64,000 bases of DNA from Kutzneria sp. 744 (GTDB taxonomy: Bacteria > Actinomycetota > Actinomycetes > Mycobacteriales > Pseudonocardiaceae): the NCBI RefSeq assembly GCF_000568255.1, contig NZ_KK037166.1:4329016-4393015 (forward strand), given 5' to 3'. The notes under the pieces are model-generated. The model saw nothing but the letters and a program-made list of their open reading frames with translations. It searched no databases and was not told where the DNA came from. Each line of letters starts with the position of its first letter. Within the stretch, counting starts at the first letter, position 1. Made by a program: the position numbers and the translations under genes. Of the stretch, positions 1-64,000 are shown one piece after another.

Positions 1-1011
1 GGCCAGCAGCGGGCGAAGCCCGGCGTAGGTGCCGACGATGTCGTCGACGGTCAGCGGCTCGCGCAGCACCTTGTTCACGTGCTGCAACAGATATTCGACG
101 TCCTCATCCGTGACGGTCGGCCGGTCGGGCGCGTCCGAGTAGGGCGTGTCGGTGGTGCCGATGATCCAGTGCCGGCCCCACGGGATCACGAACAGCACGC
201 TCTTCTCGGTGCGCATGATCAGCCCGGTCTCGAGCTCGATCCGCTCCCGGCGCACGACGATGTGCACGCCCTTGGACATCTGGACCCGGAAGCCGGGGTT
301 GGCCTCGGTCCACACGCCGGTCGCGCCGATCACCCGACGCGCCCGGACACGGATCTCGTTGCCGGACAGGCCGTCCCGGACGACAGCCCCCACGACACGA
401 TCGTCGGAGCGCAGCAACTCCGTGACCTCGGCCCGATTCAGCACGGTCGCGCCGTGCTGGGCAGCGGTTCGGGCCACCATCATGGTGAAGCGGGCGTCGT
501 CGACCTGCGCGTCGTAGTAGCGCACGGCCCCGGTGAGCGCATCCGGCCGCAGGCCCGGTGACATGGCCATGACCTTGGTGCGGGACAGGTGTTTGTGCAT
601 CGGGACCGAGGTCGCGCCGCCGATGGTGTCGTACAGCATCAGCCCGGCGCCGACGTAGGGCCGTTCCCATCCCTTGTGCGTCAACGGGTACAGGAACGGC
701 ACCGGCTTCACCAGGTGCGGGGCGAGGCGCTTGAGCAGCAGACCCCGCTCCCGCAAAGCCTCGCGCACCAACGAGAACTCGAACTGCTCCAGGTAGCGCA
801 GCCCGCCGTGCACGAGCTTGCTCGACCGGCTGGAGGTTCCCGATGCCCAGTCCCGCGCCTCGACCAGCGCGACGGACAGGCCCCGCGACGCGGCATCCAG
901 GGCGGCGCCGACACCGACGATGCCACCGCCTATCACGAGCACGTCGAACTCGGTCTCGGCGAGAGTGCGCAGCGCCGCCTCGCGATAGCCGGCGTCCAGC
1001 CTTGCGGACAT
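1..1011 (-). CDS. glpD: Glycerol-3-phosphate dehydrogenase (N-terminal part, cut by window edge)
   Basis: FAD-dependent glycerol-3-phosphate dehydrogenase, which oxidises glycerol-3-phosphate to dihydroxyacetone phosphate at the membrane. About 337 N-terminal residues are visible and the rest lies beyond base 1. The FAD-binding dinucleotide fold is clear near the start (VLVIGGGIVGVGAALDA), followed by the family motif SSRSSKLVHGGLRYLEQ and later IPWGRHWIIGTTDTPY. The ATG at 1011 follows GGAG at a normal distance. It sits 24 bp downstream of glpK in a glpF-glpK-glpD operon, a standard glycerol catabolic arrangement. Identity is secure; only the C-terminus is unseen. Confidence 0.95.
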   Translation of the reverse strand, partial: MSARLDAGYREAALRTLAETEFDVLVIGGGIVGVGAALDAASRGLSVALVEARDWASGTSSRSSKLVHGGLRYLEQFEFSLVREALRERGLLLKRLAPHLVKPVPFLYPLTHKGWERPYVGAGLMLYDTIGGATSVPMHKHLSRTKVMAMSPGLRPDALTGAVRYYDAQVDDARFTMMVARTAAQHGATVLNRAEVTELLRSDDRVVGAVVRDGLSGNEIRVRARRVIGATGVWTEANPGFRVQMSKGVHIVVRRERIELETGLIMRTEKSVLFVIPWGRHWIIGTTDTPYSDAPDRPTVTDEDVEYLLQHVNKVLREPLTVDDIVGTYAGLRPLLA

Positions 1012-1035
1012 CGGGAACTCCTTCTAGTCGATCAT

Positions 1036-2547
1036 TCAGCGCACGTCGTCGTCGACCCAGTCGAACGACTTCGTGACCGCCTTGCGCCAGTTGCGGTAAA
1101 CGCGTTCCCGCTCGGACGAGTCCAGCGCGGGCGTCCACCGCTTGTCCTCGGCCCAGTTGGCCCGCAGCTCGTCCTCGCCGCCCCAGTAGCCGACCGCGAG
1201 CCCGGCGGCGTAGGCCGCGCCGAGCGCCGTCGTCTCGGCGACCTTGGGCCGCACCACCGGAACGTCGAGGATGTCGGCCTGGAACTGCATGAGCAGTTCG
1301 TTGACGACCATGCCGCCGTCGACCTTCAGCTCGGTCAGGGCCACGCCGGAGTCGGCGTTCATGGCGTCGAGCACCTCGCGCGTCTGGAAAGCAGTAGCCT
1401 CCAGCACCGCGCGGGCCAGATGTCCCTTGCTGACGAAGCGGGTCAGGCCGACCAGCGCGCCGCGAGCGTCGGAACGCCAGTACGGGGCGAAAAGGCCCGA
1501 GAAGGCCGGCACAAAATAGGCGCCGCCGTTGTCCTCGACGCTGCGGGCCAGGCCCTCGATCTCCGAGGCGGAGCCGATGATGCCGAGATTGTCCCGCAGC
1601 CACTGCACGAGCGAGCCGGTGACGGCGATCGAGCCCTCCAGCGCGTACACCGCGTCCTGCGAGCCGATCTTGTAGCAGACGGTGGTGAGCAGACCGTTGC
1701 GGCTGGCCACCTTCTCGGTGCCGGTGTTGAGCAGCATGAAGTTGCCGGTGCCATAGGTGTTCTTGGCCGTGCCGACGTCGAAGCAGGCCTGGCCGAAGGT
1801 CGCCGCCTGCTGGTCGCCCAGGATGCCGGTGATCGGCACGCCGTTGAGCACACCGACGCCGACCCCGTAGTGCTCGGAGGAGGAACGGATCTCGGGCAGC
1901 ATGGACAGCGGAATGCCCATCTCCGCGGCGATCTCGGCGTCCCAGTTCAGCGTGTCCAGGTCCATCAGCATGGTCCGGGACGCGTTGGTCACGTCGGTGA
2001 CGTGCACGCCGCCGTTCGGGCCGCCGGTGAGGTTCCACAGCGTCCACGTGTCGGTGTTGCCGAACAGCAGGTCGCCGTTCTCGGCCTTGGCCCGGGCGCC
2101 CTCGACGTTGTCGAGGATCCAGCGCACCTTGGGGCCGGAGAAGTAGGTGGCCAGCGGCAGGCCGACCTTGGCCTTGTACCGGTCGGCCCCGCCGCCCAAC
2201 GCGCCGAGCGAGTCCACAATGGACTGGGTGCGGGTGTCCTGCCAGACGATGGCGTTGTACACCGGCTCGCCGGTGTGCCGGTCCCAGACCACCGCGGTCT
2301 CGCGTTGGTTGGTGATGCCGACGGCGGCCAGGTCGCCGATGTTCAGGTCGGCCTTGGCCAGCGCCTGGCCGACGACGTAGCGGGTGTTGGCGGTGATCTC
2401 GACCGGGTTGTGCTCGACCCAGCCGGCCCGCGGCAGGATCTGCTCGTGTTCCTTCTGCCCCACCGAGACGATGGCGCCGGCGTGGTCGAACACGATCGCG
2501 CGCGTGCTGGTCGTGCCCTGGTCGATGGCGAGAATGTGCTGTGCCAT
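1036..2547 (-). CDS. glpK: Glycerol kinase (copy 1)
   Basis: Full-length glycerol kinase of 503 residues, normal for the FGGY family. It phosphorylates glycerol to glycerol-3-phosphate with ATP. The N-terminal phosphate-binding segment [15 protein letters not shown], the substrate-region motif [13 protein letters not shown], and the C-terminal segment [19 protein letters not shown] are all present. It lies between glpF (17 bp upstream) and glpD in one minus-strand operon. A second, divergent glycerol kinase is at 4317-5837, so the strain carries two. Control is probably by the IclR-type regulator at 3558 through the operator pair in the intergenic region. Confidence 0.97.
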
Positions 2548-2564
2548 AACGGATGCCCTTCCGA

Positions 2565-3329
2565 TCAGAACGCGACGTGGGAGACGAGACCGGCGATGAC
2601 ACCGCCGACGAGGGGGCCGACGACCGGCACCCAGGCGTAACCCCAGTCGGAGTTCTTGGGCTCCGTGGACCGGGGTTCTCCCTTGTAGCGCAAGGGAAGG
2701 ATGGCATGCGCGATGCGCGGCCCGAGGTCACGGGCGGGGTTGATGGCGTAGCCGGTGGGGCCGCCCAGGGAGGCGCCGATGCCGACCACCAGCATGGACA
2801 CGGCCAGCGGGCCGAGGCCCGAGGGCGTCTTGCCGAACGACAGCACCACGAAGACCAGCACGAACGTGCCGAGGATCTCGGTGACCAGGTTCCAGCCGAA
2901 GCTGCGGATCGCCGGGCCGGTGGAGAACACGGCCAGCTTCTTGCCCTCGTCGGGCTCCTCGTCGAAGTGCTTCTTGTACGCCAGGAAGCACAGGCAGGCA
3001 CCGATGAAGGCCCCGACCAGTTCCCCGGCCAGATAGACCAGCGTCGAGCCCAGCGACACCGCGACACCGGGGGCGTACGTGCTCGCCCCACTGGTCAGGA
3101 TGCCGATGGTGACGGCCGGGTTGAGATGCGCGCCCGACTTGAACGCGACGTACACGCCGGCCATCACGGCCAGGCCCCACCCGAAGTTGATCAGCAGCCA
3201 GCCGCCGTCGAAGCCCTTGGACTTCACCAGCAGCACGTTGGCCACCACACCGGCGCCGAGCAAGATCAGCAAACCGGTGCCGAGCACCTCGCTGAGGAAC
3301 ACCGCTCCTAGAGCCACCCACTTCTCCAT
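2565..3329 (-). CDS. glpF: Glycerol uptake facilitator (MIP/aquaglyceroporin)
   Basis: Integral membrane channel of 254 residues that passes glycerol into the cell. Both MIP half-helix NPA boxes are visible: HLNPAVTIG around residue 68 and [10 protein letters not shown] near residue 200. The second has the Asp-Arg context typical of glycerol-conducting members. The intervening hydrophobic stretches fit six membrane helices. It is the first gene of the glpF-glpK-glpD operon. Its start at 3329 faces the regulator gene at 3558 across a 228-bp intergenic region. Confidence 0.95.
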
Positions 3330-3406
3330 TCATCGTTGAACGGCCACCCACCCCCAGTGAGTGAGGGGAACGTAAGCAGCGGTGATCCGGCCCTCAACGG
3401 GCAGCG

Positions 3407-3423
3407 GTCGACAATGTCGAACG
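3407..3423. promoter_or_regulatory. Predicted GylR/IclR operator, site A
   Basis: The 17-mer GTCGACAATGTCGAACG is the reverse complement, at 16 of 17 positions, of a second site at 3514-3530. It lies about 78 bp upstream of glpF. The two copies face each other across the divergent glpF/regulator promoters, as expected for sites of the regulator encoded at 3558. The role is inferred; the repeat is seen directly. Confidence 0.6.
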
Positions 3424-3513
3424 GTGGCTCACACCACAGAGTGGTCGTCCGATTACTATCCGACGATCTCGCGGCTGGATGCGTCCCCGACCGTGTCCCG
3501 TCGCACCTCCGGG

Positions 3514-3530
3514 CGTTCGACATTGCCGAC
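3514..3530. promoter_or_regulatory. Predicted GylR/IclR operator, site B
   Basis: CGTTCGACATTGCCGAC is the mirror copy of site A (one mismatch) and lies 28 bp upstream of the regulator's GTG start. This position suits autoregulation by repression. Each site also has an internal half-symmetry (TCGACAATGTCGA in site A). Confidence 0.6.
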
Positions 3531-3557
3531 AACGTGCTCGTTTGATTAGCTGACGCC

Positions 3558-4307
3558 GTGCCCGGCCCCATCCAGTCCATCGAGCGTGCCGCCGCCATGC
3601 TGCGGCTGCTGGCGCGCGGCTCCGGCCAGTACGGGCTGGCCGAGATCGCCGCCTCGCTCGGCCTGCCCAAGGGCACCGCGCACGGCATCCTGCGCACCCT
3701 GCAACGGGTCGAATTCGTCGAACAGGACCAGGAATCCGGCCGCTACCGCCTCGGCGCCGCGCTGCTGCACCTGGGGACCAGCTATCTCGACGCGAACGAA
3801 TTGCGCTCACGCTCGCTGAACTGGGCCGACGCGCTGGCCGCGCGCAGCGGCCAGGAAGTGCGCATCGGGGTGCACCACGACGGGGCGGTGCTCGTCGTGC
3901 ACCACGTCTTCCGACCCGATGACACCATGCAGACGTTGGGTGTGGGCGCGATGCTTCCGTTGCACGCCACCGCCTTCGGCAAGGTGCTACTCGCCTACGA
4001 CGCGTCGCTGAGCCGCGATCGCGAGCTCACCTCGCTGACCCGGCGCACGATCGTCTCCCCGCAGGCGTTGGAGCGGGTGTTGACCCAGGTGCGGGCCAGC
4101 GGCTGGGCCAGCGAGGCCGAGGAGTGCATGCCGGGCGAGGCCAGCATCGCCGCGCCGATCCGCGCGTTCGGCGGCCTGGTCGTCGGCGCGATCGGCGTTT
4201 CCGGTGCGGTGGACCGGATCTGCGATCCGGCCAGCCGGCCCAAGCCGAGCCTGGTGAGTCAGGTGGCCAGCGCGGCCGAGGCCGTGTCCCGGGCGTTGAC
4301 CGACTGA
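3558..4307 (+). CDS. gylR: IclR-family glycerol operon regulator (GylR-like)
   Basis: Transcription factor of 249 residues with the IclR layout. An N-terminal winged helix (about residues 5-65: SIERAAAMLRLLARG, then LAEIAASLGLPKGTAHGILR) is followed by a C-terminal effector domain (about 80-245: VLVVHHVFRPDD, LLPLHATAFGKVLLAY-like, SEAEECMPGEASIAAPI). Its position between glpF-glpK-glpD and a second glycerol kinase matches Streptomyces gylR, the glycerol-responsive repressor. A GTG start at 3558 is used. The paired operators at 3407 and 3514 are the likely binding sites. The gene is followed 9 bp later by glpK copy 2. Confidence 0.88.
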   Translation: MPGPIQSIERAAAMLRLLARGSGQYGLAEIAASLGLPKGTAHGILRTLQRVEFVEQDQESGRYRLGAALLHLGTSYLDANELRSRSLNWADALAARSGQEVRIGVHHDGAVLVVHHVFRPDDTMQTLGVGAMLPLHATAFGKVLLAYDASLSRDRELTSLTRRTIVSPQALERVLTQVRASGWASEAEECMPGEASIAAPIRAFGGLVVGAIGVSGAVDRICDPASRPKPSLVSQVASAAEAVSRALTD

Positions 4308-4316
4308 GCGGGGATC

Positions 4317-5837
4317 ATGGCGCAACGGTATGTGATGGCGATCGACCAGGGCACCACCTCCACCCGGTGCATCCTGTTCGACCAGAGCGCCCGGCTGGTC
4401 TCGGTCGTGCAGCGGGAACACCGCCAGTACCATCCGCGGCCGGGCTGGGTGGAGCAGGACGCCGTCGAGATCTGGCGCAACGTGGACCGGATCCTGCCGC
4501 AGACGCTGCGGGACGGCGGCGTCGGCGCGGACCAGGTGGTGGCGCTGGGCATCACCAACCAGCGCGAGACCGCCGTGGTGTGGGACCGAAACACCGGCGT
4601 GCCCGTCGGGCGGGCCATCGTGTGGGAGGACATCCGGACCGAGGAGCTGGTCGGCGAGCTGACCGCCCGCCCGGACAGCGCCGGCATTCGCGACCGCTGC
4701 GGCCTGCCGCTGGCGACGTACTTCTCCGCCCCCAAACTGAAATGGCTGCTGGACAACACTCCGGGGCTGCGGGAGCGGGCCGCGCGCGGCGAGCTCCTGT
4801 TCGGCACCATCGACACCTGGCTGATCTGGAATCTCACCGGCGGCGTGAGCGGCGGCCTGCACGTCACCGACGTCACCAATGCCAGCCGCACCATGCTGAT
4901 GAACATCACCACGCAGGCGTGGGACGACGAGCTGCTGTCCTTTTTCGACATTCCCGCGTCCATGCTGCCGGAAATCCGCGCGTCCACGGAGATCCATGGC
5001 AAGACCACCCGCGTGGTTCCCGGTATCACGATCGCCGCCGCGCTCGGAGACCAGCACGCCGCGCTGTTCGGGCAGACGTGTTTCGCCAAGGGCGAGACCA
5101 AGTGCACCTACGGCACCGGCAGCTTCCTGTTGATGAACACCGGCGACACGCTCGTGAAGTCCGAGCACGGGTTGCTGACCACCATCGGCTATCAGCTCGG
5201 CGGCGAGCCCGCGACCTATGCCCTGGAGGGGTCGATCGCCGTCACGGGTTCGCTCGTGCAGTGGTTCCGGGACAAGCTCGGGTTGATCCAGAGCGCCCCG
5301 GAGATCGAGACGCTGGCCCGGACCGTGACCGACAACGGCGGCTGCTACATCGTGCCGGCGTTCTCGGGCCTCTTTGCGCCGCATTGGCACAGCGAGGCAC
5401 GGGGCATCATCGTCGGCCTCACTTCGTACATCTCCAAGGGACATCTGGCCCGCGCGGTGCTGGAAGCCACGGCGTGGCAGACGCGTGAGGTCGTCGACGC
5501 GATGGCCGCCGAGTTGGGCGTGTCGTCCAAGGCGCTGAAGGTGGACGGCGGCATGACCGCCGATCACCTGTTGATGCAGACCATCGCCGACGTGCTGGAT
5601 GTTCCCGTGCTGCGGCCCATGGTGGCCGAGACCGTGTCGCTCGGCGCCGCCTACGCAGCCGGTCTGGCCGTCGGCTACTGGCCTGATCTGGAGGGCTTGC
5701 GCCGGAACTGGCATCTCGCGGCGCGCTGGACTCCACAGTGGAATGCCGACGACCGGGACGCCGAGTACGCCAACTGGAAGCGGGCCGTCGAACTTACGTT
5801 CGGATGGGCGAAGCCGAGGCGTCCGCGCGGACGCTAG
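4317..5837 (+). CDS. glpK: Glycerol kinase (copy 2)
   Basis: Second full-length FGGY glycerol kinase (506 residues), transcribed with the GylR-like regulator 9 bp upstream and divergent from copy 1. The signature elements [31 protein letters not shown] and LKVDGGMTADHLLMQ are intact, so both copies look active. Much of the protein aligns with copy 1 (for example [16 protein letters not shown] in both), yet the sequences have clearly diverged, so this is an old paralogue. A kinase paired directly with the regulator may make its inducer, glycerol-3-phosphate; this is inferred. Confidence 0.95.
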   Translation: MAQRYVMAIDQGTTSTRCILFDQSARLVSVVQREHRQYHPRPGWVEQDAVEIWRNVDRILPQTLRDGGVGADQVVALGITNQRETAVVWDRNTGVPVGRAIVWEDIRTEELVGELTARPDSAGIRDRCGLPLATYFSAPKLKWLLDNTPGLRERAARGELLFGTIDTWLIWNLTGGVSGGLHVTDVTNASRTMLMNITTQAWDDELLSFFDIPASMLPEIRASTEIHGKTTRVVPGITIAAALGDQHAALFGQTCFAKGETKCTYGTGSFLLMNTGDTLVKSEHGLLTTIGYQLGGEPATYALEGSIAVTGSLVQWFRDKLGLIQSAPEIETLARTVTDNGGCYIVPAFSGLFAPHWHSEARGIIVGLTSYISKGHLARAVLEATAWQTREVVDAMAAELGVSSKALKVDGGMTADHLLMQTIADVLDVPVLRPMVAETVSLGAAYAAGLAVGYWPDLEGLRRNWHLAARWTPQWNADDRDAEYANWKRAVELTFGWAKPRRPRGR

Positions 5838-5905
5838 GGTGACCTTCAGGGGATTCGGGGGCAGCGGACGCCGTGGTGGCGTCACCCCGGATCAGGTGGG
5901 GTCAG

Positions 5906-7048
5906 ATGTCGAAACGTGCTGTGCTGCTTGCGGTTCTGACGGCCGTGACCGCGATCGTGACGGTGGCCGCGCCGGCCGGCGCCGCGACTCCGGCCACCAG
6001 GTTCACCGCCGTGACACCGCAGCGGGTGTTGGACACCCGGGACGGCACCGGGGTCGGCGTCGAAGGCGATCACCTGGTGTTGGACCTGTCCGGCTCGGTG
6101 CCGGCCGGGACGGCCGCCGTGGTCTTGAACCTGACCGGCGTCGAGGCGAACGTGGACAGCTTCGTGACGGTGTGGCCCGACGGGCAGCAGCGGCCGAGCA
6201 CCTCGAACCTGAACGTGTCGCAGCGGCAGACCGCGGCCAACCTGACCACGGTCTCGTTGCCGGACAACCGAAAGCTCGACATCGCCGTGCGCGGCGATCT
6301 CGGCGTGGTCGCCGATCTCCAGGGCTACTACGCCGGCAACGGCTCGGGCTATGTCGGGCATTCGCCCCAGCGGGTGATGGACACCCGCACCGGCCGCGGC
6401 CCCCTCGGCCCGCACGAGTCCACCGTGCTGGACCTGTCTTCCGTGCTGCCGCCGACCGCGACCGCCGTCGTGTTCAACCTGACCGCCACCAACACCACCG
6501 CCCCGACCTTCGTCACCGCGTGGCCCGACGGCGTCGCCCAGCCGGCCGCGAGCTCCTTGAACCTGGCCCCCGGCTGGACACGGGCCAACCTGGTCACCGT
6601 CGCCGTGCCGCCCAGCCGCAAGATCGACCTGTACAACCATCTCGGCTCCGTCGACCTCATCGCCGACGTGTCCGGCTTCTACGTCAGCGACGCCGGCGAC
6701 TGGTTCTTTCCCGGCGTGCCGCAGCGGGTCGTCGACACCCGGGACAGCCACCCCGTCGGCCCGGGCGGCGTGCTGGCCGTCGACGTCAGCCCGCAGACCG
6801 TGCTCAGCGCCGACGCCGTCGCCGTGAACATCACCGCCACCGACGCCACCACCTCGACGTTTCTCACGGCGTGGCCGGGTGATTCCACCCGGCCCGACGC
6901 GTCGACGCTGAACCTGGGCGCCGGCGAGACGGTGCCGAACATGGCGATCGTGAGCCTGTGGCAGCGGTCGTTCTCGGTGTCCAACCTGGCCGGCTCGGTC
7001 GACGTGGTCGTCGACATCGCCGGCTACTTCTCGGCCAACCGGCCCTAG
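5906..7048 (+). CDS. Secreted protein with three ~110-residue LDTR repeats
   Basis: Exported protein of about 380 residues with a Sec-type signal peptide (MSKRAVLLAVLTAVTAIVTV, then an AGAA cleavage area). The mature part is three tandem repeats, each opening with PQRV(L/M/V)DTR and continuing through V(V/A)(L/F)N(L/I)T and a TVWPDG or TAWPDG loop to a (G/A)YY or GFY end. This is an actinobacterial all-beta repeat, often found on extracellular enzymes, but no catalytic domain is attached here. The ATG at 5906 is chosen because it opens the signal peptide. Its stop overlaps that of the convergent PAP2 gene by four bases. Function is unknown; a surface-binding role is plausible. Confidence 0.75.
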   Translation: MSKRAVLLAVLTAVTAIVTVAAPAGAATPATRFTAVTPQRVLDTRDGTGVGVEGDHLVLDLSGSVPAGTAAVVLNLTGVEANVDSFVTVWPDGQQRPSTSNLNVSQRQTAANLTTVSLPDNRKLDIAVRGDLGVVADLQGYYAGNGSGYVGHSPQRVMDTRTGRGPLGPHESTVLDLSSVLPPTATAVVFNLTATNTTAPTFVTAWPDGVAQPAASSLNLAPGWTRANLVTVAVPPSRKIDLYNHLGSVDLIADVSGFYVSDAGDWFFPGVPQRVVDTRDSHPVGPGGVLAVDVSPQTVLSADAVAVNITATDATTSTFLTAWPGDSTRPDASTLNLGAGETVPNMAIVSLWQRSFSVSNLAGSVDVVVDIAGYFSANRP

Positions 7049-7941
7049 CCGATCTCCAACCGCCGCCAGCTCCACAGAAACACCAGCGCGGCGACGATCG
7101 ACCCGGCCGAGGCCAACGACTGCGCGGACAGGTAGATGATCCACGTGTCGTCCCGCAGGGCACTGTCCAGGCCGTCACGGGCCAACAGCACGACGGTGAA
7201 GAACACGCCGAAGGCCAGGAAGAACACGCCGACAAGCGCGGTGAACGTGACGATGAGGACCCGGGGGATGCGGCGCTTGCCGTCGTGACGGGAGACCAAA
7301 CCCCGCCCGGCGAGCCACCAGGAGGCGAGGCAGCCGAGAGCGAGGGCGATGGCGTCGGCGGCGAGGGTGTCGGAGAGGCGGTGCCACTTGGCGGTGACGG
7401 TGTAGGCGCCGATGCCGACGGCCCAGGACAGGACGAAGAACAGCGCGACCCCACGCCATCGGTAGGGCACGACGATCAAGGCGGCGAACAGCACGGTCAT
7501 GGCGATGGTGGTGTGGCCGCTGGGCAGGCTGTTGTCGGCGTAGTGGCCGGTGAGGGAGACCAGGGGCGGCCGGGGCAGGACGTAGCGCTTGAGGCCCTGG
7601 GTGATGATCTGGCCGGCGACGATGACGCCGACGGCGGCCAGCGCGAGCTCCCAACGGCGGCGCAGCAGGCCGATGGCGGCGATGAGGACCACGGCGGCGG
7701 CCAGGGAGTAGACGGTGATCTGGTCCAAGCCCTGGCTGGCGTTGCCGGCCTCGCTGGCGCCGACCTGGTCGGCGCCGCGCAGAGCGGCGTTCTCCAGCTC
7801 CTGGCCGACGGGCGTGAGCACGGCGAGCACGTAGACGAGGACGGCGACGACACCGCTGCCGATGGCCACGTGCAGCCAGCGACGGGCGGGCACGTCCTGA
7901 CGGTCCTGGGTCAAGGACTCCGACTGAAGCACAGGCGGCAT
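7045..7941 (-). CDS. PAP2-family membrane phosphatase
   Basis: Integral membrane protein of 298 residues with the three phosphatidic-acid phosphatase 2 motifs: KRYVLPRP, PSGHTT, and a WHRLSDTLAAD segment holding the third-motif His and Asp. It probably dephosphorylates a lipid phosphate at the outer face of the membrane. Extra hydrophobic helices flank the catalytic region on both sides. The start at 7941 gives an N-terminus with one helix before the catalytic part. It is convergent with the secreted repeat gene. The substrate cannot be told from sequence. Confidence 0.85.
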   Translation of the reverse strand: MPPVLQSESLTQDRQDVPARRWLHVAIGSGVVAVLVYVLAVLTPVGQELENAALRGADQVGASEAGNASQGLDQITVYSLAAAVVLIAAIGLLRRRWELALAAVGVIVAGQIITQGLKRYVLPRPPLVSLTGHYADNSLPSGHTTIAMTVLFAALIVVPYRWRGVALFFVLSWAVGIGAYTVTAKWHRLSDTLAADAIALALGCLASWWLAGRGLVSRHDGKRRIPRVLIVTFTALVGVFFLAFGVFFTVVLLARDGLDSALRDDTWIIYLSAQSLASAGSIVAALVFLWSWRRLEIG

Positions 7942-8148
7942 GCTATCCACAGTGGACCGGGGGGCGGTGGCCTGCGGAAATCCGGCCAGCACCGTCCGGT
8001 CAAGGCCCACTCTCCGCCAGTGACGCCCACACGGGAAGTGAACCCCTTTCACGATTACTGTGCGAAATGGTCTAAGGTGAGCCGCCGTGGAGATCACCCA
8101 CTTGCGCCACTCGGTTCCCCCGACCGGGCTCACGGAGGTGTACCGGCC

Positions 8149-8607
8149 ATGACCAACCGCCAGAAACGCACCGTGATCATCACTGCCGCGATTCTGGGGC
8201 TGTTCTGCCTCGGCATGGTGCTCTGGGCCGTCACCCGCTCGCCCGATCCGGTCGCGGAGCCGGTGCCGTACCCCACCACCTCGGCGGCCAGCGCGACCTC
8301 GACGACACCGAGCTCCACCACTGCGACCACGACGTCGGCGCCTCCGACGACGACCACGACAACGACCACCACCAAGGCGCCGGCCGCCCCGCCGAAGACC
8401 ACGGCGAAGCCGCCGGCCGCTCCCCCACCCCCGGCGACCACGCACAACGCCCTCTGCCAAGCCGGCGAATGGCAGCGCGACACGGCCTACGACAGCGGGG
8501 CATTGGTCCAGCACAACGGGTCCGAGTGGTACGCCCACTCGTGGAACTACAACGCGGAACCCGGCGCCAACGCCGAGAACGCGTGGATCCGCGCCATCCA
8601 GTGCTGA
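8149..8607 (+). CDS. Membrane-anchored protein with Thr/Pro linker and carbohydrate-binding-like C-terminus
   Basis: Protein of 152 residues with one N-terminal membrane helix (TVIITAAILGLFCLGMVLWA), a long low-complexity Ser/Thr/Ala/Pro linker (about residues 35-100), and a compact C-terminal domain of about 50 residues (EWQRDTAYDSGALVQHNG, then EWYAHSWNYN). The Trp/Tyr pattern of that domain resembles family 5/12 chitin-binding modules. The architecture suggests a cell-surface sugar-binding protein pointing outward from the membrane. GGAGG precedes the ATG. The domain call is by pattern only. Confidence 0.7.
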   Translation: MTNRQKRTVIITAAILGLFCLGMVLWAVTRSPDPVAEPVPYPTTSAASATSTTPSSTTATTTSAPPTTTTTTTTTKAPAAPPKTTAKPPAAPPPPATTHNALCQAGEWQRDTAYDSGALVQHNGSEWYAHSWNYNAEPGANAENAWIRAIQC

Positions 8608-8632
8608 CCGGCAGCCGGTCAACGCCACCGGC

Positions 8633-9523
8633 CTAGTCCGTCGGCAAAGGCTGTTCCTGCAAGGCATTGAGCACGAGGTTGACGGCCGCCCGGCGGGGCG
8701 AGCCCCGCCGCACGACCGCCGCGATGGTGCGGGTGACGGGAACGGCGAGCTCACGGGTGACGACGCGGTAGCGGCGATCGACGGCGAGGCCGGGCAGCAG
8801 TGCGATGGACAGCCCGGCCTCGACGTGTTGCAGCGTCATGAGGTAGTTGCTGAACCGGCACACCACCCGAGGCTCGAAGCCCGACTCGCGGCACAGCCGG
8901 AGGGTCAGATTCGCCATGTACGACTGGGGAATGTCGAGCGCCCACGGCTCGGCGGCGTAGTCGGAGAGGACGGCGGGGCCGCGCGGGACGTTGCGGTCGG
9001 GCGAGGCGACGAGCACGACGGGATCGGCAGCCAAGGGCACTATGTCGAGGTCGGGGCCCAGCGGCAGCTCGACGAAGTCGGTGGTCGTGATGATCACGTC
9101 GGCGTCGCCGCCGCGCAGGGCGGGAATGGACTCGTGCGGCTCCAACTCCAGCAGCTCGACGTCGAGCTGCGGATATCGCTGCACGGCGGGCACGGCGAGG
9201 GTGTGGATGGCGCTCTGGAAGGCCCCGAGCCGGACCAGGCCGGCCGGCTCGTCGTGCAGGCCGCGCAGCTCGGCCTCGACGGTGTCCATGTGGTCGAGGA
9301 TCGCCCGCGCCCGCCGGGCCAGCAGCTGGCCGGCGGGCGTGAGGCGAACCCGCCGGCCGGTGCGTTCCAGCAGCTGGGTGCGGGTTTCCGTCTCCAGCAC
9401 GGCGAGCTGCTGGGACACGCTGGAGGCCGACAGGTTGGCGTCCAGGGCGACCGCGCGGATGGTGCCCAGGGTGTCGAGCCGGCTCAGCAGCCGCAGCCGC
9501 CACGGGTTCAGCATGCCGCCCAT
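8633..9523 (-). CDS. LysR-family regulator, divergent from dialkylglycine decarboxylase
   Basis: LysR-type regulator of 296 residues. An N-terminal helix-turn-helix (about 5-60: RLRLLSRLDTLGTIRAVA, SASSVSQQLAVLE) is followed by a periplasmic-binding-like effector domain (from about 90 on). It is divergent from the class III aminotransferase gene at 9600 with a 76-bp gap, the usual layout for a LysR activator and its target. In Burkholderia the LysR protein DgdR likewise controls dgdA, so this is probably its functional counterpart. Two in-frame ATGs (9523 and 9514) are possible starts. Confidence 0.85.
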   Translation of the reverse strand: MGGMLNPWRLRLLSRLDTLGTIRAVALDANLSASSVSQQLAVLETETRTQLLERTGRRVRLTPAGQLLARRARAILDHMDTVEAELRGLHDEPAGLVRLGAFQSAIHTLAVPAVQRYPQLDVELLELEPHESIPALRGGDADVIITTTDFVELPLGPDLDIVPLAADPVVLVASPDRNVPRGPAVLSDYAAEPWALDIPQSYMANLTLRLCRESGFEPRVVCRFSNYLMTLQHVEAGLSIALLPGLAVDRRYRVVTRELAVPVTRTIAAVVRRGSPRRAAVNLVLNALQEQPLPTD

Positions 9524-9560
9524 TGTGCGGCTCAGCCGTACAACCAAGCCAGAATTGTGA

Positions 9561-10841
<1,281 letters not shown>

Positions 10842-10989
10842 TCACCGTGACGAAGGCGGCCGGGACGAGCTGACGTACTGGCCCGGCCGTGGGCGATGAG
10901 GACCGCCCACCACAGCAGCACGACGACCTCGAACCACACCGCCCGGACGCCGGCGGCTAGCGCGCCCCGGTCCCGAGTTGGCGGCTAGC

Positions 10990-11020
10990 GGCCCAGGGGC
11001 GCTCGACACGCCCCCAGGCC
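10990..11020 (-). terminator. Hairpin terminator after the ABC-F genes
   Basis: Arms GGCCCAGGGGCG and CGCCCCCAGGCC pair except for two central positions, with a 7-base loop. It begins six bases past the stop codon of the minus-strand ABC-F gene at 11026. There is no T-run, as is common in high-GC actinomycetes. Confidence 0.5.
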
Positions 11021-11025
11021 GCCTT

Positions 11026-12636
11026 TCAGGCCGCCACGCACAGCGGCCGGCCCTCGCGCAGCGGCAGTTCCCCGCCCCGCCAACGGTTGCGCAGCAGCCG
11101 GTCGTGCGAGACGACGACAACCGCGCCGGAGTAGTCGGCCAGCGCGGCCTCCATCTCCTCCACCAGCGTCAGCGACAGGTGGTTGGTCGGCTCGTCCAGC
11201 AGCAGCACATCCACCTCCTGCACCAACAACCGCGCGAGCGCCAGCCGGCGCTGCTGCCCGATGGACAGCGAGCCCACCGGCGTGCGCAGGTCGGACTCGG
11301 CGAACAGGCCCAGCGACATCAGCCGCTCCGCGTGCTCGTCGGCGGTGCCGACCCGGCCCTGGGCGAACGTGGCCAGCACGCCGCGTTCCGGGTGCCGGAC
11401 CGTGTTCTCCTGTGGCAGGTAGCCGATCCGGCCGTTGCGGGTCACCGTGCCGGCGTCCGGTCGCAGCTCGCCGGACAGCACGGCCAGCAGCGTGGACTTG
11501 CCCGCCCCGTTCGGCCCGGAGACGAACAGCCGCTCACCGGCCGACACCGTGAGGTGGTCGACCGCCAGCCGGCCGGCGACGCTGACGTCGGACAGCTCGA
11601 TCACCGTGCCCTCGGCCGCGCCGCCGGACAGCGGTGCGTTGAGCCGCAACGGATCCGGTGGCTTCGGCACCGGCTCGGCCCGCAGTCGGTCGAGGCGTTC
11701 GGCCGCGCTGCGCACCCGCGTGTAGATGCTGGCCTGCACCCGCTGGCCGTCCCCGTTGTACTTGCACTTGTTGTGGTCCTTCATCGCACGGCCGGGTGCG
11801 ACGCGATACGCCGTGGTCGCGCCCCACTGCGTCCAGTGCTCGATCTCCCCGGCCCACTCGGCGTACTGCTGCTCCCAGCGCTGCCGGGCGGCCCGCTTCT
11901 CGTCGAGGTAGCCGGCGTATCCGTTGCCGTAGCGGGTGATCGCACGGCGGTCGCCGTCCACCTCGATGATCGCGGTGGCCACCCGTTCCAGCAGCAGCCG
12001 GTCATGAGTGACCACGACCAGCGTGCCCCGGTGGGCCCGCAGCCGGTCCTCCAGCCAGCTCAGCGCCTGCGCGTCGAGATGGTTGGTGGGCTCGTCGAGC
12101 AGCAGCAGCTCCGGCTCGGACGACAGCACGCCGGCCAGCGCCAGCCGGGCCTGCTGGCCACCCGATATCGTCCCCAGTGGACGGTCGCGGTCGAGATGGC
12201 CGATGCCCAGCGCGGACATCGCCGCCGCCACCTTGGCGTCGGCCCGGTAGCCGTCGCGGATCTCCAGCGCCGTGAGCAGATCCCCGTACGCCGCGAGGCC
12301 ACCCTCATCCAGGGTCTGCTCGGCCTCGTGGATTTTCCTTTGCAGTTCTCGGATCTCGACCAGGGCGGCGTCGATCGCGTCGCCGACGGTGGCCGTCGGC
12401 GACAGGTCGAGCACCTGCCCGAGGTGTCCGATCCCGCCCGGCGCCTCGACGATGACCTCCCCGTCGTCCGGCCGCTCCTGGCCGGCGATCAGCCGGAGCA
12501 GCGTGGACTTGCCGGATCCGTTGTCGCCGACGACACCCACGCGTTCGCCCGGGCGGACCGTCGCGGAGACGGTGTCGAGCACTCGCCGGTGGGCAAAGGA
12601 CTTGCTGACGTTCCGAATGGTGAGCTGAGCTGACAA
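11026..12636 (-). CDS. ABC-F family ATP-binding protein (antibiotic-resistance type), downstream copy
   Basis: Soluble protein of 536 residues with two ABC ATPase domains and no membrane segments, the ABC-F layout. Domain 1 has Walker A GDNGSGKST, signature SGGQQARLALA and Walker B LLLLDEPTNHLD. Domain 2 has Walker A GPNGAGKST, signature SIGQQRRLALA and a second LLLDEPTNHLS. The linker between them (about 230-310) is charged. ABC-F proteins of this kind displace antibiotics from the ribosome. It starts at TTG 12636 behind a strong AGGAGG. The upstream neighbour is a second ABC-F gene. The antibiotic class cannot be named from sequence. Confidence 0.85.
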   Translation of the reverse strand: MSAQLTIRNVSKSFAHRRVLDTVSATVRPGERVGVVGDNGSGKSTLLRLIAGQERPDDGEVIVEAPGGIGHLGQVLDLSPTATVGDAIDAALVEIRELQRKIHEAEQTLDEGGLAAYGDLLTALEIRDGYRADAKVAAAMSALGIGHLDRDRPLGTISGGQQARLALAGVLSSEPELLLLDEPTNHLDAQALSWLEDRLRAHRGTLVVVTHDRLLLERVATAIIEVDGDRRAITRYGNGYAGYLDEKRAARQRWEQQYAEWAGEIEHWTQWGATTAYRVAPGRAMKDHNKCKYNGDGQRVQASIYTRVRSAAERLDRLRAEPVPKPPDPLRLNAPLSGGAAEGTVIELSDVSVAGRLAVDHLTVSAGERLFVSGPNGAGKSTLLAVLSGELRPDAGTVTRNGRIGYLPQENTVRHPERGVLATFAQGRVGTADEHAERLMSLGLFAESDLRTPVGSLSIGQQRRLALARLLVQEVDVLLLDEPTNHLSLTLVEEMEAALADYSGAVVVVSHDRLLRNRWRGGELPLREGRPLCVAA

Positions 12637-12717
12637 GGGGGCCTCCTGAGTTCGATGTGGACGGTCGGACGTGGCCTGCGACGCGTGATCACCGCACGGC
12701 CCTCCTTCTCTCAGGTG

Positions 12718-14325
12718 TTATGCGACCTTGCCGTCGGCGAGCACCAGTTCGGCGCCCTGCCATGTCTTGCGCAGCCACCGGTCGTGCGACGCGATGACCA
12801 CCGCTCCTGGCGCCGACCGCAGCGCCTGCTCCAGTTCCTCGGCCAGGCCGAGGGACAGGTGGTTGGTCGGCTCGTCCAGCAGCAGCACCTCCGGCGGCCG
12901 GGCGATCAGCACCGCCAGCGCCAGCCGCCGCCGCTGCCCGATCGACAGCTGCCCCACCGGCCGGTCCAGATCCCTCCCGGCCAGCAAACCCAGCTGGGAC
13001 AACGCGACCGCTTGCTCGCCGGCCGCCGCGTAGATCTGGCGCGGCGTCTTCGTCTGGTCAGCGAAGGCAACGTCCTGCTCCAGCAGGCCGATCCTCACGC
13101 CACGGGCCCGGTGCACCACGCCGTTGGCCGGAGTCAGCTTGCCCGCCAACACCTTCAGCAGCGTGGACTTGCCGGCCCCGTTGCCGCCCCGCACCATCAG
13201 CCGGGCCGAGGTCGTGACGTCCAACTCGTCCAGCTGCAGCCGACCCGGCAGCTGCACGTGTCGTAGCGACACGGCCAGCTGGTCCGGCAGTGTCTTGCCG
13301 GTCAGGTCGGCCTTGAACCGCAACGGTTGTGGCGGCCGGCGGACCTGCGCCCTGGTCAGCTCGTCCAGCCGCTGCTGGGCGTTGCGGACCCGGCGGGAGA
13401 TCTGCTTCTGCACCCGCCCGCCGTGCCGGTCGTAGGCGGCCTTGTTGTTGTCCTTCATCGCCCGGTGGTGGTTCACCTGGCGCGCGGTGACGTTCACCGA
13501 TTCCTTGAGCTCGGCCAGCTCCGTCTGCTCCTCGTCGTACTGCTGCTCCCAGCGGGCCCGCTCGGCCCGCTTGGCCGCCAGGTAGTCGGTGTAGGCGCCG
13601 CCGAAGCGGGTCGCCCCGCCGCGGGCCGGGTCCAGGTCGAGGATGTCCGTGCACACCGCGTCCAGGAAGACACGATCGTGCGAGGCCACCACCACCGTGC
13701 CCGGCAGCTTGGTCAGCTGCTGCTCCAGGAACGTCACCGCCTCGTCGTCGAGGTGGTTGGTCGGCTCGTCCAGCAGCATCGCCCGGGGCTGCCGGATCAG
13801 CAGCGCGGCCAGGCCCAGCCGGGACCGCTGCCCGCCGGAGAACCGCGCCAGCCGCCGGCTCGGGTCCACTTCGGACAGTCCGAGCCCGGCCAGCACCAGC
13901 TCCGCGCGGCGGTCCGCGTCCCACAGGTCGTGGTCCTGCGCCCACTCCAGCACATCGCCGTACTCGGCCAGGACTTCGTCGTCCTCGGGGTCGCGGGTCA
14001 TCCGCGCACCCAGCTCGTCCAGCCGCCGCCGGGCCGCCCTGATGTCGGCCAGCGCGTCGTCGATGACGTGCCGGACCGTGTCGTCCGGGCCGAAAGGCAG
14101 TTCCTGCAACAGGAATCCGCAGTCCTGCGGCCGGCTGACCGTGCCGGCGTCGGGCTCTTCGTCGCCCGCGAGCAGGCGCAGCAGGGTGGACTTGCCCACG
14201 CCGTTGTCGCCGACCAGGCCGAGCCGCTGGCCCGGGGACGCCGTCAGTCCGACGCCGTCGAGAACGCGCCGGTCGCCATAGGTTTTGACCAGGTCATGGG
14301 CGTGCAGAAAGGGAATATTTGACAT
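12718..14325 (-). CDS. ABC-F family ATP-binding protein (antibiotic-resistance type), upstream copy
   Basis: Second ABC-F protein (535 residues) with paired ATPase domains: GDNGVGKST, SGGQRSRLGLA and MLLDEPTNHLD in the first, GGNGAGKST, SIGQRRRLALA and LLLDEPTNHLS in the second. The interdomain linker (HHRAMKDNNKAAYDRHGGRV) contains the same RAMKD-N-K-Y core as the downstream protein (RAMKDHNKCKYNGDGQRV), so the pair are tandem paralogues. They are separated by 81 bp and presumably cotranscribed. The likely role is ribosome protection, perhaps with different drug preferences. No antibiotic cluster lies immediately beside them. Confidence 0.85.
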   Translation of the reverse strand: MSNIPFLHAHDLVKTYGDRRVLDGVGLTASPGQRLGLVGDNGVGKSTLLRLLAGDEEPDAGTVSRPQDCGFLLQELPFGPDDTVRHVIDDALADIRAARRRLDELGARMTRDPEDDEVLAEYGDVLEWAQDHDLWDADRRAELVLAGLGLSEVDPSRRLARFSGGQRSRLGLAALLIRQPRAMLLDEPTNHLDDEAVTFLEQQLTKLPGTVVVASHDRVFLDAVCTDILDLDPARGGATRFGGAYTDYLAAKRAERARWEQQYDEEQTELAELKESVNVTARQVNHHRAMKDNNKAAYDRHGGRVQKQISRRVRNAQQRLDELTRAQVRRPPQPLRFKADLTGKTLPDQLAVSLRHVQLPGRLQLDELDVTTSARLMVRGGNGAGKSTLLKVLAGKLTPANGVVHRARGVRIGLLEQDVAFADQTKTPRQIYAAAGEQAVALSQLGLLAGRDLDRPVGQLSIGQRRRLALAVLIARPPEVLLLDEPTNHLSLGLAEELEQALRSAPGAVVIASHDRWLRKTWQGAELVLADGKVA

Positions 14326-14470
14326 GCGACACCTACCGCGGAAGGAACGGGATGCGGAAAGCCCGCCGGGCCGTCGGCGACTCTCAGGTCGCGGGCCGCG
14401 GACGCGGGCTGGGTGCGAAGTCAGTAAACCATGATGGCCACAGTCTGGCAGCGAAGCTCCTAGGCGTCAA
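14326..14470 (-). promoter_or_regulatory. Leader region of the ABC-F operon, possible attenuator
   Basis: On the minus strand, a TTGACG box at 14465-14470 could be a -35. About 40 bases later comes a four-codon frame ATG GTT TAC TGA, then several GC-rich inverted segments including GCCCGGCGGGC followed by TTT, about 35 bases before the ABC-F start. ABC-F resistance genes are often controlled by ribosome-mediated attenuation in such leaders. The promoter and hairpins are inferred by eye and weak. Confidence 0.3.
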
Positions 14471-14504
14471 CAGTTTGTGTCGGAGCCGGCCTCGACTTCG
14501 GCTC

Positions 14505-14672
14505 TCAGCAGCCGTTGAGCATGGTGGTCAGCGCCGTCTTGGCCGCGTCGTCGTAGGGGCTGAACCACTTGCCCGCCATGGCCGCGCAGGCACTGTTGGT
14601 GGTCACGCCCGTGCCGTCCGCTTGAGCACGGTTTCGCGGGTGTCGTAGGTGCCCGGCGGTCGCGCAGGTCAC
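14505..14672 (-). pseudogene. Remnant of a small exported protein
   Basis: A minus-strand reading frame ends at a TGA at 14505 with the well-formed tail TTNSACAAMAGKWFSPYDD, then AAKTALTTMLNGC. Just upstream, LSLALVTCATAG looks like part of a signal peptide, but no convincing start codon exists: an in-frame stop lies shortly before it, and the best candidate is a GTG at 14672. A neighbouring frame (GTYDTRETVLK) also looks protein-like. It is best read as a decayed gene. Function unknown. Confidence 0.3.
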
Positions 14673-14869
14673 CAGGGCGAGGGATAACGGGCGGCCGTTC
14701 TAGGCCATGGTCAGGTCGCTGCTCAACACGTGTGACCGTGCCTGTTGTCAGTTTTCGCCGCTCGTCTGCCTCGCAGTCACCCTGTTGTCGCAGCGTCTTG
14801 GTTGCCGTTCGCCGCGTCTTCTGCGGATTCAGCTGGTATGCATACGAAGGTGGACAGACTGCCGGGAAA

Positions 14870-16006
14870 GTGGACGCCGTGATCACCGCCGGGCATCCCT
14901 TCGCGCCGCCCGCGCACGAGCAGGCGTGGATCGACACCGCCGTCGAGCTGGCCGCCTCGTTCACCGAGACCGCCGGCGCCTATGACGAGAGCGGTGAGCT
15001 GCCGCTGGCCAATCTCCAGGCCCTGCACCGCAGCGGGCTCGACACCGCCCTGCTGCCCGTCGAGTACGGCGGGTCGTCCCTGAGCTACCGCAGTTTTGGG
15101 CAGATCGTCCGGTTGTTGGGCGCCGCATGCCCGTCCACCGCGTGCATCTGGGTCATGCACATCGGCGCCGCCGCCGGCCTCGTCACCCGCTCCGCTCCCG
15201 ACGTCGCCCGCTTCTACGCCGCCGAGCTGATCGCCGGCCGCCGCTTCTGCAACGCCTTGTCCGAGCCCACCGGCGGCAACCTGTTCTTGATGCCTTTGCA
15301 GCACGCCCAGCCCGTGCCCGGCGGCTTCGCGCTGACCGGCGCCAAGCGCTTCGCCTCCGGCTGCGAGATCGCCGACCACTTCCTGATCAACGCCCTGGTC
15401 GACGATCGGGCCACTTTTTTCGGCCTGGCCGCCGATCCGTCGTCCATGCGGTACATCCCCATCTGGGACACCATGGGCTTGCGGGCCAGCCGCAGCCAGC
15501 TCATCGAGTTCACCGGCACCCTGTTGCGTTCGGACCGCCGTTGTCCCCCGTCTTCCGGTCCTCACCCCAACCACATCGGCGCCGGCTTGGCTTTCCTGTC
15601 CCTCGGCATCGCCGACGCCGCCCTCGCCGCCTTGGTTTCCCACGCCCGCCGCCGCGTCATCCCCACCACCGGCCGTCCGCTGGCCGACATGCAGTGGCTC
15701 CGCTTCGACGCCGCCGACGTCCACTCCCGCCTTGAGGCCGCTGGCATGTACTCCCACCACATGTGTTGGCTGGCCGACCAGAACTCCCCCGAGTTCATCC
15801 CCGCCACCATGCGCGCCAAGCAGCTCGCCAACCAGATCGCCGTCGACGCCGCCCAGCTCGCCGTCCGCGTCGGCGGCGCCTCCGCCGGCTACCTGCGCTC
15901 GTCCCCCATCGAGCGCCTCTTTCGCGACGCCCAGGCCGGCGGCCTCATGGCCTACTCCGTGGAGGTCTGCAAGGACACCATCGGCGCTTCGCTCCTCGCC
16001 GAGTAG
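14870..16006 (+). CDS. Acyl-CoA dehydrogenase-like flavoprotein
   Basis: Protein of 378 residues with the acyl-CoA dehydrogenase fold: N-terminal helical part (PLANLQALHRSGLDTALLPV), middle domain (LSEPTGGN, then GGFALTGAKRFASGCEIADH) and C-terminal four-helix region (FRDAQAGGLMAYSVE). The FAD-binding contacts of the family are suggested but the usual catalytic Glu is not obvious, so it may be a flavin monooxygenase of the same fold (DszC or HpaH type) rather than a true dehydrogenase. Two GTG starts (14870, 14879) are possible. No operon partner is seen. Substrate unknown. Confidence 0.75.
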   Translation: MDAVITAGHPFAPPAHEQAWIDTAVELAASFTETAGAYDESGELPLANLQALHRSGLDTALLPVEYGGSSLSYRSFGQIVRLLGAACPSTACIWVMHIGAAAGLVTRSAPDVARFYAAELIAGRRFCNALSEPTGGNLFLMPLQHAQPVPGGFALTGAKRFASGCEIADHFLINALVDDRATFFGLAADPSSMRYIPIWDTMGLRASRSQLIEFTGTLLRSDRRCPPSSGPHPNHIGAGLAFLSLGIADAALAALVSHARRRVIPTTGRPLADMQWLRFDAADVHSRLEAAGMYSHHMCWLADQNSPEFIPATMRAKQLANQIAVDAAQLAVRVGGASAGYLRSSPIERLFRDAQAGGLMAYSVEVCKDTIGASLLAE

Positions 16007-16628
16007 CCCGCTCGCCTCTCCGCTTCCGCGTCTCTGCGTCACTGCGTGGAGGTTGGCAGTGCCCGCGCCGGCCGGACACCAGCCAGCATCGGGGCAGGCC
16101 AGTGCCCTGCCTCTCTGCCCCGTTTCTCCCAGCCCGTCCGAGAACACCGGCCGCCGGTCCACCATCGTCACCGCCCGGCACGGGCTCTCGGCTTCCTCGC
16201 CCGCTTCCCACAGCGCCCGCTCGTCCTGCCTCCACCCTTCGGTGTCGGCAGGGAATTCAGGATTCGCCGACATACTCCAATACTACCCGCCTTTGTGATC
16301 CACTTCCGTTACACACCAACCTATATACGATCGTGGCACCCTTCAGACCCGTCGCTGGAAATCGCTTTCCAAAACCCGCGCAACGCTTTCATCACGGAGA
16401 CCTGTCCCCCACCCTCCGACCCGTCCCAAGCCTTCTGCAAAACGCACGCACCCACCAAACCGATGTCGCGCAACGCACCCCGCTCACCCACCTAGCGCCC
16501 CTCCACCCCAACACCGCATGCCGTAGAGAGAATGATTGTTGTGCAGGCGGAGACGGCAACCGCGCGGTGCGGACATCCGACGCACCACCACAACTCAAGA
16601 ACCGACACCCCACCCAACCCGACCGCCG
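16007..16628. other. Intergenic stretch with an A+T-rich patch
   Basis: No convincing gene is seen in these 620 bases between two convergent units. Around 16255-16390 base composition drops well below the surroundings (for example CACCAACCTATATACGATCG). This suggests either a promoter region or an old insertion boundary. A minus-strand frame starting at 16273 continues only as antisense of the preceding gene. Confidence 0.4.
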
Positions 16629-17309
16629 TTAGTTCCTCAGCGGGGCCTGGATGGTGCGGCCGTTGTTGAGGGTGGCCCGAACGTAGTTGGTGGAGGGCTG
16701 GTTGCTGTCTTCGGCGATGTTGTCGCGGACGATGAAGGTGCCGTCGCCGACCACGCCGGGGGAGACGGAGTTGTCGGGGCCGACGAGGTCGATGGTGGCG
16801 ACGTCGTGGGTGGCGATGCCGAAGTGGATGTGGTCCTTGGCGTAGTTCATGGAGGTGAGGTAGTCGAAGGGGCGGTCGGGGGTGAGCTGGGAGTAGAGGT
16901 CGGTGTCCTCGGGGGCGCCGCCGATGAGGCCGGTGCCGTGGCCGTTCTCGATGGTGCAGGCGGCGGCGGTGCGGTTGCTGCGGATGACGAGGAAGCCGAG
17001 CTGGGGGGAGAGGTCGAAGCGGGCGCCGGCGCGCCAGGCGGTGGGGTCGGGCAGGTTCTTGCCGCTGCGGACGCATTCGCGGACGAGGGGGGACTGGCCG
17101 GAGGCGACCTCGGCGTCGTGGCCGCGGAGCTGGGTGAAGGCGACGGCGACGGCGGCGGCGAGCACGACGACGGAGGCGGCGACGGCGAAGGGGGCGCGCA
17201 GGGAGCGGCTCCGGGTGGCGAGCTGGGGCTCGATCTGCTCGGACCAGAGGCGGTCACGCAAGGCGTCGGGCATCTGACGCCGCTCCGGAAGCTCGGGAGT
17301 CTCGTTCAT
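16629..17309 (-). CDS. Membrane-anchored exported-domain protein, putative anti-sigma factor
   Basis: Protein of 226 residues with a short cytoplasmic N-terminus (about 1-38), one membrane helix (PFAVAASVVVLAAAVAVAF) and an outer domain of about 160 residues containing GFLVIRSNRTAAACTIENGHGTG in part and FDYLTSMNYAKDHIHFGIA. Its ATG overlaps the stop of the ECF sigma gene (ATGA), which points to a partner role such as a transmembrane anti-sigma factor. The outer domain is paralogous to the exported protein at 18039-18654 (both share PFDYLTSMNYA and a GTGL(I/M)GG motif). No zinc-binding anti-sigma HxxxCxxC motif is visible, so the call is by context. Confidence 0.6.
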   Translation of the reverse strand: MNETPELPERRQMPDALRDRLWSEQIEPQLATRSRSLRAPFAVAASVVVLAAAVAVAFTQLRGHDAEVASGQSPLVRECVRSGKNLPDPTAWRAGARFDLSPQLGFLVIRSNRTAAACTIENGHGTGLIGGAPEDTDLYSQLTPDRPFDYLTSMNYAKDHIHFGIATHDVATIDLVGPDNSVSPGVVGDGTFIVRDNIAEDSNQPSTNYVRATLNNGRTIQAPLRN

Positions 17310-17932
17310 CGGCCCTCCTCCTCAAGACCCATGCCGCCCAGCAGGCCACGCAGGCGGCTGCGGGCCCGGGAGACCCGAGCCCGCACACTGACTTCGGCGA
17401 TGCCGAGCACCTCGGCGGTCTCGGCGGTGGACAGCTCGCCGAGCAGGCAGAGCTCGACGGCCTGGCGCTCGCCCTTGGGCAGCTTGTCGACGGCGTCGAG
17501 CACGACCCGGAGCCGGCGGTCGGCGTCGATCTGGGCGGCGACCTCGTCGGCGTGGTCGCGGGCGGTGTCGTTGAGCGGGACCCGGGTCAGCACCCGCGAG
17601 AACCGGCCGGCGCGGCGGAACTCGTGGCGGGCCAGGTTGCTGGCCACGGTGTACAGCCACGGCCGCGCGCTGGAGTTGACCAGGGTCATGTCGCCCAGCT
17701 TGCGCCACGCGGCGAGAAAGGTCGACGACGTGAGGTCCTCGGCGGTCGACCAGGAGCCGGTCAGCCGGTAGGCGTAGTTCCACACGGCCTCGGCGTGCCG
17801 CTGGTACAGCTCGCCGAACGCCGCACGGTCACCGCGTGCCGCGCGCTCCCACAGCGTCTGGTCATCACACGGCGGCGGATCGCCCCAGTCAGGCGTCTCC
17901 ACCAGTCGCACGTACTCTCCAGCCGTCGTCAC
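17306..17932 (-). CDS. ECF-type RNA polymerase sigma factor
   Basis: Extracytoplasmic-function sigma factor of 208 residues. Region 2 is at about 35-100 (AFGELYQRHAEAVWNYAYRL, TAEDLTSSTFLAAWR) and region 4 at about 140-195 (LPKGERQAVELCLLGELSTAETAEVLG, then VRARVSRARSRLR). It starts at GTG 17932, only two bases past a promoter-like element at 17934-17971 that recurs before the exported paralogue gene, suggesting autoregulation and a leaderless message. The next gene overlaps by four bases and encodes its likely membrane partner. Confidence 0.88.
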   Translation of the reverse strand: MTTAGEYVRLVETPDWGDPPPCDDQTLWERAARGDRAAFGELYQRHAEAVWNYAYRLTGSWSTAEDLTSSTFLAAWRKLGDMTLVNSSARPWLYTVASNLARHEFRRAGRFSRVLTRVPLNDTARDHADEVAAQIDADRRLRVVLDAVDKLPKGERQAVELCLLGELSTAETAEVLGIAEVSVRARVSRARSRLRGLLGGMGLEEEGR

Positions 17933-17933
17933 A

Positions 17934-17971
17934 CCGGGTATGTTCCCGGCCGGCCCGCCAGCGTTGCGTCA
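17934..17971 (-). promoter_or_regulatory. Predicted ECF sigma promoter (sigma operon)
   Basis: Read on the minus strand this contains TGACGCAACGCTG, an 11-base GC spacer and CGGGAACATACCCGG. It is matched in the same order and spacing by 18656-18693. The GTG start follows almost at once, so the transcript would be leaderless. A GCAAC-type -35 fits ECF promoters. Boundaries are inferred from the repeat. Confidence 0.5.
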
Positions 17972-18038
17972 GTTCTCAACCGCATCGCTGCGCGGGACGA
18001 GACCCCCGGCCGCCCCCGAAGACGGCCGGGGTCTCATC

Positions 18039-18654
18039 CTAGCCGCGGAACGGGCCGGAAACGACGCCGCCGTTGGCGAGGGTCACTCGAATGTGGTTCG
18101 TGGTGGACGCATTGCTGTTCTCAGCGTCCTTGGCCAGCACGGCGAAGGTGCCGTCCTTGACCACGGCGGCCGCCTCGGACTTGTTCGGGCCCACCAGGGT
18201 GACGCCGGTGACGTCGGTGGCGGCGATTCCGAAGTGGACGGACTGGTGCGCGTAGTTCATGGACGTCAGGTAGTCGAACGGGCGCTGGGCGGTGAGCTTG
18301 CCGTAGCCGTGGTTGTCGATCACGCCGCCCATCAGGCCGGTGCCCTTGCCGTCCTCGATCACGCACACGGCGGCGTTCTTGTCGTCGCGGATCACGAGGA
18401 AGCCGTGGTTGGCGTCGAGGTTGATCCGGGCGCCGGGGCGCCACGAGGCCTTGTTGGCCACGTCGCCGGCGGTGCCGAGGCAGTCCTGAGCGATCTTCGC
18501 GTCACCGGTGAGGGGGCTCTGCAGCGCCTGGGAGCCGGCGGCCGGCGCGGGGGTCGAGCCTGGCACGGCGGCGAAGGCCATCGCGCCGCCCACGGCGAAC
18601 ACGCCGAGCGCGGCCGTCATGGCGAGGGGTCATGGTCAGCTTGTTGGTCGTCAT
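18039..18654 (-). pseudogene. Exported paralogue of the putative anti-sigma outer domain, apparent frameshift in the signal peptide
   Basis: An open frame of 193 residues starts at 18620 (MTAALGVFAVGGAMAF) and encodes a secreted domain homologous to the ectodomain at 16629-17309 (GFLVIRDDKNAAVCVIEDG, PFDYLTSMNYAHQSVHFGIA). The true start is probably the ATG at 18654. It lies at the same distance from an element copied from the sigma-gene promoter and begins ATGACGACC like the sigma gene's GTGACGACG. From 18654 the frame is one base out of phase with the rest, so a single extra base near 18621 breaks the signal peptide. This is either a real frameshift or a sequence error. The mature part looks intact. 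Confidence 0.6.
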
Positions 18655-18655
18655 G

Positions 18656-18693
18656 CCCGGTGTGTTCCCGGCCGCCACGACAGCGTTGCGTGA
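18656..18693 (-). promoter_or_regulatory. Predicted ECF sigma promoter (exported paralogue)
   Basis: Minus-strand CACGCAACGCTG, GC spacer, CGGGAACACACCGGG, then ATG. It matches the element at 17934-17971 at about four positions in five with no gaps, including the distance to the start codon. It makes this gene a likely target of the ECF sigma factor at 17306. Confidence 0.5.
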
Positions 18694-18722
18694 TGCGCGT
18701 CATGGTGGCGGCGCCCGCCCGG

Positions 18723-19079
18723 TCAGCCCGAGACGAGGTCGAACTCGTTCCCCTCGGGATCGGTGAGGGTGATCCAGTGCGCGCCGAACTCCTCGAACTC
18801 GGCGCCCCTGGTCGCGCCGCACGACACCAGGCGCTCGGCCTCGGCGTCCAGGTCGGACGTCATCAGGTCGAGGTGCAGCCGGTTCTTCGCCGACTTTCCC
18901 TCCGGAACCGTGAAGAACATCATCCGAGGCGCGCCGGGCTGCTCGTCCTGGACGCCGACGGAGGCGAAGGTGGCCGATCCGCCGGCGTCGACCTTGCGGT
19001 CGGTGACCCGGGCCCAGAACTCGGCCAGCTCGGCGGCGTCGCCGCAGTCGAAGGTGATCGCGTAGACGGTGCTGCTCAT
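18723..19079 (-). CDS. VOC-superfamily (glyoxalase/bleomycin-resistance fold) protein
   Basis: Single-domain vicinal-oxygen-chelate protein of 118 residues built of two beta-alpha-beta-beta-beta modules (TFDCGDAAELAEFWARVTD and WITLTDPEGNEFDLVSG). The terminal DPEGNEFDL is the usual family ending. It lies 10 bp downstream of a MerR regulator gene and is likely cotranscribed. Members bind or modify small molecules; neither a metal-site set nor a substrate can be assigned. Confidence 0.8.
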   Translation of the reverse strand: MSSTVYAITFDCGDAAELAEFWARVTDRKVDAGGSATFASVGVQDEQPGAPRMMFFTVPEGKSAKNRLHLDLMTSDLDAEAERLVSCGATRGAEFEEFGAHWITLTDPEGNEFDLVSG

Positions 19080-19089
19080 CGTGGTGCTC

Positions 19090-19890
19090 CTAGTGGGTAA
19101 GAGAGGCGACGGGCCAGCAGACCTCGGTGCGGTGCCGCGACTCGTCGCCGGTGGTGATCAGATAGGTCTCCCGGATCGGGCCGTCGGCGCCGATCTCGCG
19201 CTGGGCCACGTACGTGCCCAGGGCGCTGTAGGTCTGGTCCAGCTCGCCGAACGGCCCCCGGTGCAGGGTGACGGCCAGGTCGGCGGCGGGGAGCTGGACG
19301 GCCTCGACGGCGCCGCGGCCGGCGGGATTGCCCCGGACCGGGACGTAGGCCAGCACGTCGCCGATGTCCTCGGCGAAGAACTCCTCGTGGTAGAGGCAGC
19401 CGTCCGGGCCGGCCCGGTGCTCGCCCACGGCCGCGTGCAGGCGGTCGAAGGCCTCGGCCCACCACTGCTCGCTGTCGTCCATCGAGATCCGGTCCCTGAT
19501 GGCCAGGACCGGGACGGCCGGGACCGAGCGGCACTCGACTTCGATGGGCTGCGGCTGCCGCTCCAGCAGCAGCCGCAGCGAGCTCACCGCCGCCTGCGTC
19601 CGTTCCAGCTGCCGCTCCACCCGGCGCAGATGGGCGGCGATCAGCTCGTTGCGCGCCGTGACGTCCGGGGCGGCCAGCACCGCCCCGACCTCGTCCAACG
19701 GCATGCCCAGGTCCCGGAACCGCCGGATCGCCTGCGCCGTTCCGACCTGGCCCGGCTCGTACAGCCGGTACCCCGTGCCGGGGTCGACCTCGGCCGGCAC
19801 CAGCAGGCCGAGGTCGTGATAGTGCCGCAGCGCCTTGACGCTGAGATAGGTCATCCGCGAGAAGTCGCCGATGGACAGGAGGACCGCCAT
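19090..19890 (-). CDS. MerR-family regulator with GyrI-like effector domain
   Basis: Regulator of 266 residues. The N-terminal MerR winged helix (about 3-72: LSIGDFSRMTYLSVKALRHY, DPGTGYRLYEPGQV) and dimerisation helix (about 80-115) are followed by a GyrI/BmrR-like ligand-binding domain (about 120-266: SVPAVPVLAIRD to the end). Such proteins sense hydrophobic drugs and activate nearby genes. Its start lies seven bases after the -10 of a perfect MerR-type promoter (19897-19927), so it probably controls itself and the VOC gene that follows, from a leaderless transcript. Confidence 0.88.
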   Translation of the reverse strand: MAVLLSIGDFSRMTYLSVKALRHYHDLGLLVPAEVDPGTGYRLYEPGQVGTAQAIRRFRDLGMPLDEVGAVLAAPDVTARNELIAAHLRRVERQLERTQAAVSSLRLLLERQPQPIEVECRSVPAVPVLAIRDRISMDDSEQWWAEAFDRLHAAVGEHRAGPDGCLYHEEFFAEDIGDVLAYVPVRGNPAGRGAVEAVQLPAADLAVTLHRGPFGELDQTYSALGTYVAQREIGADGPIRETYLITTGDESRHRTEVCWPVASLTH

Positions 19891-19896
19891 GAACGC

Positions 19897-19927
19897 ATCA
19901 TCGGCCCTCCTGTTACAGGAGGGTCAA
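19897..19927 (-). promoter_or_regulatory. MerR-type promoter with perfect palindromic operator
   Basis: On the minus strand TTGACC (-35, 19922-19927) and GATGAT (-10, 19897-19902) are separated by exactly 19 bases, the over-long spacer of MerR promoters. Inside lies a perfect 9-1-9 palindrome, CCCTCCTGT/ACAGGAGGG, at 19905-19923. Spacing and symmetry are read directly. Confidence 0.8.
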
Positions 19928-20216
19928 GGAGCTACCCGGACGGGTCAGAAGGTCGGGCCGTGCCGCTCGACAACCTCGGCGGTGGCGTCCCGGTCGCCGT
20001 AGCGCCGGCTCGTCCGGGTCACCGGGAGTCGGACATGGAGCCGGGCCGGCCCGGGGGCCGGGCCCGGCCGAGCGGAGTTCCGGTGAACGAGAAGGCCTAC
20101 CAGGGCGGGCCGGACAGTGTGCTCATGCCCGCCTGTTCCCGCTGGTCACGAAGGCGTTGCACGAGCAATGCCATTGAGGACAGAACCTGTCCGCAATGAC
20201 GCCTAGGGTGGTGTCC

Positions 20217-20588
20217 ATGGAGATCAGAATCGAGCTCGTGATCCTGCCGGTGTCCGATGTGGACCGGGCGCGGGACTTCTACGTCGACAAGATCGGCTTC
20301 ACCCTCGACCACGACCACACGGTCAGCGACGAGGTGCGCTTCGTGCAGCTGACCCCGCCCGGCTCGGCCTGCTCGATCGCCTTCGGCAAGGGCCTGACCA
20401 CCGCCGAGCCCGGCACGGTGAAGGGGCTGCAGGCCGTGGTCGACGACGCCGACAAGGTCCGGGCCGAACTGGTCTCGCGCGGCGCGGAGGTCAGCGAGGT
20501 GGAGGACCTGGCCTGGGGCCGGTTCGTCCAGTTCGACGACCCGGACGGCAATCACTGGGCGTTGCAGCAGATCGTCAGGCCCAGCTGA
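20217..20588 (+). CDS. VOC-superfamily protein
   Basis: Glyoxalase-fold protein of 123 residues (LVILPVSDVDRARDFYVDKIGF at the start, GRFVQFDDPDGNHWALQQ at the end). The ATG at 20217 is chosen because it begins the first beta strand; an upstream ATG at 20196 would add seven unmatched residues. It stands alone between the MerR unit and a secreted lectin gene. Substrate and metal unknown. Confidence 0.8.
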   Translation: MEIRIELVILPVSDVDRARDFYVDKIGFTLDHDHTVSDEVRFVQLTPPGSACSIAFGKGLTTAEPGTVKGLQAVVDDADKVRAELVSRGAEVSEVEDLAWGRFVQFDDPDGNHWALQQIVRPS

Positions 20589-20693
20589 GACGTAACACAT
20601 TGAAACAGGCGATTCGTCGTGTAGACAGGAATCTGTCTCGGCGAGCCGCCACGGCGAGGCGGACCACGAACCCCTGCCAACCGTGGAAGGCCA

Positions 20694-22094
20694 ATGAAGA
20701 CTCGCCACGTCACCAGACTTCTCGCCGTCGCGGCGGTGCTCGCCGCCGCCGCGACCGGCGCCCCGTCCGCCCAGGCGGCGACCGGAACGATCACGGGCAT
20801 CGGCGGCAAATGCGTCGACGTCGCCGGCGGCGCCAGCGCCAACGGCACCCGGGTGCAGCTGTGGTCGTGCAACGGCGGCACGGCCCAACAGTGGACCGCC
20901 GGCGACGACGGCACGATCCGGGCCCTGGGCAAGTGCCTGGACGTCTCCGGCGCGTCCACCCTCAACGGGGCCAAGGTGCAGATCTACGACTGCAACGGCA
21001 CCGGCGCACAGCGGTGGACGGCGTCGGGTGGCCAGCTGGTCAACGCCGGCTCGGGCAAGTGCCTCGACGCCACCGGCGTCAGCAGCGCCGACGGCACCCT
21101 GTTGCAGATCTGGACCTGCGGCGCCGGCGCCAACCAGCAGTGGACCCTGCCCACCACCGGCACCCCGCCGACCGGTGGCCCCTGCCCGAGCGGCCCCTTC
21201 GACAACCCGCTGCCGACGCAGAACCCGACCGCCACGAAGATCAAGGACGGCTACAACTTCCTTGAGGGACCGGTCTGGGACGCCGCCAGCCAAACCCTGC
21301 TGCTGACCGACATGCACGACGGATCCGGCGCGCAGAACGTGCAGCCGTCGGACATTCTCCGCTTCACGCCGACCAGCAACACCTTCGCCACCTTCGTCAC
21401 CAACTCCGGCAGCAACGGCCTTTCCCTGAGCCGGGACGGAAAATCCGTCATCGCCGCCACCCACGACCAGCGCAGCGTGTCCGTCTACGACCTGGCGACC
21501 AAGCAGCGCAGCACCCTCGCCGCCAGCTACCAGGGCCACCAGTTCAACTCGCCCAACGACGTCACGGTCGGGGCCGACGGCACCGTGTACTTCACCGACC
21601 CCGACTTCCAGCGGGCCGACCGTCCGGACCAGATGTCGGGCCACACCGACGTCTTCCGCGTGCGCAACGGCGTGGTGTCGCTGATCGACGACTCCATCAG
21701 CGAGCCCAACGGCATCGAGCTCTCGCCCGACGGCCGCACCCTGTACGTCGGCGGCAACGCCACCGGCAAGATCTACAAGTACCCGGTCAACGCCGACGGC
21801 AGCACCGGCGCCCGCAGCGACTTCGTGGCGCTGGGCGGCACCGACGGCGGCACGGTCGACTGCGCCGGCAACGTCTACCAGGCCACCTTCGGCGACGGGA
21901 AGATCCACGTCTTCTCCCCCGCCGGCAAGGCTCTGGGCACCATCAGCGCCGGCCAGAACACCACCAACGCCGCCTTCGGCGGTCCCGACGGCCGCACCCT
22001 GTACATCACCTCCGGCAGCCCGTCGAGCGGCGGCGACACCGGAAACTACGGCCTGTACAGCATTCGCCTGAACGTCCCGGGCTGGCCGTACTGA
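20694..22094 (+). CDS. Secreted ricin-B lectin / SMP-30-gluconolactonase fusion
   Basis: Exported protein of 466 residues. Signal peptide (about 1-29, ending AQA), a ricin-type beta-trefoil (about 30-155) with three QxW repeats (GTAQQWTA, GAQRWTA, NQQWTL) and paired Cys, a short Thr/Pro linker, then an SMP-30/gluconolactonase-like beta-propeller (about 165-466: YNFLEGPVWDAASQTLLLTD, NSPNDVTVGADGTVYFTDPD, SEPNGIELSPDGRTLYVGG). The Glu, Asn and Asp residues that bind the metal in SMP-30 lactonases appear conserved. It is likely a sugar-targeted extracellular lactonase. Confidence 0.85.
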   Translation: MKTRHVTRLLAVAAVLAAAATGAPSAQAATGTITGIGGKCVDVAGGASANGTRVQLWSCNGGTAQQWTAGDDGTIRALGKCLDVSGASTLNGAKVQIYDCNGTGAQRWTASGGQLVNAGSGKCLDATGVSSADGTLLQIWTCGAGANQQWTLPTTGTPPTGGPCPSGPFDNPLPTQNPTATKIKDGYNFLEGPVWDAASQTLLLTDMHDGSGAQNVQPSDILRFTPTSNTFATFVTNSGSNGLSLSRDGKSVIAATHDQRSVSVYDLATKQRSTLAASYQGHQFNSPNDVTVGADGTVYFTDPDFQRADRPDQMSGHTDVFRVRNGVVSLIDDSISEPNGIELSPDGRTLYVGGNATGKIYKYPVNADGSTGARSDFVALGGTDGGTVDCAGNVYQATFGDGKIHVFSPAGKALGTISAGQNTTNAAFGGPDGRTLYITSGSPSSGGDTGNYGLYSIRLNVPGWPY

Positions 22095-22103
22095 CCGACC
22101 GAG

Positions 22104-22158
22104 GCGAGTCCCGCTCTGCCGGAAACCGTATTTCGGTGTGCCGGAGAGCGGGACTCGC
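22104..22158. terminator. Bidirectional hairpin carrying a dispersed repeat
   Basis: Arms GCGAGTCCCGCTCTGCCGG and CCGGAGAGCGGGACTCGC pair with one bulged base around a 18-base loop. It lies between two convergent genes (stops at 22094 and 22165), so it can terminate both. The right half, about 43 bases from GAAACCGTATTTCGGTGTG, recurs with two changes at 37037-37079. Confidence 0.7.
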
Positions 22159-22164
22159 GGGGGT

Positions 22165-23556
22165 TCAGCAGGTGATGGTGCCGCGGCGCAGGGCGTGGCC
22201 GCCGTCGTTGCCGTCGTCAGACCAGTAGACGGGCTTGCTGCCGCTGACGCACTCGTCGACGCCGGCGACGGAGAAGCCCTCGTTGTTGTAGTTGGACATG
22301 CCGCTGGGCCGGTTGTAGACGGCGGCGGGGGCGAAGGCGCCGGCGGCGTTGATCTTCATGGTGCGGTGCTGGCCGTTGCAGGTGTTGTCACACACGACCC
22401 ACAGGCGCGAGGCCTGGGGCTCCCACTGGAGCTCCATGACCGCGCTCATGCCGCTGTTGACGGACGCGATCCGGGTGAAGGATCCGTTGTCCTGCAAGAC
22501 ATAGCCGTAGATCATGCCGGTGCCCTCGACGCTGACGAAGAACACGCCGCCGGTGTGGCTGCCGTAGTGGCTCGGGGTGTAGGCGGAACCCGTGGAGGCG
22601 TCGGCGAAGCCGGCGGCGGTGAGGGTGTCGTCGGAGATCCAGGTGATGCCCTCGAAGCCGAGGTTGGGGTCTACCGGCGGCAGGTCCTTGGTGAGGTTCC
22701 ACTCCCGGGTGGCGGTCAGGGAGGTGCCCGTTCCGCTGACGTCGTACCGAAGCACCGAGGTGCGGCTGGTGCCGGAGGCGTCGCCGTCGCGCTCGGTGGA
22801 GACGAAAACGCCGCCGGCGGAACCGGATCCGGTGAGGGTCACGCCTTCGTCGTCAGGCGTGCCGGAGCCGTTGGTGTAGTGCACCGACTTGCCCTTGGAC
22901 CAGCCGTTGGCGGTGTCCGGGGTCCAGTTCGACCCGTTGCGCACCAGGCGCCACAGCTTGCCGGAGTTCTGTGCGGCCCACAGCACGCCGCCCTCCTGGT
23001 ACAGGCCACTGAGGTCCTCGCCGAAGACGTTGGCCGCGTCGGCCGTCGACACGGAACCGCTGCCGGGCCAGGCCACCGGGCCGGTGGTCGTGCCGCAACT
23101 GTTCGGCGCGCCAAGGGTCACGGCCGCCGACTTCAGTGCGCCCGTGCCGTCCGGGCACCGTGACCAGGACGGATCGGACTTCGTGCTCCAGCTGACGCTG
23201 TCCACCAGCGTGCTGCCGTCGGCCCGGTACAGGCGGGCCTTGTCGCTGTCCCCCAACCCGAACGCGCTGTGCACGTCGAACGCCTTCGCCGCGCCGGCGG
23301 CCAGGGTCGTTCCCGTGGCGATCTTGTACTTGGAGCTGTCCTTGTCGTCCTTGAGGATCCAGCCCGAGATGTCCACCGCAGCCGAGCCGGTGTTGTACAG
23401 CTCGATCGAGTCGTTGACGGAGCCGGTGGTCACGACCTCGTTGACGCGGACGGTGTCCGCGGTCGCGGCGTCGGCCGGCGCCGCACTCAGTGCGGCCGCC
23501 GCCAGCATCGGTCCGAATAACAGGACCAAGCCACGGCGTGTACGCGATTCGCTCAC
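22165..23556 (-). CDS. Secreted protein with lamin-tail domain and esterase-like propeller
   Basis: Exported protein of 463 residues. The GTG at 23556 opens a signal peptide (RRGLVLLFGPMLAAAALSAA) and follows GGGAGAGG. A lamin-tail domain comes first (about 35-130: VNEVVTTGSVNDSIELYNTG, VDISGWILKD). The rest (about 165-463) looks like the esterase-like phytase or beta-propeller region found beside lamin tails in actinomycete secreted proteins (LGFEGITWISDDTLTAAGF, NNEGFSVAG). Presumed extracellular; enzyme activity unproven. Confidence 0.75.
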   Translation of the reverse strand: MSESRTRRGLVLLFGPMLAAAALSAAPADAATADTVRVNEVVTTGSVNDSIELYNTGSAAVDISGWILKDDKDSSKYKIATGTTLAAGAAKAFDVHSAFGLGDSDKARLYRADGSTLVDSVSWSTKSDPSWSRCPDGTGALKSAAVTLGAPNSCGTTTGPVAWPGSGSVSTADAANVFGEDLSGLYQEGGVLWAAQNSGKLWRLVRNGSNWTPDTANGWSKGKSVHYTNGSGTPDDEGVTLTGSGSAGGVFVSTERDGDASGTSRTSVLRYDVSGTGTSLTATREWNLTKDLPPVDPNLGFEGITWISDDTLTAAGFADASTGSAYTPSHYGSHTGGVFFVSVEGTGMIYGYVLQDNGSFTRIASVNSGMSAVMELQWEPQASRLWVVCDNTCNGQHRTMKINAAGAFAPAAVYNRPSGMSNYNNEGFSVAGVDECVSGSKPVYWSDDGNDGGHALRRGTITC

Positions 23557-23675
23557 GAAACCTCTCCCAGGTAGAGGGCAATCGGCAGTCCCAGGTTCCC
23601 GGGACCGGCCGAATGTCCACAATCCTGTGAGTGGTTTTCTGCTGAACTACGGTCGAAATACTGGGGCGGAAGGGA

Positions 23676-24044
23676 TCATTCGCCGGCCGGCGGCTGCCAC
23701 AGCTCGAACTTGTTGCCCTCGATGTCGTGGGCCCAGCCGAAGCGGCCGTAGTCGGTGTCGCTGACCTCGTCGGACACTGTCACGCCGGCCGTGCGCAGCT
23801 GGGCCAGCATCGCGTCCAGGTCGGTCACCCGGTAGTTGACCATGGAGGACTGGGCAGGCTCGCCGAGGTGCTCGGCGTCGGCGTCGAAGATCGCCCACGT
23901 CGTCGAGCCGCCCGGGGTCCACGCGAACTGCTTGCCACCCCACTCGCCCATGTCGACGCCGAGGTGCTCGGCATACCAGGCCCGCAGGGCCTCGCCGTCC
24001 CGCGCCCGAAGGAAAACCCCGCCAATGCCGGTGACTCTCTCCAT
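23676..24044 (-). CDS. VOC-superfamily protein
   Basis: Glyoxalase-like protein of 122 residues (GIGGVFLRARDGEALRAWYA, DTDYGRFGWAHDIEGNKFEL). It is the third VOC gene in 6 kb, but its sequence differs clearly from the other two. It stands alone; the 224 bases upstream (24045-24268) hold nothing I can identify. Confidence 0.78.
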   Translation of the reverse strand: MERVTGIGGVFLRARDGEALRAWYAEHLGVDMGEWGGKQFAWTPGGSTTWAIFDADAEHLGEPAQSSMVNYRVTDLDAMLAQLRTAGVTVSDEVSDTDYGRFGWAHDIEGNKFELWQPPAGE

Positions 24045-24268
24045 CGGCGCAGTCTCCCCCACCGACCGCCCGCACGACAGGGTCGACGCGCCGGGAACCG
24101 GCCGCGCCCAGCCCCAGGCCGGCGTAGGGTGCCGCTGGCGGCGAGAGGCGGGCCGCTCCCACTTTGTCAAGACCGCATCCCTTTTGTCCCGATTCCGGGG
24201 CGGCTCCCGAGTGGCCGGAACAGACGCCGAACTTGCTGCGCCGCAAGGAAAGCAGATGTGAGGCTTGA

Positions 24269-24937
24269 TCACGCGACCAGGCGCAGCCAGGCGGCGGCCA
24301 GTGCGGCGTGGCCGGCCGGCGTGGGATGGATGCCGTCGGCCGCCCAGCGTTCGGAACCGGTACCGGCGGCCAGTTCGGCGAACATTCCGTCAGCCGCCAG
24401 GAGATGGGCGTCGTACCGGCGGGCCAATCGGCGTACGGCCTGGATCTTGGGATCGAGGTCGGCTCGCCATTCCTTGCGCTCCGCCTCGCCGATGAGCACG
24501 GAATTACGGCCGGCGCGCATGACCCCGCCGATCGGCAGCAGGAAGGGCTCGATGAGGACGAGCTCCGTGCCGGCCTCGGCCAGCGGCGCGAGCAGACGGT
24601 CGTAGCCGGCCTCGAAATCCTCCACGGGAATCTTGTGCCCGTCGGGATCCAGGGTGTGCCAGCCCATGTCGTTGACCCCGACCAGGATGGACACCACATC
24701 CGCCCGGGCGGCGAGAACGTCGGCGGCCCAACGGTTTTCGAGGTCGGCCACGCGGTCGCCACGGTAGCCGCTGTTCAGCCACGTCACGGGCCGGTCCGGG
24801 TGTCGCAATCCCCATTCGCCGGCGATGCGCAGCGGGTAGCCGTAGCCGAGGCTCTCCTCGGTCTCCAGTCGAAAGCAGTCGGTGACCGAGTCGCCGGTGA
24901 ACATGACTGTGCAGCCGGCGCGAAGGGTGATCGTCAT
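24269..24937 (-). CDS. SGNH/GDSL-family hydrolase
   Basis: Esterase/lipase-fold hydrolase of 222 residues. All four blocks are present: GDSV with the catalytic Ser (block I, about residue 16), the GYRGDR glycine block, GVND (block III), and DGIHPTPAGH with the catalytic Asp and His (block V). No signal peptide, so it is cytoplasmic. It ends an operon with an MFS exporter (17 bp upstream) and a quinone reductase. It may de-acylate the compound the exporter handles; that is inferred. Confidence 0.88.
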   Translation of the reverse strand: MTITLRAGCTVMFTGDSVTDCFRLETEESLGYGYPLRIAGEWGLRHPDRPVTWLNSGYRGDRVADLENRWAADVLAARADVVSILVGVNDMGWHTLDPDGHKIPVEDFEAGYDRLLAPLAEAGTELVLIEPFLLPIGGVMRAGRNSVLIGEAERKEWRADLDPKIQAVRRLARRYDAHLLAADGMFAELAAGTGSERWAADGIHPTPAGHAALAAAWLRLVA

Positions 24938-24954
24938 GGGAGTGTTCCTGACTT

Positions 24955-26376
24955 TCAGGCGGCGACAAGGACTTCGGACGAGATCGGCAGCGGGCCGCCA
25001 CGGAAGAGCAGGCCGGCCACCAAGGCGCTGCCGAGGAAGACGGCGGCGGCGATCCAGAACACGAGGTTGTAGCCGGCCAGAGTGGCCGCGGCGGTGGCGC
25101 CCGGGTGCGCCGAGAGGTACTGGCCGATTGCCGTCGTGGCAAGGGAACTGAAGACGGCGGTGCCGATGGAGCCGCCGATCTGCTGGGCGGTGGTCACGAG
25201 GGCGGAGGCCACGCCGGCGTCGTGCGAGCGGACTCCGCTGGTCGCCGCGTTCTGCACCGGGCCGAAGATCAGCCCGAAGCCGATGCCGGTGACGAGCAGG
25301 GCCGGCAGGACGGATCCGGCGTAGGTGGAGTAGGTCCCGATGCCGGTCAGCAGGGCCATGCCGATGGCCGCGAGCACGCAGCCGATCGGGACCAGCGGCC
25401 GGGGTCCGGTGCGGGGCAACAGAACCGCGCCGGAGAAGACCGCCCCGAACATCACCGAGCCGATCATCGGGAGGAAGGCGAAACCTGTTTCCAACGGCGT
25501 GTATCCCAGCGTGTTGGCCAGGTAGTAGGTGAGAAACAGGAACACCGCGAACATCCCGGTCCCGGAGATCCCGAGTGACAGGTACGCGGCCCCGCGGACG
25601 CGGTCCAGGACAACTCGCAGCGGCAGCAGGGGAAACTCGGTCCGACGTTCGATCAGCACGAAGGCGACGAGGAGCAGCGCACCCACGATCACCGGGCCGA
25701 ACGTGCGAACGTCCTGCCAGCCATGCGCCTCGGCGGTGCCCAGACCGTAGACGATGCCGACCAGGCCGAGCACCACGGCGATGGTGCCGGCAAGGTCGGG
25801 CCTCCGCCGCTCCGGCCGGTCGCCGTCACGTAGAAACACCATCCCGCCAACAAAAGCGACCGCCGCGATGATCAGATTGACGTAGAGGCACCACCGCCAC
25901 GACAGCCCTTGGGTGAGGACGCCACCCAGCAGCAGACCGAGGGCCCCGCCGGCGCCGGAGATCGCGCCGAAGATCCCGAAAGCCCGGCCGCGTTCCTTGG
26001 CGTCGTCGGCGAAAGTGACCGACAGCAGCGACAGCGCCGCCGGCGCGAGCATCGCGGCGAACACGCCCTGGCCGATGCGGGCGGCCAACAGCATCGAGAA
26101 GTCCCCGGCCGCGCCGCCGAAGGCGGAGGCGACCGCGAATCCGCCGACGCCGATGAGGAACAGCCGCTTGCGTCCGAAGAAGTCCGACAGCCGGCCGCCG
26201 AGCAGCAGCAGGCTGCCGAACGCGAGCGCGTAGCCGGTCAGCACCCACTGCCGATAGTCGGCCGGAAAGCCCAGATCCCGTTGCGCCGTGGGCAAAGCGA
26301 TGTTCACGATGGTCGAGTCGAGGATGTCCATCAGCTGGGCGAGGCTGAGGACCACGAGGGCGAGCCAGCGGTTCAT
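24955..26376 (-). CDS. MFS drug exporter (DHA2/EmrB type)
   Basis: Membrane transporter of 473 residues with about 14 hydrophobic helices. Drug:H+ antiporter motifs are visible: LDSTIVNIALP in helix 1 (motif D1), GRLSDFFGRKRLF (motif A) and the GGALGLLLGGVL segment (motif C-like). Its ATG overlaps the stop of the quinone-reductase gene (ATGA). It most likely exports a hydrophobic toxic compound. The operon faces the BTAD regulator at 27394, which is the likely controller. Confidence 0.88.
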   Translation of the reverse strand: MNRWLALVVLSLAQLMDILDSTIVNIALPTAQRDLGFPADYRQWVLTGYALAFGSLLLLGGRLSDFFGRKRLFLIGVGGFAVASAFGGAAGDFSMLLAARIGQGVFAAMLAPAALSLLSVTFADDAKERGRAFGIFGAISGAGGALGLLLGGVLTQGLSWRWCLYVNLIIAAVAFVGGMVFLRDGDRPERRRPDLAGTIAVVLGLVGIVYGLGTAEAHGWQDVRTFGPVIVGALLLVAFVLIERRTEFPLLPLRVVLDRVRGAAYLSLGISGTGMFAVFLFLTYYLANTLGYTPLETGFAFLPMIGSVMFGAVFSGAVLLPRTGPRPLVPIGCVLAAIGMALLTGIGTYSTYAGSVLPALLVTGIGFGLIFGPVQNAATSGVRSHDAGVASALVTTAQQIGGSIGTAVFSSLATTAIGQYLSAHPGATAAATLAGYNLVFWIAAAVFLGSALVAGLLFRGGPLPISSEVLVAA

Positions 26377-27266
26377 GGCAGCAGCACCAGCTTTCCGCGC
26401 ACCTGGCCGGCCTCGCCGACGCGATGCGCCTGGGCCACCTCGGTCAGCGGAAACGTCCGTCCGACGGGCAGGGTGAACCGGCCGGACTCGATCAGTTCGC
26501 CGATCTGGTCGAGCACGTGCAGCGCACGGCCGCAATCGCCTCGGCTGAACCGCACGCCATGCCGTTCCGCGCCGGAGAAGTCGGCGATGGTGATCACGTG
26601 CTCCGCGCCGCCGGTGAGGTCGATGAGCTCCGGCAGCACGCCGCTGCCGGCCACATCGAGCGCGAGGTCGACGCCGCCGAGCGCCCGGACCCGCTCCGCC
26701 ATGCCGTCGCCGTAGGCAATGGGTTCGGCCCCGAGCGAGCGCAGGAAGTCATGGCTGGCCGGGCTGCCGGTGCCGATCACGCGTGCGCCTCGAACGACGG
26801 CGAGCTGCACGGCGGCGCTGCCGACGCTGCCGGAGGCGCCGTTGACCAGCACCGTGACGCCGTTCTCGACGCCCAGCTGGTCGAGGGCCCGCGCCGCCGT
26901 CTCGATGGCGGCCGGCAGGGCGGCGGCTTCGGCGAAGCCGAGGGTCGGCGGCATGGGGGCGTAGTGGGACAGCACCGTCAGCTCGGCCTGGGCACCGCTC
27001 ATAACCGAGAACCCGAACACGGCGTCCCCGACCGCGACGGCCGAGACGCCCTCGCCGAGCTCGTCGACGATGCCGGCCGCCTCGTGGCCCAGGGTCTGCG
27101 GCAGCTCCTGGTCCATCAGGCCCTGGCGCTTCTTCCAGTCGCTCGCGTTGACGCCGGCCGCCCGCACGCGGATCCGGACCTGGCCGGGACCCGGGTGCGG
27201 ATCGGGCAGGTCCACGATCTGGAGGACCTCGGGACCCCCGAACCGGCTGAACTCGACCGCCTTCAT
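26373..27266 (-). CDS. NADP-dependent quinone oxidoreductase / zinc-free MDR
   Basis: Medium-chain reductase of 297 residues: GroES-like N-terminus (VEFSRFGGPEVLQIVDLPDP, AAGVNASDWKKRQG) and a nucleotide-binding domain (VLVNGASGSVGSAAVQLA). The zinc-ligand cysteines of alcohol dehydrogenases are absent, as in the quinone-reductase branch. The ATG at 27266 follows GGGAGC. It is the first gene of the reductase-MFS-SGNH operon, divergent from the large regulator. It probably reduces an electrophilic quinone or enone. Confidence 0.85.
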   Translation of the reverse strand: MKAVEFSRFGGPEVLQIVDLPDPHPGPGQVRIRVRAAGVNASDWKKRQGLMDQELPQTLGHEAAGIVDELGEGVSAVAVGDAVFGFSVMSGAQAELTVLSHYAPMPPTLGFAEAAALPAAIETAARALDQLGVENGVTVLVNGASGSVGSAAVQLAVVRGARVIGTGSPASHDFLRSLGAEPIAYGDGMAERVRALGGVDLALDVAGSGVLPELIDLTGGAEHVITIADFSGAERHGVRFSRGDCGRALHVLDQIGELIESGRFTLPVGRTFPLTEVAQAHRVGEAGQVRGKLVLLP

Positions 27267-27323
27267 GCATTTGCTCCCTTCGGCGCCCGGTCCGTCCGGG
27301 CAGGGGCAACACTGGCGGTGTCC

Positions 27324-27356
27324 GCTCACACGGCGCGGGCACGGCGCTCACACCGG
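27324..27356. promoter_or_regulatory. Three tandem 11-bp repeats, candidate SARP/BTAD operator
   Basis: GCTCACACGGC, GCGGGCACGGC and GCTCACACCGG follow each other with an exact 11-bp period between the divergent starts at 27266 and 27394. SARP-family regulators bind direct repeats with 11- or 22-bp pitch, and the adjacent gene encodes a protein with that DNA-binding domain. The repeat is seen; the binding is inferred. Confidence 0.5.
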
Positions 27357-27393
27357 CCGAGCCCCGATGTGCGGCGTGCGCGAAGATCGGGGC

Positions 27394-30300
27394 ATGAACG
27401 GGCTTCGGGTCACGCTGCTCGGCGCCTTTCGGGCGTCGCGCGGCGGCGTCGACCTGCCCGTTCCCGGCGCTCGGTTGCAGGGTCTGGTCGTGCGGCTGGC
27501 GCTGGCCGGCGGGCGTGCCGTCGAGCCAAGTGTCCTGATCGACGCGATCTGGGCCGAGGATCCGCCGGCCGACCCGCCCCACGCCCTCCAGGCCCTGGTC
27601 TCCCGGCTGCGCCGGGCCCTCGGCTCCGCCGATGACGTCACGCAGGTCGCGGGCGGTTATCGGCTGGCCGTGGAGGACGTGGACGCGCTGAGGTTCGAGC
27701 AGCTCGCGGCTGACGGCCGTGAGCGCCTGCGCGCCGGGGCCCACGACGCCGCTGCTGTGCTGGGCGAGGCCGCAAAGCTCTGGGGCGACAGCCCCGGCGT
27801 CGAGCCCGCGACGGTCGCCGCGGTCGCGCCGGCAGTCGCGACCCGGCTGGCCCAGGTGTCGATCGAGGCCGTCGTCGACCTCGCCAGCGCCGAGTTGGCG
27901 CTGGGTCGGGCCGACGCGGCCGCCACCCGGCTGACCGCGTTGCTGGCCGACCACCCCCTGCACGAGCGCGCAGCCGCGTTGCTCATCGACGCCCTCGCCG
28001 CCCAGGGACGGCAGGCCGAGGCCCTCGCTTCGTACGAGCGAATCCGCGAAGCCCTGGCCGACGAGCTCGGCACCGACCCCGGGGCCGCCCTGCGCGAGCG
28101 GCACCTGCGGCTGCTGCGGGCCGAGCCGATCGTGCCGACCGCTCCGAGCAACCTGCCCGCGCCCCTGACCAGCTTCATCGGCCGCGAGGACGACCTGGCC
28201 CGGATCGACGCGCTGCTCGCCGCCGGACGCCTGGTCACCGTGCTTGGGCCGGGCGGCGCCGGGAAGACCCGCCTGGCCGTGGAGGCCGCTCGCCGGCGCG
28301 AGGGCGCTTGGATGATCGACCTCTCCTCAGTGACCGAGCCGGCCAAGGTCGGTGCGGCGCTGTTGGCGGCGATCGGGCTGCGCGGCACGGCGTTGTTCGA
28401 AGGCACGCCGCGTAGCGAGCTGGACGTGCTGGTCGAGCAGTTGAGTGGGCGGGAAAGCCTGCTGCTGGTGGACAATTGCGAGCATCTGATCGACGCCGTG
28501 GCCCATCTGCTCTCGGCGTTGCTGGCTCGCTGCGCCGGGCTGCGGGTGCTGGCCACCAGCCGGGAACCGCTGTCCATCGACGGCGAGGCGCTGGTTCCGC
28601 TCGGGCCGCTCCCCTTGCCCGCGCCGGCCGCCGATGTCGAGCAGGCCCGGCGGACCGCGTCGGTACGGCTGTTCACGGAGCGGGCGGCGGGTGTGCGGCC
28701 CGGGTTCGTCGTCGACGAGCACAACCTGGCCGAGGTGCTGCGCATCGTCGCCGACCTCGACGGCCTGCCGCTGGCGTTGGAACTGGCCGCCGCCCGCCTG
28801 CGCACGCTCACGCTGGCCGACCTCGCCGCCGGGCTGTCGGACCGATTCCGTTTGCTCACCACCGGCAGCCGGACTGCCTTCCCACGGCATCGCACGCTGC
28901 GTGCGGTCATCGCGTGGAGTTGGGATCTGCTGGACGCGGATGCGCTCAAGGTCGCTGAGCACATTTCGGTGCTGCCGGGCGGAATCACGCCGGCCTCGGC
29001 CGCCGCCGTCTGCGGTGCGGATGACGTCCGCGAGCAGCTCGCGGGCCTGGTCGACCGGTCGTTGCTCCAGCTCAACCCCGACACGGGCCGGTATCGGATG
29101 CTGGAGACGATCCGGGAGTACGGGCAGGAGAACCTGAGCCCCGTGGTGCGGGACCGGGCCGCCCGGTACTTCGCCGAGCTGGTCGCCCGCAACGATCCGC
29201 TGCTGCGCGGACCCGATCAGCTCGAAGCCCTTCGAGTGCTGGGCGCCGAGTACGACAACGTGCTCGCCGCCCTGCGTCACCTCTGCGACACCGGCGACGC
29301 CGACGGCGCGGTCGGGCTCGCAGTGAACCTGGCCTGGTACTGGCAGATGTTCGGCCGCGACAGCGACGCCGCGTACTGGCTGGGGCAGGCGGTCGCGGTG
29401 CCGACCGAGCGTCCGAGCGACGTCGCCGAGGGGATGCTGCTCCACGCAACCGCCACCCCGAGCGCGCTGGCCAACGACCTGGTCAACGACCGGCGCGAGA
29501 ACCTGCGGGCCCTCACCGACCGGCTGCTGGGCCATCCCGGGCTGCCGGGCTTCGGCGGCGCGCTGACCGTGCTGCGGTTGGCTTTTCTGGAGGACACCGA
29601 GGCGTCGCGGACTGTCATCCAGGGCGTGATCGACGGCCCGGACAGGTGGCTCGCCGGGCTGGCCCGCTTGTTCCGGGCCCGGGCCGAGGAGAACGAGGGC
29701 CGGCTCGACCGGGTGCGCGAGGACGTGGCCGCCGCCCTGAACCTCTTCACTGAGGCCGGCGACCGTTGGGGATTGGCCAGTGCCCTGCCGATGCGGGCCT
29801 TGCTGCGCCAGTACGACGGCGATCTCGACGGGGCGCTGGCCGATCTGACCGAGGCCAAGCGCCTCGCCCGTGAATTCGGGTCACTCAGCCTCAGCGACGA
29901 GATCTTCATCGACTTCCGCCTGATCGACCTGCATCTCCGGCTCGGGCATGCGGCACGGGCGACTGAGCTGATCGCCGCCACCCGGGACCACGCGGCCGGC
30001 TCGGCCTTCACCGCGATCCTGCTCGACACCCGGGAGGCCGGTTTCCGGGTGCGGCTCGGGGAGTTGGCTCGGGCGGCTGAGCTGGTCGCCTCGGCCGAGG
30101 CCCGTCTGTCCGCTCAGCACGCATTCGACCGCGACCACGGGCAGGCGTTGGTCAGCACCGTCCGGGCCCAGCTCTGCCTCGCGCTCGGCGACCTCCCCGG
30201 CGCTTCTGAGGCCGTGCTTAAGGCATACACCGCCGCTGTCGGCGCCATGGACATGCCTGTCGTCGCCACGGTCGCCGTCACCGTCGCCGGCCTCGCGGCG

Positions 30301-30501
30301 TCGTCCGGGCGGTTCGCCGACGTCGCCAGCATCCTCGGTGCCGCTGCCCGCCTGCGCGGTGCCCACGACCCCACCGATCCCCAGGTCAACGCCCTGACCC
30401 GCCAGGCCCAGGAAGCCCTCGGCGCGGGTTTCGCCGCGGCGTACGACAGCGGCTGGCGGTTGGACACCGCCGGGGCCTTGGCCGTCAGCCGACCCCGATA
30501 G
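27394..30501 (+). CDS. Large AfsR/SARP-like regulator with BTAD and NTPase domains
   Basis: Regulator of 1,035 residues. OmpR-type winged helix (about 1-90: LRVTLLGAFRASRGG, LIDAIWAEDPPADPPHALQA), BTAD helical domain (about 95-245), then an NTPase domain (about 255-520) with Walker A GPGGAGKTRL and a Walker B-like SLLLVDNCEH, followed by a long TPR-like helical C-terminus. This is the AfsR-type layout with a LuxR-family-style ATPase. The divergent operon (quinone reductase, MFS exporter, SGNH hydrolase) is the likely target through the 11-bp repeats. Its stop overlaps the convergent TetR gene by 17 bp. Confidence 0.88.
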   Translation: MNGLRVTLLGAFRASRGGVDLPVPGARLQGLVVRLALAGGRAVEPSVLIDAIWAEDPPADPPHALQALVSRLRRALGSADDVTQVAGGYRLAVEDVDALRFEQLAADGRERLRAGAHDAAAVLGEAAKLWGDSPGVEPATVAAVAPAVATRLAQVSIEAVVDLASAELALGRADAAATRLTALLADHPLHERAAALLIDALAAQGRQAEALASYERIREALADELGTDPGAALRERHLRLLRAEPIVPTAPSNLPAPLTSFIGREDDLARIDALLAAGRLVTVLGPGGAGKTRLAVEAARRREGAWMIDLSSVTEPAKVGAALLAAIGLRGTALFEGTPRSELDVLVEQLSGRESLLLVDNCEHLIDAVAHLLSALLARCAGLRVLATSREPLSIDGEALVPLGPLPLPAPAADVEQARRTASVRLFTERAAGVRPGFVVDEHNLAEVLRIVADLDGLPLALELAAARLRTLTLADLAAGLSDRFRLLTTGSRTAFPRHRTLRAVIAWSWDLLDADALKVAEHISVLPGGITPASAAAVCGADDVREQLAGLVDRSLLQLNPDTGRYRMLETIREYGQENLSPVVRDRAARYFAELVARNDPLLRGPDQLEALRVLGAEYDNVLAALRHLCDTGDADGAVGLAVNLAWYWQMFGRDSDAAYWLGQAVAVPTERPSDVAEGMLLHATATPSALANDLVNDRRENLRALTDRLLGHPGLPGFGGALTVLRLAFLEDTEASRTVIQGVIDGPDRWLAGLARLFRARAEENEGRLDRVREDVAAALNLFTEAGDRWGLASALPMRALLRQYDGDLDGALADLTEAKRLAREFGSLSLSDEIFIDFRLIDLHLRLGHAARATELIAATRDHAAGSAFTAILLDTREAGFRVRLGELARAAELVASAEARLSAQHAFDRDHGQALVSTVRAQLCLALGDLPGASEAVLKAYTAAVGAMDMPVVATVAVTVAGLAASSGRFADVASILGAAARLRGAHDPTDPQVNALTRQAQEALGAGFAAAYDSGWRLDTAGALAVSRPR

Positions 30502-31063
30502 CGCGGAAAGCGGCGTCCAGGGCGCTGATCAGCGGGCGTGGGTCGCGGTGGATGTGGGACAGGGCGGTGCCGCCCTGCATCGCGCCGAGCAGGATCAACG
30601 CCGTCTCCTCGGGGTCGCGGTCGGCCGGGACTTGGCCGGCCTGCTGAGCGCGGGCGACGAGGCCGGCGATGGCGGTCTGCCAGCGGGCGAAGAGGTCGGC
30701 GTACAGCAGGCGCAGGGGTTCGATCTCGCTGACCTGGCCGGCGAAGGAGCCGAGCGGGCAGCCGCCGAAGCCGGCACGTTCGTTGGCGGTCAGGAGATCG
30801 GCCCGCCACTGGCCGAGGTCGGCGCATGAGTCGTCGGCCAAGGACGGCTGGGCTCTGAGCACTACGGCCAGCTGGTGTTCCAGCACGGCGGCGCACAGGG
30901 CGTCCTTGCTGTCGAAGTGCTGGTACAGCTGGGATTTCCCGGCGCCGCTGGCCCTGAGGACGTCGCCCAGCGCGGTCGCGGCCATGCCTCGCTCGTGCAT
31001 CAGCTTCGCCGCCGCCGCGACCAGTCCGTCCCTGGTTCGCTGCCCCTTTGACGTGACCGCCAT
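30485..31063 (-). CDS. TetR-family repressor
   Basis: Regulator of 192 residues with an N-terminal TetR helix-turn-helix (about 8-55: RDGLVAAAAKLMHERGMAATALG, SGAGKSQLYQHFDSKDAL) and a C-terminal ligand domain with a Cys near GGCPLGSF, typical of the AcuR/YxaF-like subgroup. It is divergent from the rhodanese gene 60 bp away, with a short palindrome (ACCGTACGGT) between, so it probably represses itself and the rhodanese-ABM pair. Confidence 0.85.
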   Translation of the reverse strand: MAVTSKGQRTRDGLVAAAAKLMHERGMAATALGDVLRASGAGKSQLYQHFDSKDALCAAVLEHQLAVVLRAQPSLADDSCADLGQWRADLLTANERAGFGGCPLGSFAGQVSEIEPLRLLYADLFARWQTAIAGLVARAQQAGQVPADRDPEETALILLGAMQGGTALSHIHRDPRPLISALDAAFRAIGVG

Positions 31064-31085
31064 GCCGCACCTCCCGTTCGAATGT

Positions 31086-31095
31086 ACCGTACGGT
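31086..31095. promoter_or_regulatory. Predicted TetR operator core
   Basis: Perfect 10-bp palindrome ACCGTACGGT within GTACCGTACGGTCTATTAG, midway between the divergent TetR (start 31063) and rhodanese (start 31123) genes. Such ACCGnnCGGT cores are common in TetR operators. Confidence 0.6.
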
Positions 31096-31122
31096 CTATT
31101 AGAGCGACAGGGAGGCACCACC

Positions 31123-32013
31123 ATGGCCGATCGCGGCGACTTTCTCGTGGAGACGGACTGGCTCCACGACCACCTCGACGACGGTGAAGTGCGCGTGGTC
31201 GACATTCGCGGCTCGGTGCCGCCGGTGCCGACGCCGGGCGCGCCGGCGGCGGCCGGGCTCGGCTACGAGGGCGCGTACGACGAGTACGCGGCGGCGCACA
31301 TCCCCGGCGCCGTCTACCTCGACTGGACGAAGGACATCGTCGACCCGGACGACGAGATCGCCGTACAGGTCGCGACCGCCGAGCAGTTCACGGCGACGAT
31401 GGAGCGGGCGGGCATCGGCGACGAGCACCTGGTGATCGCCTACGACACGCATCCCGCGTCGACCTTCGCCACCCGCCTGTGGTGGGCGCTGCGCTACTAC
31501 GGCCACACCCGCGTTGCCGTGCTCAACGGCGGCTTTGCCAAGTGGCAACGCGAGAATCGGCCCGTGAGCGGCGAGATCCCCTCCCTCGCGCCGGCAACCT
31601 TCACCGCCCGGGCACAGCCGTCGCTGCGGGCCACCGCGCCCGACGTCGTCTCGGCCATGGCCGACGGCCGGGCAACCATCGTGGACGCCCGCGATCCCGG
31701 CCAGTACAGCGGCTCGGTCGTGCGCCCGGGCAACCGGGCCGGGCACATCCCGGGCGCGATCAACATTCCCCGTGAGGACCTCGTCGACCTCTCCACCGGC
31801 ACCTGGCTCCCGACCACTGAGCTGGCCGGCATCTTCGCCGACGCCGGGCTCGCCCCGGACCGCCCGATCGTGGCCTACTGCAACGGGGGCGTCGCCGCCG
31901 CGTCCGTCCACTTCGGACTGGCCGTCGCCGGCTACCCTCGCGTCGCCAACTACGACGGCTCGTGGAACGAGTGGAGCGCCCGCACCGACCTGCCCGTGGA
32001 GGTCGACCAGTGA
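31123..32013 (+). CDS. Thiosulfate/3-mercaptopyruvate sulfurtransferase (tandem rhodanese)
   Basis: Sulfurtransferase of 296 residues with two rhodanese domains. The N-terminal one is inactive (IAYDTHPAS in place of a Cys loop). The C-terminal one carries the active-site Cys in VAYCNGGVAA, six residues long from the Cys as in thiosulfate-type enzymes. EYAAAHIPGAVYLDW and NRAGHIPGAINIP are the matching CH2A-like motifs. It probably moves sulfane sulfur to cyanide or another thiophile. The following ABM gene overlaps by four bases (GTGA). Confidence 0.88.
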   Translation: MADRGDFLVETDWLHDHLDDGEVRVVDIRGSVPPVPTPGAPAAAGLGYEGAYDEYAAAHIPGAVYLDWTKDIVDPDDEIAVQVATAEQFTATMERAGIGDEHLVIAYDTHPASTFATRLWWALRYYGHTRVAVLNGGFAKWQRENRPVSGEIPSLAPATFTARAQPSLRATAPDVVSAMADGRATIVDARDPGQYSGSVVRPGNRAGHIPGAINIPREDLVDLSTGTWLPTTELAGIFADAGLAPDRPIVAYCNGGVAAASVHFGLAVAGYPRVANYDGSWNEWSARTDLPVEVDQ

Positions 32014-32294
32014 TCACCGAGATCGCCGTGCTCACCGCCACCGCCGACCGGGCCGAGGACCTGGCGCAGGCCATCACCGCCGGCATCACTCACGTCCGCG
32101 AGAACCCCGGTTGCCTGTCGGCCCAGGTCCTGCGGGGCGTCGAACAGCCCGACCGCTTCGTCGTCGCCATCGCCTGGGCATCCCTGGAGGCCCACGTCGA
32201 CGGCTTCCGCGGCAGCCCCGCCTTCGCCCGCTGGATCGGCTCCATCAAGCCGTTTCTGGCCGCCAGCGAGACCCAGCACTACTCGCCGTGCTAG
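32010..32294 (+). CDS. Antibiotic-biosynthesis-monooxygenase (ABM) fold protein
   Basis: Small ABM-domain protein of 94 residues (ITEIAVLTATADRAEDLAQA, RFVVAIAWASLEAHVDGFRG). Members are cofactor-free oxygenases or dimeric stress proteins. The GTG start overlaps the rhodanese stop, so the two are translationally coupled and probably both under the TetR regulator. Substrate unknown. Confidence 0.75.
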   Translation: MITEIAVLTATADRAEDLAQAITAGITHVRENPGCLSAQVLRGVEQPDRFVVAIAWASLEAHVDGFRGSPAFARWIGSIKPFLAASETQHYSPC

Positions 32295-33041
32295 TTACGG
32301 CTCCCAGGCGATGAGCTGGTCGAAGATGGTGGGGTCGCCGTCGAGCTTCAGGGCGTCCATGGAAAGACGGCCGTAGAAGGCCAGGACCAGGTCGCTGGCG
32401 GTGGCTGTTGCGGCGGCGTCGGCCGGCTTGTCCGCTGTGGTGACGCGAGCGCCGGCGGAGGAGAGCTTGACGCGCCATGAAGGGCCATCGGTGACGTGGT
32501 AGTCGATGTCGGCGGCGTCGTGGGGCCAAGCGTCGGCGGTCGACACACAGGTGACCAGGAACTCATCCACGCCGTCGAGGGCGACCTCGTCCGGCAAGGG
32601 CTGGGCGGCGCCGATGGTGAGCTGGGCGTCGTAGGTGTGCACCGAGATCTCCTGGACCTGGTGCCGGGCGACGGCGCCGGCGGTGAGCGGCGACTGCGAA
32701 GTGCCCCACCACGACCAACACCCGGCGTCCGGACCGGCCTCCCGCAGGGCGGCCAGCAGCTGCTCCGCCGCATCGGCCAACCAGGCCAGCATGGCCTCAC
32801 GCTCGTGCGGGACCTCCACTTCGGGCCGCGCCGGCCGGACGTCCGACGGCCCGGCGGCGACGTTCCCGGCCCAGAAACGCCGTCCCTGGCCCATGTGGTG
32901 CACCAGATCGAGCAGCGTCCACTCGGGACAGGTCGGCACCGTGACGCCGAGATCGGGCGCGGCGGCGATGGCGGCCCGGAACGCGGCCGACCGTTCGTCG
33001 ATCAGTCGCAGCAGGTCAGGGAAGGCAAGCAGGGTTTCCAC
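32295..33041 (-). CDS. Maleylpyruvate isomerase-family (DinB/MDMPI) mycothiol-type protein
   Basis: Protein of 248 residues with an N-terminal mycothiol-dependent maleylpyruvate-isomerase domain (CPEWTLLDLVHHMGQGRRFW, carrying metal-ligand His) and a C-terminal MDMPI_C-like part (LSSAGARVTTAD, ATASDLVLAFYGRL). The GTG at 33041 gives the usual start (VETLLAFPDLLRLIDERSAA). Many actinobacteria hold several such genes; most are of unknown substrate. Its stop abuts the ABM gene stop convergently. Confidence 0.78.
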   Translation of the reverse strand: METLLAFPDLLRLIDERSAAFRAAIAAAPDLGVTVPTCPEWTLLDLVHHMGQGRRFWAGNVAAGPSDVRPARPEVEVPHEREAMLAWLADAAEQLLAALREAGPDAGCWSWWGTSQSPLTAGAVARHQVQEISVHTYDAQLTIGAAQPLPDEVALDGVDEFLVTCVSTADAWPHDAADIDYHVTDGPSWRVKLSSAGARVTTADKPADAAATATASDLVLAFYGRLSMDALKLDGDPTIFDQLIAWEP

Positions 33042-33086
33042 GACCGCTGTATACCATCGCGGTCGGTGCACGGCACAACGGTTTTC

Positions 33087-33716
33087 TCACCCGAAGCCCT
33101 CACGGATCAGCAGACCGGCGCGGGCGAAGAACAACGCCGTCTCGGGGTCGAGGGGCTCGCCCACGCAGTGGACGGTCAGCAGCCGGCCGCCGAGGCGGGA
33201 ATACAAGGCGGGCAACAGGGTTCGGCGTTCCTGACGGGAGTGGTCGTCACTGCGTTGCAGGCCCTCGAAAACGGCGAAGACGGAGAGTGGACCGGCCACC
33301 AGTTCCGACTCCAGGGCGCGGCGAAGCATGTGCAGCAAAGGCGCGCCGGCAATGAGATCCGTGGCCTGGACGGCAAGGAGATCCGCCAACACATCACCGG
33401 CGCGCAGCGACGCGGCGCAGTGGACCCGGCCACCCGCCCGGACGACGGACAGCGCCCCGGCGGCGACCGCGTCGAGATCCTCGGTGGCGACCAATGCCGT
33501 CCCGCCGTCAAAAGACCGCGGGGCAACGGAAAGCCGTGACCAGGCGAGCACCAGATGGTACGGCGTGACCACGCCGTCGACCATCGTGTGCTCGCCGTCG
33601 GCCACGGCCGCGACCGCCCGGCCCAGCTCCGCGTGGGTCAGCTCCACGTCCCCCGAGCTCAGGGCGAGTGGGGCGGCTGGAGCCGAACTCGGTGCGGGGA
33701 ACACGAAGTCCGACAT
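33087..33716 (-). pseudogene. Truncated acyl-CoA synthetase-like (adenylate-forming) protein
   Basis: Open frame of 209 residues that resembles a shrunken long-chain acyl-CoA ligase: an N-terminal VELTHAELGRAVAAVA as in the start of the fold, HMLRRALESEL, RLGGRLLTVHCVGEPLDPETA and AGLLIREGFG at the very end. In intact enzymes that last motif continues into the YGxTE adenylate-binding motif, which is missing because the protein stops right there. The P-loop (SSGTTG-type) is also not seen, so it cannot be an active ligase. It may be a relic or a domesticated regulatory fragment. No frameshift is evident. Confidence 0.5.
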
Positions 33717-33803
33717 CCAACTGGCTCCTCACGGGGGATCGGTTACGTACATCGTCGACACGGTCACCCACCGCGTCCACATCGTCGCGATGACAGGAAA
33801 ATG

Positions 33804-34745
33804 TCACCGCCCGCAGGCGACGGGCCCGAGCGCCTCGTTCTTCAGCGCGCCGAGGCCGGTGTGCAGGTAGTAGGCCCAGTAGCCCAGGTTGTCGCCGTAG
33901 CGGCTGCGCAGCTTCTGGTTGTCGTAGCCCTCGCCGTAGACCTTGGCGGTGGCGTCGGCGAACGCGGGCATGTCCAGCGGCACGAAGTCCATCCGGCCCA
34001 GACCGCGCAGCAGGATCGCGGCGGCGGAGAACTCGCCGACGCCCTTGATGCCGCGAAGGGCCTTGGTGGCCTGGGTGTAGGAGGCGGCGCGCAGGTAGTC
34101 CTCGCCGATGTCCAGCAGCCCGTCGACCAGGCTGGCCAGGTACTCCGCCTTGCGCGCGTTCTTGACGATGGCCAGCCAGTCGGCCACCTCCAGCTGCCGC
34201 AGGTCGGTGAGCTCGGGAAACGCCTGGAACTCGAGGCCGTCGTAGCTGATCTTGCGGCCGAACATCGAGGTGATCCGGCGCTTGAGCGACGTGGAGACGT
34301 TCTTCGGGGTGCGCTGGGACAACACGGCCCACACGCCGATCTCGGCCACCGTGAGGAAGCGGACCTGGTGCAGCCCCCACAGCGCCTTGACCAGGCGGGC
34401 GTAGTCGGGGTGGTCGCCGTCGGCCTGGGCGTAGAACTCGGTGAGGTCGTCGGACAGGCTGAGGTAGCCGTCGATCTTGTCCAGCACCTTGGCCCGCAGC
34501 CCGTCGGCGATCGGCCGGTCGGAGGTCAGCTCGAAGTCGACGCCGCCGTCGGTCGGCGTCACCCGGAACACCACGGCCTGCCCGTCGATGGCGATGGCCT
34601 TGGTCAGCGTGTCCTCGGTCATGACCTGGTCGCCGCGGCAGGCGCCGAAGCCCTGCAAGAAGCGGATCGACGTGCGCAGATCGAACGGCTGGGCCGCCGG
34701 CAGCACGCCGGAGACCGTGGTCGGGGCGATCGTGCTGGTGGTCAT
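33804..34745 (-). CDS. AlkA-like DNA glycosylase (HhH-GPD superfamily), stand-alone copy
   Basis: Base-excision-repair glycosylase of 313 residues, similar in layout to 3-methyladenine DNA glycosylase II. The AlkA-like N-terminal beta domain (about 18-115) precedes the HhH-GPD core: IGVWAVLSQRTPKNVSTSLKRRI, hairpin IKGVGEFSAAAILLRG and the catalytic Asp in FVPLDMP. It excises damaged or alkylated bases. It is close kin of the copy in the polyketide operon at 49744-50664 (for example LRTSIRFLxGFGACRGDQVMT in both). Divergent from a WYL regulator, 86 bp away, which fits DNA-damage control. Confidence 0.85.
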   Translation of the reverse strand: MTTSTIAPTTVSGVLPAAQPFDLRTSIRFLQGFGACRGDQVMTEDTLTKAIAIDGQAVVFRVTPTDGGVDFELTSDRPIADGLRAKVLDKIDGYLSLSDDLTEFYAQADGDHPDYARLVKALWGLHQVRFLTVAEIGVWAVLSQRTPKNVSTSLKRRITSMFGRKISYDGLEFQAFPELTDLRQLEVADWLAIVKNARKAEYLASLVDGLLDIGEDYLRAASYTQATKALRGIKGVGEFSAAAILLRGLGRMDFVPLDMPAFADATAKVYGEGYDNQKLRSRYGDNLGYWAYYLHTGLGALKNEALGPVACGR

Positions 34746-34786
34746 CGCGGGCTCCCTCGGTTGTCGTCTGCACCGAAGGTAGAAGG

Positions 34787-34804
34787 CATGTAGGTCAGAA
34801 CATG
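34787..34804. promoter_or_regulatory. Inverted repeat between glycosylase and WYL regulator
   Basis: CATGT and ACATG arms flank an 8-base spacer (CATGTAGGTCAGAACATG) in the 86-bp divergent gap. It is a short candidate operator for the WYL regulator; no other evidence supports it. Confidence 0.3.
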
Positions 34805-34831
34805 TCCCACATCGATGGCATATTTGTCGTC

Positions 34832-35815
34832 ATGACGGACACGCCGGCCCGACTGCTCACGCTGCTGTCGCTGCTGCAGACCCCACGCGAGTGGCCGGGC
34901 AGCGAGCTGGCCGAGCGCCTCGGGGTCAGCGCCCGCACCATCCGCCGGGACATCGACCGGCTGCGTGAGCTGGGCTATCCCGTCGAGGCGTCGATGGGCG
35001 CGATCGGTGGCTATCGCCTGGTCGCGGGCCAGGCCATGCCGCCGCTGCTGCTGGACGACGAGGAGGCGGTGGCCATCGCGGTCGGCCTGCGCACGGCGGC
35101 CGGGCACGCGGTGGACGGCATCGAGGAGGCGTCGGTCCGGGCCCTGGCCAAGCTCCTGCACGTGCTGCCGTCGCGGCTGCGGCACCGGGTCGGGGCCCTG
35201 AACGCGGCCACCGAGCCGCTGCTGGGCAGCGGCGGGCCGACCGTCGACCCGGACGAGCTGGCGGTGATCGCGATGGCCATCGCCAACCACGAGCGGCTGC
35301 GGTTCGGCTACCAGGCGGCCGACGGCAGCGAGACCCGGCGGCTGGTCGAGCCGCTGCGCCTGGTGTCGACCAAGCGGAAGTGGTACCTGGTCGCCTGGGA
35401 CAACGAGCGATCGGACTGGCGCATCTTCCGCGTGGACCGGATGCGGAACTCGCAGCTCACCGGGGCCAGGACCACGCCCCGCGAGCTCCCGGCCAAGGAC
35501 GCGGCGGCGTACGTGGCCAGCAAGTTGTACGAGCGGTCGCCGACCTATCGGGCCGTGGCTACCCTGCATGCGCCGATCGACGAAGTGCGGCGGCGGATGG
35601 GCGGCGCGCGGGCCGAGCTCGAGGTCGTCGACGAGCACAGCTGCCGACTGCGCACCCGGGCCGACTCGCTGGACTGGATCGCCTTCCGGCTGGCCATGCT
35701 GGGCTGCGACTTCGAGGTGCACGAGCCGCCGGAGCTGGCCGCGTACCTGCGGGGACTGGGCCGTCGGGTGATCAAGGCCGCGGGCGAGCCGGAGGACGTA
35801 CAACTTCCGACGTAG
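34832..35815 (+). CDS. WYL-domain transcriptional regulator (DeoR/YafY type)
   Basis: Regulator of 327 residues: N-terminal HTH_11 (LTLLSLLQTPREWPGSELAERLG, ARTIRRDIDRL), WYL domain at about 130-215 (LRFGYQAADG, LRLVSTKRKWYLVAWD with the WYL triad) and a WCX-type C-terminal domain. WYL regulators bind nucleic-acid or nucleotide ligands and several respond to DNA damage. The second ATG (34832) starts the conserved part. It is divergent from the AlkA-like glycosylase, which is its likely target. Confidence 0.88.
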   Translation: MTDTPARLLTLLSLLQTPREWPGSELAERLGVSARTIRRDIDRLRELGYPVEASMGAIGGYRLVAGQAMPPLLLDDEEAVAIAVGLRTAAGHAVDGIEEASVRALAKLLHVLPSRLRHRVGALNAATEPLLGSGGPTVDPDELAVIAMAIANHERLRFGYQAADGSETRRLVEPLRLVSTKRKWYLVAWDNERSDWRIFRVDRMRNSQLTGARTTPRELPAKDAAAYVASKLYERSPTYRAVATLHAPIDEVRRRMGGARAELEVVDEHSCRLRTRADSLDWIAFRLAMLGCDFEVHEPPELAAYLRGLGRRVIKAAGEPEDVQLPT

Positions 35816-35919
35816 CGGCATGACGCTTTGCACCCAAACCTGGCCCGCACGCTGGCCGCCGCCGCCTTCACGCCCCTAGCCTCGATGGTGGGAAAGTCCT
35901 GTCGTCGAAGGAGGAAACC

Positions 35920-36912
35920 GTGACCGCGATGCAGTCGGCGCACGCCATCGACGAGGAAACCCTGAACCTGTACCGGCTGACGCTGCGCTACGACACCCTC
36001 GACAGCGAGCTCGTCGCGCGTGAGGCCGACATCCCGCAGGACCGCGCGGCCGACGCGCTGGCCCGGCTGCACGCCGCCCGGCTCATCCAACCGGTCGGCG
36101 TCGGCGGGCATTTCCGTCCCACCTCGCCGGAATGGGCCGAGGCGGAGCTGCTGACCCCCGTGCTGGCCGAGATGTACGCCAAGCAGCGGTTCATCGAGGA
36201 GACCCGCAAGACCTTGCAGGGACTGGGAACCGTGTACCGCGAGGCCAGGGGCAACGGCCCGCTGGGCGAGGACTTCACGTTCCTGCCGCCGGGCGACGCG
36301 GTCAAGGCCGCCTGCTACCGGCTGATCCAGGAGTGCACCATGGAGTTCGCCGCGACCCACCTGAGCTCGACGGCCGTCGGCGATGTGCTGCCGGACGAGA
36401 CCGAGATGGCGCGGCGCGGCATCTCCGTGCGAACCCTGGTGCAGCACAGCGTGTTGGCCAAGCTGACCGTTCAGTCCTATGTGAACAAACTGACCGGCGC
36501 CGGCGGGGAGGTGCGTGCGCTGCCCCAGCTGTGGTTCCGGCTGGCGATCTTCGACCGCCGCACGGTCCTGGTGTCCGCCGGCCCCGGTGACGAGGCGGCC
36601 GGCGCGGTACTGGTCCGCAATCCCATGGTGGTGGCCCGGGTGCACGAGGTGTTCGAGCACCTGTGGGGCACCGCGACGTCCGATATGGACGGTGAGAGCG
36701 GGCGGGGTGAGCTGGCGTCGTCGCAGCTGCGGGCGGCCGTGGCGCAGATGCTGGCTACGGGTTGCACCGACGAGGTCTCCGCCCGGCGACTCGGGATGTC
36801 GCTGCGGACCTACCGGCGGCACGTCGCCAACATGATGACCGAACTCGGCGCCCGCACCCGCTTCCAGGCCGGCCTCCTGGCCCGCGACGCCGGCCTCCTC
36901 CCTGCGGTATAA
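35920..36912 (+). CDS. TrmB/LuxR-type helix-turn-helix regulator
   Basis: Regulator of 330 residues with an N-terminal TrmB-like winged region (about 10-60: YRLTLRYDTLDSELVA, ADALARLHAARLIQPV), a central domain (about 90-250) resembling the phospholipase-D-like sensor part of such proteins, and a C-terminal LuxR-like HTH (about 270-325: MLATGCTDEVSARRLGMSLRTYRRHVANMM). GTG start behind AAGGAGG. It lies at the edge of the polyketide cluster and is convergent to the exporter, so cluster control is possible but unproven. Confidence 0.8.
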   Translation: MTAMQSAHAIDEETLNLYRLTLRYDTLDSELVAREADIPQDRAADALARLHAARLIQPVGVGGHFRPTSPEWAEAELLTPVLAEMYAKQRFIEETRKTLQGLGTVYREARGNGPLGEDFTFLPPGDAVKAACYRLIQECTMEFAATHLSSTAVGDVLPDETEMARRGISVRTLVQHSVLAKLTVQSYVNKLTGAGGEVRALPQLWFRLAIFDRRTVLVSAGPGDEAAGAVLVRNPMVVARVHEVFEHLWGTATSDMDGESGRGELASSQLRAAVAQMLATGCTDEVSARRLGMSLRTYRRHVANMMTELGARTRFQAGLLARDAGLLPAV

Positions 36913-36924
36913 GGAAAGCCTCGA

Positions 36925-36954
36925 AAAGGCCGGCACCCACGGGTGCCGGCCTTT
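36925..36954. terminator. Strong hairpin terminator
   Basis: AAAGGCCGGCACCC and GGGTGCCGGCCTTT form a near-continuous 13-14 bp stem 12 bases past the stop of the + strand regulator, followed by CGTTTA. Confidence 0.85.
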
Positions 36955-36960
36955 CGTTTA

Positions 36961-37079
36961 CCCCCGCGAGTCCCGCCCAGCGTCACACTGAATGCCGGTT
37001 TCGCGCAGAACAGAGACCTGAGCCTCAGTTCTGCCCGAAACCGTATTTCGGTGTGTCGGAGAGCGTGACTCGCGGGGGG
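36961..37079. repeat. 119-bp imperfect palindrome, dispersed repeat family
   Basis: The ends CCCCCGCGAGTC and GACTCGCGGGGG are perfect inverted copies. The arms continue inward for about 53 bases at roughly three-quarters identity, including GGTTTCGCGCAGAAC against CGGTTTCGGGCAGAAC read inverted. The right 43 bases match the hairpin at 22121-22163 with two changes. Both copies lie between convergent genes. Confidence 0.7.
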
Positions 37080-37086
37080 AAAGACA

Positions 37087-37122
37087 GACGCAGGTCCCGG
37101 GAGGGGGCCCGGGACCTGCGTC
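37087..37122 (-). terminator. Terminator of the polyketide operon
   Basis: Perfect 15-bp stem GACGCAGGTCCCGGG / CCCGGGACCTGCGTC with a 6-base loop, 11 bases beyond the stop of the MFS gene at 37134, the last gene of the long minus-strand operon. Confidence 0.85.
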
Positions 37123-37133
37123 ATGGGGGAGGG

Positions 37134-38606
37134 TCAGGCGGCCGCGGCCGGCTTGACCTTCTTGGGCAGGGCGAACATCAGGGCGAACGCGAGGATGAGG
37201 CCGCCGGCCACCCACCAGAGGCCGTGGCTGAAGGCGGTGCTGTAGGCCGCGGCGCGGTTGGGGTCGGTGGGGGCGATGTCGCCGACGGCGCCGAAGAAGG
37301 CCACCGACACCAGGCCGAGGCCGAAGGCCCAGCCGATCTGCTGCACGGTGCTGATCAGGCCGGAGGCGGAGCCGGAGTGCTCGGCCGGCACGTCGGACAG
37401 GATGGCGTCGGTGATCGGCGAGATGATCAGGCCCATGCCGAAGCCCATCACCAGCAGCGCGGGGATCATCTCCCACGTGGTGATGCCGGTGCCGATGCCG
37501 TTGACCAGCAGCATGTAGACCAGCACGCCGACGGTCATGACCAGCGCGCCGGCCTGGAGCACCTTGCGGCCGAACTTGGGCACCAGCACGGCCACGGACA
37601 CGCCGGCCGCGCCGCCGACGGCGATGGAGAACGGGACGGCGGTCAGGCCGGCCTGCAGGGTGTCCCAGCCGAGGCCGGTCTGCATGTACAGCGTCCAGAT
37701 CAGGAAGAAGATGCCGGTGGTGGCGCCGAAGACCAGCTGGACGCCGATGCCGGCGGCGAAGCTCTTGATACGGAACAGGGACAGCTCGACCAGCGGCGAG
37801 CCGTCGCGGCGCATCTTGGCCCGCTCGAAGGCGACGAAGCCGACGAACACGGCCACGCCGGCGGCCATCAGCGCGAACGTCCACAGTGGCCAGCCGAGCT
37901 GCTCGCCCTGGGTCAGCGGGAACAGCACCAGCAGCAGGCCGGCGGTGGCCAGCACGGTGCCGACGATGTCGATGCGCAACGCGTTGGGGCTGCGGGACTC
38001 GGTGATGAACTTGGCGCCGAGCACCAGGCCGGCGATGCCGATGGGCAGGTTGACCAGGAAGATCGGCCGCCACTCCAGGCCGAAGAGGTTCCACTGCGTC
38101 AGCAGCGCGCCCAGCAGCGGGCCGGCGACGGCGCCGAGGCCGACCATCGCGCCGTACATGCCGAACACCTTGCCCCGCTCCTCGGCCGGGAAGGTGACGT
38201 GGATGATCGACAGCACCTGCGGCACCATCATCGCGCCGGCCACGCCCTGCAGCACCCGGGACGCCACCAGCATGTCGGGGCTGACCGCGAGGCCGCACAG
38301 CGCGGAGGCGACGGTGAAGCCGCCGATACCGAGCAGGAACAGGCGCTTGCGGCCGAAGATGTCGCCGAGTCGGCCGCCGGTGATCAGGCCGAGCGCGAAC
38401 GCCAGCGCGTAGCCGCCGGTGATCCACTGGACGGCGCTGAACGAGGCGCCGGTGTCCCGCTGGATGCTGGGCACGGCGATGTTGACGATGGTGACGTCGA
38501 CCAGGTCCATGAAGGCGGCGGTCATCACCACCGCGAGGGCGAGCCACCGGCGGCGATCGGCCGCGGCGGGCGCTGTGGGAGCCACAGCGGTGGGGGCGAT
38601 GGTCAT
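37134..38606 (-). CDS. MFS multidrug exporter (DHA2, EmrB/QacA type)
   Basis: Fourteen-helix exporter of 490 residues. Helix-1 motif MDLVDVTIVNIAVPSIQ, motif A GGRLGDIFGRKRLFLLG and a motif C-like segment VGLGAVAGPLLGALL are clear. It is the last gene of the polyketide operon, seven bases past the MMPL gene, and is followed by a strong terminator. It probably exports the polyketide and so contributes to self-resistance. Confidence 0.9.
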   Translation of the reverse strand: MTIAPTAVAPTAPAAADRRRWLALAVVMTAAFMDLVDVTIVNIAVPSIQRDTGASFSAVQWITGGYALAFALGLITGGRLGDIFGRKRLFLLGIGGFTVASALCGLAVSPDMLVASRVLQGVAGAMMVPQVLSIIHVTFPAEERGKVFGMYGAMVGLGAVAGPLLGALLTQWNLFGLEWRPIFLVNLPIGIAGLVLGAKFITESRSPNALRIDIVGTVLATAGLLLVLFPLTQGEQLGWPLWTFALMAAGVAVFVGFVAFERAKMRRDGSPLVELSLFRIKSFAAGIGVQLVFGATTGIFFLIWTLYMQTGLGWDTLQAGLTAVPFSIAVGGAAGVSVAVLVPKFGRKVLQAGALVMTVGVLVYMLLVNGIGTGITTWEMIPALLVMGFGMGLIISPITDAILSDVPAEHSGSASGLISTVQQIGWAFGLGLVSVAFFGAVGDIAPTDPNRAAAYSTAFSHGLWWVAGGLILAFALMFALPKKVKPAAAA

Positions 38607-38612
38607 CCGTCT

Positions 38613-40745
38613 CTACCTTTCCTGCGCTTCGAGTGGAGCAGCGGTGACGCTAGCCCCGATGTAGGCCAGTTCCCGTCCTACTTCCGGACCGGGTGTTTCG
38701 GTGCGGACCCGGCGCGGCCACCACATGGCCTCCCCCAGGTCCAGGGTCAGCGCGGTGACCAGCACCGAGCGGACCACGAACGTGTCGATCAGCACGCCGA
38801 CGGCGACGGTGAAGCCGAGCTCGGCGGCGAACACCATCGGCAGCGACGCCATGGCGGCGAACGTGCCGGCCAGCACCAGGCCGGCCGAAGTGATCACGCC
38901 ACCGGTCGCCGTCAGGCCGGTCAGCGCGCCCCGCCTGGTGCCCAGCCGCCGGGATTCCTCCCGCACCCTGGTCACCAGGAAGATGTTGTAGTCCACGCCG
39001 AGCGCCACCAGGAAGGTGAACGCCTGCAACGGGAACGCGGCGTCCATGCCGCCGAAGTGGAACACGTGGTCGAATACCACGGTGCTGATGCCCATGGTCG
39101 CGGCGAAGGACAGCACCACGGTGCCGACCAGCACCAGCGGCGCGACGATCGACCGCAGCAACAGCACCAGGATCGCCAGCACCACCAGCAGGATGGCCGG
39201 GATGACCACGAGCGAGTCGCGGGCGGCGCCGTCCTGCATGTCCAGCGTGATGGCCGAACCGCCGCCGACCTCCGCCTCGGCGCCCTTGATGCCGTGCACG
39301 ACGTCACGCACCTGCCGCGCGGTGGCCAGCGATTCCGGGCTGTCCGAGGCCGCCCGAGGCGTGGCCATGATGAACGCCTTGCCGTCCTTGGCATCCAGCT
39401 GCACGACCGTGGCGATGGTGGGCATCAGGGACAGCGTGAGCCGCACCTGGTCCGAAGTGGACGAGTTCGCCACGACACAGATCGGATTGCCGGCGCCGGC
39501 CGGAAAGTGCTGTGTCTGCAGCTGTTCGCCGGCGACGGCCTCGGTGACCTTGGTGAACTGGTCGTCCTGCGGGATGCCCTCGGCGTGCAGGCCGACCATG
39601 CCCAGCGCGAACGAACCGAGCACGACCGCGGTGCCGATCCAGGTCAGCCGAGGCTTGCGGGCCACCAGTTTCCCGATACGGGCCCAGATTCCCTCGCCGG
39701 CCGGCGGCAGCGATCCGAACGCCGGCCGAACCGGCCAGAAGATCCACCGGCCGCAGATCACCAGCAGCGCCGGCATGAGCGTCATCATCGCCAGCAGGGC
39801 GACCACGATGCCGACCGCGCACACCGGCCCCAGACCGCTGGTGGAGTTCAGGGTGGCCAGCATCAGCACGAGCAGGCTGACCGCGACCGTCGCGGCGCTG
39901 GCGATGATCGCCGGGCCGGATCGGCGCAGCGCCGCCGCCATCGCGTCGTGCCGGTCCACGTGCAGCCGCAGCTCCTCGCGATATCGGGCCACCAGCAGCA
40001 GCGCGTAGTCCGTGGCCGCGCCGAACACCAGCACGCTCAGGATGAAGCTGCTCTGCGAGTTCACGACGATGCCGGCGTACTTGGCCAGCACCGCGATCAC
40101 CGCCTCCGAGGCGAACACGGCCACCACGGCGGTGATCACCGGCAGCAGCCACAGGGTCGGGCTGCGGTAGGTGAACAGCAGGATGGCCACGACCACCAGC
40201 ACAGCGATGATCATCAGCAGGTCGGCGTCGCCGAACGCCTTGCCGGAGTCCGAGGCGTAGCCGCCGGGGCCGGTGACATGGCTGACCAGACCGCCGGAGT
40301 CCTTGCCGGCTATGGCGTTCAGCGCGTCGACGACCTTGGCGATGCCGGTCCAGCCGGACTCGCCGACCCGCACCGGAACCACGGTGGCCACGGCCTTGAG
40401 GTCATCGGACACCAGCGGCAGCTGCACCTGGCCGGTCACGTCCGGCACGTGCTGGAACAGCACCGCGTCGGCGTTGACCTTCTTCAGGTCGGCCGGCGTG
40501 AGTCCGCTCGACCGGGCGTAGACGACGATGGTCGGCATGGTGTCGCCGGCCTCGAACTTCTGGGCGGCGGCCAGGAACTTGGCCGACTCCGACGAACTCG
40601 GCAGCCAGGCCGAGATGTCGTTGCGCTGCACCGAGCCGAGCATGCCGGCCAGCGAGAAGGCCGGCACGAGCAGCGCGATCCAGGCCACCAGCACGACCCA
40701 CTTGGCCCGGCGCCCACCGGGCAGGGCAACGATTCTGCGGAACAT
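38613..40745 (-). CDS. MMPL-family RND transporter
   Basis: Membrane protein of 710 residues with two MMPL halves: a first helix, an outer loop domain, then a five-helix bundle, repeated. FGAATDYALLLVARYREEL and LGVDYNIFLVTRVREESR are the paired transport motifs (GxxxDY with the proton-relay Asp). Actinomycete MMPL proteins export lipids, polyketides and pigments. Here it is coupled to the MFS gene (7-bp gap), giving the cluster two export routes. Confidence 0.9.
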   Translation of the reverse strand: MFRRIVALPGGRRAKWVVLVAWIALLVPAFSLAGMLGSVQRNDISAWLPSSSESAKFLAAAQKFEAGDTMPTIVVYARSSGLTPADLKKVNADAVLFQHVPDVTGQVQLPLVSDDLKAVATVVPVRVGESGWTGIAKVVDALNAIAGKDSGGLVSHVTGPGGYASDSGKAFGDADLLMIIAVLVVVAILLFTYRSPTLWLLPVITAVVAVFASEAVIAVLAKYAGIVVNSQSSFILSVLVFGAATDYALLLVARYREELRLHVDRHDAMAAALRRSGPAIIASAATVAVSLLVLMLATLNSTSGLGPVCAVGIVVALLAMMTLMPALLVICGRWIFWPVRPAFGSLPPAGEGIWARIGKLVARKPRLTWIGTAVVLGSFALGMVGLHAEGIPQDDQFTKVTEAVAGEQLQTQHFPAGAGNPICVVANSSTSDQVRLTLSLMPTIATVVQLDAKDGKAFIMATPRAASDSPESLATARQVRDVVHGIKGAEAEVGGGSAITLDMQDGAARDSLVVIPAILLVVLAILVLLLRSIVAPLVLVGTVVLSFAATMGISTVVFDHVFHFGGMDAAFPLQAFTFLVALGVDYNIFLVTRVREESRRLGTRRGALTGLTATGGVITSAGLVLAGTFAAMASLPMVFAAELGFTVAVGVLIDTFVVRSVLVTALTLDLGEAMWWPRRVRTETPGPEVGRELAYIGASVTAAPLEAQER

Positions 40746-40758
40746 GACTCAGCCCTCC

Positions 40759-41364
40759 TCAGGTGTGGTAGACGTCGATGTGCCAGCGGCCGTCGGCCTG
40801 GTTCACCGTGCGGACATGCCATTCCACGGTGATCGGGATGCCGTTGATGATCACGTAGAAGTCGGCGGCCACGGTGACCTTCCCGGTGCCGTCGGCGGTG
40901 TGCGAGGACCAGTCCTTCAGGGCGTCGTAGGCGAATCCGCCGTAGTGGCAGGTTCCGCCGGTGGCCGACACGGCCGCGCCGTCGTACCTCAGTCCGAAGT
41001 CGACGGACGCGTGCCAGGCGTCGCAGCTGTAGGCGGAGCACAACTGCACGGTCCGGGCCGTCTTCGTCGAGGCGAAGGTGGCGATGTTGACGCAGTCGGT
41101 CTCCGGCACGCCTTCGGGGTACTTCTTGTGCAGGAAGGCGCATTCCGCGGTGGAGCCGGTGTAGCGGACGCTGATGGTCCCCTCGGCCGGCGCGTCGGCG
41201 TTGACGATGAGCTTGCCGGACAAGGCAGACGTGGCGCCGACGATGCTGTCGCCGACCGGGGCGGCCGGCGCCTTTCCGGTTCCGCCGAGGAATGCGGTGG
41301 ACACGCCGAGTGCGACGACCGCCGCGGCCACCGCCAGCATGCCGGCTCTGCGTACTCGGGACAC
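40759..41364 (-). CDS. Exported four-cysteine protein of unknown function in the PKS operon
   Basis: Secreted or membrane-tethered protein of 201 residues: an N-terminal signal or anchor (RRAGMLAVAAAVVALGVSTAF) and a mature domain with five Cys spread over about residues 75-140 (STAECAFLH, ETDCVNIA, LCSAYSCDAW, GTCHYGGFAYD), suggesting disulfides. No known domain recognised. It sits between the exporters and the TcmI-like cyclase gene and is presumably cotranscribed. It could bind the product outside the cell or assist export. Not a usual type II PKS component. Confidence 0.65.
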   Translation of the reverse strand: MSRVRRAGMLAVAAAVVALGVSTAFLGGTGKAPAAPVGDSIVGATSALSGKLIVNADAPAEGTISVRYTGSTAECAFLHKKYPEGVPETDCVNIATFASTKTARTVQLCSAYSCDAWHASVDFGLRYDGAAVSATGGTCHYGGFAYDALKDWSSHTADGTGKVTVAADFYVIINGIPITVEWHVRTVNQADGRWHIDVYHT

Positions 41365-41482
41365 TGTCGTGTTTCCTTCCTTTTTCCGGCATGGTCAAGT
41401 CTGCCCAGCCCGGCCGGCGCCGGGAAGGCGGTGGAACTGGCACCCTGCTGCCTGGCAGCTTCCTGCCATCAGGGCTCAGCGG

Positions 41483-41803
41483 TCACGCCGACCAGTGGTA
41501 GAACTGCTCGGCCATGGCGTCGCGCGGGGAACGCCAGGTCTGCGGGTCGTAGGGCTCGATGTGGTTGGCCAGCTTGTCGTTGACGTCGACGAAGAGCTCG
41601 TGCCCGCGCACGTCCTCGACCCGCTGCGGGCCCCGCTCGTCGGTCTCGAACAGGTGGAAGTACAGGCCCTGGTAGCGGAACAGCTGGCGGCGGGTGACGC
41701 CGACCAGCCCGGGCAGGGCGGTGCGGTCCGACTCGGTGAAGATGTCGGCGACCCGCCCGGCCGCGTCCGGCGTCATCCGGGCGACGATGAGCGTGGTGGT
41801 CAT
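41483..41803 (-). CDS. TcmI-family polyketide cyclase
   Basis: Small cyclase of 106 residues of the TcmI/WhiE-VII family (LIVARMTPDAAGRVADIFTE, ALPGLVGVTRRQLFRYQGLYFHLFE, then PQTWRSPRDAMAEQFYHW). It closes the last ring(s) of an aromatic polyketide in the cytosol. The family has a ferredoxin-like dimeric fold. Twelve bases separate it from the acyltransferase gene upstream. Its presence points to a tetracenomycin- or pentangular-type scaffold. Confidence 0.9.
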   Translation of the reverse strand: MTTTLIVARMTPDAAGRVADIFTESDRTALPGLVGVTRRQLFRYQGLYFHLFETDERGPQRVEDVRGHELFVDVNDKLANHIEPYDPQTWRSPRDAMAEQFYHWSA

Positions 41804-41815
41804 GACGGCCTCCGA

Positions 41816-43030
41816 TCAGGTGGGAATGAGCTTGGGGCGCTTGGGTTTCGCGACGGACCAGCGGGTGCGGATCGGGCGCTCGACGAAGGTGTAGAGCAGC
41901 CAGGCCAGGCCGAGGCTGACCAGCAGGTCGATGGCGATGATGCCGAAGGCGGCCGGGATGCTGAACAGCTGTCCGTTGCGCAGCAGGGTTCCGCCGCCGA
42001 ACACCACGATGCCGTGCACCAGGTAGAAGGAGTACGACATGTCCCCGAGCTTGGCCCATATCCTGCCGCGCAACAGGGAACGTCGGTTGTGCACGTCGGT
42101 GGCGGCGGCTGCGGTGACCAGCAGCGCGGCCGGCAGGATCTCCACGAAGGCCAGCTCGTAGGTGAACGGCAGCAGCAGGCCGACCGCGCCGGCCGCCAGG
42201 TAGATGGCGATGGCCGGCACCAGGCCGAGGTTGATCCAGCGGCCGGTCTTGATGATCCGGCACATGATCATGCCGAGCACGAAGTCCAGCATGCGGGTGG
42301 GCGGCGCGGTGTAGACCATCCAGAACTGGGTCATGCCGATGGGCGAGGAGAACGGGAACTGCGGCGTGTTCGGCACCAGGAAGTTGGAGATGGTGGAGAC
42401 CACGAACACCGTCGCCACGATGCCGCCGACCCACCACCACAGCCGGCTGGGCGCGATCTTGTTGACCCAGCGCAGGATGAACGGGAACAGCAGGTAGAAC
42501 GGGATCTCGCAGGCCAACGACCAGGTGGACCCGTTGAGGGCGGCCCACACCTCGTAGCGCGGGACCCAGGACTGCACCAGGAAGATGTTGGGCAGCACCT
42601 GCCACAGCGCCGCCCCCATGCCCAGCAGGCAGATCAGCATCGTGACCAGGTGACCCGGGTAGATGCGGACCAGCCGGCGGCGCAGGAAGCCGCCGTAGCT
42701 GTCGGTGGGCTTGGCCAGCCAGGTCAGCAGGAAACCGCTGAGCACGAAGAAGAACGAGACGCAGCCGAACGCCGCGACGCGGAACACGGCCTCGAAGGCG
42801 TCGCCGAAGGCGGTGTCCGCGAACGGGTTCACACCCGGCAGGGGCAGCAGGGAGTGGTCCATGAACACGGTCAGGGACGCGAACACCCGCAGGCCGGGCA
42901 GCGTCGCCAGCCGGAGCTTGGACGGTTTCGGTCGGTCGGCAGAAGTCGATGCCGAAGTCGACGCAGGGGTCGATGCGGAGGTCGACGTGGGGGGAGCCGA
43001 TCCGGTGGATGCGGGGATCGTTGAGGTCAT
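41816..43030 (-). CDS. Acyltransferase-3 (OafA/YrhL-like) membrane O-acyltransferase
   Basis: Integral membrane acyltransferase of 404 residues with about ten helices. Family features: LPGLRVFASLTVFMDHSLLP with the catalytic-region His early, FFFVLSGFLLTW, and RLVRIYPGHLV. Such enzymes move acyl groups from acyl-CoA to hydroxyls of sugars, lipids or natural products such as macrolides. Here it probably acylates the polyketide. An Ala/Ser/Thr-rich N-terminal tail of about 30 residues (repeated TSAS-type motifs) is low complexity. Confidence 0.85.
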   Translation of the reverse strand: MTSTIPASTGSAPPTSTSASTPASTSASTSADRPKPSKLRLATLPGLRVFASLTVFMDHSLLPLPGVNPFADTAFGDAFEAVFRVAAFGCVSFFFVLSGFLLTWLAKPTDSYGGFLRRRLVRIYPGHLVTMLICLLGMGAALWQVLPNIFLVQSWVPRYEVWAALNGSTWSLACEIPFYLLFPFILRWVNKIAPSRLWWWVGGIVATVFVVSTISNFLVPNTPQFPFSSPIGMTQFWMVYTAPPTRMLDFVLGMIMCRIIKTGRWINLGLVPAIAIYLAAGAVGLLLPFTYELAFVEILPAALLVTAAAATDVHNRRSLLRGRIWAKLGDMSYSFYLVHGIVVFGGGTLLRNGQLFSIPAAFGIIAIDLLVSLGLAWLLYTFVERPIRTRWSVAKPKRPKLIPT

Positions 43031-43058
43031 GGCACGGCTCGTTTCCTCTGGAGTCGTC

Positions 43059-44015
43059 TCAGGCGGCCGCGCGCAGCCGGTCCTCGGACAGGCCGAGCAG
43101 GCGGACGGCGTTGCCGGTCAGGATGTCGTGGGTGTCCGTTGTGGACAGACCGAGGTCGGTCACGGTCTTCACCAGGTCGGCCACCTCGTGCGGCAGTGGC
43201 GGGGTGTCGGTGCCGAACAGCACGTGGTCGGCGCCGAACACGGACACGTTGGCGCGCAACGCCTGCGTGCTGTGCGAGGCGGTGTCCACCCAGATCTGCG
43301 AGAAGTAGCTGCTGGGTCGGCGGGGCAGCGCCGGCTTGCCGGCGGCGGCCCAGTGCCGCGGCGAGTGCGCGAGATCGAGCCGGTCGGCCAGCAGGGCCAG
43401 CGCCCCGCCACCCGTGGCCGCGATCACTCGCAGGCCCGGGTCGTTCTCGAACCGACCGCCCATGATCAGGGTGGCCAGGCTCAGGTGCACGTCGGTGAAC
43501 CGGGACAGCTGTTCCACCAGGCCGAAGTGGCTCAGCGCCGGGGATCCGACCGGCTCGGCCGGCGGGTGCAGCATGATCGGGACGCCGGCTTCGGCGGCCA
43601 GGGCGAAGAAACCGTCTGCGCCCGGGTCGTCCAGGAAGCGCCCGCGCACCGAGGTGTTCACGATGAAGCCGACGAACTCGGGCCGGCGCACCAGCTCCGC
43701 CGCCGCGGCCAGTTCGGCGTCCGTCCCGAAGGGATTGACGTAGGCGTAGGCCAGCAGGTGATCGGCGTGGGCCCGGACCGTCTCGCCCATCCAGTCGTGG
43801 AAGGAGGCCAGCTTGTCCGCGGGCTGGGCGTAGTTGTCCAGGCCGGGAATGCGGGTCATGGTGCCGAAACCGACCGGGCTGCCGACCACGGTCAGCCCGA
43901 TGCCGGCCGCGAGCTTGCGCTCGATCATGCCGTCGATGTCGCCGAGGCTGGGCGGCATCGGGTACTTGGCCAGCAGCTCCGGCGCGGTCACGTGGCCGTG
44001 CACGTCGATGATCAC
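43059..44015 (-). CDS. Amidohydrolase-2 family protein (ACMSD-like)
   Basis: TIM-barrel metalloenzyme of 318 residues. The metal site starts with IIDVHGHV (HxH), continues with VPIMLHPP and ends with FGTDTPPLP (catalytic Asp). ACMSD-type members are non-oxidative decarboxylases or hydrolases of aromatic acids. In this operon it may decarboxylate the polyketide or cleave a C-C bond; that is inferred. GTG at 44015 overlaps the preceding stop by four bases (GTGA). Confidence 0.85.
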   Translation of the reverse strand: MIIDVHGHVTAPELLAKYPMPPSLGDIDGMIERKLAAGIGLTVVGSPVGFGTMTRIPGLDNYAQPADKLASFHDWMGETVRAHADHLLAYAYVNPFGTDAELAAAAELVRRPEFVGFIVNTSVRGRFLDDPGADGFFALAAEAGVPIMLHPPAEPVGSPALSHFGLVEQLSRFTDVHLSLATLIMGGRFENDPGLRVIAATGGGALALLADRLDLAHSPRHWAAAGKPALPRRPSSYFSQIWVDTASHSTQALRANVSVFGADHVLFGTDTPPLPHEVADLVKTVTDLGLSTTDTHDILTGNAVRLLGLSEDRLRAAA

Positions 44016-44893
44016 GACACCACCGCCGGCTCGGTCGGCCGCACCACGGCGACCGCGTCCAGGTGGCCGAGGCCGGCCGCCACACCCTGCCGGAACAGCT
44101 CGCCGGAGGCGACGGTGACCGGGGCCGAGACGCCGTTGGCGGCGGCCAGATCGGTGGCCAGGCGGAGGTCCTTGTCCATCAGGTCCAGCCGGAACGCCGC
44201 CGGCTCCAGCCGGTCGGCGTTGACCAGCATGCAGCGGAAGGCCACCACCGGCGAGCTGTAGCCGCTGCCGCCCAGCACGCCGAGCACCGTCGCCCGGTCC
44301 AGGCCGGCGGCGGCGCCGATGTCCACCGCCTCGGCCAGGCCGGCCAGCTGCACGCCGAGGAACAGGTTCAGCGCGATCTTCATCTGCGCGCCGGATCCCC
44401 ACTCCCCCAACACGTTCACGTCCTTGCCGATGGCCTCCAGCAGCGGCCGGGCGGCCTCGATGTACGCCTCCGGGCCACCGACCAGGACCCGGAGCTGGCC
44501 GCCGCGGGCGTGGTGCGGGTTGCCCAGCACCCGCGACTCGACGAACCGCAGGCCCGCCTCCTCGGCCAGCGAGCCGATTTCGCGGGCCGACTCGGCCGAG
44601 GTCGTGCTGGTGTCCAACACGAGCGCGCCCTTGGCCAACCCGTGCACGGCGCCGTCCGGTCCAAACAGGACTGTCGTCACCGCGTCCGCGTGGGCCAGGC
44701 TGACCAGCACCGCGTCGGCGCCTTGCGCGGCCTCGGCCGGCGTGGCCGCGGCGACGGCTCCTCTTTCCAGCAATGGCAACAACTTCTCCGTGCTGCGGTT
44801 CCACACCCGCAGCCGGTGGCCCTCGTCCAGCAGCCGCTCGGCCATGCCGGCGCCCATCGCGCCGGTGCCCAGCACGGCGATCGTCGAAGTCAT
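44012..44893 (-). CDS. NAD(P)-binding beta-hydroxyacid dehydrogenase / imine-reductase-like
   Basis: Protein of 293 residues of the 6-phosphogluconate dehydrogenase-like superfamily: Rossmann motif VLGTGAMGAGMAERLLDEG, ligand loop DTSTTSAESAREIG and helix region GSGAQMKIALNLFLG, holding the catalytic-type Lys. Related enzymes oxidise 3-hydroxyisobutyrate or reduce imines. A member is unusual for type II PKS clusters and may act on a side chain. Coupled to the amidohydrolase by GTGA. Confidence 0.82.
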   Translation of the reverse strand: MTSTIAVLGTGAMGAGMAERLLDEGHRLRVWNRSTEKLLPLLERGAVAAATPAEAAQGADAVLVSLAHADAVTTVLFGPDGAVHGLAKGALVLDTSTTSAESAREIGSLAEEAGLRFVESRVLGNPHHARGGQLRVLVGGPEAYIEAARPLLEAIGKDVNVLGEWGSGAQMKIALNLFLGVQLAGLAEAVDIGAAAGLDRATVLGVLGGSGYSSPVVAFRCMLVNADRLEPAAFRLDLMDKDLRLATDLAAANGVSAPVTVASGELFRQGVAAGLGHLDAVAVVRPTEPAVVS

Positions 44894-44907
44894 GGTGGTC
44901 TTTCCTC

Positions 44908-45654
44908 CTAGGAGCTGGCGGTGACGCCGCCGTCGACGTACAACACCTGTCCGGTGACGAAGCTGGCCTGCGGCGACGCGAAGAACGTCACGGCGGCGGC
45001 CACCTCCTCGGGGCGGGCGAAGCGGCAGGCCGGGATGCGGCGGATCATCATGGCGGTGAACTCGTTGTCCACGCCCGCGGTCAGCCCGGTCGGCACGAAC
45101 CCGGGCGCGACGGCGTTGACCGTCACCCCGTGCGCCGCCCACTCCGTGCTGAGTTGCTTGACCAACAGGTTCACGCCGGCCTTGGACGCGCCGTAGGCGG
45201 AGAACCCGCGCCGGCCGCCGTATTCGCCCCGGGTGGAGGACAGCAGCACGATCCGGCCCGGCCGGCCGGCGTCGACCATCTCCCGGCCGACCGCCTGGGC
45301 CAGCCAGAAGCTGCCGGACAGGTTGATGCCGATCACCCGGTCCCACTCCTGCGGCGAGACCTCCAGCGCCGGGCCGTGGGCGTCGATGGCGGCCAGGTTG
45401 ACCAGCACGTCGATGGCGCCGAGGTCCTCGGTCACATCCGCGACGAGCCGGTCCACGGTGACCTTGTCGGCCAGGTCCACCGTGTACGGGAAGGCCCGCA
45501 CTCCCTGTACACGCAGTTCCTTGCAGGCGATCTCGGCGCTGCTCAGCGTGCGGCCGGCGACCGCCACCGTGGCGCCCTCGGCCCCCAGCTGGTCGCAGAC
45601 CGCTCGGCCGATGCCGCCGTAACCCCCTACCACCAAGGCAATCCGGTCAGACAT
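44908..45654 (-). CDS. SDR-family ketoreductase/dehydrogenase (third SDR)
   Basis: Classical short-chain dehydrogenase of 248 residues: LVVGGYGGIGRAV (TGxxxGIG with V for T), NLAA in place of NNAG, the catalytic Ser in LLSSTRGEY and YGASK, and a C-terminal LYVDGGVTAS. The altered NLAA still allows folding. It overlaps the SchA/CurD-like gene by eight bases. Probably a tailoring reductase or dehydrogenase. Confidence 0.88.
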   Translation of the reverse strand: MSDRIALVVGGYGGIGRAVCDQLGAEGATVAVAGRTLSSAEIACKELRVQGVRAFPYTVDLADKVTVDRLVADVTEDLGAIDVLVNLAAIDAHGPALEVSPQEWDRVIGINLSGSFWLAQAVGREMVDAGRPGRIVLLSSTRGEYGGRRGFSAYGASKAGVNLLVKQLSTEWAAHGVTVNAVAPGFVPTGLTAGVDNEFTAMMIRRIPACRFARPEEVAAAVTFFASPQASFVTGQVLYVDGGVTASS

Positions 45655-46027
45655 CGGCCAGCTCCTCGTCGTGCCGGCGGCTGAGGATGCAGCGCATGCT
45701 GGCCGAGGCGAAGAAGGCGGCGGTCTTCTCCGGGGTGGACATGTCCCGCTCCTGCTCCAGGTACTGCTCCAGCGCCGTCTCCAGGTCGCGGACCTCCCGC
45801 TGCTGGCCCATGTGCTTGGCCACGTCGATGAAGTCGCCGTCGAACTCGATCACCCGCACGACGGTGTTCTGCCGCATGAACACCGAGGTTCTCTTGAGCA
45901 GACCGACAACTTCGCCGGCCGCGTTGCGCACGGTGTGGTCAGGCCGACCACTGCGCTCGAACAGCCGGATCACGTCGTCCTCGGTCCCCCGCCGGACGTT
46001 CCAGGTCAGCGCCCACTGCTGTGACAT
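45647..46027 (-). CDS. SchA/CurD-like domain protein (WhiE-I type)
   Basis: Protein of 126 residues of the SchA/CurD family (WALTWNVRRGTEDDVIRLF, RTSVFMRQNTVVRVIEFDGD). It is found in spore-pigment clusters (whiE, sch, cur), where it assists late steps; the exact reaction is not established. Its presence alongside a cupin and a TcmI-like cyclase gives this cluster a spore-pigment signature. Starts 111 bases after the methyltransferase stop; a small coupled frame fills the gap. Confidence 0.88.
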   Translation of the reverse strand: MSQQWALTWNVRRGTEDDVIRLFERSGRPDHTVRNAAGEVVGLLKRTSVFMRQNTVVRVIEFDGDFIDVAKHMGQQREVRDLETALEQYLEQERDMSTPEKTAAFFASASMRCILSRRHDEELADV

Positions 46028-46142
46028 CGTGGTACCCCTCGCTCTCGATTTCGTCGTTCCAGAAGTACGGGTCCGGCACGCCGAGCAGGGCCGCGCCGTA
46101 CCAGGCGAACCAGTCGAGGACCCGCGCGGCCGCCGGCGTCAT
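45939..46142 (-). CDS. Possible 67-residue coupled small protein
   Basis: ATG at 46142 overlaps the methyltransferase TGA as ATGA and opens a 67-residue frame whose first half (MTPAAARVLDWFAWYGAALL, then GVPDPYFWNDEIESEGYHD) fills the only sizeable gap in this stretch of the operon. The second half overlaps the SchA/CurD-like gene out of frame. It may be a real small protein, a C-terminal remnant of a lost gene, or a leader that carries ribosomes to the next start. No homologue recognised. Confidence 0.4.
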   Translation of the reverse strand: MTPAAARVLDWFAWYGAALLGVPDPYFWNDEIESEGYHDVTAVGADLERPAGDRGRRDPAVRAQWSA

Positions 46143-47206
46143 GCCGGGCGCCCCACCAGGATCGAGTTGGGCGGGTTGATCTCGACGATCTCGTCGAGCG
46201 CGAAACCGGCGCGGGCGAACAGGTCCCGCCACTCCGCCTCGGTGCGCTCGACGCCGCCGACGTTGACCATCATCTCCACGTCCATGAACTTGGCGAAGCC
46301 CCAGCCGTTGAGCGCCGGCACCACGGCCTCGATGACCAGCAGCCGCGCGTCCGGCCGGTCGCCGATGGCCCGGCGCACGCGGCCGAGGATGTCCGCGCAC
46401 TGGTCGTCGTTCCAGTCGTGCAGAACGCTCTTGAGGATGTACGTGTCGCCGCCGCCCGGCACGGTCTCGAAGAAGCTGCCCGCGGCCAGCTCGACGCGGT
46501 CGCCGAACTCGCCGGTCACCGCAACGTCCACAACGGACTGCTGGTCGAACAGGATGGCCGTGGTGTCCGGGTTGGCCCGCAGGATCTCCGAGACCAGGAA
46601 GCCCTGGCCGCCGCCGATGTCCACGACCTTGCCGGCGGTCGAGAAGTCGTAGCGGTCGGTGATGTCGCTGATCGAGTCGCCGGACAGGGCCAGCATCGCG
46701 CCGTCGAAGATCTGCTGGCTCTCCGGGTTCTTGGCCATGTAGGCGAACATGTCCGGCACGTCGTTGAGCTGGTTGAACACCGGGGCGCCGGTGCGCACGG
46801 TGTCCAGGATCCGGCCGTAGGGGCGCCAGGTGAAGTCCTCGCCGAAGAAGATCACGGCCTGGCGCAGGGAACCCGGCACGTCGGCCCGCAGGAACTCCGA
46901 CAGCGGCGTCTGACCGAAGCGGCCCTCGGTGTCCTCGGCGAACACGCCGACGCTGGCGATGGCCCGCAGGATCCGGTGCAGCGAACGGGCATGCGTGCCG
47001 GTGGCCTCGGCCAGCTCGGCCGGCGTGCGCGGGCCGTCGGCCAGCAGGTCGGCCACGCCGAGCTTGGCCGCGACGTACAGCGACTGCGAGACCCACTTGC
47101 TGGTGGCCATCAGCAGGATCTGCGCGGACTCCGGCAGGAGCGCGGTGTCCGGCGGGTCGGCGACGAGGCCCTCGTGCACAACCGGGGTCTCCTGAACCTG
47201 CGTCAT
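46139..47206 (-). CDS. SAM-dependent O-methyltransferase (DnrK/TcmN-type)
   Basis: Class I O-methyltransferase of 355 residues of the plant/actinomycete type: an N-terminal dimerisation winged helix (about 25-105: YVAAKLGVADLLADGPRTPAE) and a Rossmann domain with VVDIGGGQGF (SAM site) and KSVLHDWNDDQC, where the His is the usual base. It methylates a phenolic hydroxyl of the polyketide. It lies one base after the ABM gene; AAGGAG for its ATG is inside that gene's end. Confidence 0.92.
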   Translation of the reverse strand: MTQVQETPVVHEGLVADPPDTALLPESAQILLMATSKWVSQSLYVAAKLGVADLLADGPRTPAELAEATGTHARSLHRILRAIASVGVFAEDTEGRFGQTPLSEFLRADVPGSLRQAVIFFGEDFTWRPYGRILDTVRTGAPVFNQLNDVPDMFAYMAKNPESQQIFDGAMLALSGDSISDITDRYDFSTAGKVVDIGGGQGFLVSEILRANPDTTAILFDQQSVVDVAVTGEFGDRVELAAGSFFETVPGGGDTYILKSVLHDWNDDQCADILGRVRRAIGDRPDARLLVIEAVVPALNGWGFAKFMDVEMMVNVGGVERTEAEWRDLFARAGFALDEIVEINPPNSILVGRPA

Positions 47207-47207
47207 C

Positions 47208-47513
47208 TCAGATCTCCTTCAGCGAGTAGGCCACTTCGTGGATGTTGCGCTCGACCGCGCCGGCCCAGTACGGCCGCAGCGGGGTGGTGGTCTGCTTGTG
47301 GATCGGGGCGTCCTCCCAGGCCAGGAAGGCGGCCGTGTTCTCCCACTCGGACAGCAGGATGTAGCGGTCGTCGTCCGCGGTCGGCCGCAGCAGCTCGTCG
47401 CGGATGTGCCCGGGAGTGCCGGCGACCTTGGCGGTCACCTCGGCGTAGGCCGCCTCGAACTGCTCCTCGTCGCCCTGGCGAATGCGGGCGAGCACCATCA
47501 CTCGTGCGGTCAC
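47208..47513 (-). CDS. ABM-fold cofactor-free oxygenase
   Basis: Antibiotic-biosynthesis-monooxygenase domain protein of 101 residues (VMVLARIRQGDEEQFEAAYA, RYILLSEWENTAAFLAWED). Enzymes like ActVA-Orf6 and TcmH use O2 without cofactor to make quinones. GTG start overlaps the preceding ABM stop (GTGA). With its neighbour it may form a heteromeric oxygenase, as seen for paired ABM proteins in other aromatic clusters. Confidence 0.82.
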   Translation of the reverse strand: MTARVMVLARIRQGDEEQFEAAYAEVTAKVAGTPGHIRDELLRPTADDDRYILLSEWENTAAFLAWEDAPIHKQTTTPLRPYWAGAVERNIHEVAYSLKEI

Positions 47514-47809
47514 TGCTGTGCTCCGATCTCGGCTAGTTCCATCCGGGCGCTGCGCCGCAGTGCGGCCAGCGGGGCGGTGACGCGGTCCTGTTCCTCGCTG
47601 GTTTCGAAGCGGTGGAAGGACTCCCGGTCCGTCCAGTCGCTGGTGATGACGAACTCGGTGACGCCGTCGGCCAGGTCGCGGGCGGTGATGGCCTGCCCGA
47701 GGCAGCCCTCGACGGTGGCCGCGTAGTCGGCCGCCGGCCGGCACCGGGTGATGAACTCGTCGGCGTCGGTGGTGCCGACCTGCATGGTCAGGGTCATCCG
47801 GACGGCCAT
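47510..47809 (-). CDS. ABM-fold cofactor-free oxygenase (paired)
   Basis: Second ABM-domain protein of 99 residues (MTLTMQVGTTDADEFITRCR, VTEFVITSDWTDRESFHRFE). Coupled to the other ABM gene by GTGA and two bases after the SDR stop. The pair is more diverged than tandem duplicates would be, consistent with distinct subunits or substrates. Confidence 0.8.
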   Translation of the reverse strand: MAVRMTLTMQVGTTDADEFITRCRPAADYAATVEGCLGQAITARDLADGVTEFVITSDWTDRESFHRFETSEEQDRVTAPLAALRRSARMELAEIGAQQ

Positions 47810-47811
47810 GC

Positions 47812-48552
47812 TCAGATGCCTCCGTCCACATAGAGCAGTGCCCCGTTGACGAAGCCGGACAGGTCGCTGGCCAGGAACAGCACCGTGTCGGCGATGTCCT
47901 CGGGCTGGCCGAGCCGGCCCAGCGCGGCCAGGTTGGCGTAGCGGGTGCGCTGCTCGGGCGTGAGCCCGGCGACCTGGTCGGTCTGCACGATGCCCGGCGC
48001 CACGCTGTTGACCCGGATCCGGCGCGGGCCCAGCTCCTTGCACATGGACCGGGTCAGGCCGTGCACGCCGGCCTTGGCCGCGGTGTAGTGGGTCCGCTCG
48101 GGCATGCCGACCCAGGCCACCGCTGAGGTCACGTTGACGATGGACGCGTTGTCCCGCAGGCGGGGCAGCACCGAGCGGACGACGAGGAACATGCCGGTGA
48201 GGTTGGTGTCCACCACCCGGTGCCACTCGTCGAGCTCCATGCCCAGCAGCGAGGCGCTGCTGACGACGCCGGCGTTGTTCACCACGATGTCCAGCGCCCC
48301 GACGCGTTCCGCGAGCGCGGACACCTCGGACTCGTCGGACACGTCGGCGAACGCGACGGCGTGCTCGCTGGAGAGCGCCTTGAGGTCCTCGGCCAGCTGG
48401 TCGGCCGCCTCGCTGGGGCGACTGCCGACCGCGGTGACGGTGGCGCCGTGGCGGGCCAGCGTCAGCGCGGTGGCCCGTCCGATGCCGCGGGTGCCGCCGG
48501 TGACCAGCGCGGTCTTGCCGGTCAGATCGATTCCAGTCACGACATGTCTCAC
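47812..48552 (-). CDS. SDR-family ketoreductase (FabG-like), second SDR
   Basis: Short-chain reductase of about 246 residues: VTGGTRGIGRAT, DIVVNNAGVVSS, catalytic Ser in NVTSAVAW, Tyr/Lys in HYTAAKAGVHG and LYVDGGI at the end. The start may be GTG 48552, overlapping the upstream stop (GTGA), or GTG 48540, which begins nearer the conserved part. The nearby first SDR has a similar layout, so they are paralogues; one may reduce the nascent chain. Confidence 0.88.
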   Translation of the reverse strand: MRHVVTGIDLTGKTALVTGGTRGIGRATALTLARHGATVTAVGSRPSEAADQLAEDLKALSSEHAVAFADVSDESEVSALAERVGALDIVVNNAGVVSSASLLGMELDEWHRVVDTNLTGMFLVVRSVLPRLRDNASIVNVTSAVAWVGMPERTHYTAAKAGVHGLTRSMCKELGPRRIRVNSVAPGIVQTDQVAGLTPEQRTRYANLAALGRLGQPEDIADTVLFLASDLSGFVNGALLYVDGGI

Positions 48553-49274
48553 ATTCCGCCGTCGACCATCAGGGTCTGGCCGTTGACGTAGGAGGAACGG
48601 TGGTCGGCGAGGAAGGCCACGACCTCGGCCAGCTCGGGCGACTGCCCGATGCGGCCGAGCGCGCACTGCCCCTCGTAGCGGGCCTTCAGCTCGGGATTGA
48701 GGCCCACGGCCGACATCTCGGTCTCGATGATGCCGGGCGCGATGGCGTTGACCCGGATGTCGCGCCGGCCGACCTCGCGGCTGAGCGCCTTGGTGAAGCC
48801 GATCAGCGCCGCCTTGCTTGCGGCGTAATGGGTCTTGCCGGGCGCGCCGGTGATGCCCAGGCCGGAGGTGATCGTGACGATGCTGGCCCCCGGGCCCATC
48901 AGCGGCAGCACCGCCCGTGTCACCAGGTACGGCCCGGTGACGTTGGTGGCGAACAGGGAATCCCAGTGCACCCGCTCGAGATTCTCCAGCAGCGCGAACG
49001 TGGTCACGCCGGCGTTGTTGACCAGCACGTCGATGCCGCCGAACTCCTCGGCGCAGCGGGCGACCGCCGCGTGCACCTGCTGCTCGTCGGAGATGTCGCA
49101 CTGGAGCGCGATTCCCTTGGGGGACGCGGCCTCCAGCTCCTTGGCCAGCAGCTCCGCCGCCTCGCCCTCGGTGCGGTACAGGCCGCACACGCGAACGCCG
49201 TCGGCCAGCAGCCGCTGCACCACGGCCTTGCCGATGCCCCGGCTCGCGCCGGTGACCAGTGCCGTGCGAGTCAT
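48549..49274 (-). CDS. SDR-family ketoreductase (FabG-like), first SDR
   Basis: Short-chain reductase of 241 residues with all motifs intact: VTGASRGIGKAV, IDVLVNNAGVT, ITSGLGITG, HYAASKAAL and TLMVDGGM. It resembles the pair of FabG-like reductases found in type II PKS clusters. Its start and stop are both in 4-base overlaps with neighbours (ATGA, GTGA). Likely reduces a polyketide keto group. Confidence 0.9.
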   Translation of the reverse strand: MTRTALVTGASRGIGKAVVQRLLADGVRVCGLYRTEGEAAELLAKELEAASPKGIALQCDISDEQQVHAAVARCAEEFGGIDVLVNNAGVTTFALLENLERVHWDSLFATNVTGPYLVTRAVLPLMGPGASIVTITSGLGITGAPGKTHYAASKAALIGFTKALSREVGRRDIRVNAIAPGIIETEMSAVGLNPELKARYEGQCALGRIGQSPELAEVVAFLADHRSSYVNGQTLMVDGGM

Positions 49275-49747
49275 GCCGTCCTCCCGCTCGTGGTCAGTTC
49301 GTTGTCCCAGTCGGTCTCCTTGGACACGATCGGGATCAGCCGCCGACGGTCCAGCGACTCCTGCTCCTCCGGCTTGATCCAGTCGCCGAAGCCGCTGCCG
49401 GTCGGCGCGGTGCGCATGATGCGGATGAAGCCGCTGCGCACCCGGCCCGGCACGGTGCCCCACTTGACCAGGGCCAGGTGCTCCGGCGAACGGGCGAAGT
49501 CGTGCAACGCCTCGTAGCTCTCGAAGAACGCGATGGCCCCGGTGGTCAGCGGGAACTTGAACAGACCCTTGTGGAACACGAAGCCCGGGGTCCGCTTGAG
49601 GCGGCGCATCATCTTCCACACCAGCGGGCCGCCGGTCAGGAAACCCTTGAGCGTCAACCGGGTCTTGCTGATGAACAGCACCTGCGCCCGAGCCTCGTCC
49701 GGCATGAGCTCGAAGTCCTGGGTCAGGCTGACGGGAAGCCGGCTCAT
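49271..49747 (-). CDS. Monooxygenase-like protein (DUF4188/CrtA-like ABM fold)
   Basis: Protein of 158 residues with an ABM-like core: LFISKTRLTLKGFLTG, MMRRLKRTPGFVFHKG, AIAFFESYEALHDFARSPEH. The motif order suits DUF4188 or spheroidene-monooxygenase-like families, which share the ABM fold. Not a standard aromatic-PKS gene. Both ends overlap neighbours by ATGA, tying it to the glycosylase gene upstream and the SDR gene downstream. The oxygenase role is inferred. Confidence 0.6.
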   Translation of the reverse strand: MSRLPVSLTQDFELMPDEARAQVLFISKTRLTLKGFLTGGPLVWKMMRRLKRTPGFVFHKGLFKFPLTTGAIAFFESYEALHDFARSPEHLALVKWGTVPGRVRSGFIRIMRTAPTGSGFGDWIKPEEQESLDRRRLIPIVSKETDWDNELTTSGRTA

Positions 49748-50664
49748 GACAGCGCCTCGTCCTTCAGCGCACCCAGACCCGTGTGCAGGTAGTAGGCCCA
49801 GTAGCCCAGGTGCTTGCCGTAACGGTCGCGCAGCAGCTGGTTGTCGTAACCCTCGCCGTAGATCTTGGCGGTGGCCTCGGCGAAGTTGGGCATGTCCAGC
49901 GGCACGAAGTCCATCCGGCCCAGGCCGCGCAGCAGGATCGCGGCGGCGGAGAACTCGCCGACGCCCTTGATCCGCCGCAGCGCCTTGGTCGCCTCCTCGT
50001 ACGGGGCGGTGGCCAGGTAGTCCTCGCCGATGTCCAGCAGGCCGTGCACCAGCGAGGCCAGGTACTCCGCCTTGCGCCCGTTCTTGACGATGCCGACCCA
50101 GTCCGCGGCGCTCAGGTGCTGAAGATCGGCCAGCTCCGGAAAGGCCTGGTAGTCAAGGCCTTCGAAGCTGATCTTGCGGCCGAAGTTCTGGGTGATCCGC
50201 CGCTTCAGCGCCGTGGAGACGTTCTTGGGCGTGCGCTGCGAGAGTATCGCCCACACCCCGATCTCCGCCACCGTGAGGAAGCGAACCTGGTGCAGGCCCC
50301 AGAGATTGCGCACCAGCCGGGCGTAGTCCGGGTGATCCTGGAGGGCCAGCGCGTAGAACTCGGCCAGGTTGTCCGACAGGCTCAGGTAGCCGTCGATCTT
50401 GTGGCAGACGATTTCCCTGGTCTGCTCGGAGATCGGCTCGTCGGAGTGCAGCACGTAGTCCACGCCGCCCCGACGGGAGGCGACCTTGAACGCGATGGCC
50501 TGGCCGTCCACGGCGATCGCCTTGGTCAGGCTGTCCACGGTCATCACCTGGTCGCCACGGCAGGCGCCGAAGCCACGCAGGAAGCGGATGGACGTCCGCA
50601 GGTCGAACGGCTGGGCGGCGGGCAGCACGCCCACGACCCGGGTCTGCCCCAGAACCGCGGTCAC
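49744..50664 (-). CDS. AlkA-like DNA glycosylase (HhH-GPD) inside the PKS operon
   Basis: DNA glycosylase of 306 residues, closely related to the copy at 33804. N-terminal AlkA-like part (about 15-115: FDLRTSIRFLRGFGACRGDQ), active helix GVWAILSQRTPKNVSTALKR (about 137-155), hairpin RIKGVGEFSAAAILLRG (231-247) and the catalytic Asp at about 257 in FVPLDMP. The predicted job is excision of damaged bases. GTG and ATG 4-base overlaps on both sides lock it into the biosynthetic operon, which points to self-resistance against a DNA-reactive product. All catalytic features are present. Confidence 0.88.
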   Translation of the reverse strand: MTAVLGQTRVVGVLPAAQPFDLRTSIRFLRGFGACRGDQVMTVDSLTKAIAVDGQAIAFKVASRRGGVDYVLHSDEPISEQTREIVCHKIDGYLSLSDNLAEFYALALQDHPDYARLVRNLWGLHQVRFLTVAEIGVWAILSQRTPKNVSTALKRRITQNFGRKISFEGLDYQAFPELADLQHLSAADWVGIVKNGRKAEYLASLVHGLLDIGEDYLATAPYEEATKALRRIKGVGEFSAAAILLRGLGRMDFVPLDMPNFAEATAKIYGEGYDNQLLRDRYGKHLGYWAYYLHTGLGALKDEALS

Positions 50665-51620
50665 GACACGACCTCCTTGACGGCAAGGGAATCCAGGGCC
50701 GCGCGGATGCCCGGCAGGGCGTCGTCGGACCGGATCACGGTGAGCACGCACAGATACGGATCGGCGACGATGGTCAGCAGCGACTTGTCCCGCGTGCCGA
50801 ACCCGTAGGCGGCGCCGAGGATTCCCTGCCAGTCCAGGGCGAGCCCGATGGCCTCGTCCTCGCCGGTCGCCACCAGCCCGGCCTCGACGCGCAGCCGCGT
50901 CGCCCGCTCGACCTGCTTGGCCCGGCCGCCGGCGATGTCGCGCTCGGCGACCTTGCGCAGGCTGCGCGGCACGCCTTGCAGGTGCGCCACCTGGATGATG
51001 GGCACCTCCGCCGTGGCCGGGTCGGTGCGCAGCGCGTCCACCAGGTCGTGGCCGGCCTTCTGGGTGATCCGGTTGCCCAGCACGACCACCAGCGGCCGTC
51101 CGGCCTTTGTGGACAGATCGACCTCGGTGTCGCCGACGCCCGGCAGCACGTAGCCACGCAGGCTCTTGGCCGCCGCCGCGCCCTCCACGGTGTTCTTGAT
51201 CAGTTCCAGCTGGATCGCGCTGTTGCTGTTGATCCGGTCGCGCATGCCGGCGTCGTCCACCGGGGCGCCGGGCTTCATCTGGAAGTCCTGCACCCAGCGC
51301 ATCACCGTGCCGCCGTCGGCCGCAGGCTCGTAGGTCCAGCGGATGTTCATGTACTCGAAGGGACCCGTCTCGACGCGGCGGGCCACGACCGTGCGGGCCG
51401 CGCGGTCCAGCTCGCGCTCGGACACCCAGCTCCACACCCGGCCCTGCTCGTCGGGGTGCATGGTGAGCCGGAACTTGACGTAGTCGGCCTTCTGCTCGAT
51501 CACCTCGGCCTCGGCGTACTCGCTGAACAGCCGTGGCCAGCCGGGGACGTCGTTGGTGATGTCCCAGACCAGATCGAACGGGGCGTTGAGGTGCACGGAG
51601 TTCTCGGTACGGGCAGCCAT
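50661..51620 (-). CDS. Polyketide aromatase/cyclase fused to a thioredoxin-like domain
   Basis: Protein of 319 residues in two halves. Residues 1-155 form a SRPBCC aromatase/cyclase of the TcmN/WhiE-VI single-domain type (VHLNAPFDLVWDITNDVPGW, YMNIRWTYEPAADGG, MRWVQDFQMK), which folds and aromatises the first rings. Residues 158-319 match, across their whole length, the stand-alone protein of the next gene (GRPLVVVLGNRITQKAGHDL, VPIIQVAHLQGVP, LALDWQG). That half resembles a thioredoxin/peroxiredoxin fold but has no CxxC pair, so a redox role is unlikely. The fusion is unusual. Confidence 0.8.
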   Translation of the reverse strand: MAARTENSVHLNAPFDLVWDITNDVPGWPRLFSEYAEAEVIEQKADYVKFRLTMHPDEQGRVWSWVSERELDRAARTVVARRVETGPFEYMNIRWTYEPAADGGTVMRWVQDFQMKPGAPVDDAGMRDRINSNSAIQLELIKNTVEGAAAAKSLRGYVLPGVGDTEVDLSTKAGRPLVVVLGNRITQKAGHDLVDALRTDPATAEVPIIQVAHLQGVPRSLRKVAERDIAGGRAKQVERATRLRVEAGLVATGEDEAIGLALDWQGILGAAYGFGTRDKSLLTIVADPYLCVLTVIRSDDALPGIRAALDSLAVKEVVS

Positions 51621-51623
51621 CTC

Positions 51624-52136
51624 CTACACGGTCCCTTCGACGGAAGTGGTGGCCAGCGCGGCCCTGACGGCCGCGAACGCGCCGGGTTCGGTGACCCGGG
51701 CCAGCTGCCGCTGCTCGTGGTCGAGCACCAGCACCACCGGCGTGCGGTCGGCGGCGCTGAAGCCGAAGCCGCCGGTGACCTCGCCGGTCCAGTCCAGCGC
51801 GATGTTCAGCAGCGTCGACTCGTCCACGGCCGGCGCGCCCAGCGCGGCCCGGCGGGCGGCCAGGTCGGACAGCTGCGCGCGGTAGCCGGCGGTGATGTGC
51901 CGGGTGGCCATGGCCTGCAACGGCTTGGGCACGTCGCGCAGGCAGGCCACCTGCACGACGGGCACCGACATGGTCTGCGGGTGCGACCGCAGCGACTCGA
52001 TGATCTCGTGGCCGGTCTTCTGGGTGTGCCTGTTGCCCAGCACCACGACCAGCGGGGCCCCGCGGTGGGCGTCGAAGTCCACCGCGGTCCCGTTGACGCC
52101 GGGAATGACGTGGCCGGCCAGGGGGTTCGCGCTCAC
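51624..52136 (-). CDS. Stand-alone thioredoxin-like domain protein, paralogue of the ARO/CYC fusion domain
   Basis: Protein of 170 residues, homologous throughout to residues 158-319 of the aromatase/cyclase fusion next to it (APLVVVLGNRHTQKTGHEI, VPVVQVACLRDVP, IALDWTG). It has one Cys and no CxxC, so it is not a classical thioredoxin. It lies between the ACP and the aromatase, one base after the ACP stop, with a GTG start. It may pair with the fused copy, perhaps as a heterodimer or scaffold. Function unknown. Confidence 0.6.
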   Translation of the reverse strand: MSANPLAGHVIPGVNGTAVDFDAHRGAPLVVVLGNRHTQKTGHEIIESLRSHPQTMSVPVVQVACLRDVPKPLQAMATRHITAGYRAQLSDLAARRAALGAPAVDESTLLNIALDWTGEVTGGFGFSAADRTPVVLVLDHEQRQLARVTEPGAFAAVRAALATTSVEGTV

Positions 52137-52137
52137 G

Positions 52138-52422
52138 TCAGCTGTCCACTCGCAGCACGGTGGTCAGGAAGTGCAGCGTGGCCGTGGGCGTCTTGAGCTC
52201 CTCGGCGTCGGCGTCGGTGATGGTGACGCCGAAGCGGTTGCCCAGCGCGACCATCAGGTCCAGGTGCCCGAGCGAGTCCAGCTCCCACTTGTCGTACAGC
52301 GCGTCCAGGTTCTCGTTGAGCTCGCGGGCGGTGGTGGGGAAGCCGCCCTGCGTCATCAGCTCGGCCAGCGTGGCGACCAGCTGCTCGGTGCTCAGACCCG
52401 ACTTGCTCGGCGCGATGGTCAT
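52138..52422 (-). CDS. Acyl carrier protein of the type II PKS
   Basis: ACP of 94 residues with the phosphopantetheine Ser at position 50 in WELDSLGHLDLM, followed by the helix-2 pattern. It carries the growing polyketide chain. The DSLGHLDLM motif and the longer N-terminus are normal for aromatic PKS ACPs. ATG at 52422 lies 17 bases after the CLF stop. No phosphopantetheinyl transferase is present in the window; a host enzyme must serve. Confidence 0.93.
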   Translation of the reverse strand: MTIAPSKSGLSTEQLVATLAELMTQGGFPTTARELNENLDALYDKWELDSLGHLDLMVALGNRFGVTITDADAEELKTPTATLHFLTTVLRVDS

Positions 52423-52439
52423 GGTGATTCTCCTTGTCT

Positions 52440-53678
52440 CTACGGGGTTTTCTCGGCCTTGCGCAGCACCACCGCGGCGTTGAAGCCGCCGTAGCCCCTG
52501 GCCAGCACCAGGACGTGCCGCAGGTCGGCGGTGCGCAGCTCGTGGACCAGGTCCAGGTCCACCGCCCACGGCGCCTTCTCGATCACCGGCGACGGCGGCA
52601 GCTCGCCGTGGAACAACGCCAGCGCGGCGGTGGCCACGTCCAGCGCCGCCGAGCCGGCGTACATGCGGCCGACCAGCGTCTTGGGCAGGCACACCGGCAC
52701 CGGCCGCGCGCCGAAAACCGTGCGCAGGGCGGCGATCTCGGCCTGGTCCAGGTCCGGAGTGGCGGCGCCGTCGGCGAAAACGGCGTCCACGTCCTGCGGC
52801 TGCACGCCGGCGTCGTCCAGCGCCAGCCGCGCCGCCCTCGCCAGGCCGACGCCGCTGGCCCGCTCGGTCGTGTGCCGCCCGTCGTGCGTGGCCGCATAGC
52901 CGGCGACCTCCGCGTAGATCCGTTCCGCGCCACGGTCTTCCGCGCGGGACTGCTCCTCGACGAGCAACATCGCGCCGCCCTCGCCGACCACGTGTCCGGC
53001 CGCCGTCGTGGAGAACGGCAGGTATGCGGCCATCGGGTCGTCGATCAGCGACAGGCGTCCGCCGCGCAGCTGGCAGGCCAGGGCGTACGGGCTGATCGGC
53101 GCCTCGGTCGCGCCGGTGACGACGGCCTTGGCCTCGCCCCGCCGCAACACCCGCCGGCTCAGGCCGATGGCGTCGAGGCCGCCGGCCGACTCGGTGGCCA
53201 ACACGCCGCACGGCCCCTTGGCGCCGTGCTTGATCGCCACCTGGCCGGTCGTCGCCGCGTAGAACCAGGCGATGGACTGGTAGGCGCCGACCGCGTGCGG
53301 GCCGTCGGTCCACAGCTTGTGGATCTCGCGTTGGCCGAACTCGTTGCCGCCGGAGCTGCTGGCCGTGATCACGGCCGTGTCGTATGGGTTCTCCCCCGGC
53401 GACTGGTGTCCGGAGTCCTCCAGCGCCTGCCCGGCCGCGACCAGACCGAGCTGGGTCCAGCGGTCGGTCTGGGCGGCGATCCGGGGCAGCACGTGCTCGG
53501 CGATGTCGATGTCGTGCACCTCGCCGCCGACCCGGCACGGGTAGTCGGTCAGGTCGAACCGGCTGATCCAGCCCAGCCCCGACACGCCCTTGCGCACGGC
53601 GTCCCAGTACGTGGCCGTGGTGGCGCCGATCGGGGTGACCGCGCCGATGCCGGAGATCACCATCTTCAGTGCGGTCAT
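52440..53678 (-). CDS. Chain-length factor (KS-beta)
   Basis: Ketosynthase-like subunit of 412 residues that pairs with KS-alpha and sets chain length. It has the KS fold ([38 protein letters not shown]) but lacks the active Cys: the segment [10 protein letters not shown] has Ser164 where KS-alpha has Cys170 and where most CLFs have Gln. The catalytic histidines are also absent, as expected. Start overlaps the KS-alpha stop by ATGA, the usual coupling for a 1:1 complex. Confidence 0.95.
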
Positions 53679-54943
53679 CGGTCCACCAGCTCCCTGCTCA
53701 TCACCAGCGCGGACTGGAAGCCGCCGAAGCCGCTGCCCACCGTGAGCACGTGCTCCAGCCGCGCCGGGCGGGCCTGCAGCGGCACGTAGTCCAGGTCGCA
53801 CAAGGGATCCGGCTCGTGCAGGTTGGCCGTCGGCGGCACCGCGTCGTTGGCGAAGGCCAGCACGCAGGCCGCCGTCTCGATGGAGCCGATGGCCCCGAGC
53901 GAGTGGCCGACCATGGACTTGATGGAGCTGACCGGGGTCCGGTACGCGGACTCGCCGAGGCTGCGCTTGAACGCCGCCGTCTCGTGCCGGTCGTTCTGCT
54001 TGGTGCCGGAGCCGTGCGCGTTGATGTAGCCGATGTCCTCGGCGTTGAGCCGGGCCTGGCGCATCGCGCGGTCGATCGCCTCGGACATCTCGATGCCCTC
54101 GGCGGTCAGCCCGGTCATGTGGTGCGCGTTGCCGGTGCTGGCGAAACCCGTTATCTCGCAGTAGATGTGCGCCCCGCGGCGGCGGGCCGACTCGTACTCC
54201 TCCAGCACGAGCGTGGCCGCGCCCTCGCCGAGCACGAAGCCGTCCCGGCGTCGGTCGAACGGCCGCGACGCGGTGGCCGGCTCGGCGTTGTTGGGTGAGG
54301 TCGCCTTGATGGCGTCGAAGCAGGCCACCGAGATCGGCGAGATCGGCGACTCGGCCGCGCCGGCGATCATCACATCGGCGGCGCCGTCGGCGATCAGCGC
54401 CGCGGCGTGGCCGAGGGCGTCCAGGCCCGACGTGCAGCCGGTGGACACCACGGCGGCCGGGCCGCCCGCGCCGAACGAGGCCGCGATCTCGGCGGCCAGG
54501 CTGCTCGGGACCAGCGCGTCGTACATGAACGGGTGCAGGAAGCGCAGGTCGGCCGACCACTGCGTGGCGTTGTCGGAGGCCGGCAGGTACTCGTCCTCCA
54601 GGAGAACGGTGCCGCCGACGGCGGTGCCCATGGACGTGCCGACCCGGTCGAGGTCGATGGCGTCCCAGTCCAGTCCGCAGTTCTCCACCGCCTCGCGGGC
54701 GGCGACCAGCGCGTACTGCACGTACAGGTCCATCCGCCGCAGCTCGCGGGCGGTCAGGCCCATCTGGAGCGGGTCGAAGTCGCACTCGGCGGCGATCTGC
54801 GAGCGGAAGGTGGACGCCTCGAAGCGGGTGATGCGCCGGGTGGCGGTGCGGCCGTCGACCAGCAGCGACCAGAATTCCTTGGCGCCGATGCCACCGGGCG
54901 CGACGACGCCAACGCCCGTGACGGCGACCCGTCTGCCGGTCAT
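53675..54943 (-). CDS. Ketosynthase alpha of the type II PKS
   Basis: Condensing enzyme of 422 residues. Cys170 in [11 protein letters not shown], His310 in [11 protein letters not shown] and His347 in [10 protein letters not shown] form the complete triad. [17 protein letters not shown] is the standard start. It catalyses malonyl condensations with the CLF and ACP. ATGA overlaps couple it to both the cupin and the CLF genes. The sequence reads closest to spore-pigment/pentangular-type KS proteins on inspection, but only a tree can decide. Confidence 0.96.
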
Positions 54944-55377
54944 GACTGCCCCGCGTTCGGGACCACGGCGTTCGGAACCACGGGGCCGTGCTCCTCCAGG
55001 TCAACGTGGCCCAGCTCCGGCCGCGGCGCCAGCGGGCCGAGGTGGAAAACGAGGAACGCCTCCTCGTCGCCGGTGTTCACCAGCCGGTGCGGGGTGTGCA
55101 GCGGCACCAGCAGGCCCTGCCCGGCGGTCAGCTCCACCGACTCGTCGCCGAGGTCGGCCCGCAGCCGGCCCCGGACCAGGAACACGAATTCCTCCGAATA
55201 CGGGTGCTTGTGGGAGGCGATGTAGTCGCCGGGCGCGACGGTCGCCACCCCCATGAACCCCGACGTCGAGCCGACGGTGCGAGGCGACAAAAGCGTGCGG
55301 ATCTCGCCGCCTCGCCGCGTGTCGGCGGGGACGTCGAGCATGGAAATCGGCTTGAGACCCGATGCGAGCACGAGCAT
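54940..55377 (-). CDS. Cupin-fold polyketide cyclase/monooxygenase (WhiE-II/RemF-like)
   Basis: Cupin protein of up to 145 residues: [20 protein letters not shown], then the metal-binding cupin motif [16 protein letters not shown] and [17 protein letters not shown]. Such proteins aid ring closure in spore-pigment and pentangular pathways. It is the first gene of the operon. The start is unclear: AGGGAG lies directly before ATG 55377 but six bases before an in-frame GTG at 55371; a later ATG at 55341 starts the conserved part. Confidence 0.85.
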
Positions 55378-55720
55378 CTCCCTACGGTTGCGCAGAATTC
55401 TTTCTCGACGGGTTTTCCCGACAGAAGTCTGCGCAGAGCCGGCGCGGAAACAAAGGGGTTTCCGATGGCATCAAGATGCCAGGACGTCCCCTATTAGGTG
55501 ATCGACACTTCTTTTGCAATTAATCGGAGGATCAACAGGGTATGAGTCGAAGGTTGTAGCAGTGCTACGTCCGAGGGCGCTGTTTGGTCACGCCGGCCGC
55601 GGATAGATCTATGGCGGCGACAACAACCGCCAGGCACCACGTTACCGACCGCAGCAAATCAGGCACACATTGCATTCTTGGTGAACCTTCGCACACACAC
55701 GGTGATCGAGGAGACGCACA
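55378..55720. promoter_or_regulatory. Divergent promoter region of the PKS operon and prenyltransferase
   Basis: No gene, but the only A+T-rich stretch of the cluster (55497-55530) and several perfect inverted repeats: GGAAAC/GTTTCC at 55446-55463, TGGCATCAAGATGCCA at 55466-55481 (7-2-7) and GTAGCAGTGCTAC at 55556-55568. Any could be a site for the NarL-type regulator at 57821. A GGAGG-led five-codon frame (ATG at 55542, TAG at 55557) may be a leader. Confidence 0.5.
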
Positions 55721-56635
55721 GTGTTCGTTGACCTGACCGCCCCCAGCCGGCTCCGGCTGCCGCTCACGCCCATGGCCCGCACGTTCCGGGACTGCCTGTT
55801 GGAGGCCCGGCCCGTCGTGCAGTTCGTCTTTTTTGTTCGACTGCTGGCCGGCGCGGCGCTGGCGACGCCGTGGCTGCACGGCGTCCGACCGGAAACGCTG
55901 CTGCTCGGGGCGCTGTCGTGGGGCTGCGCCGTGATGTACGTGTATTTGTTCAACGGCGCCTCGGACATCGTCGAGGACCGGGCCTCGCACAAGGACCGTC
56001 CGATCGCCCGCGGCGAGCTGTCCCGGGTCACGGCGCTGAGATGGTGCCAAGGGTTCGCCATCGCCGCGATCGTGACCGGTGTGCTCATCGGACCGCTGTT
56101 CGCGCTGCTAGTGCTGGCCATGCTGGCCCTCGGGCACGCCTACTCCGCCCCCGGCATCGCACTCAAGCGGCACTGCCTGGGGGCGGCGATCGTCGCGGCG
56201 CTGGGCGGGGCGCTCACGTTCCTGGCCGGCCACCTGCTCGGCGGCGGCGGTCTCGCCAGCCCCGACCTGCTGCTTCTCGCCGCCGCGATGTCGGCGTGGA
56301 TGGGCGGCGTCGGCTCCGTGGCCAAGGACTTCTCCGACACCGAGGGCGACGCGGCGGCCGGACGGCGGACGCTGGTGCTGGTGTGCGGCGAGCGGATCGC
56401 CCGCATTGTCGTGGCCGGATGCGCACTCTCCGTGTCTACATCGTTTACCGCCGCAGCGTGGCTGTGGATCCCCACACTGCGTTTCCCGGCCCTGGTAATG
56501 CTGGTCGGTTCCCTTTGTGTCGCCTTCCTCGCACTGAAGGGTCGCCAAGGGATGCAAGGGTCCAACGCGCGTCACCCGTATCGGGCATTCATGGTCACGC
56601 AATACGCCGCGACTCTGTCCGTTATGTCGGTCTAG
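55721..56635 (+). CDS. UbiA-family membrane prenyltransferase
   Basis: Integral membrane prenyltransferase of 304 residues with about nine helices. The first Asp-rich motif is NGASDIVEDRASHKDRP (NxxxDxxxD) and the second is DFSDTEGDAAAGRRT, both needed to bind the prenyl diphosphate and magnesium. UbiA enzymes attach isoprenoids to aromatic rings. Located at the other side of the divergent PKS promoter and before the two-component system, it is probably part of the cluster; a GTG start follows GAGGAG. Membrane prenyltransferases are rare with type II PKS genes. Confidence 0.85.
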   Translation: MFVDLTAPSRLRLPLTPMARTFRDCLLEARPVVQFVFFVRLLAGAALATPWLHGVRPETLLLGALSWGCAVMYVYLFNGASDIVEDRASHKDRPIARGELSRVTALRWCQGFAIAAIVTGVLIGPLFALLVLAMLALGHAYSAPGIALKRHCLGAAIVAALGGALTFLAGHLLGGGGLASPDLLLLAAAMSAWMGGVGSVAKDFSDTEGDAAAGRRTLVLVCGERIARIVVAGCALSVSTSFTAAAWLWIPTLRFPALVMLVGSLCVAFLALKGRQGMQGSNARHPYRAFMVTQYAATLSVMSV

Positions 56636-56766
56636 TTAACATGACTGTCACAGACTCGTTATCAGTGCACCTCACCTATACAACCCGCCCTGTTACAGTT
56701 GGCCGGTGACGCTGTTCGCAACGGGGAGGGGGCGGCGTTCACCGGGCAGTGTGGGGGGAGTCCGCA

Positions 56767-57828
56767 GTGGAAACGTCGTCGGCCAGCGAGGTGGCGGACA
56801 TTCTCGACCGAGAGTGCGATGCCGTCATTGTTCGTTACGAAGCTGAACTAAGCATCATGGGAAGCCGCCTCCTGCAGGACCCGAGAACCCAGGAGGAATG
56901 CTTCCGGCAGGCCCGGGGGATCATTTCCGACATCGCACGGTCGCTGCGCGGGGAGCCGGCGCTCGGGCTGGGCCTGTCCAAGGACATCGGCGTTTCGCGG
57001 GCGTCCAACAACATCCATCCCAGCGAGTCGCTGCGCGCCGCGATGGCCTTGTTCGAGGCCATCACCACCACCGTGGCCGACATCGTCGAATCGCCGCGCG
57101 ACGTGCTGGCCCTGGCCCTGGCCACCAACAAGCTGGTCTCCCAACGCATTCGGATGGCCTCCAGCTCGTACATGGGCTTTCTGCTGGAGAGCATCGAGCA
57201 GACGCACCTGCGGGAACGCAAGCGGATCAGCCGCGAGGTGCACGACCGCATCGGCGGCAATGTGGCGGCGGCGCACCGGCAGATCGAACTGGCCACGGCG
57301 CTGCGGCCGACCCAGCCGGACCGGGCCGACGAGTGGACCAGCGGCGCCGAGCTGACCTTGCGGCACACCCTGGGCGACGTCCGCCGTCTGGTGTCGGACC
57401 TGCGCACCTGGGAGCCCGAGGGCGGGTTGGAGAGCTCGCTGCGCAGCTATCTGGACAGCGCGAAGCCGGCCGGCATGGAGTACGCGCTGCGGGTGAACGG
57501 GGACGAGTTCAACCTGTCCTCGGAGATCAGGGGCGAGGCGTTCCTGATCATCCGGGAGGCCGGCCGCAACGCGGTGCGGCACTCGAAGGCCGGCAAGCTG
57601 CTGATCCAGGTCAACATCACGCCCAACGAGCTGTACGCGTTCATCGAGGACGACGGCGTCGGCGTCGACATGGCGTGCAAGCAGGGCATGCGCAACGCCG
57701 GCCTGTGCTCGATGCGGGAGCGGGCCGCACTGCTGGAAGGGGAGATCGTCATCACGAGCCAGCTGGGGCGGGGCACCCGGGTCGAGTTGCTCATCCCGCT
57801 CAGACATGCGGCGGACGGCGATGCCTGA
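56767..57828 (+). CDS. NarL-family sensor histidine kinase
   Basis: Histidine kinase of 353 residues without clear membrane helices, so cytoplasmic. An N-terminal all-helical domain (about 1-135, RsbRD-like in style) precedes the HisKA_3 phosphoacceptor (RKRISREVHDRIGGNVAAAH, His at about 154) and an ATPase domain (IREAGRNAVRHSKA, EDDGVGVD, RGTRVELLIP). The GTG at 56767 follows GGGGAG by six bases; an upstream GTG (56749) is less likely. It overlaps the response-regulator gene by eight bases. Confidence 0.88.
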   Translation: METSSASEVADILDRECDAVIVRYEAELSIMGSRLLQDPRTQEECFRQARGIISDIARSLRGEPALGLGLSKDIGVSRASNNIHPSESLRAAMALFEAITTTVADIVESPRDVLALALATNKLVSQRIRMASSSYMGFLLESIEQTHLRERKRISREVHDRIGGNVAAAHRQIELATALRPTQPDRADEWTSGAELTLRHTLGDVRRLVSDLRTWEPEGGLESSLRSYLDSAKPAGMEYALRVNGDEFNLSSEIRGEAFLIIREAGRNAVRHSKAGKLLIQVNITPNELYAFIEDDGVGVDMACKQGMRNAGLCSMRERAALLEGEIVITSQLGRGTRVELLIPLRHAADGDA

Positions 57829-58450
57829 GGCGCCGACCAGGGTCGTGCTCGTCGACGACCACGCGCTGTTTCGCGACGGTGTGAAGCAGATCCTCCAGTT
57901 CGAGGAGGATTTCCGCATCGTCGGCGAGGCGGCCGACGGCGCCGCCGGCGTCGAGGTCGTGCAGCAGACGCGGCCCGATGTCGTGCTGCTGGACGTCGAG
58001 ATGCCCGGCGCCCACGTGACCGAGACGGCGGCCCGGATCCGCCAGGTCAGCCCGGAAACGAAGATCATCATCCTCAGCATGCACGACGAGCCGGCCCTGG
58101 TGAACCGCCTCGTCGGCCTCGGCGTCTGCGGCTACCTGCTCAAGAGCGTGACCCGGCTGGAGCTGCTCTCCGCCGTGCGCAGCGCCGCCCGCCACCCCGA
58201 CCAGGTGATCCTGTCGGTGTCCCGGGAGTCCTTGATGAGCAAGGACAATCCCGTGCCCGACACGCTGTCCACCCGGGAGCGCGAGGTGATGGAGCTGACC
58301 GCCAAGGCCATGAGCAACTCCCAGATCGCGGCCCGTCTCAACATCTCCGAGGCCACCGTCAAACGCCACCTGTACAACGTCTTCGGCAAGCTCGGGGCGG
58401 TCTCCCGCATCGACGCCGTGAACAAGTACTACAACCGTCAGCCCGGCTGA
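57821..58450 (+). CDS. NarL/LuxR-type response regulator
   Basis: Response regulator of 209 residues: receiver (about 7-120) with VVLVDDHALFRDG, phospho-Asp in VVLLDVEMPG and the Lys in GYLLKSVT, and a LuxR-type HTH (about 145-205: LSTREREVMELTAKAMSNSQIAA, ISEATVKRHLYNVF). Partner of the kinase just upstream. It probably controls the PKS operon and the SARP gene; palindromes at 55466 and 55556 are candidate sites. The ATG at 57821 starts the conserved part. Confidence 0.92.
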   Translation: MPEAPTRVVLVDDHALFRDGVKQILQFEEDFRIVGEAADGAAGVEVVQQTRPDVVLLDVEMPGAHVTETAARIRQVSPETKIIILSMHDEPALVNRLVGLGVCGYLLKSVTRLELLSAVRSAARHPDQVILSVSRESLMSKDNPVPDTLSTREREVMELTAKAMSNSQIAARLNISEATVKRHLYNVFGKLGAVSRIDAVNKYYNRQPG

Positions 58451-61200
58451 GCGAGCAGGCTTTCCATCCGCTTGACGTCTTTTCCGCGGTGCTGCGCGGT
58501 GTACAGGGCCAGCGCCCGGCCCCACGCGGCGCGGGCCTCGGCCGAGTCGCCGAGATCGAGATGGGTCTGGCCGATGCGCTCCAGGGTGTTGGCTTCCTCG
58601 TACGCGTCGTCCAGTTCCTGACAGCGCCGCAGCGCCAGCTCGTAGTAGTTCAGCGCCTGCCCGTCCCGGTTGGTGCGGTGCGCGATGAAACCGAGGCTGG
58701 TCAGCGCCGCGGCCTCGCCCTCGGGATTCTGGTGGCGGCGGGTGAGCACGAGCGCGGCGGCGCACGACGTCCGGGCCTGCTCGTAGTGGCCGAGGCAGGC
58801 CAGCGACCACCCGACCTGGTTGAGCGAATCGGCCTCCCACGCCGGCAACGCGAGCTCCCGGAACAGATGCAGGGCGCGGGCGGCGTGCTCCAGCGCCTGG
58901 CGGTGTTCCTCCCGATGCGCCCAGGTCACGCCGAGGGCGTGGTGGACGTGGGCCTGCGTGCGCCGGTCGCCGCCGCGTTCGGCCATCACCTCGGCCAGCC
59001 GCAGGTGCTCGATCGCCTCCGTGTGCTCACCGGCCCGCGCGTGCGCCCGGCCCAGGAACAGCAGCGCCCACGTGTGCTTGCCGGGGTCGTTGAGGTGGCC
59101 GGCCGAGGCCAGCGCCGCCCGCCAGGCGCTCAGGTCCTCGTGCAGCAGCCCGCGCCGGGAGTAGAAAACCGCCAGGGCCCAGGCCATCCGCCACACGACT
59201 TCGTGCCAGCCGTGCTCGCCGGCGAACCGCAGCGTCGCCGACAGGCAGGCGTTCTCGGCGTCGAACCACGCCATCACCGCCGTCTCGTCAGGCAGCGGCT
59301 GCATCAGGCCGCCGCGGCCGGGATCGATCGGCGGACGGTGCGGCGCGAGCAGGCGGTCGCCGGCGATCGCGGTGTCGGTGTAGCACTCGACCAGGCTCTG
59401 CAGCGCCTGCTCCTGTTCGATCTGGTCCGTGTGCCCGCGGCCCTGCTCGACGGCGTGCAGGCGGACGAGATCGTGCATGCGGAAGCGGCCGGTGGTCGAG
59501 CCGTGCAGCAGCGAAACCCGTTGCAGGCTGCGCAGGGTCTCGCCGGCCTGGTCCGGCGGCAACCCGAGCAGGCAGCTCGCGGCGGACAGGCCGATGTCCG
59601 GCCCGGGCGCGAGCCCCAGCAGCCGAAACGCGCGCGCGTGCCGCGGCGACAGGGCGGCCGAGGACCACGACAGCACGACCCGGACGCCGGTGGTGGAGTC
59701 CTCCTCCAGCACGCCGAGCCGGGTCGTCGCGTCCCGCAGCTCGGCGGCCATGGCCGACAGCGGCGACTCGGGCAGCGTCTGGGCCCGCCCGGCGACGATG
59801 CTCAGCGCCAGCGGCAATCCGGCGCAGCGGGCCAGGAACTCCGTCACGGCGCCGGGTTCCGCGGCCAGCCGGGCCGAACCCAGCCGGCCGGCCAGCAACG
59901 CCCGCGCCTCGTCGTCGGACAGCATGTCCAGGCGTACGGGATGCGCGCCGTGGGCCGTCACGAGGCCGGCGAGCCGGTCGCGGCTGGTCACCAACACCGT
60001 GCACGAGCTGCTGCCCGGCAGCAGCGGGGCGACCTGGGAGGCTTCGACGGCGTTGTCCACCACCAGCAGCATCCGGCGGTCGGCGACCAGGCTCCGGTAC
60101 AGCCCGACCTGCGCGTCCCATTCGGTGGGGATCTCCGCCGGGGCGACCCCGAGCGCGGCCAGGAAGCCCCGCACGGCGGCCTGCGGGCTGATCGGCTGCC
60201 CCGACGGATCGAAGCCGCGCAGGTTGACGAACAGCTGCCCGTCGGGGAACCGGGCGAGGTTCTCGTGGGCCCAGCGCAGGGCCAGCCACGTCTTGCCGAT
60301 GCCGCCCGTGCCGCTGATCGTCAGGACCGTCATCGCATCGGTGCCTGCGTCCAAGGCGGCGCTGAGCACGTCCAGTTCCCGTCGCCGGCCGGTGAACGGC
60401 GACGGCGGGGCCGGGAGCTGCCGCGGCACCGACGCCCGCGGCTGCGGCTCGGGCCGTGACGGCGCGTTGGTCAGGATCCGCTGGTGGAGCTCCCGCACCG
60501 ACGGACTCGGGTCGACGCCCAGCTCCTCGGCCAGCAGCTCGCTGAGCTCGCGGTAGGCCGACAGCGCCTCGGCCCGCTTGCCGGCCTGGTCCAGCGCCCG
60601 CATCCGCAACGCCCAGAACCGCTCCTGGAACGGGAACCGCCGGACCAGCTCGGCCAGCTCCGGGATCACGGTGTGGTGGCGGCCGCGGCCGAGGTCCACG
60701 TCCAGGCGCAGCTCGACCGCGGCCAGCCACTGCTCGGTCAGCACGGGAGCCACGTCGCGGCGCAACGACTCCGACGGCACGCCCAGCAGCGGCTCGCCCC
60801 GCCACAGCGCGAAGGCCTCGGCCAGCGCCTCGCCGGCCCGGTCCAGCCGGCCGTCGGCCGCGTCCTTCTCGGCCTGCCGGGTCAGGTGCTGGAAGCGGTG
60901 CAGGTCGACGCAGTCGGGGGCGATGTCGAGGAGGTAGCCCTCGGGGCGGGTGAGGATGAGCTCCGGGGCCAGCAGCCGCCGCAGGCGCATGACGTAGTTG
61001 CGCACGGTGTTCTGGGCGCCGGCCGGCGGATCGGTGTCCCACAGGTCGGCCACCAGCCGCTCCACCGGAACCACTCGGTTCGGGTTCGTCAGCAGCGACA
61101 CCAGGAGCACCCGCAGCTTGGCCGCCGGGATCTCCAACGACTCGCCGTCCCGACGGACCCGCAGTGCCCCCAGGACGCCGAAGTCCCAGCCCGCCGTCAC
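58438..61200 (-). CDS. AfsR/SARP-family regulator with NB-ARC and TPR domains
   Basis: Regulator of about 920 residues: winged helix (about 1-90: FGVLGALRVRRDGESLEIPA, LVADLWDTDPPAGAQNTVRN), BTAD (about 95-240), NB-ARC ATPase (about 270-560) with Walker A GTGGIGKTWLA and a Walker B-like RMLLVVDNAVEA, then TPRs (about 640-920). SARP proteins turn on polyketide operons in actinomycetes. It is convergent with the response regulator (13-bp overlap). The GTG at 61200 starts the conserved part. Likely the pathway-specific activator. Confidence 0.9.
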   Translation of the reverse strand: MTAGWDFGVLGALRVRRDGESLEIPAAKLRVLLVSLLTNPNRVVPVERLVADLWDTDPPAGAQNTVRNYVMRLRRLLAPELILTRPEGYLLDIAPDCVDLHRFQHLTRQAEKDAADGRLDRAGEALAEAFALWRGEPLLGVPSESLRRDVAPVLTEQWLAAVELRLDVDLGRGRHHTVIPELAELVRRFPFQERFWALRMRALDQAGKRAEALSAYRELSELLAEELGVDPSPSVRELHQRILTNAPSRPEPQPRASVPRQLPAPPSPFTGRRRELDVLSAALDAGTDAMTVLTISGTGGIGKTWLALRWAHENLARFPDGQLFVNLRGFDPSGQPISPQAAVRGFLAALGVAPAEIPTEWDAQVGLYRSLVADRRMLLVVDNAVEASQVAPLLPGSSSCTVLVTSRDRLAGLVTAHGAHPVRLDMLSDDEARALLAGRLGSARLAAEPGAVTEFLARCAGLPLALSIVAGRAQTLPESPLSAMAAELRDATTRLGVLEEDSTTGVRVVLSWSSAALSPRHARAFRLLGLAPGPDIGLSAASCLLGLPPDQAGETLRSLQRVSLLHGSTTGRFRMHDLVRLHAVEQGRGHTDQIEQEQALQSLVECYTDTAIAGDRLLAPHRPPIDPGRGGLMQPLPDETAVMAWFDAENACLSATLRFAGEHGWHEVVWRMAWALAVFYSRRGLLHEDLSAWRAALASAGHLNDPGKHTWALLFLGRAHARAGEHTEAIEHLRLAEVMAERGGDRRTQAHVHHALGVTWAHREEHRQALEHAARALHLFRELALPAWEADSLNQVGWSLACLGHYEQARTSCAAALVLTRRHQNPEGEAAALTSLGFIAHRTNRDGQALNYYELALRRCQELDDAYEEANTLERIGQTHLDLGDSAEARAAWGRALALYTAQHRGKDVKRMESLLAQPG

Positions 61201-61381
61201 GCACACCCCCAGGTAGTCACGCTCAGCGTTCACCGTGCCACAGCTTCCGGTCACGCGTCGAGCCGGCGGCCCTCACAGCGTTCTTGAAGGCGCTTGCCGC
61301 CCCTTTGCAACGGCCGTTCCTAACGTCGTCCCCGTCCCCGGAACCACGGGGTGGACATGCCAGAGCCAGGGGGATCCGACT

Positions 61382-62359
61382 TTGTCTGCCGCAACCGGAA
61401 CCAGACTTTCAGGCCGTTCTGTGGCCGCCGCGATCGCCGTGGCCGCCGGGCTCACGGTGGTCGCCGTCCCCGCGCCGGCGGCCCCGTCCGCGCCGCACAC
61501 CATGGCGGCCGCCGCCTCGACGGTCAACGGGCAGATCACCCGCAGCGAGGTCTCACCCGCTCGCAGTCCTGGATCGACGCGCAGGTGCCGTACAGCCAGA
61601 CCTCGGCGTACTCCAGCCAGTACGGCAGCTACCGCTCGGACTGCTCGGGCTTCGTGTCGATGGCCTGGCACCTGGACAAGGCCTACACGACGTACTCGCT
61701 GCCGCCCATGATGACGACCATCGCCCGGTCCGACCTCAAGCCCGGCGACGCCCTGTACCGCCAGGACAGCGACACCCAGCACATCGCCCTGTTCGTCCGC
61801 TGGTTCGACGGCGCGCACACCCAGCCGGTGGTGCGGGAGGAGGCGAACTTCGGCGAGGTCGCGAAGGAGGACAGCTGGCCCGCGTCCTGGGCCAACACGT
61901 TCACCCCCAAGCGGTACGTCAACATCGTCGACGACCTGCCGTCCGGCTCCTCGTCGGTGACCGCGGTCGGCGCATCCGGACAGCGGGCGCTGTTCGCCCG
62001 TGGCGCCGGCGGCGACGTGGTGACCAGCTGGCAGCAGCCCGACACCACCTACGGGCCTTGGGTGAGCCTCGGCGGCAACATCGGCAGCGACGTGACCGTG
62101 GTCGGCGATTCCGGTTCGCGAGTGCTGTTCGCCCGCGGCAGCAACGGCAGCGTCTTCACGACCTGGCAGCAGCCCGACACCACCTACGGATCGTGGGTCA
62201 GCCTCGGTGCGCTGGTCACCGGGAACGTCACCGCCGTCGGCGACCCCGGCGACCGGGCATTGTTCGCCGAAGCGACGGGCAACGACGTCATCTCCAGCTG
62301 GCAGCAGCCGGACACCAACTACCACTCGTGGGTCAGCCTCGGCGGCCATCTGGGGCTGA
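61382..62359 (+). pseudogene. Secreted NlpC/P60-like protein with lectin-like repeats, two frame disruptions
   Basis: Exported protein split across frames. From TTG 61382 (behind AGGGGG) a signal peptide reads SVAAAIAVAAGLTVVAVPAP and continues to NGQITRSEV. About 61553 the frame slips by one missing base and continues as LTRSQSWIDAQVPYSQ with an NlpC/P60-type DCSGFVSMAWHL and HIALFVRW, then three repeats of about 47 residues ending SWQQPDTTYGPWVSLGG and the like. After the last repeat the frame runs on past a hairpin, but a TGA at 62357 in the first frame would end it naturally, so a second slip (at a GGGG run near 62352) is likely. Real decay or sequencing error cannot be told apart. Confidence 0.6.
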
Positions 62360-62372
62360 CCGACCACACCAA

Positions 62373-62406
62373 GCGGGTCCCGGACTTCCCCAGGTCCGGG
62401 GCCCGC
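62373..62406 (+). terminator. Hairpin terminator
   Basis: GCGGGTCCCGGAC and GTCCGGGGCCCGC form a 13-bp stem (one G-U pair) with an 8-base loop, 14 bases past the probable TGA at 62357. It supports that stop as the true gene end. Confidence 0.7.
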
Positions 62407-62470
62407 CTTCCCGTGCGTGATGACCAAGTGATGCGCGCGTCATCGGCACATGTCATCCTCCAGCCGCGGT

Positions 62471-64000
62471 ATGTGTCGCGACTGGGGGTGCGCGTTGGGT
62501 CGGCTGTTTCTCGTCAACGGACCGGAACATGCGGCAGCCCAGCAGTTCACCGCCACGGCGGCGCAAATGGCTGTGGCCAGTGTGCACCTCGTCAGCGAAT
62601 CCGCCACCGGCGCCCTGCACGCCCAGGTCCGCGCCGACCTCCACGACCCCGCCACCACGGTGGCCGACGCCCGGCTCGACCTGGCGGTGCTCGGCGAATC
62701 GCGCGAAGGCTGGGTGAGCTTCCACCTCGACGCCGCCACGATCGCGGGCCGCACGTACTTCCTCGTCGTGCAGGCGGTCGACGCCGCCGCCGACGTGGCC
62801 TGGAGCGGCATCGACGCCGATCGGCCCGACCTCCCGCCGTCGTGGCAGCACCGGGACGGGTGGCACCCGTGCGAAGCCGGGGCCCGCCTCACGTTCGGGA
62901 TGGATCCGCTCGGCCCGTCCGGCCTGCTCACGGCCGGTCTGCTGACCAATGGGACGACCAGCAGCACGACCACGGTCGCGGTGAGTCCGGCGGAAGCCGA
63001 TGGCACCGCTTATGTCCCGGACAGCAACGTCCTGCGGCTGCCGAGCGGCGACTGGCGCTATCTGCCCTCGCACGCGACCGAGCCGGTCACCGTGTCCGCC
63101 GCTGACCTCGGCGCGGTCAGGTCGGTGGCGGCATCGCGGGCGTGGTTGGTCCGCGGCCGCGTTCCCGGGCGCACCACCGAGCAACGAGCAGCCGCAGCGC
63201 GGGCCCTGCTGTCCATCCGCGCGCTCCTCCAGCCCAGCGGCGCCGTCGCCGCGGCCTGGGTCGACGCCTGGAAGTACTCGTGGCCAAGGGATTCCAGCGC
63301 CGTCGTCACCGCGCTCGCCGCGACCGGCCACACCGACGACGCGTACCGGATCCTGGCCTACAACGCCCGAACCCAGCGCTCCGACGGCACGTGGGATGCG
63401 CGCACCAAGCTCGACGGTTCGGGGCCGCCGGACGACCGCGAATGGCAACTGGACGCCAACGGCTGGGTTCCGTGGTCGGTGTGGCAGTGGTACCAGGCGG
63501 CGGGCGATGACCGGCAGCTGGCCGCGCTGTATCCCATGGTACGTAAGGCAACCCGCTACGTCGTGAACGCGCTCGACGACGAAGGCCTGCCCCCTCCCGG
63601 CCCGGACTACTGGGAGATGCCCAGCACCGCCACCACCATCGGCACCGCTGCTCCGCTGCTGTCCGGCCTGCGGGCCTCGGCCGACCTGGCCCGCCGCAGC
63701 GGCCACACCGCCGATGCCGACGCGTGGCAGGCCGCGGGCGACCGCCTCGCCGACGGCATCCGGCGGCACTTCGCTCCCCTGGGCTACCCGCGAACCGCCG
63801 ACGGCCGGCACGGCCGGGACTCGGCCATCGCCTTCCTGGCCCCGCCGTTCAACCAGCCCCCGCCGGACCTGGCGGCCGCCCTCGACTCGACGCACGCCGC
63901 GCTGGCCCGGCCCGGCGGCGGCATCAGCCCCGGCGACGACGCGGCCCAGCACTGGCCGAACGCCTGGACGCCGTCGACCGCGACCCTGGCGCTGGCCTTC
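62471..64000 (+). CDS. GH15-like (glucoamylase-type) glycosidase, N-terminal part, cut by window edge
   Basis: The frame is open from 62471 to the window end (510 residues). An N-terminal beta domain (about 1-200) precedes an (alpha/alpha)6-barrel with AAWVDAWKYSWPRDSSAVVT, the hallmark WxxRDS-type substrate motif of GH15-like enzymes, and WVPWSVWQWYQAAGDD. It probably cleaves alpha-glucosides such as trehalose or maltodextrins. Starts possible at ATG 62471 or TTG 62495 (after GGGGG). No signal peptide is obvious. The C-terminus is not in the window. Confidence 0.75.
   Translation, partial: MCRDWGCALGRLFLVNGPEHAAAQQFTATAAQMAVASVHLVSESATGALHAQVRADLHDPATTVADARLDLAVLGESREGWVSFHLDAATIAGRTYFLVVQAVDAAADVAWSGIDADRPDLPPSWQHRDGWHPCEAGARLTFGMDPLGPSGLLTAGLLTNGTTSSTTTVAVSPAEADGTAYVPDSNVLRLPSGDWRYLPSHATEPVTVSAADLGAVRSVAASRAWLVRGRVPGRTTEQRAAAARALLSIRALLQPSGAVAAAWVDAWKYSWPRDSSAVVTALAATGHTDDAYRILAYNARTQRSDGTWDARTKLDGSGPPDDREWQLDANGWVPWSVWQWYQAAGDDRQLAALYPMVRKATRYVVNALDDEGLPPPGPDYWEMPSTATTIGTAAPLLSGLRASADLARRSGHTADADAWQAAGDRLADGIRRHFAPLGYPRTADGRHGRDSAIAFLAPPFNQPPPDLAAALDSTHAALARPGGGISPGDDAAQHWPNAWTPSTATLALAF

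Follow-up and report, generated by a model that had tools for sequence, protein, structure and literature searches.

Two genes encode HhH-GPD glycosylase-like proteins with a predicted AlkA/OGG1 fold, GLY1 inside the operon and GLY2 at the edge of a type II polyketide synthase (PKS) cluster of Kutzneria sp. 744. These proteins likely (probability about 0.6) shield the producer from the cluster's putative product by flipping out the DNA bases that it would modify and excising them. Both genes lie in the window, the whole 64,000-nucleotide stretch analyzed here (contig NZ_KK037166.1, positions 4,329,016 to 4,393,015), to which all coordinates below refer. A sequence-only reading of the window had proposed repair-based self-resistance from GLY1. 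This is still the best reading and is strengthened by GLY2, by its WYL-domain neighbor and by a conserved gene arrangement, but what was said of the active site and of AlkA likeness is weakened. The genes of interest form a block shared with Kutzneria buriramensis that runs from GLY2 through the response regulator at 57806-58450, and for 27 of 30 tested window genes the K. buriramensis stretches fetched contain a counterpart, at 77-96% identity. The features are:

33804..34745, minus strand: GLY2, 313-aa paralog of GLY1, at the outer end of the conserved block
34788..34812, no strand: imperfect dyad with 10-base arms and a 5-base spacer, between GLY2 and the WYL gene
34802..35815, plus strand: WYL-domain transcription regulator with HTH, divergent from GLY2
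35920..36912, plus strand: LuxR-type regulator (weak GerE match)
37134..38606, minus strand: MFS transporter
38613..40745, minus strand: MMPL transporter
40759..41364, minus strand: block-conserved protein without Pfam family, 86% identical in K. buriramensis
41483..41803, minus strand: polyketide cyclase, TcmI type (PF04673)
41816..43030, minus strand: acyltransferase (PF01757)
43059..44804, minus strand: amidohydrolase (PF04909), start not fixed
44908..45654, minus strand: SDR reductase
45647..46027, minus strand: SchA/CurD-domain protein
46139..47206, minus strand: O-methyltransferase
47208..47809, minus strand: two small ABM-like oxygenase genes (labelled by eye)
47812..48540, minus strand: SDR reductase, FabG-like
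48549..49274, minus strand: SDR reductase
49271..49747, minus strand: af470-like monooxygenase (weak match), ATGA overlap with the GLY1 stop
49744..50664, minus strand: GLY1, HhH-GPD glycosylase-like protein, 306 aa, within the PKS operon
50661..51620, minus strand: aromatase/cyclase, TcmN type, fused to a second domain, GTGA overlap with the GLY1 start
51624..52136, minus strand: 170-aa protein, no Pfam family
52138..52422, minus strand: acyl carrier protein (ACP)
52440..53678, minus strand: chain length factor (CLF, KS-beta)
53675..54943, minus strand: ketosynthase KS-alpha
54940..55377, minus strand: cupin, first gene of the operon
55721..56635, plus strand: UbiA-type prenyltransferase
57806..58450, plus strand: response regulator, far end of the conserved block

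GLY1 begins with a GTG codon and has AGGAGG at 50672-50677, 7 bases ahead of the start. The arrangement described earlier, inside a type II PKS operon with 4-base overlaps on both sides, is confirmed, and both overlaps are also present in K. buriramensis. From these overlaps, kept in two species, we infer translational coupling of GLY1. Both glycosylase genes are under purifying selection, as shown by dN/dS values between the window and K. buriramensis of 0.20 for GLY1 and 0.19 for GLY2 (12 other block genes, 0.13-0.50).

A confident AlphaFold model predicts an overall HhH-GPD fold for GLY1, and the AlkA proteins of Escherichia coli and Archaeoglobus fulgidus are its best matches by predicted fold and by sequence, with 17-22% structural-alignment identity. 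Like AlkA, GLY1 has an Asp at the catalytic position; unlike AlkA, it is cluster-borne, varies at that position across its own family and falls below the AlkA cut-off (NCBIfam PRK10308, 27 bits against 229). OGG1 resembles GLY1 in that its catalytic Asp aligns and in that OGG is the top NCBIfam match, though below its cut-off (TIGR00588, 42.8 bits against 397.85), and differs in its lower structural Z (23.6, below AlkA) and in its lyase lysine, the aligned residue of GLY1 being Phe238. GLY1 matches no Pfam family at 0.01, the HTH_42/AlkZ and AlkD families included, and GLY2 reaches 14.2 of the 26.2 bits required for PF00730, which one relative, P0068, passes at 33.8 bits. GLY1 lies between the AlkA and OGG families, and because it fails both cut-offs the earlier label ‘AlkA-like’ fits the predicted fold but is loose.

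The catalytic Asp after the hairpin is D257 in GLY1 and has an equivalent in GLY2, in agreement with the AlkA and OGG1 alignments. The claim that all active-site features are intact thus stands for both window copies but not for the family. A protein search with GLY1 returned 186 relatives, the best 120 of which were aligned with GLY1 and GLY2 in 122 distinct rows (P0001 was left out as a repeat of GLY1). Position 257 is D or E in 33 of the 36 rows at least 60% identical to GLY1 (E 21, D 12, K 1, G 1, S 1) and in 28 of the remaining 86; the other 58 have neither. Among these 86 rows T, S, G, W and N are common, and some of the cells adjoin gaps. The four GLY1 orthologs carry D, D, K and E, the Lys belonging to Amycolatopsis H20-H5, whose GLY2 retains Asp. 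At position 252, 114 of the 122 rows carry D or E, and the fold residues Q143, G236, Y288 and W289, unlike position 257, are retained across the wider family. Catalytic motifs drift among the trioxacarcin enzymes as well (HPhiQ beside QPhiQ, in the available part of PMC8934636), and so drift at position 257 does not exclude activity. As an observation in its own right, many distant HhH-GPD relatives combine the retained fold residues with a canonical catalytic position that is neither Asp nor Glu.

GLY2, which the sequence-only reading had missed, is 78% identical to GLY1 and sits at the opposite cluster edge. These two genes are the only family members that the source genome holds at E<=1. 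In a tree of the family, the GLY1 genes of the window, K. buriramensis and two Amycolatopsis strains form one clade (100/98) that is sister to GLY2 and the stand-alone genes (99/94), and both groups are joined at 100/99; several rows have long branches, and the tree is read for its GLY1/GLY2 part. GLY1 probably arose when a stand-alone GLY2-like ancestor was duplicated and then recruited into the PKS operon. This account is possibly too simple: the relative P0025, which shares a contig size (2426) with the af470-like protein P0244, falls outside the GLY1/GLY2 clade, so that the operon-type association may predate the GLY1/GLY2 split.

The WYL gene adjoins a GLY2-type gene in five of six genomes. 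Its true start is probably the ATG at 34832, judging from its retention in most relatives; the dyad overlaps the mechanically called start at 34802. The GLY2-WYL intergenic site, a probable operator, is conserved in six genomes; in one of them, G102, the inverted repeat is perfect, with 11-base arms and a 5-base spacer. The same genome keeps the dyad and has no WYL gene within 20 kb. All six GLY2-bearing genomes among the eight scanned have an exact dyad at the GLY2 locus, these loci being the source of the pattern. Within the window the only exact match is the GLY2-WYL site, and the four exact matches away from the GLY2 locus fall in G163, G221 (K. buriramensis), G222 and G224, with none in the source genome. 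At one mismatch the source genome has about 20 sites, compared with 13 for a reversed control. An operator common to GLY2 and the PKS operon was considered and rejected: allowing up to 3 mismatches, the window has 8 dyad matches where 4.63 are expected, and a count of 8 or higher is seen in 15 of 100 shuffles. WYL control of GLY1 is thus not supported. The regulators PafBC and DriD, which the accessible portions of PMC11804915 and PMC12340889 describe as activated by single-stranded DNA, have a WYL domain with HTH in common with the window regulator. The window gene differs from them in standing divergent from one glycosylase gene. Its product may sense DNA damage or bind the dyad, and the GLY2 copy is probably damage-responsive.

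The cupin, KS, CLF, ACP, TcmN/WhiE-type aromatase and SchA/CurD genes are reminiscent of whiE-type spore-pigment clusters. A spore pigment is disfavored by the MMPL and MFS transporters and the several regulators of the block, and for this reason a secreted product is the likelier of the two. CLF matches at E<=1e-80 occur in 184 of 390 genomes of the family Pseudonocardiaceae; the best, in K. buriramensis, is 95% identical, and the others reach at most 56% among the matches listed. Ten loci with a CLF 50-56% identical (20 kb each; nine from other genomes and one a second K. buriramensis locus) have much of the PKS backbone in common with the window cluster, with an aromatase at 7, a cupin at 6, a TcmI-type cyclase at 6, ABM at 9 and SDR at 10. 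None of the ten contains a glycosylase match at 1e-8, which indicates that the glycosylase goes with this particular product line. Their gene set is pentangular-polyphenol-like, and comparing them yielded no named product that matches the cluster. The gene set alone is no proof of an electrophilic product. Three further observations concern individual genes. The C-terminal half of the fused aromatase is 38% identical to the adjacent 170-aa protein, whose predicted structure is unusable (pLDDT 45). Full-length matches to the aromatase fusion, among those listed, come from cluster relatives and one metagenome fragment only. The amidohydrolase and the acyltransferase are the fastest-evolving genes of the block, with dN/dS of 0.50 and 0.34.

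The pair is rare. Members of the family are found at E<=1e-40 in 15 of 390 Pseudonocardiaceae genomes, 6 of which have one that is at least 65% identical; at E<=1e-50, the source genome is the only one of 394 drawn from the class to have a member. Stretches of 20 kb from G222, G223 (K. kofuensis), G163 and G102 show no PKS-cluster genes beyond GLY2 and WYL; GLY2-type genes thus occur apart from this PKS in four genomes, and the family must have another role too. Nine more distant loci (32-42% identity, 16 kb each) gave no WYL, KS, CLF or aromatase match. The sequence-only reading had counted homologous clusters regularly lacking the gene as evidence against it. GLY1 is in fact cluster-borne in four strains, directly in the two Kutzneria species that keep the overlaps and by equal-sized contigs in Amycolatopsis H20-H5 (178459) and NPDC059027 (69663), where GLY1, GLY2 and the fused aromatase are taken as linked because their contigs agree in size. 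On the other side, Amycolatopsis NPDC021455 has the fused aromatase on a contig of 73751 with no glycosylase on a contig of that size among the 120 of 186 matches listed, and may be a counterexample that lacks the gene. A search with the af470-like gene gave four proteins, none from Amycolatopsis. The rhodanese, MDMPI and SARP genes of the window lie outside the block and have no counterpart in the K. buriramensis stretches fetched, which extend only some 1.2 kb beyond the response regulator. SARP matches in five Kutzneria genomes are paralogs of 34-53% identity (K. buriramensis at best 49%, among the matches listed), and a search of five genomes, run without a positive control, gave no match to the rhodanese gene.

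The earlier statement that known self-resistance glycosylases are AlkD-like or AlkZ-like agrees with the available text of three sources (PMC8934636, PMC9040887, PMC8626424). The AlkD-like enzymes are YtkR2 (yatakemycin) and C10R5 (CC-1065), which are cluster-encoded like GLY1 and have an established self-resistance role; unlike GLY1 they are AlkD-related and non-base-flipping, and the portion of PMC8626424 available mentions neither a second copy nor a WYL gene. The AlkZ-like enzymes comprise AlkZ, TxnU2/4, LldU1/5 and HedH4 (PMC8934636, PMC9040887, as excerpted). The closest parallel in copy number is with TxnU2/TxnU4 of trioxacarcin and LldU1/LldU5 of LL-D49194, which also provide two glycosylase genes per aromatic polyketide cluster; the excerpts of PMC8934636 call multiple copies unique to the txn and lld clusters. 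For these enzymes self-resistance by base excision is shown, whereas for GLY1 and GLY2 it is proposed from sequence, and they belong to the HTH_42/AlkZ fold family, described as non-base-flipping. The same excerpts contrast the AlkD-like and AlkZ-like families with AlkA and other enzymes that flip bases. Searches of a set of open-licence papers turned up no cluster-encoded self-resistance enzyme of the HhH-GPD/AlkA type. Coelulatin ORF11 is annotated as a 3-methyladenine glycosylase beside a type II PKS cluster; in contrast to GLY1 it lies at the cluster border, and its deletion left production unchanged, according to the accessible part of PMC9714029.

Under the self-resistance reading, the cluster product would react with DNA bases. 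GLY1, through its putative translational coupling, would be made together with the biosynthetic enzymes, so that protection would start with production. GLY1 and GLY2 would flip out and excise the modified bases, and the Asp type without a lyase lysine predicts single-function excision, after which ordinary AP-site repair would complete the process. GLY2 would add another tier, turned on and off by the WYL protein encoded divergently from it, as the response of its relatives PafBC and DriD to single-stranded DNA suggests; the retained dyad of G102, the nearest WYL-free case, speaks against this tier. The variable catalytic position, down to D/E in 28 of 86 distant relatives, weighs against self-resistance and invites the rather different view that GLY1 is a DNA-binding pseudo-glycosylase that binds, shields or flags adducts for GLY2 or another enzyme to cut. 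The Lys257 ortholog whose GLY2 keeps Asp would suit a pseudo-glycosylase, as would free variation at the catalytic position beside retained fold residues, but it is quite unlikely given that both window copies carry Asp there and that 33 of the 36 close relatives have D or E.

The stand-alone GLY2-type genes also count against self-resistance, and stand-alone GLY2-WYL pairs in other Kutzneria and Amycolatopsis genomes raise the alternative that GLY2-WYL is a general damage-responsive repair module caught in the cluster, with GLY1 a PKS-co-expressed duplicate that is not product-directed. The dispensable coelulatin-bordering gene (PMC9714029, in part) fits this alternative and is a point against self-resistance. 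The mid-operon place of GLY1, with overlaps kept across species, and the rarity of the pair render a general module unlikely. It is very improbable that GLY1 is a biosynthetic or carrier protein acting on the polyketide rather than on DNA. Such a role could be argued from the location of the gene, with the aromatase on one side and an oxygenase-like gene on the other, and from its drifting catalytic position, but a high-confidence model predicts the complete AlkA fold, and outside the operon the cluster retains another copy next to a WYL regulator. Self-resistance by base excision must further contend with the NPDC021455 case, with the placement of P0025 and with the fact that AlkA flips bases while the established self-resistance glycosylases for bulky adducts do not (available part of PMC8934636). 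In a fuller version, HhH-GPD enzymes form a third family of self-resistance glycosylases, one that flips bases. Duplication would have left one copy translationally locked to the PKS and the other induced through a WYL damage sensor, and the two tiers together would guard against a genotoxic pentangular-type polyketide with an adduct that fits an AlkA-like pocket. This version is tentative, and we would sooner doubt it than rely on it.

If self-resistance holds, the HhH-GPD pair would add a third family in which a base-flipping fold was also recruited for this purpose and would flag an uncharacterized aromatic polyketide as one that probably modifies DNA. GLY1, or GLY2 together with the WYL gene, beside biosynthetic genes could then serve as a search handle for further such compounds. 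Some further loci are recorded here as well. The stand-alone WYL-GLY2 pair of G163 (L022, 853-10912) borders another biosynthetic-looking set with an ACP and KAS III-like, ATP-grasp, PLP decarboxylase, acyl-CoA dehydrogenase and ornithine cyclodeaminase-like genes. The AlkZ-like matches of the source genome all lie away from GLY1 and GLY2; one AlkZ-like gene (PF06224, E 4.7e-73, G000:C1:4326337-4327269) lies outside the block, about 1.7 kb before window base 1 and about 36 kb from GLY2. A distant GLY relative (31% identity), annotated as a hypothetical protein, is encoded at 11968-12828 of the Staphylococcus haemolyticus plasmid NZ_CP120084.1.
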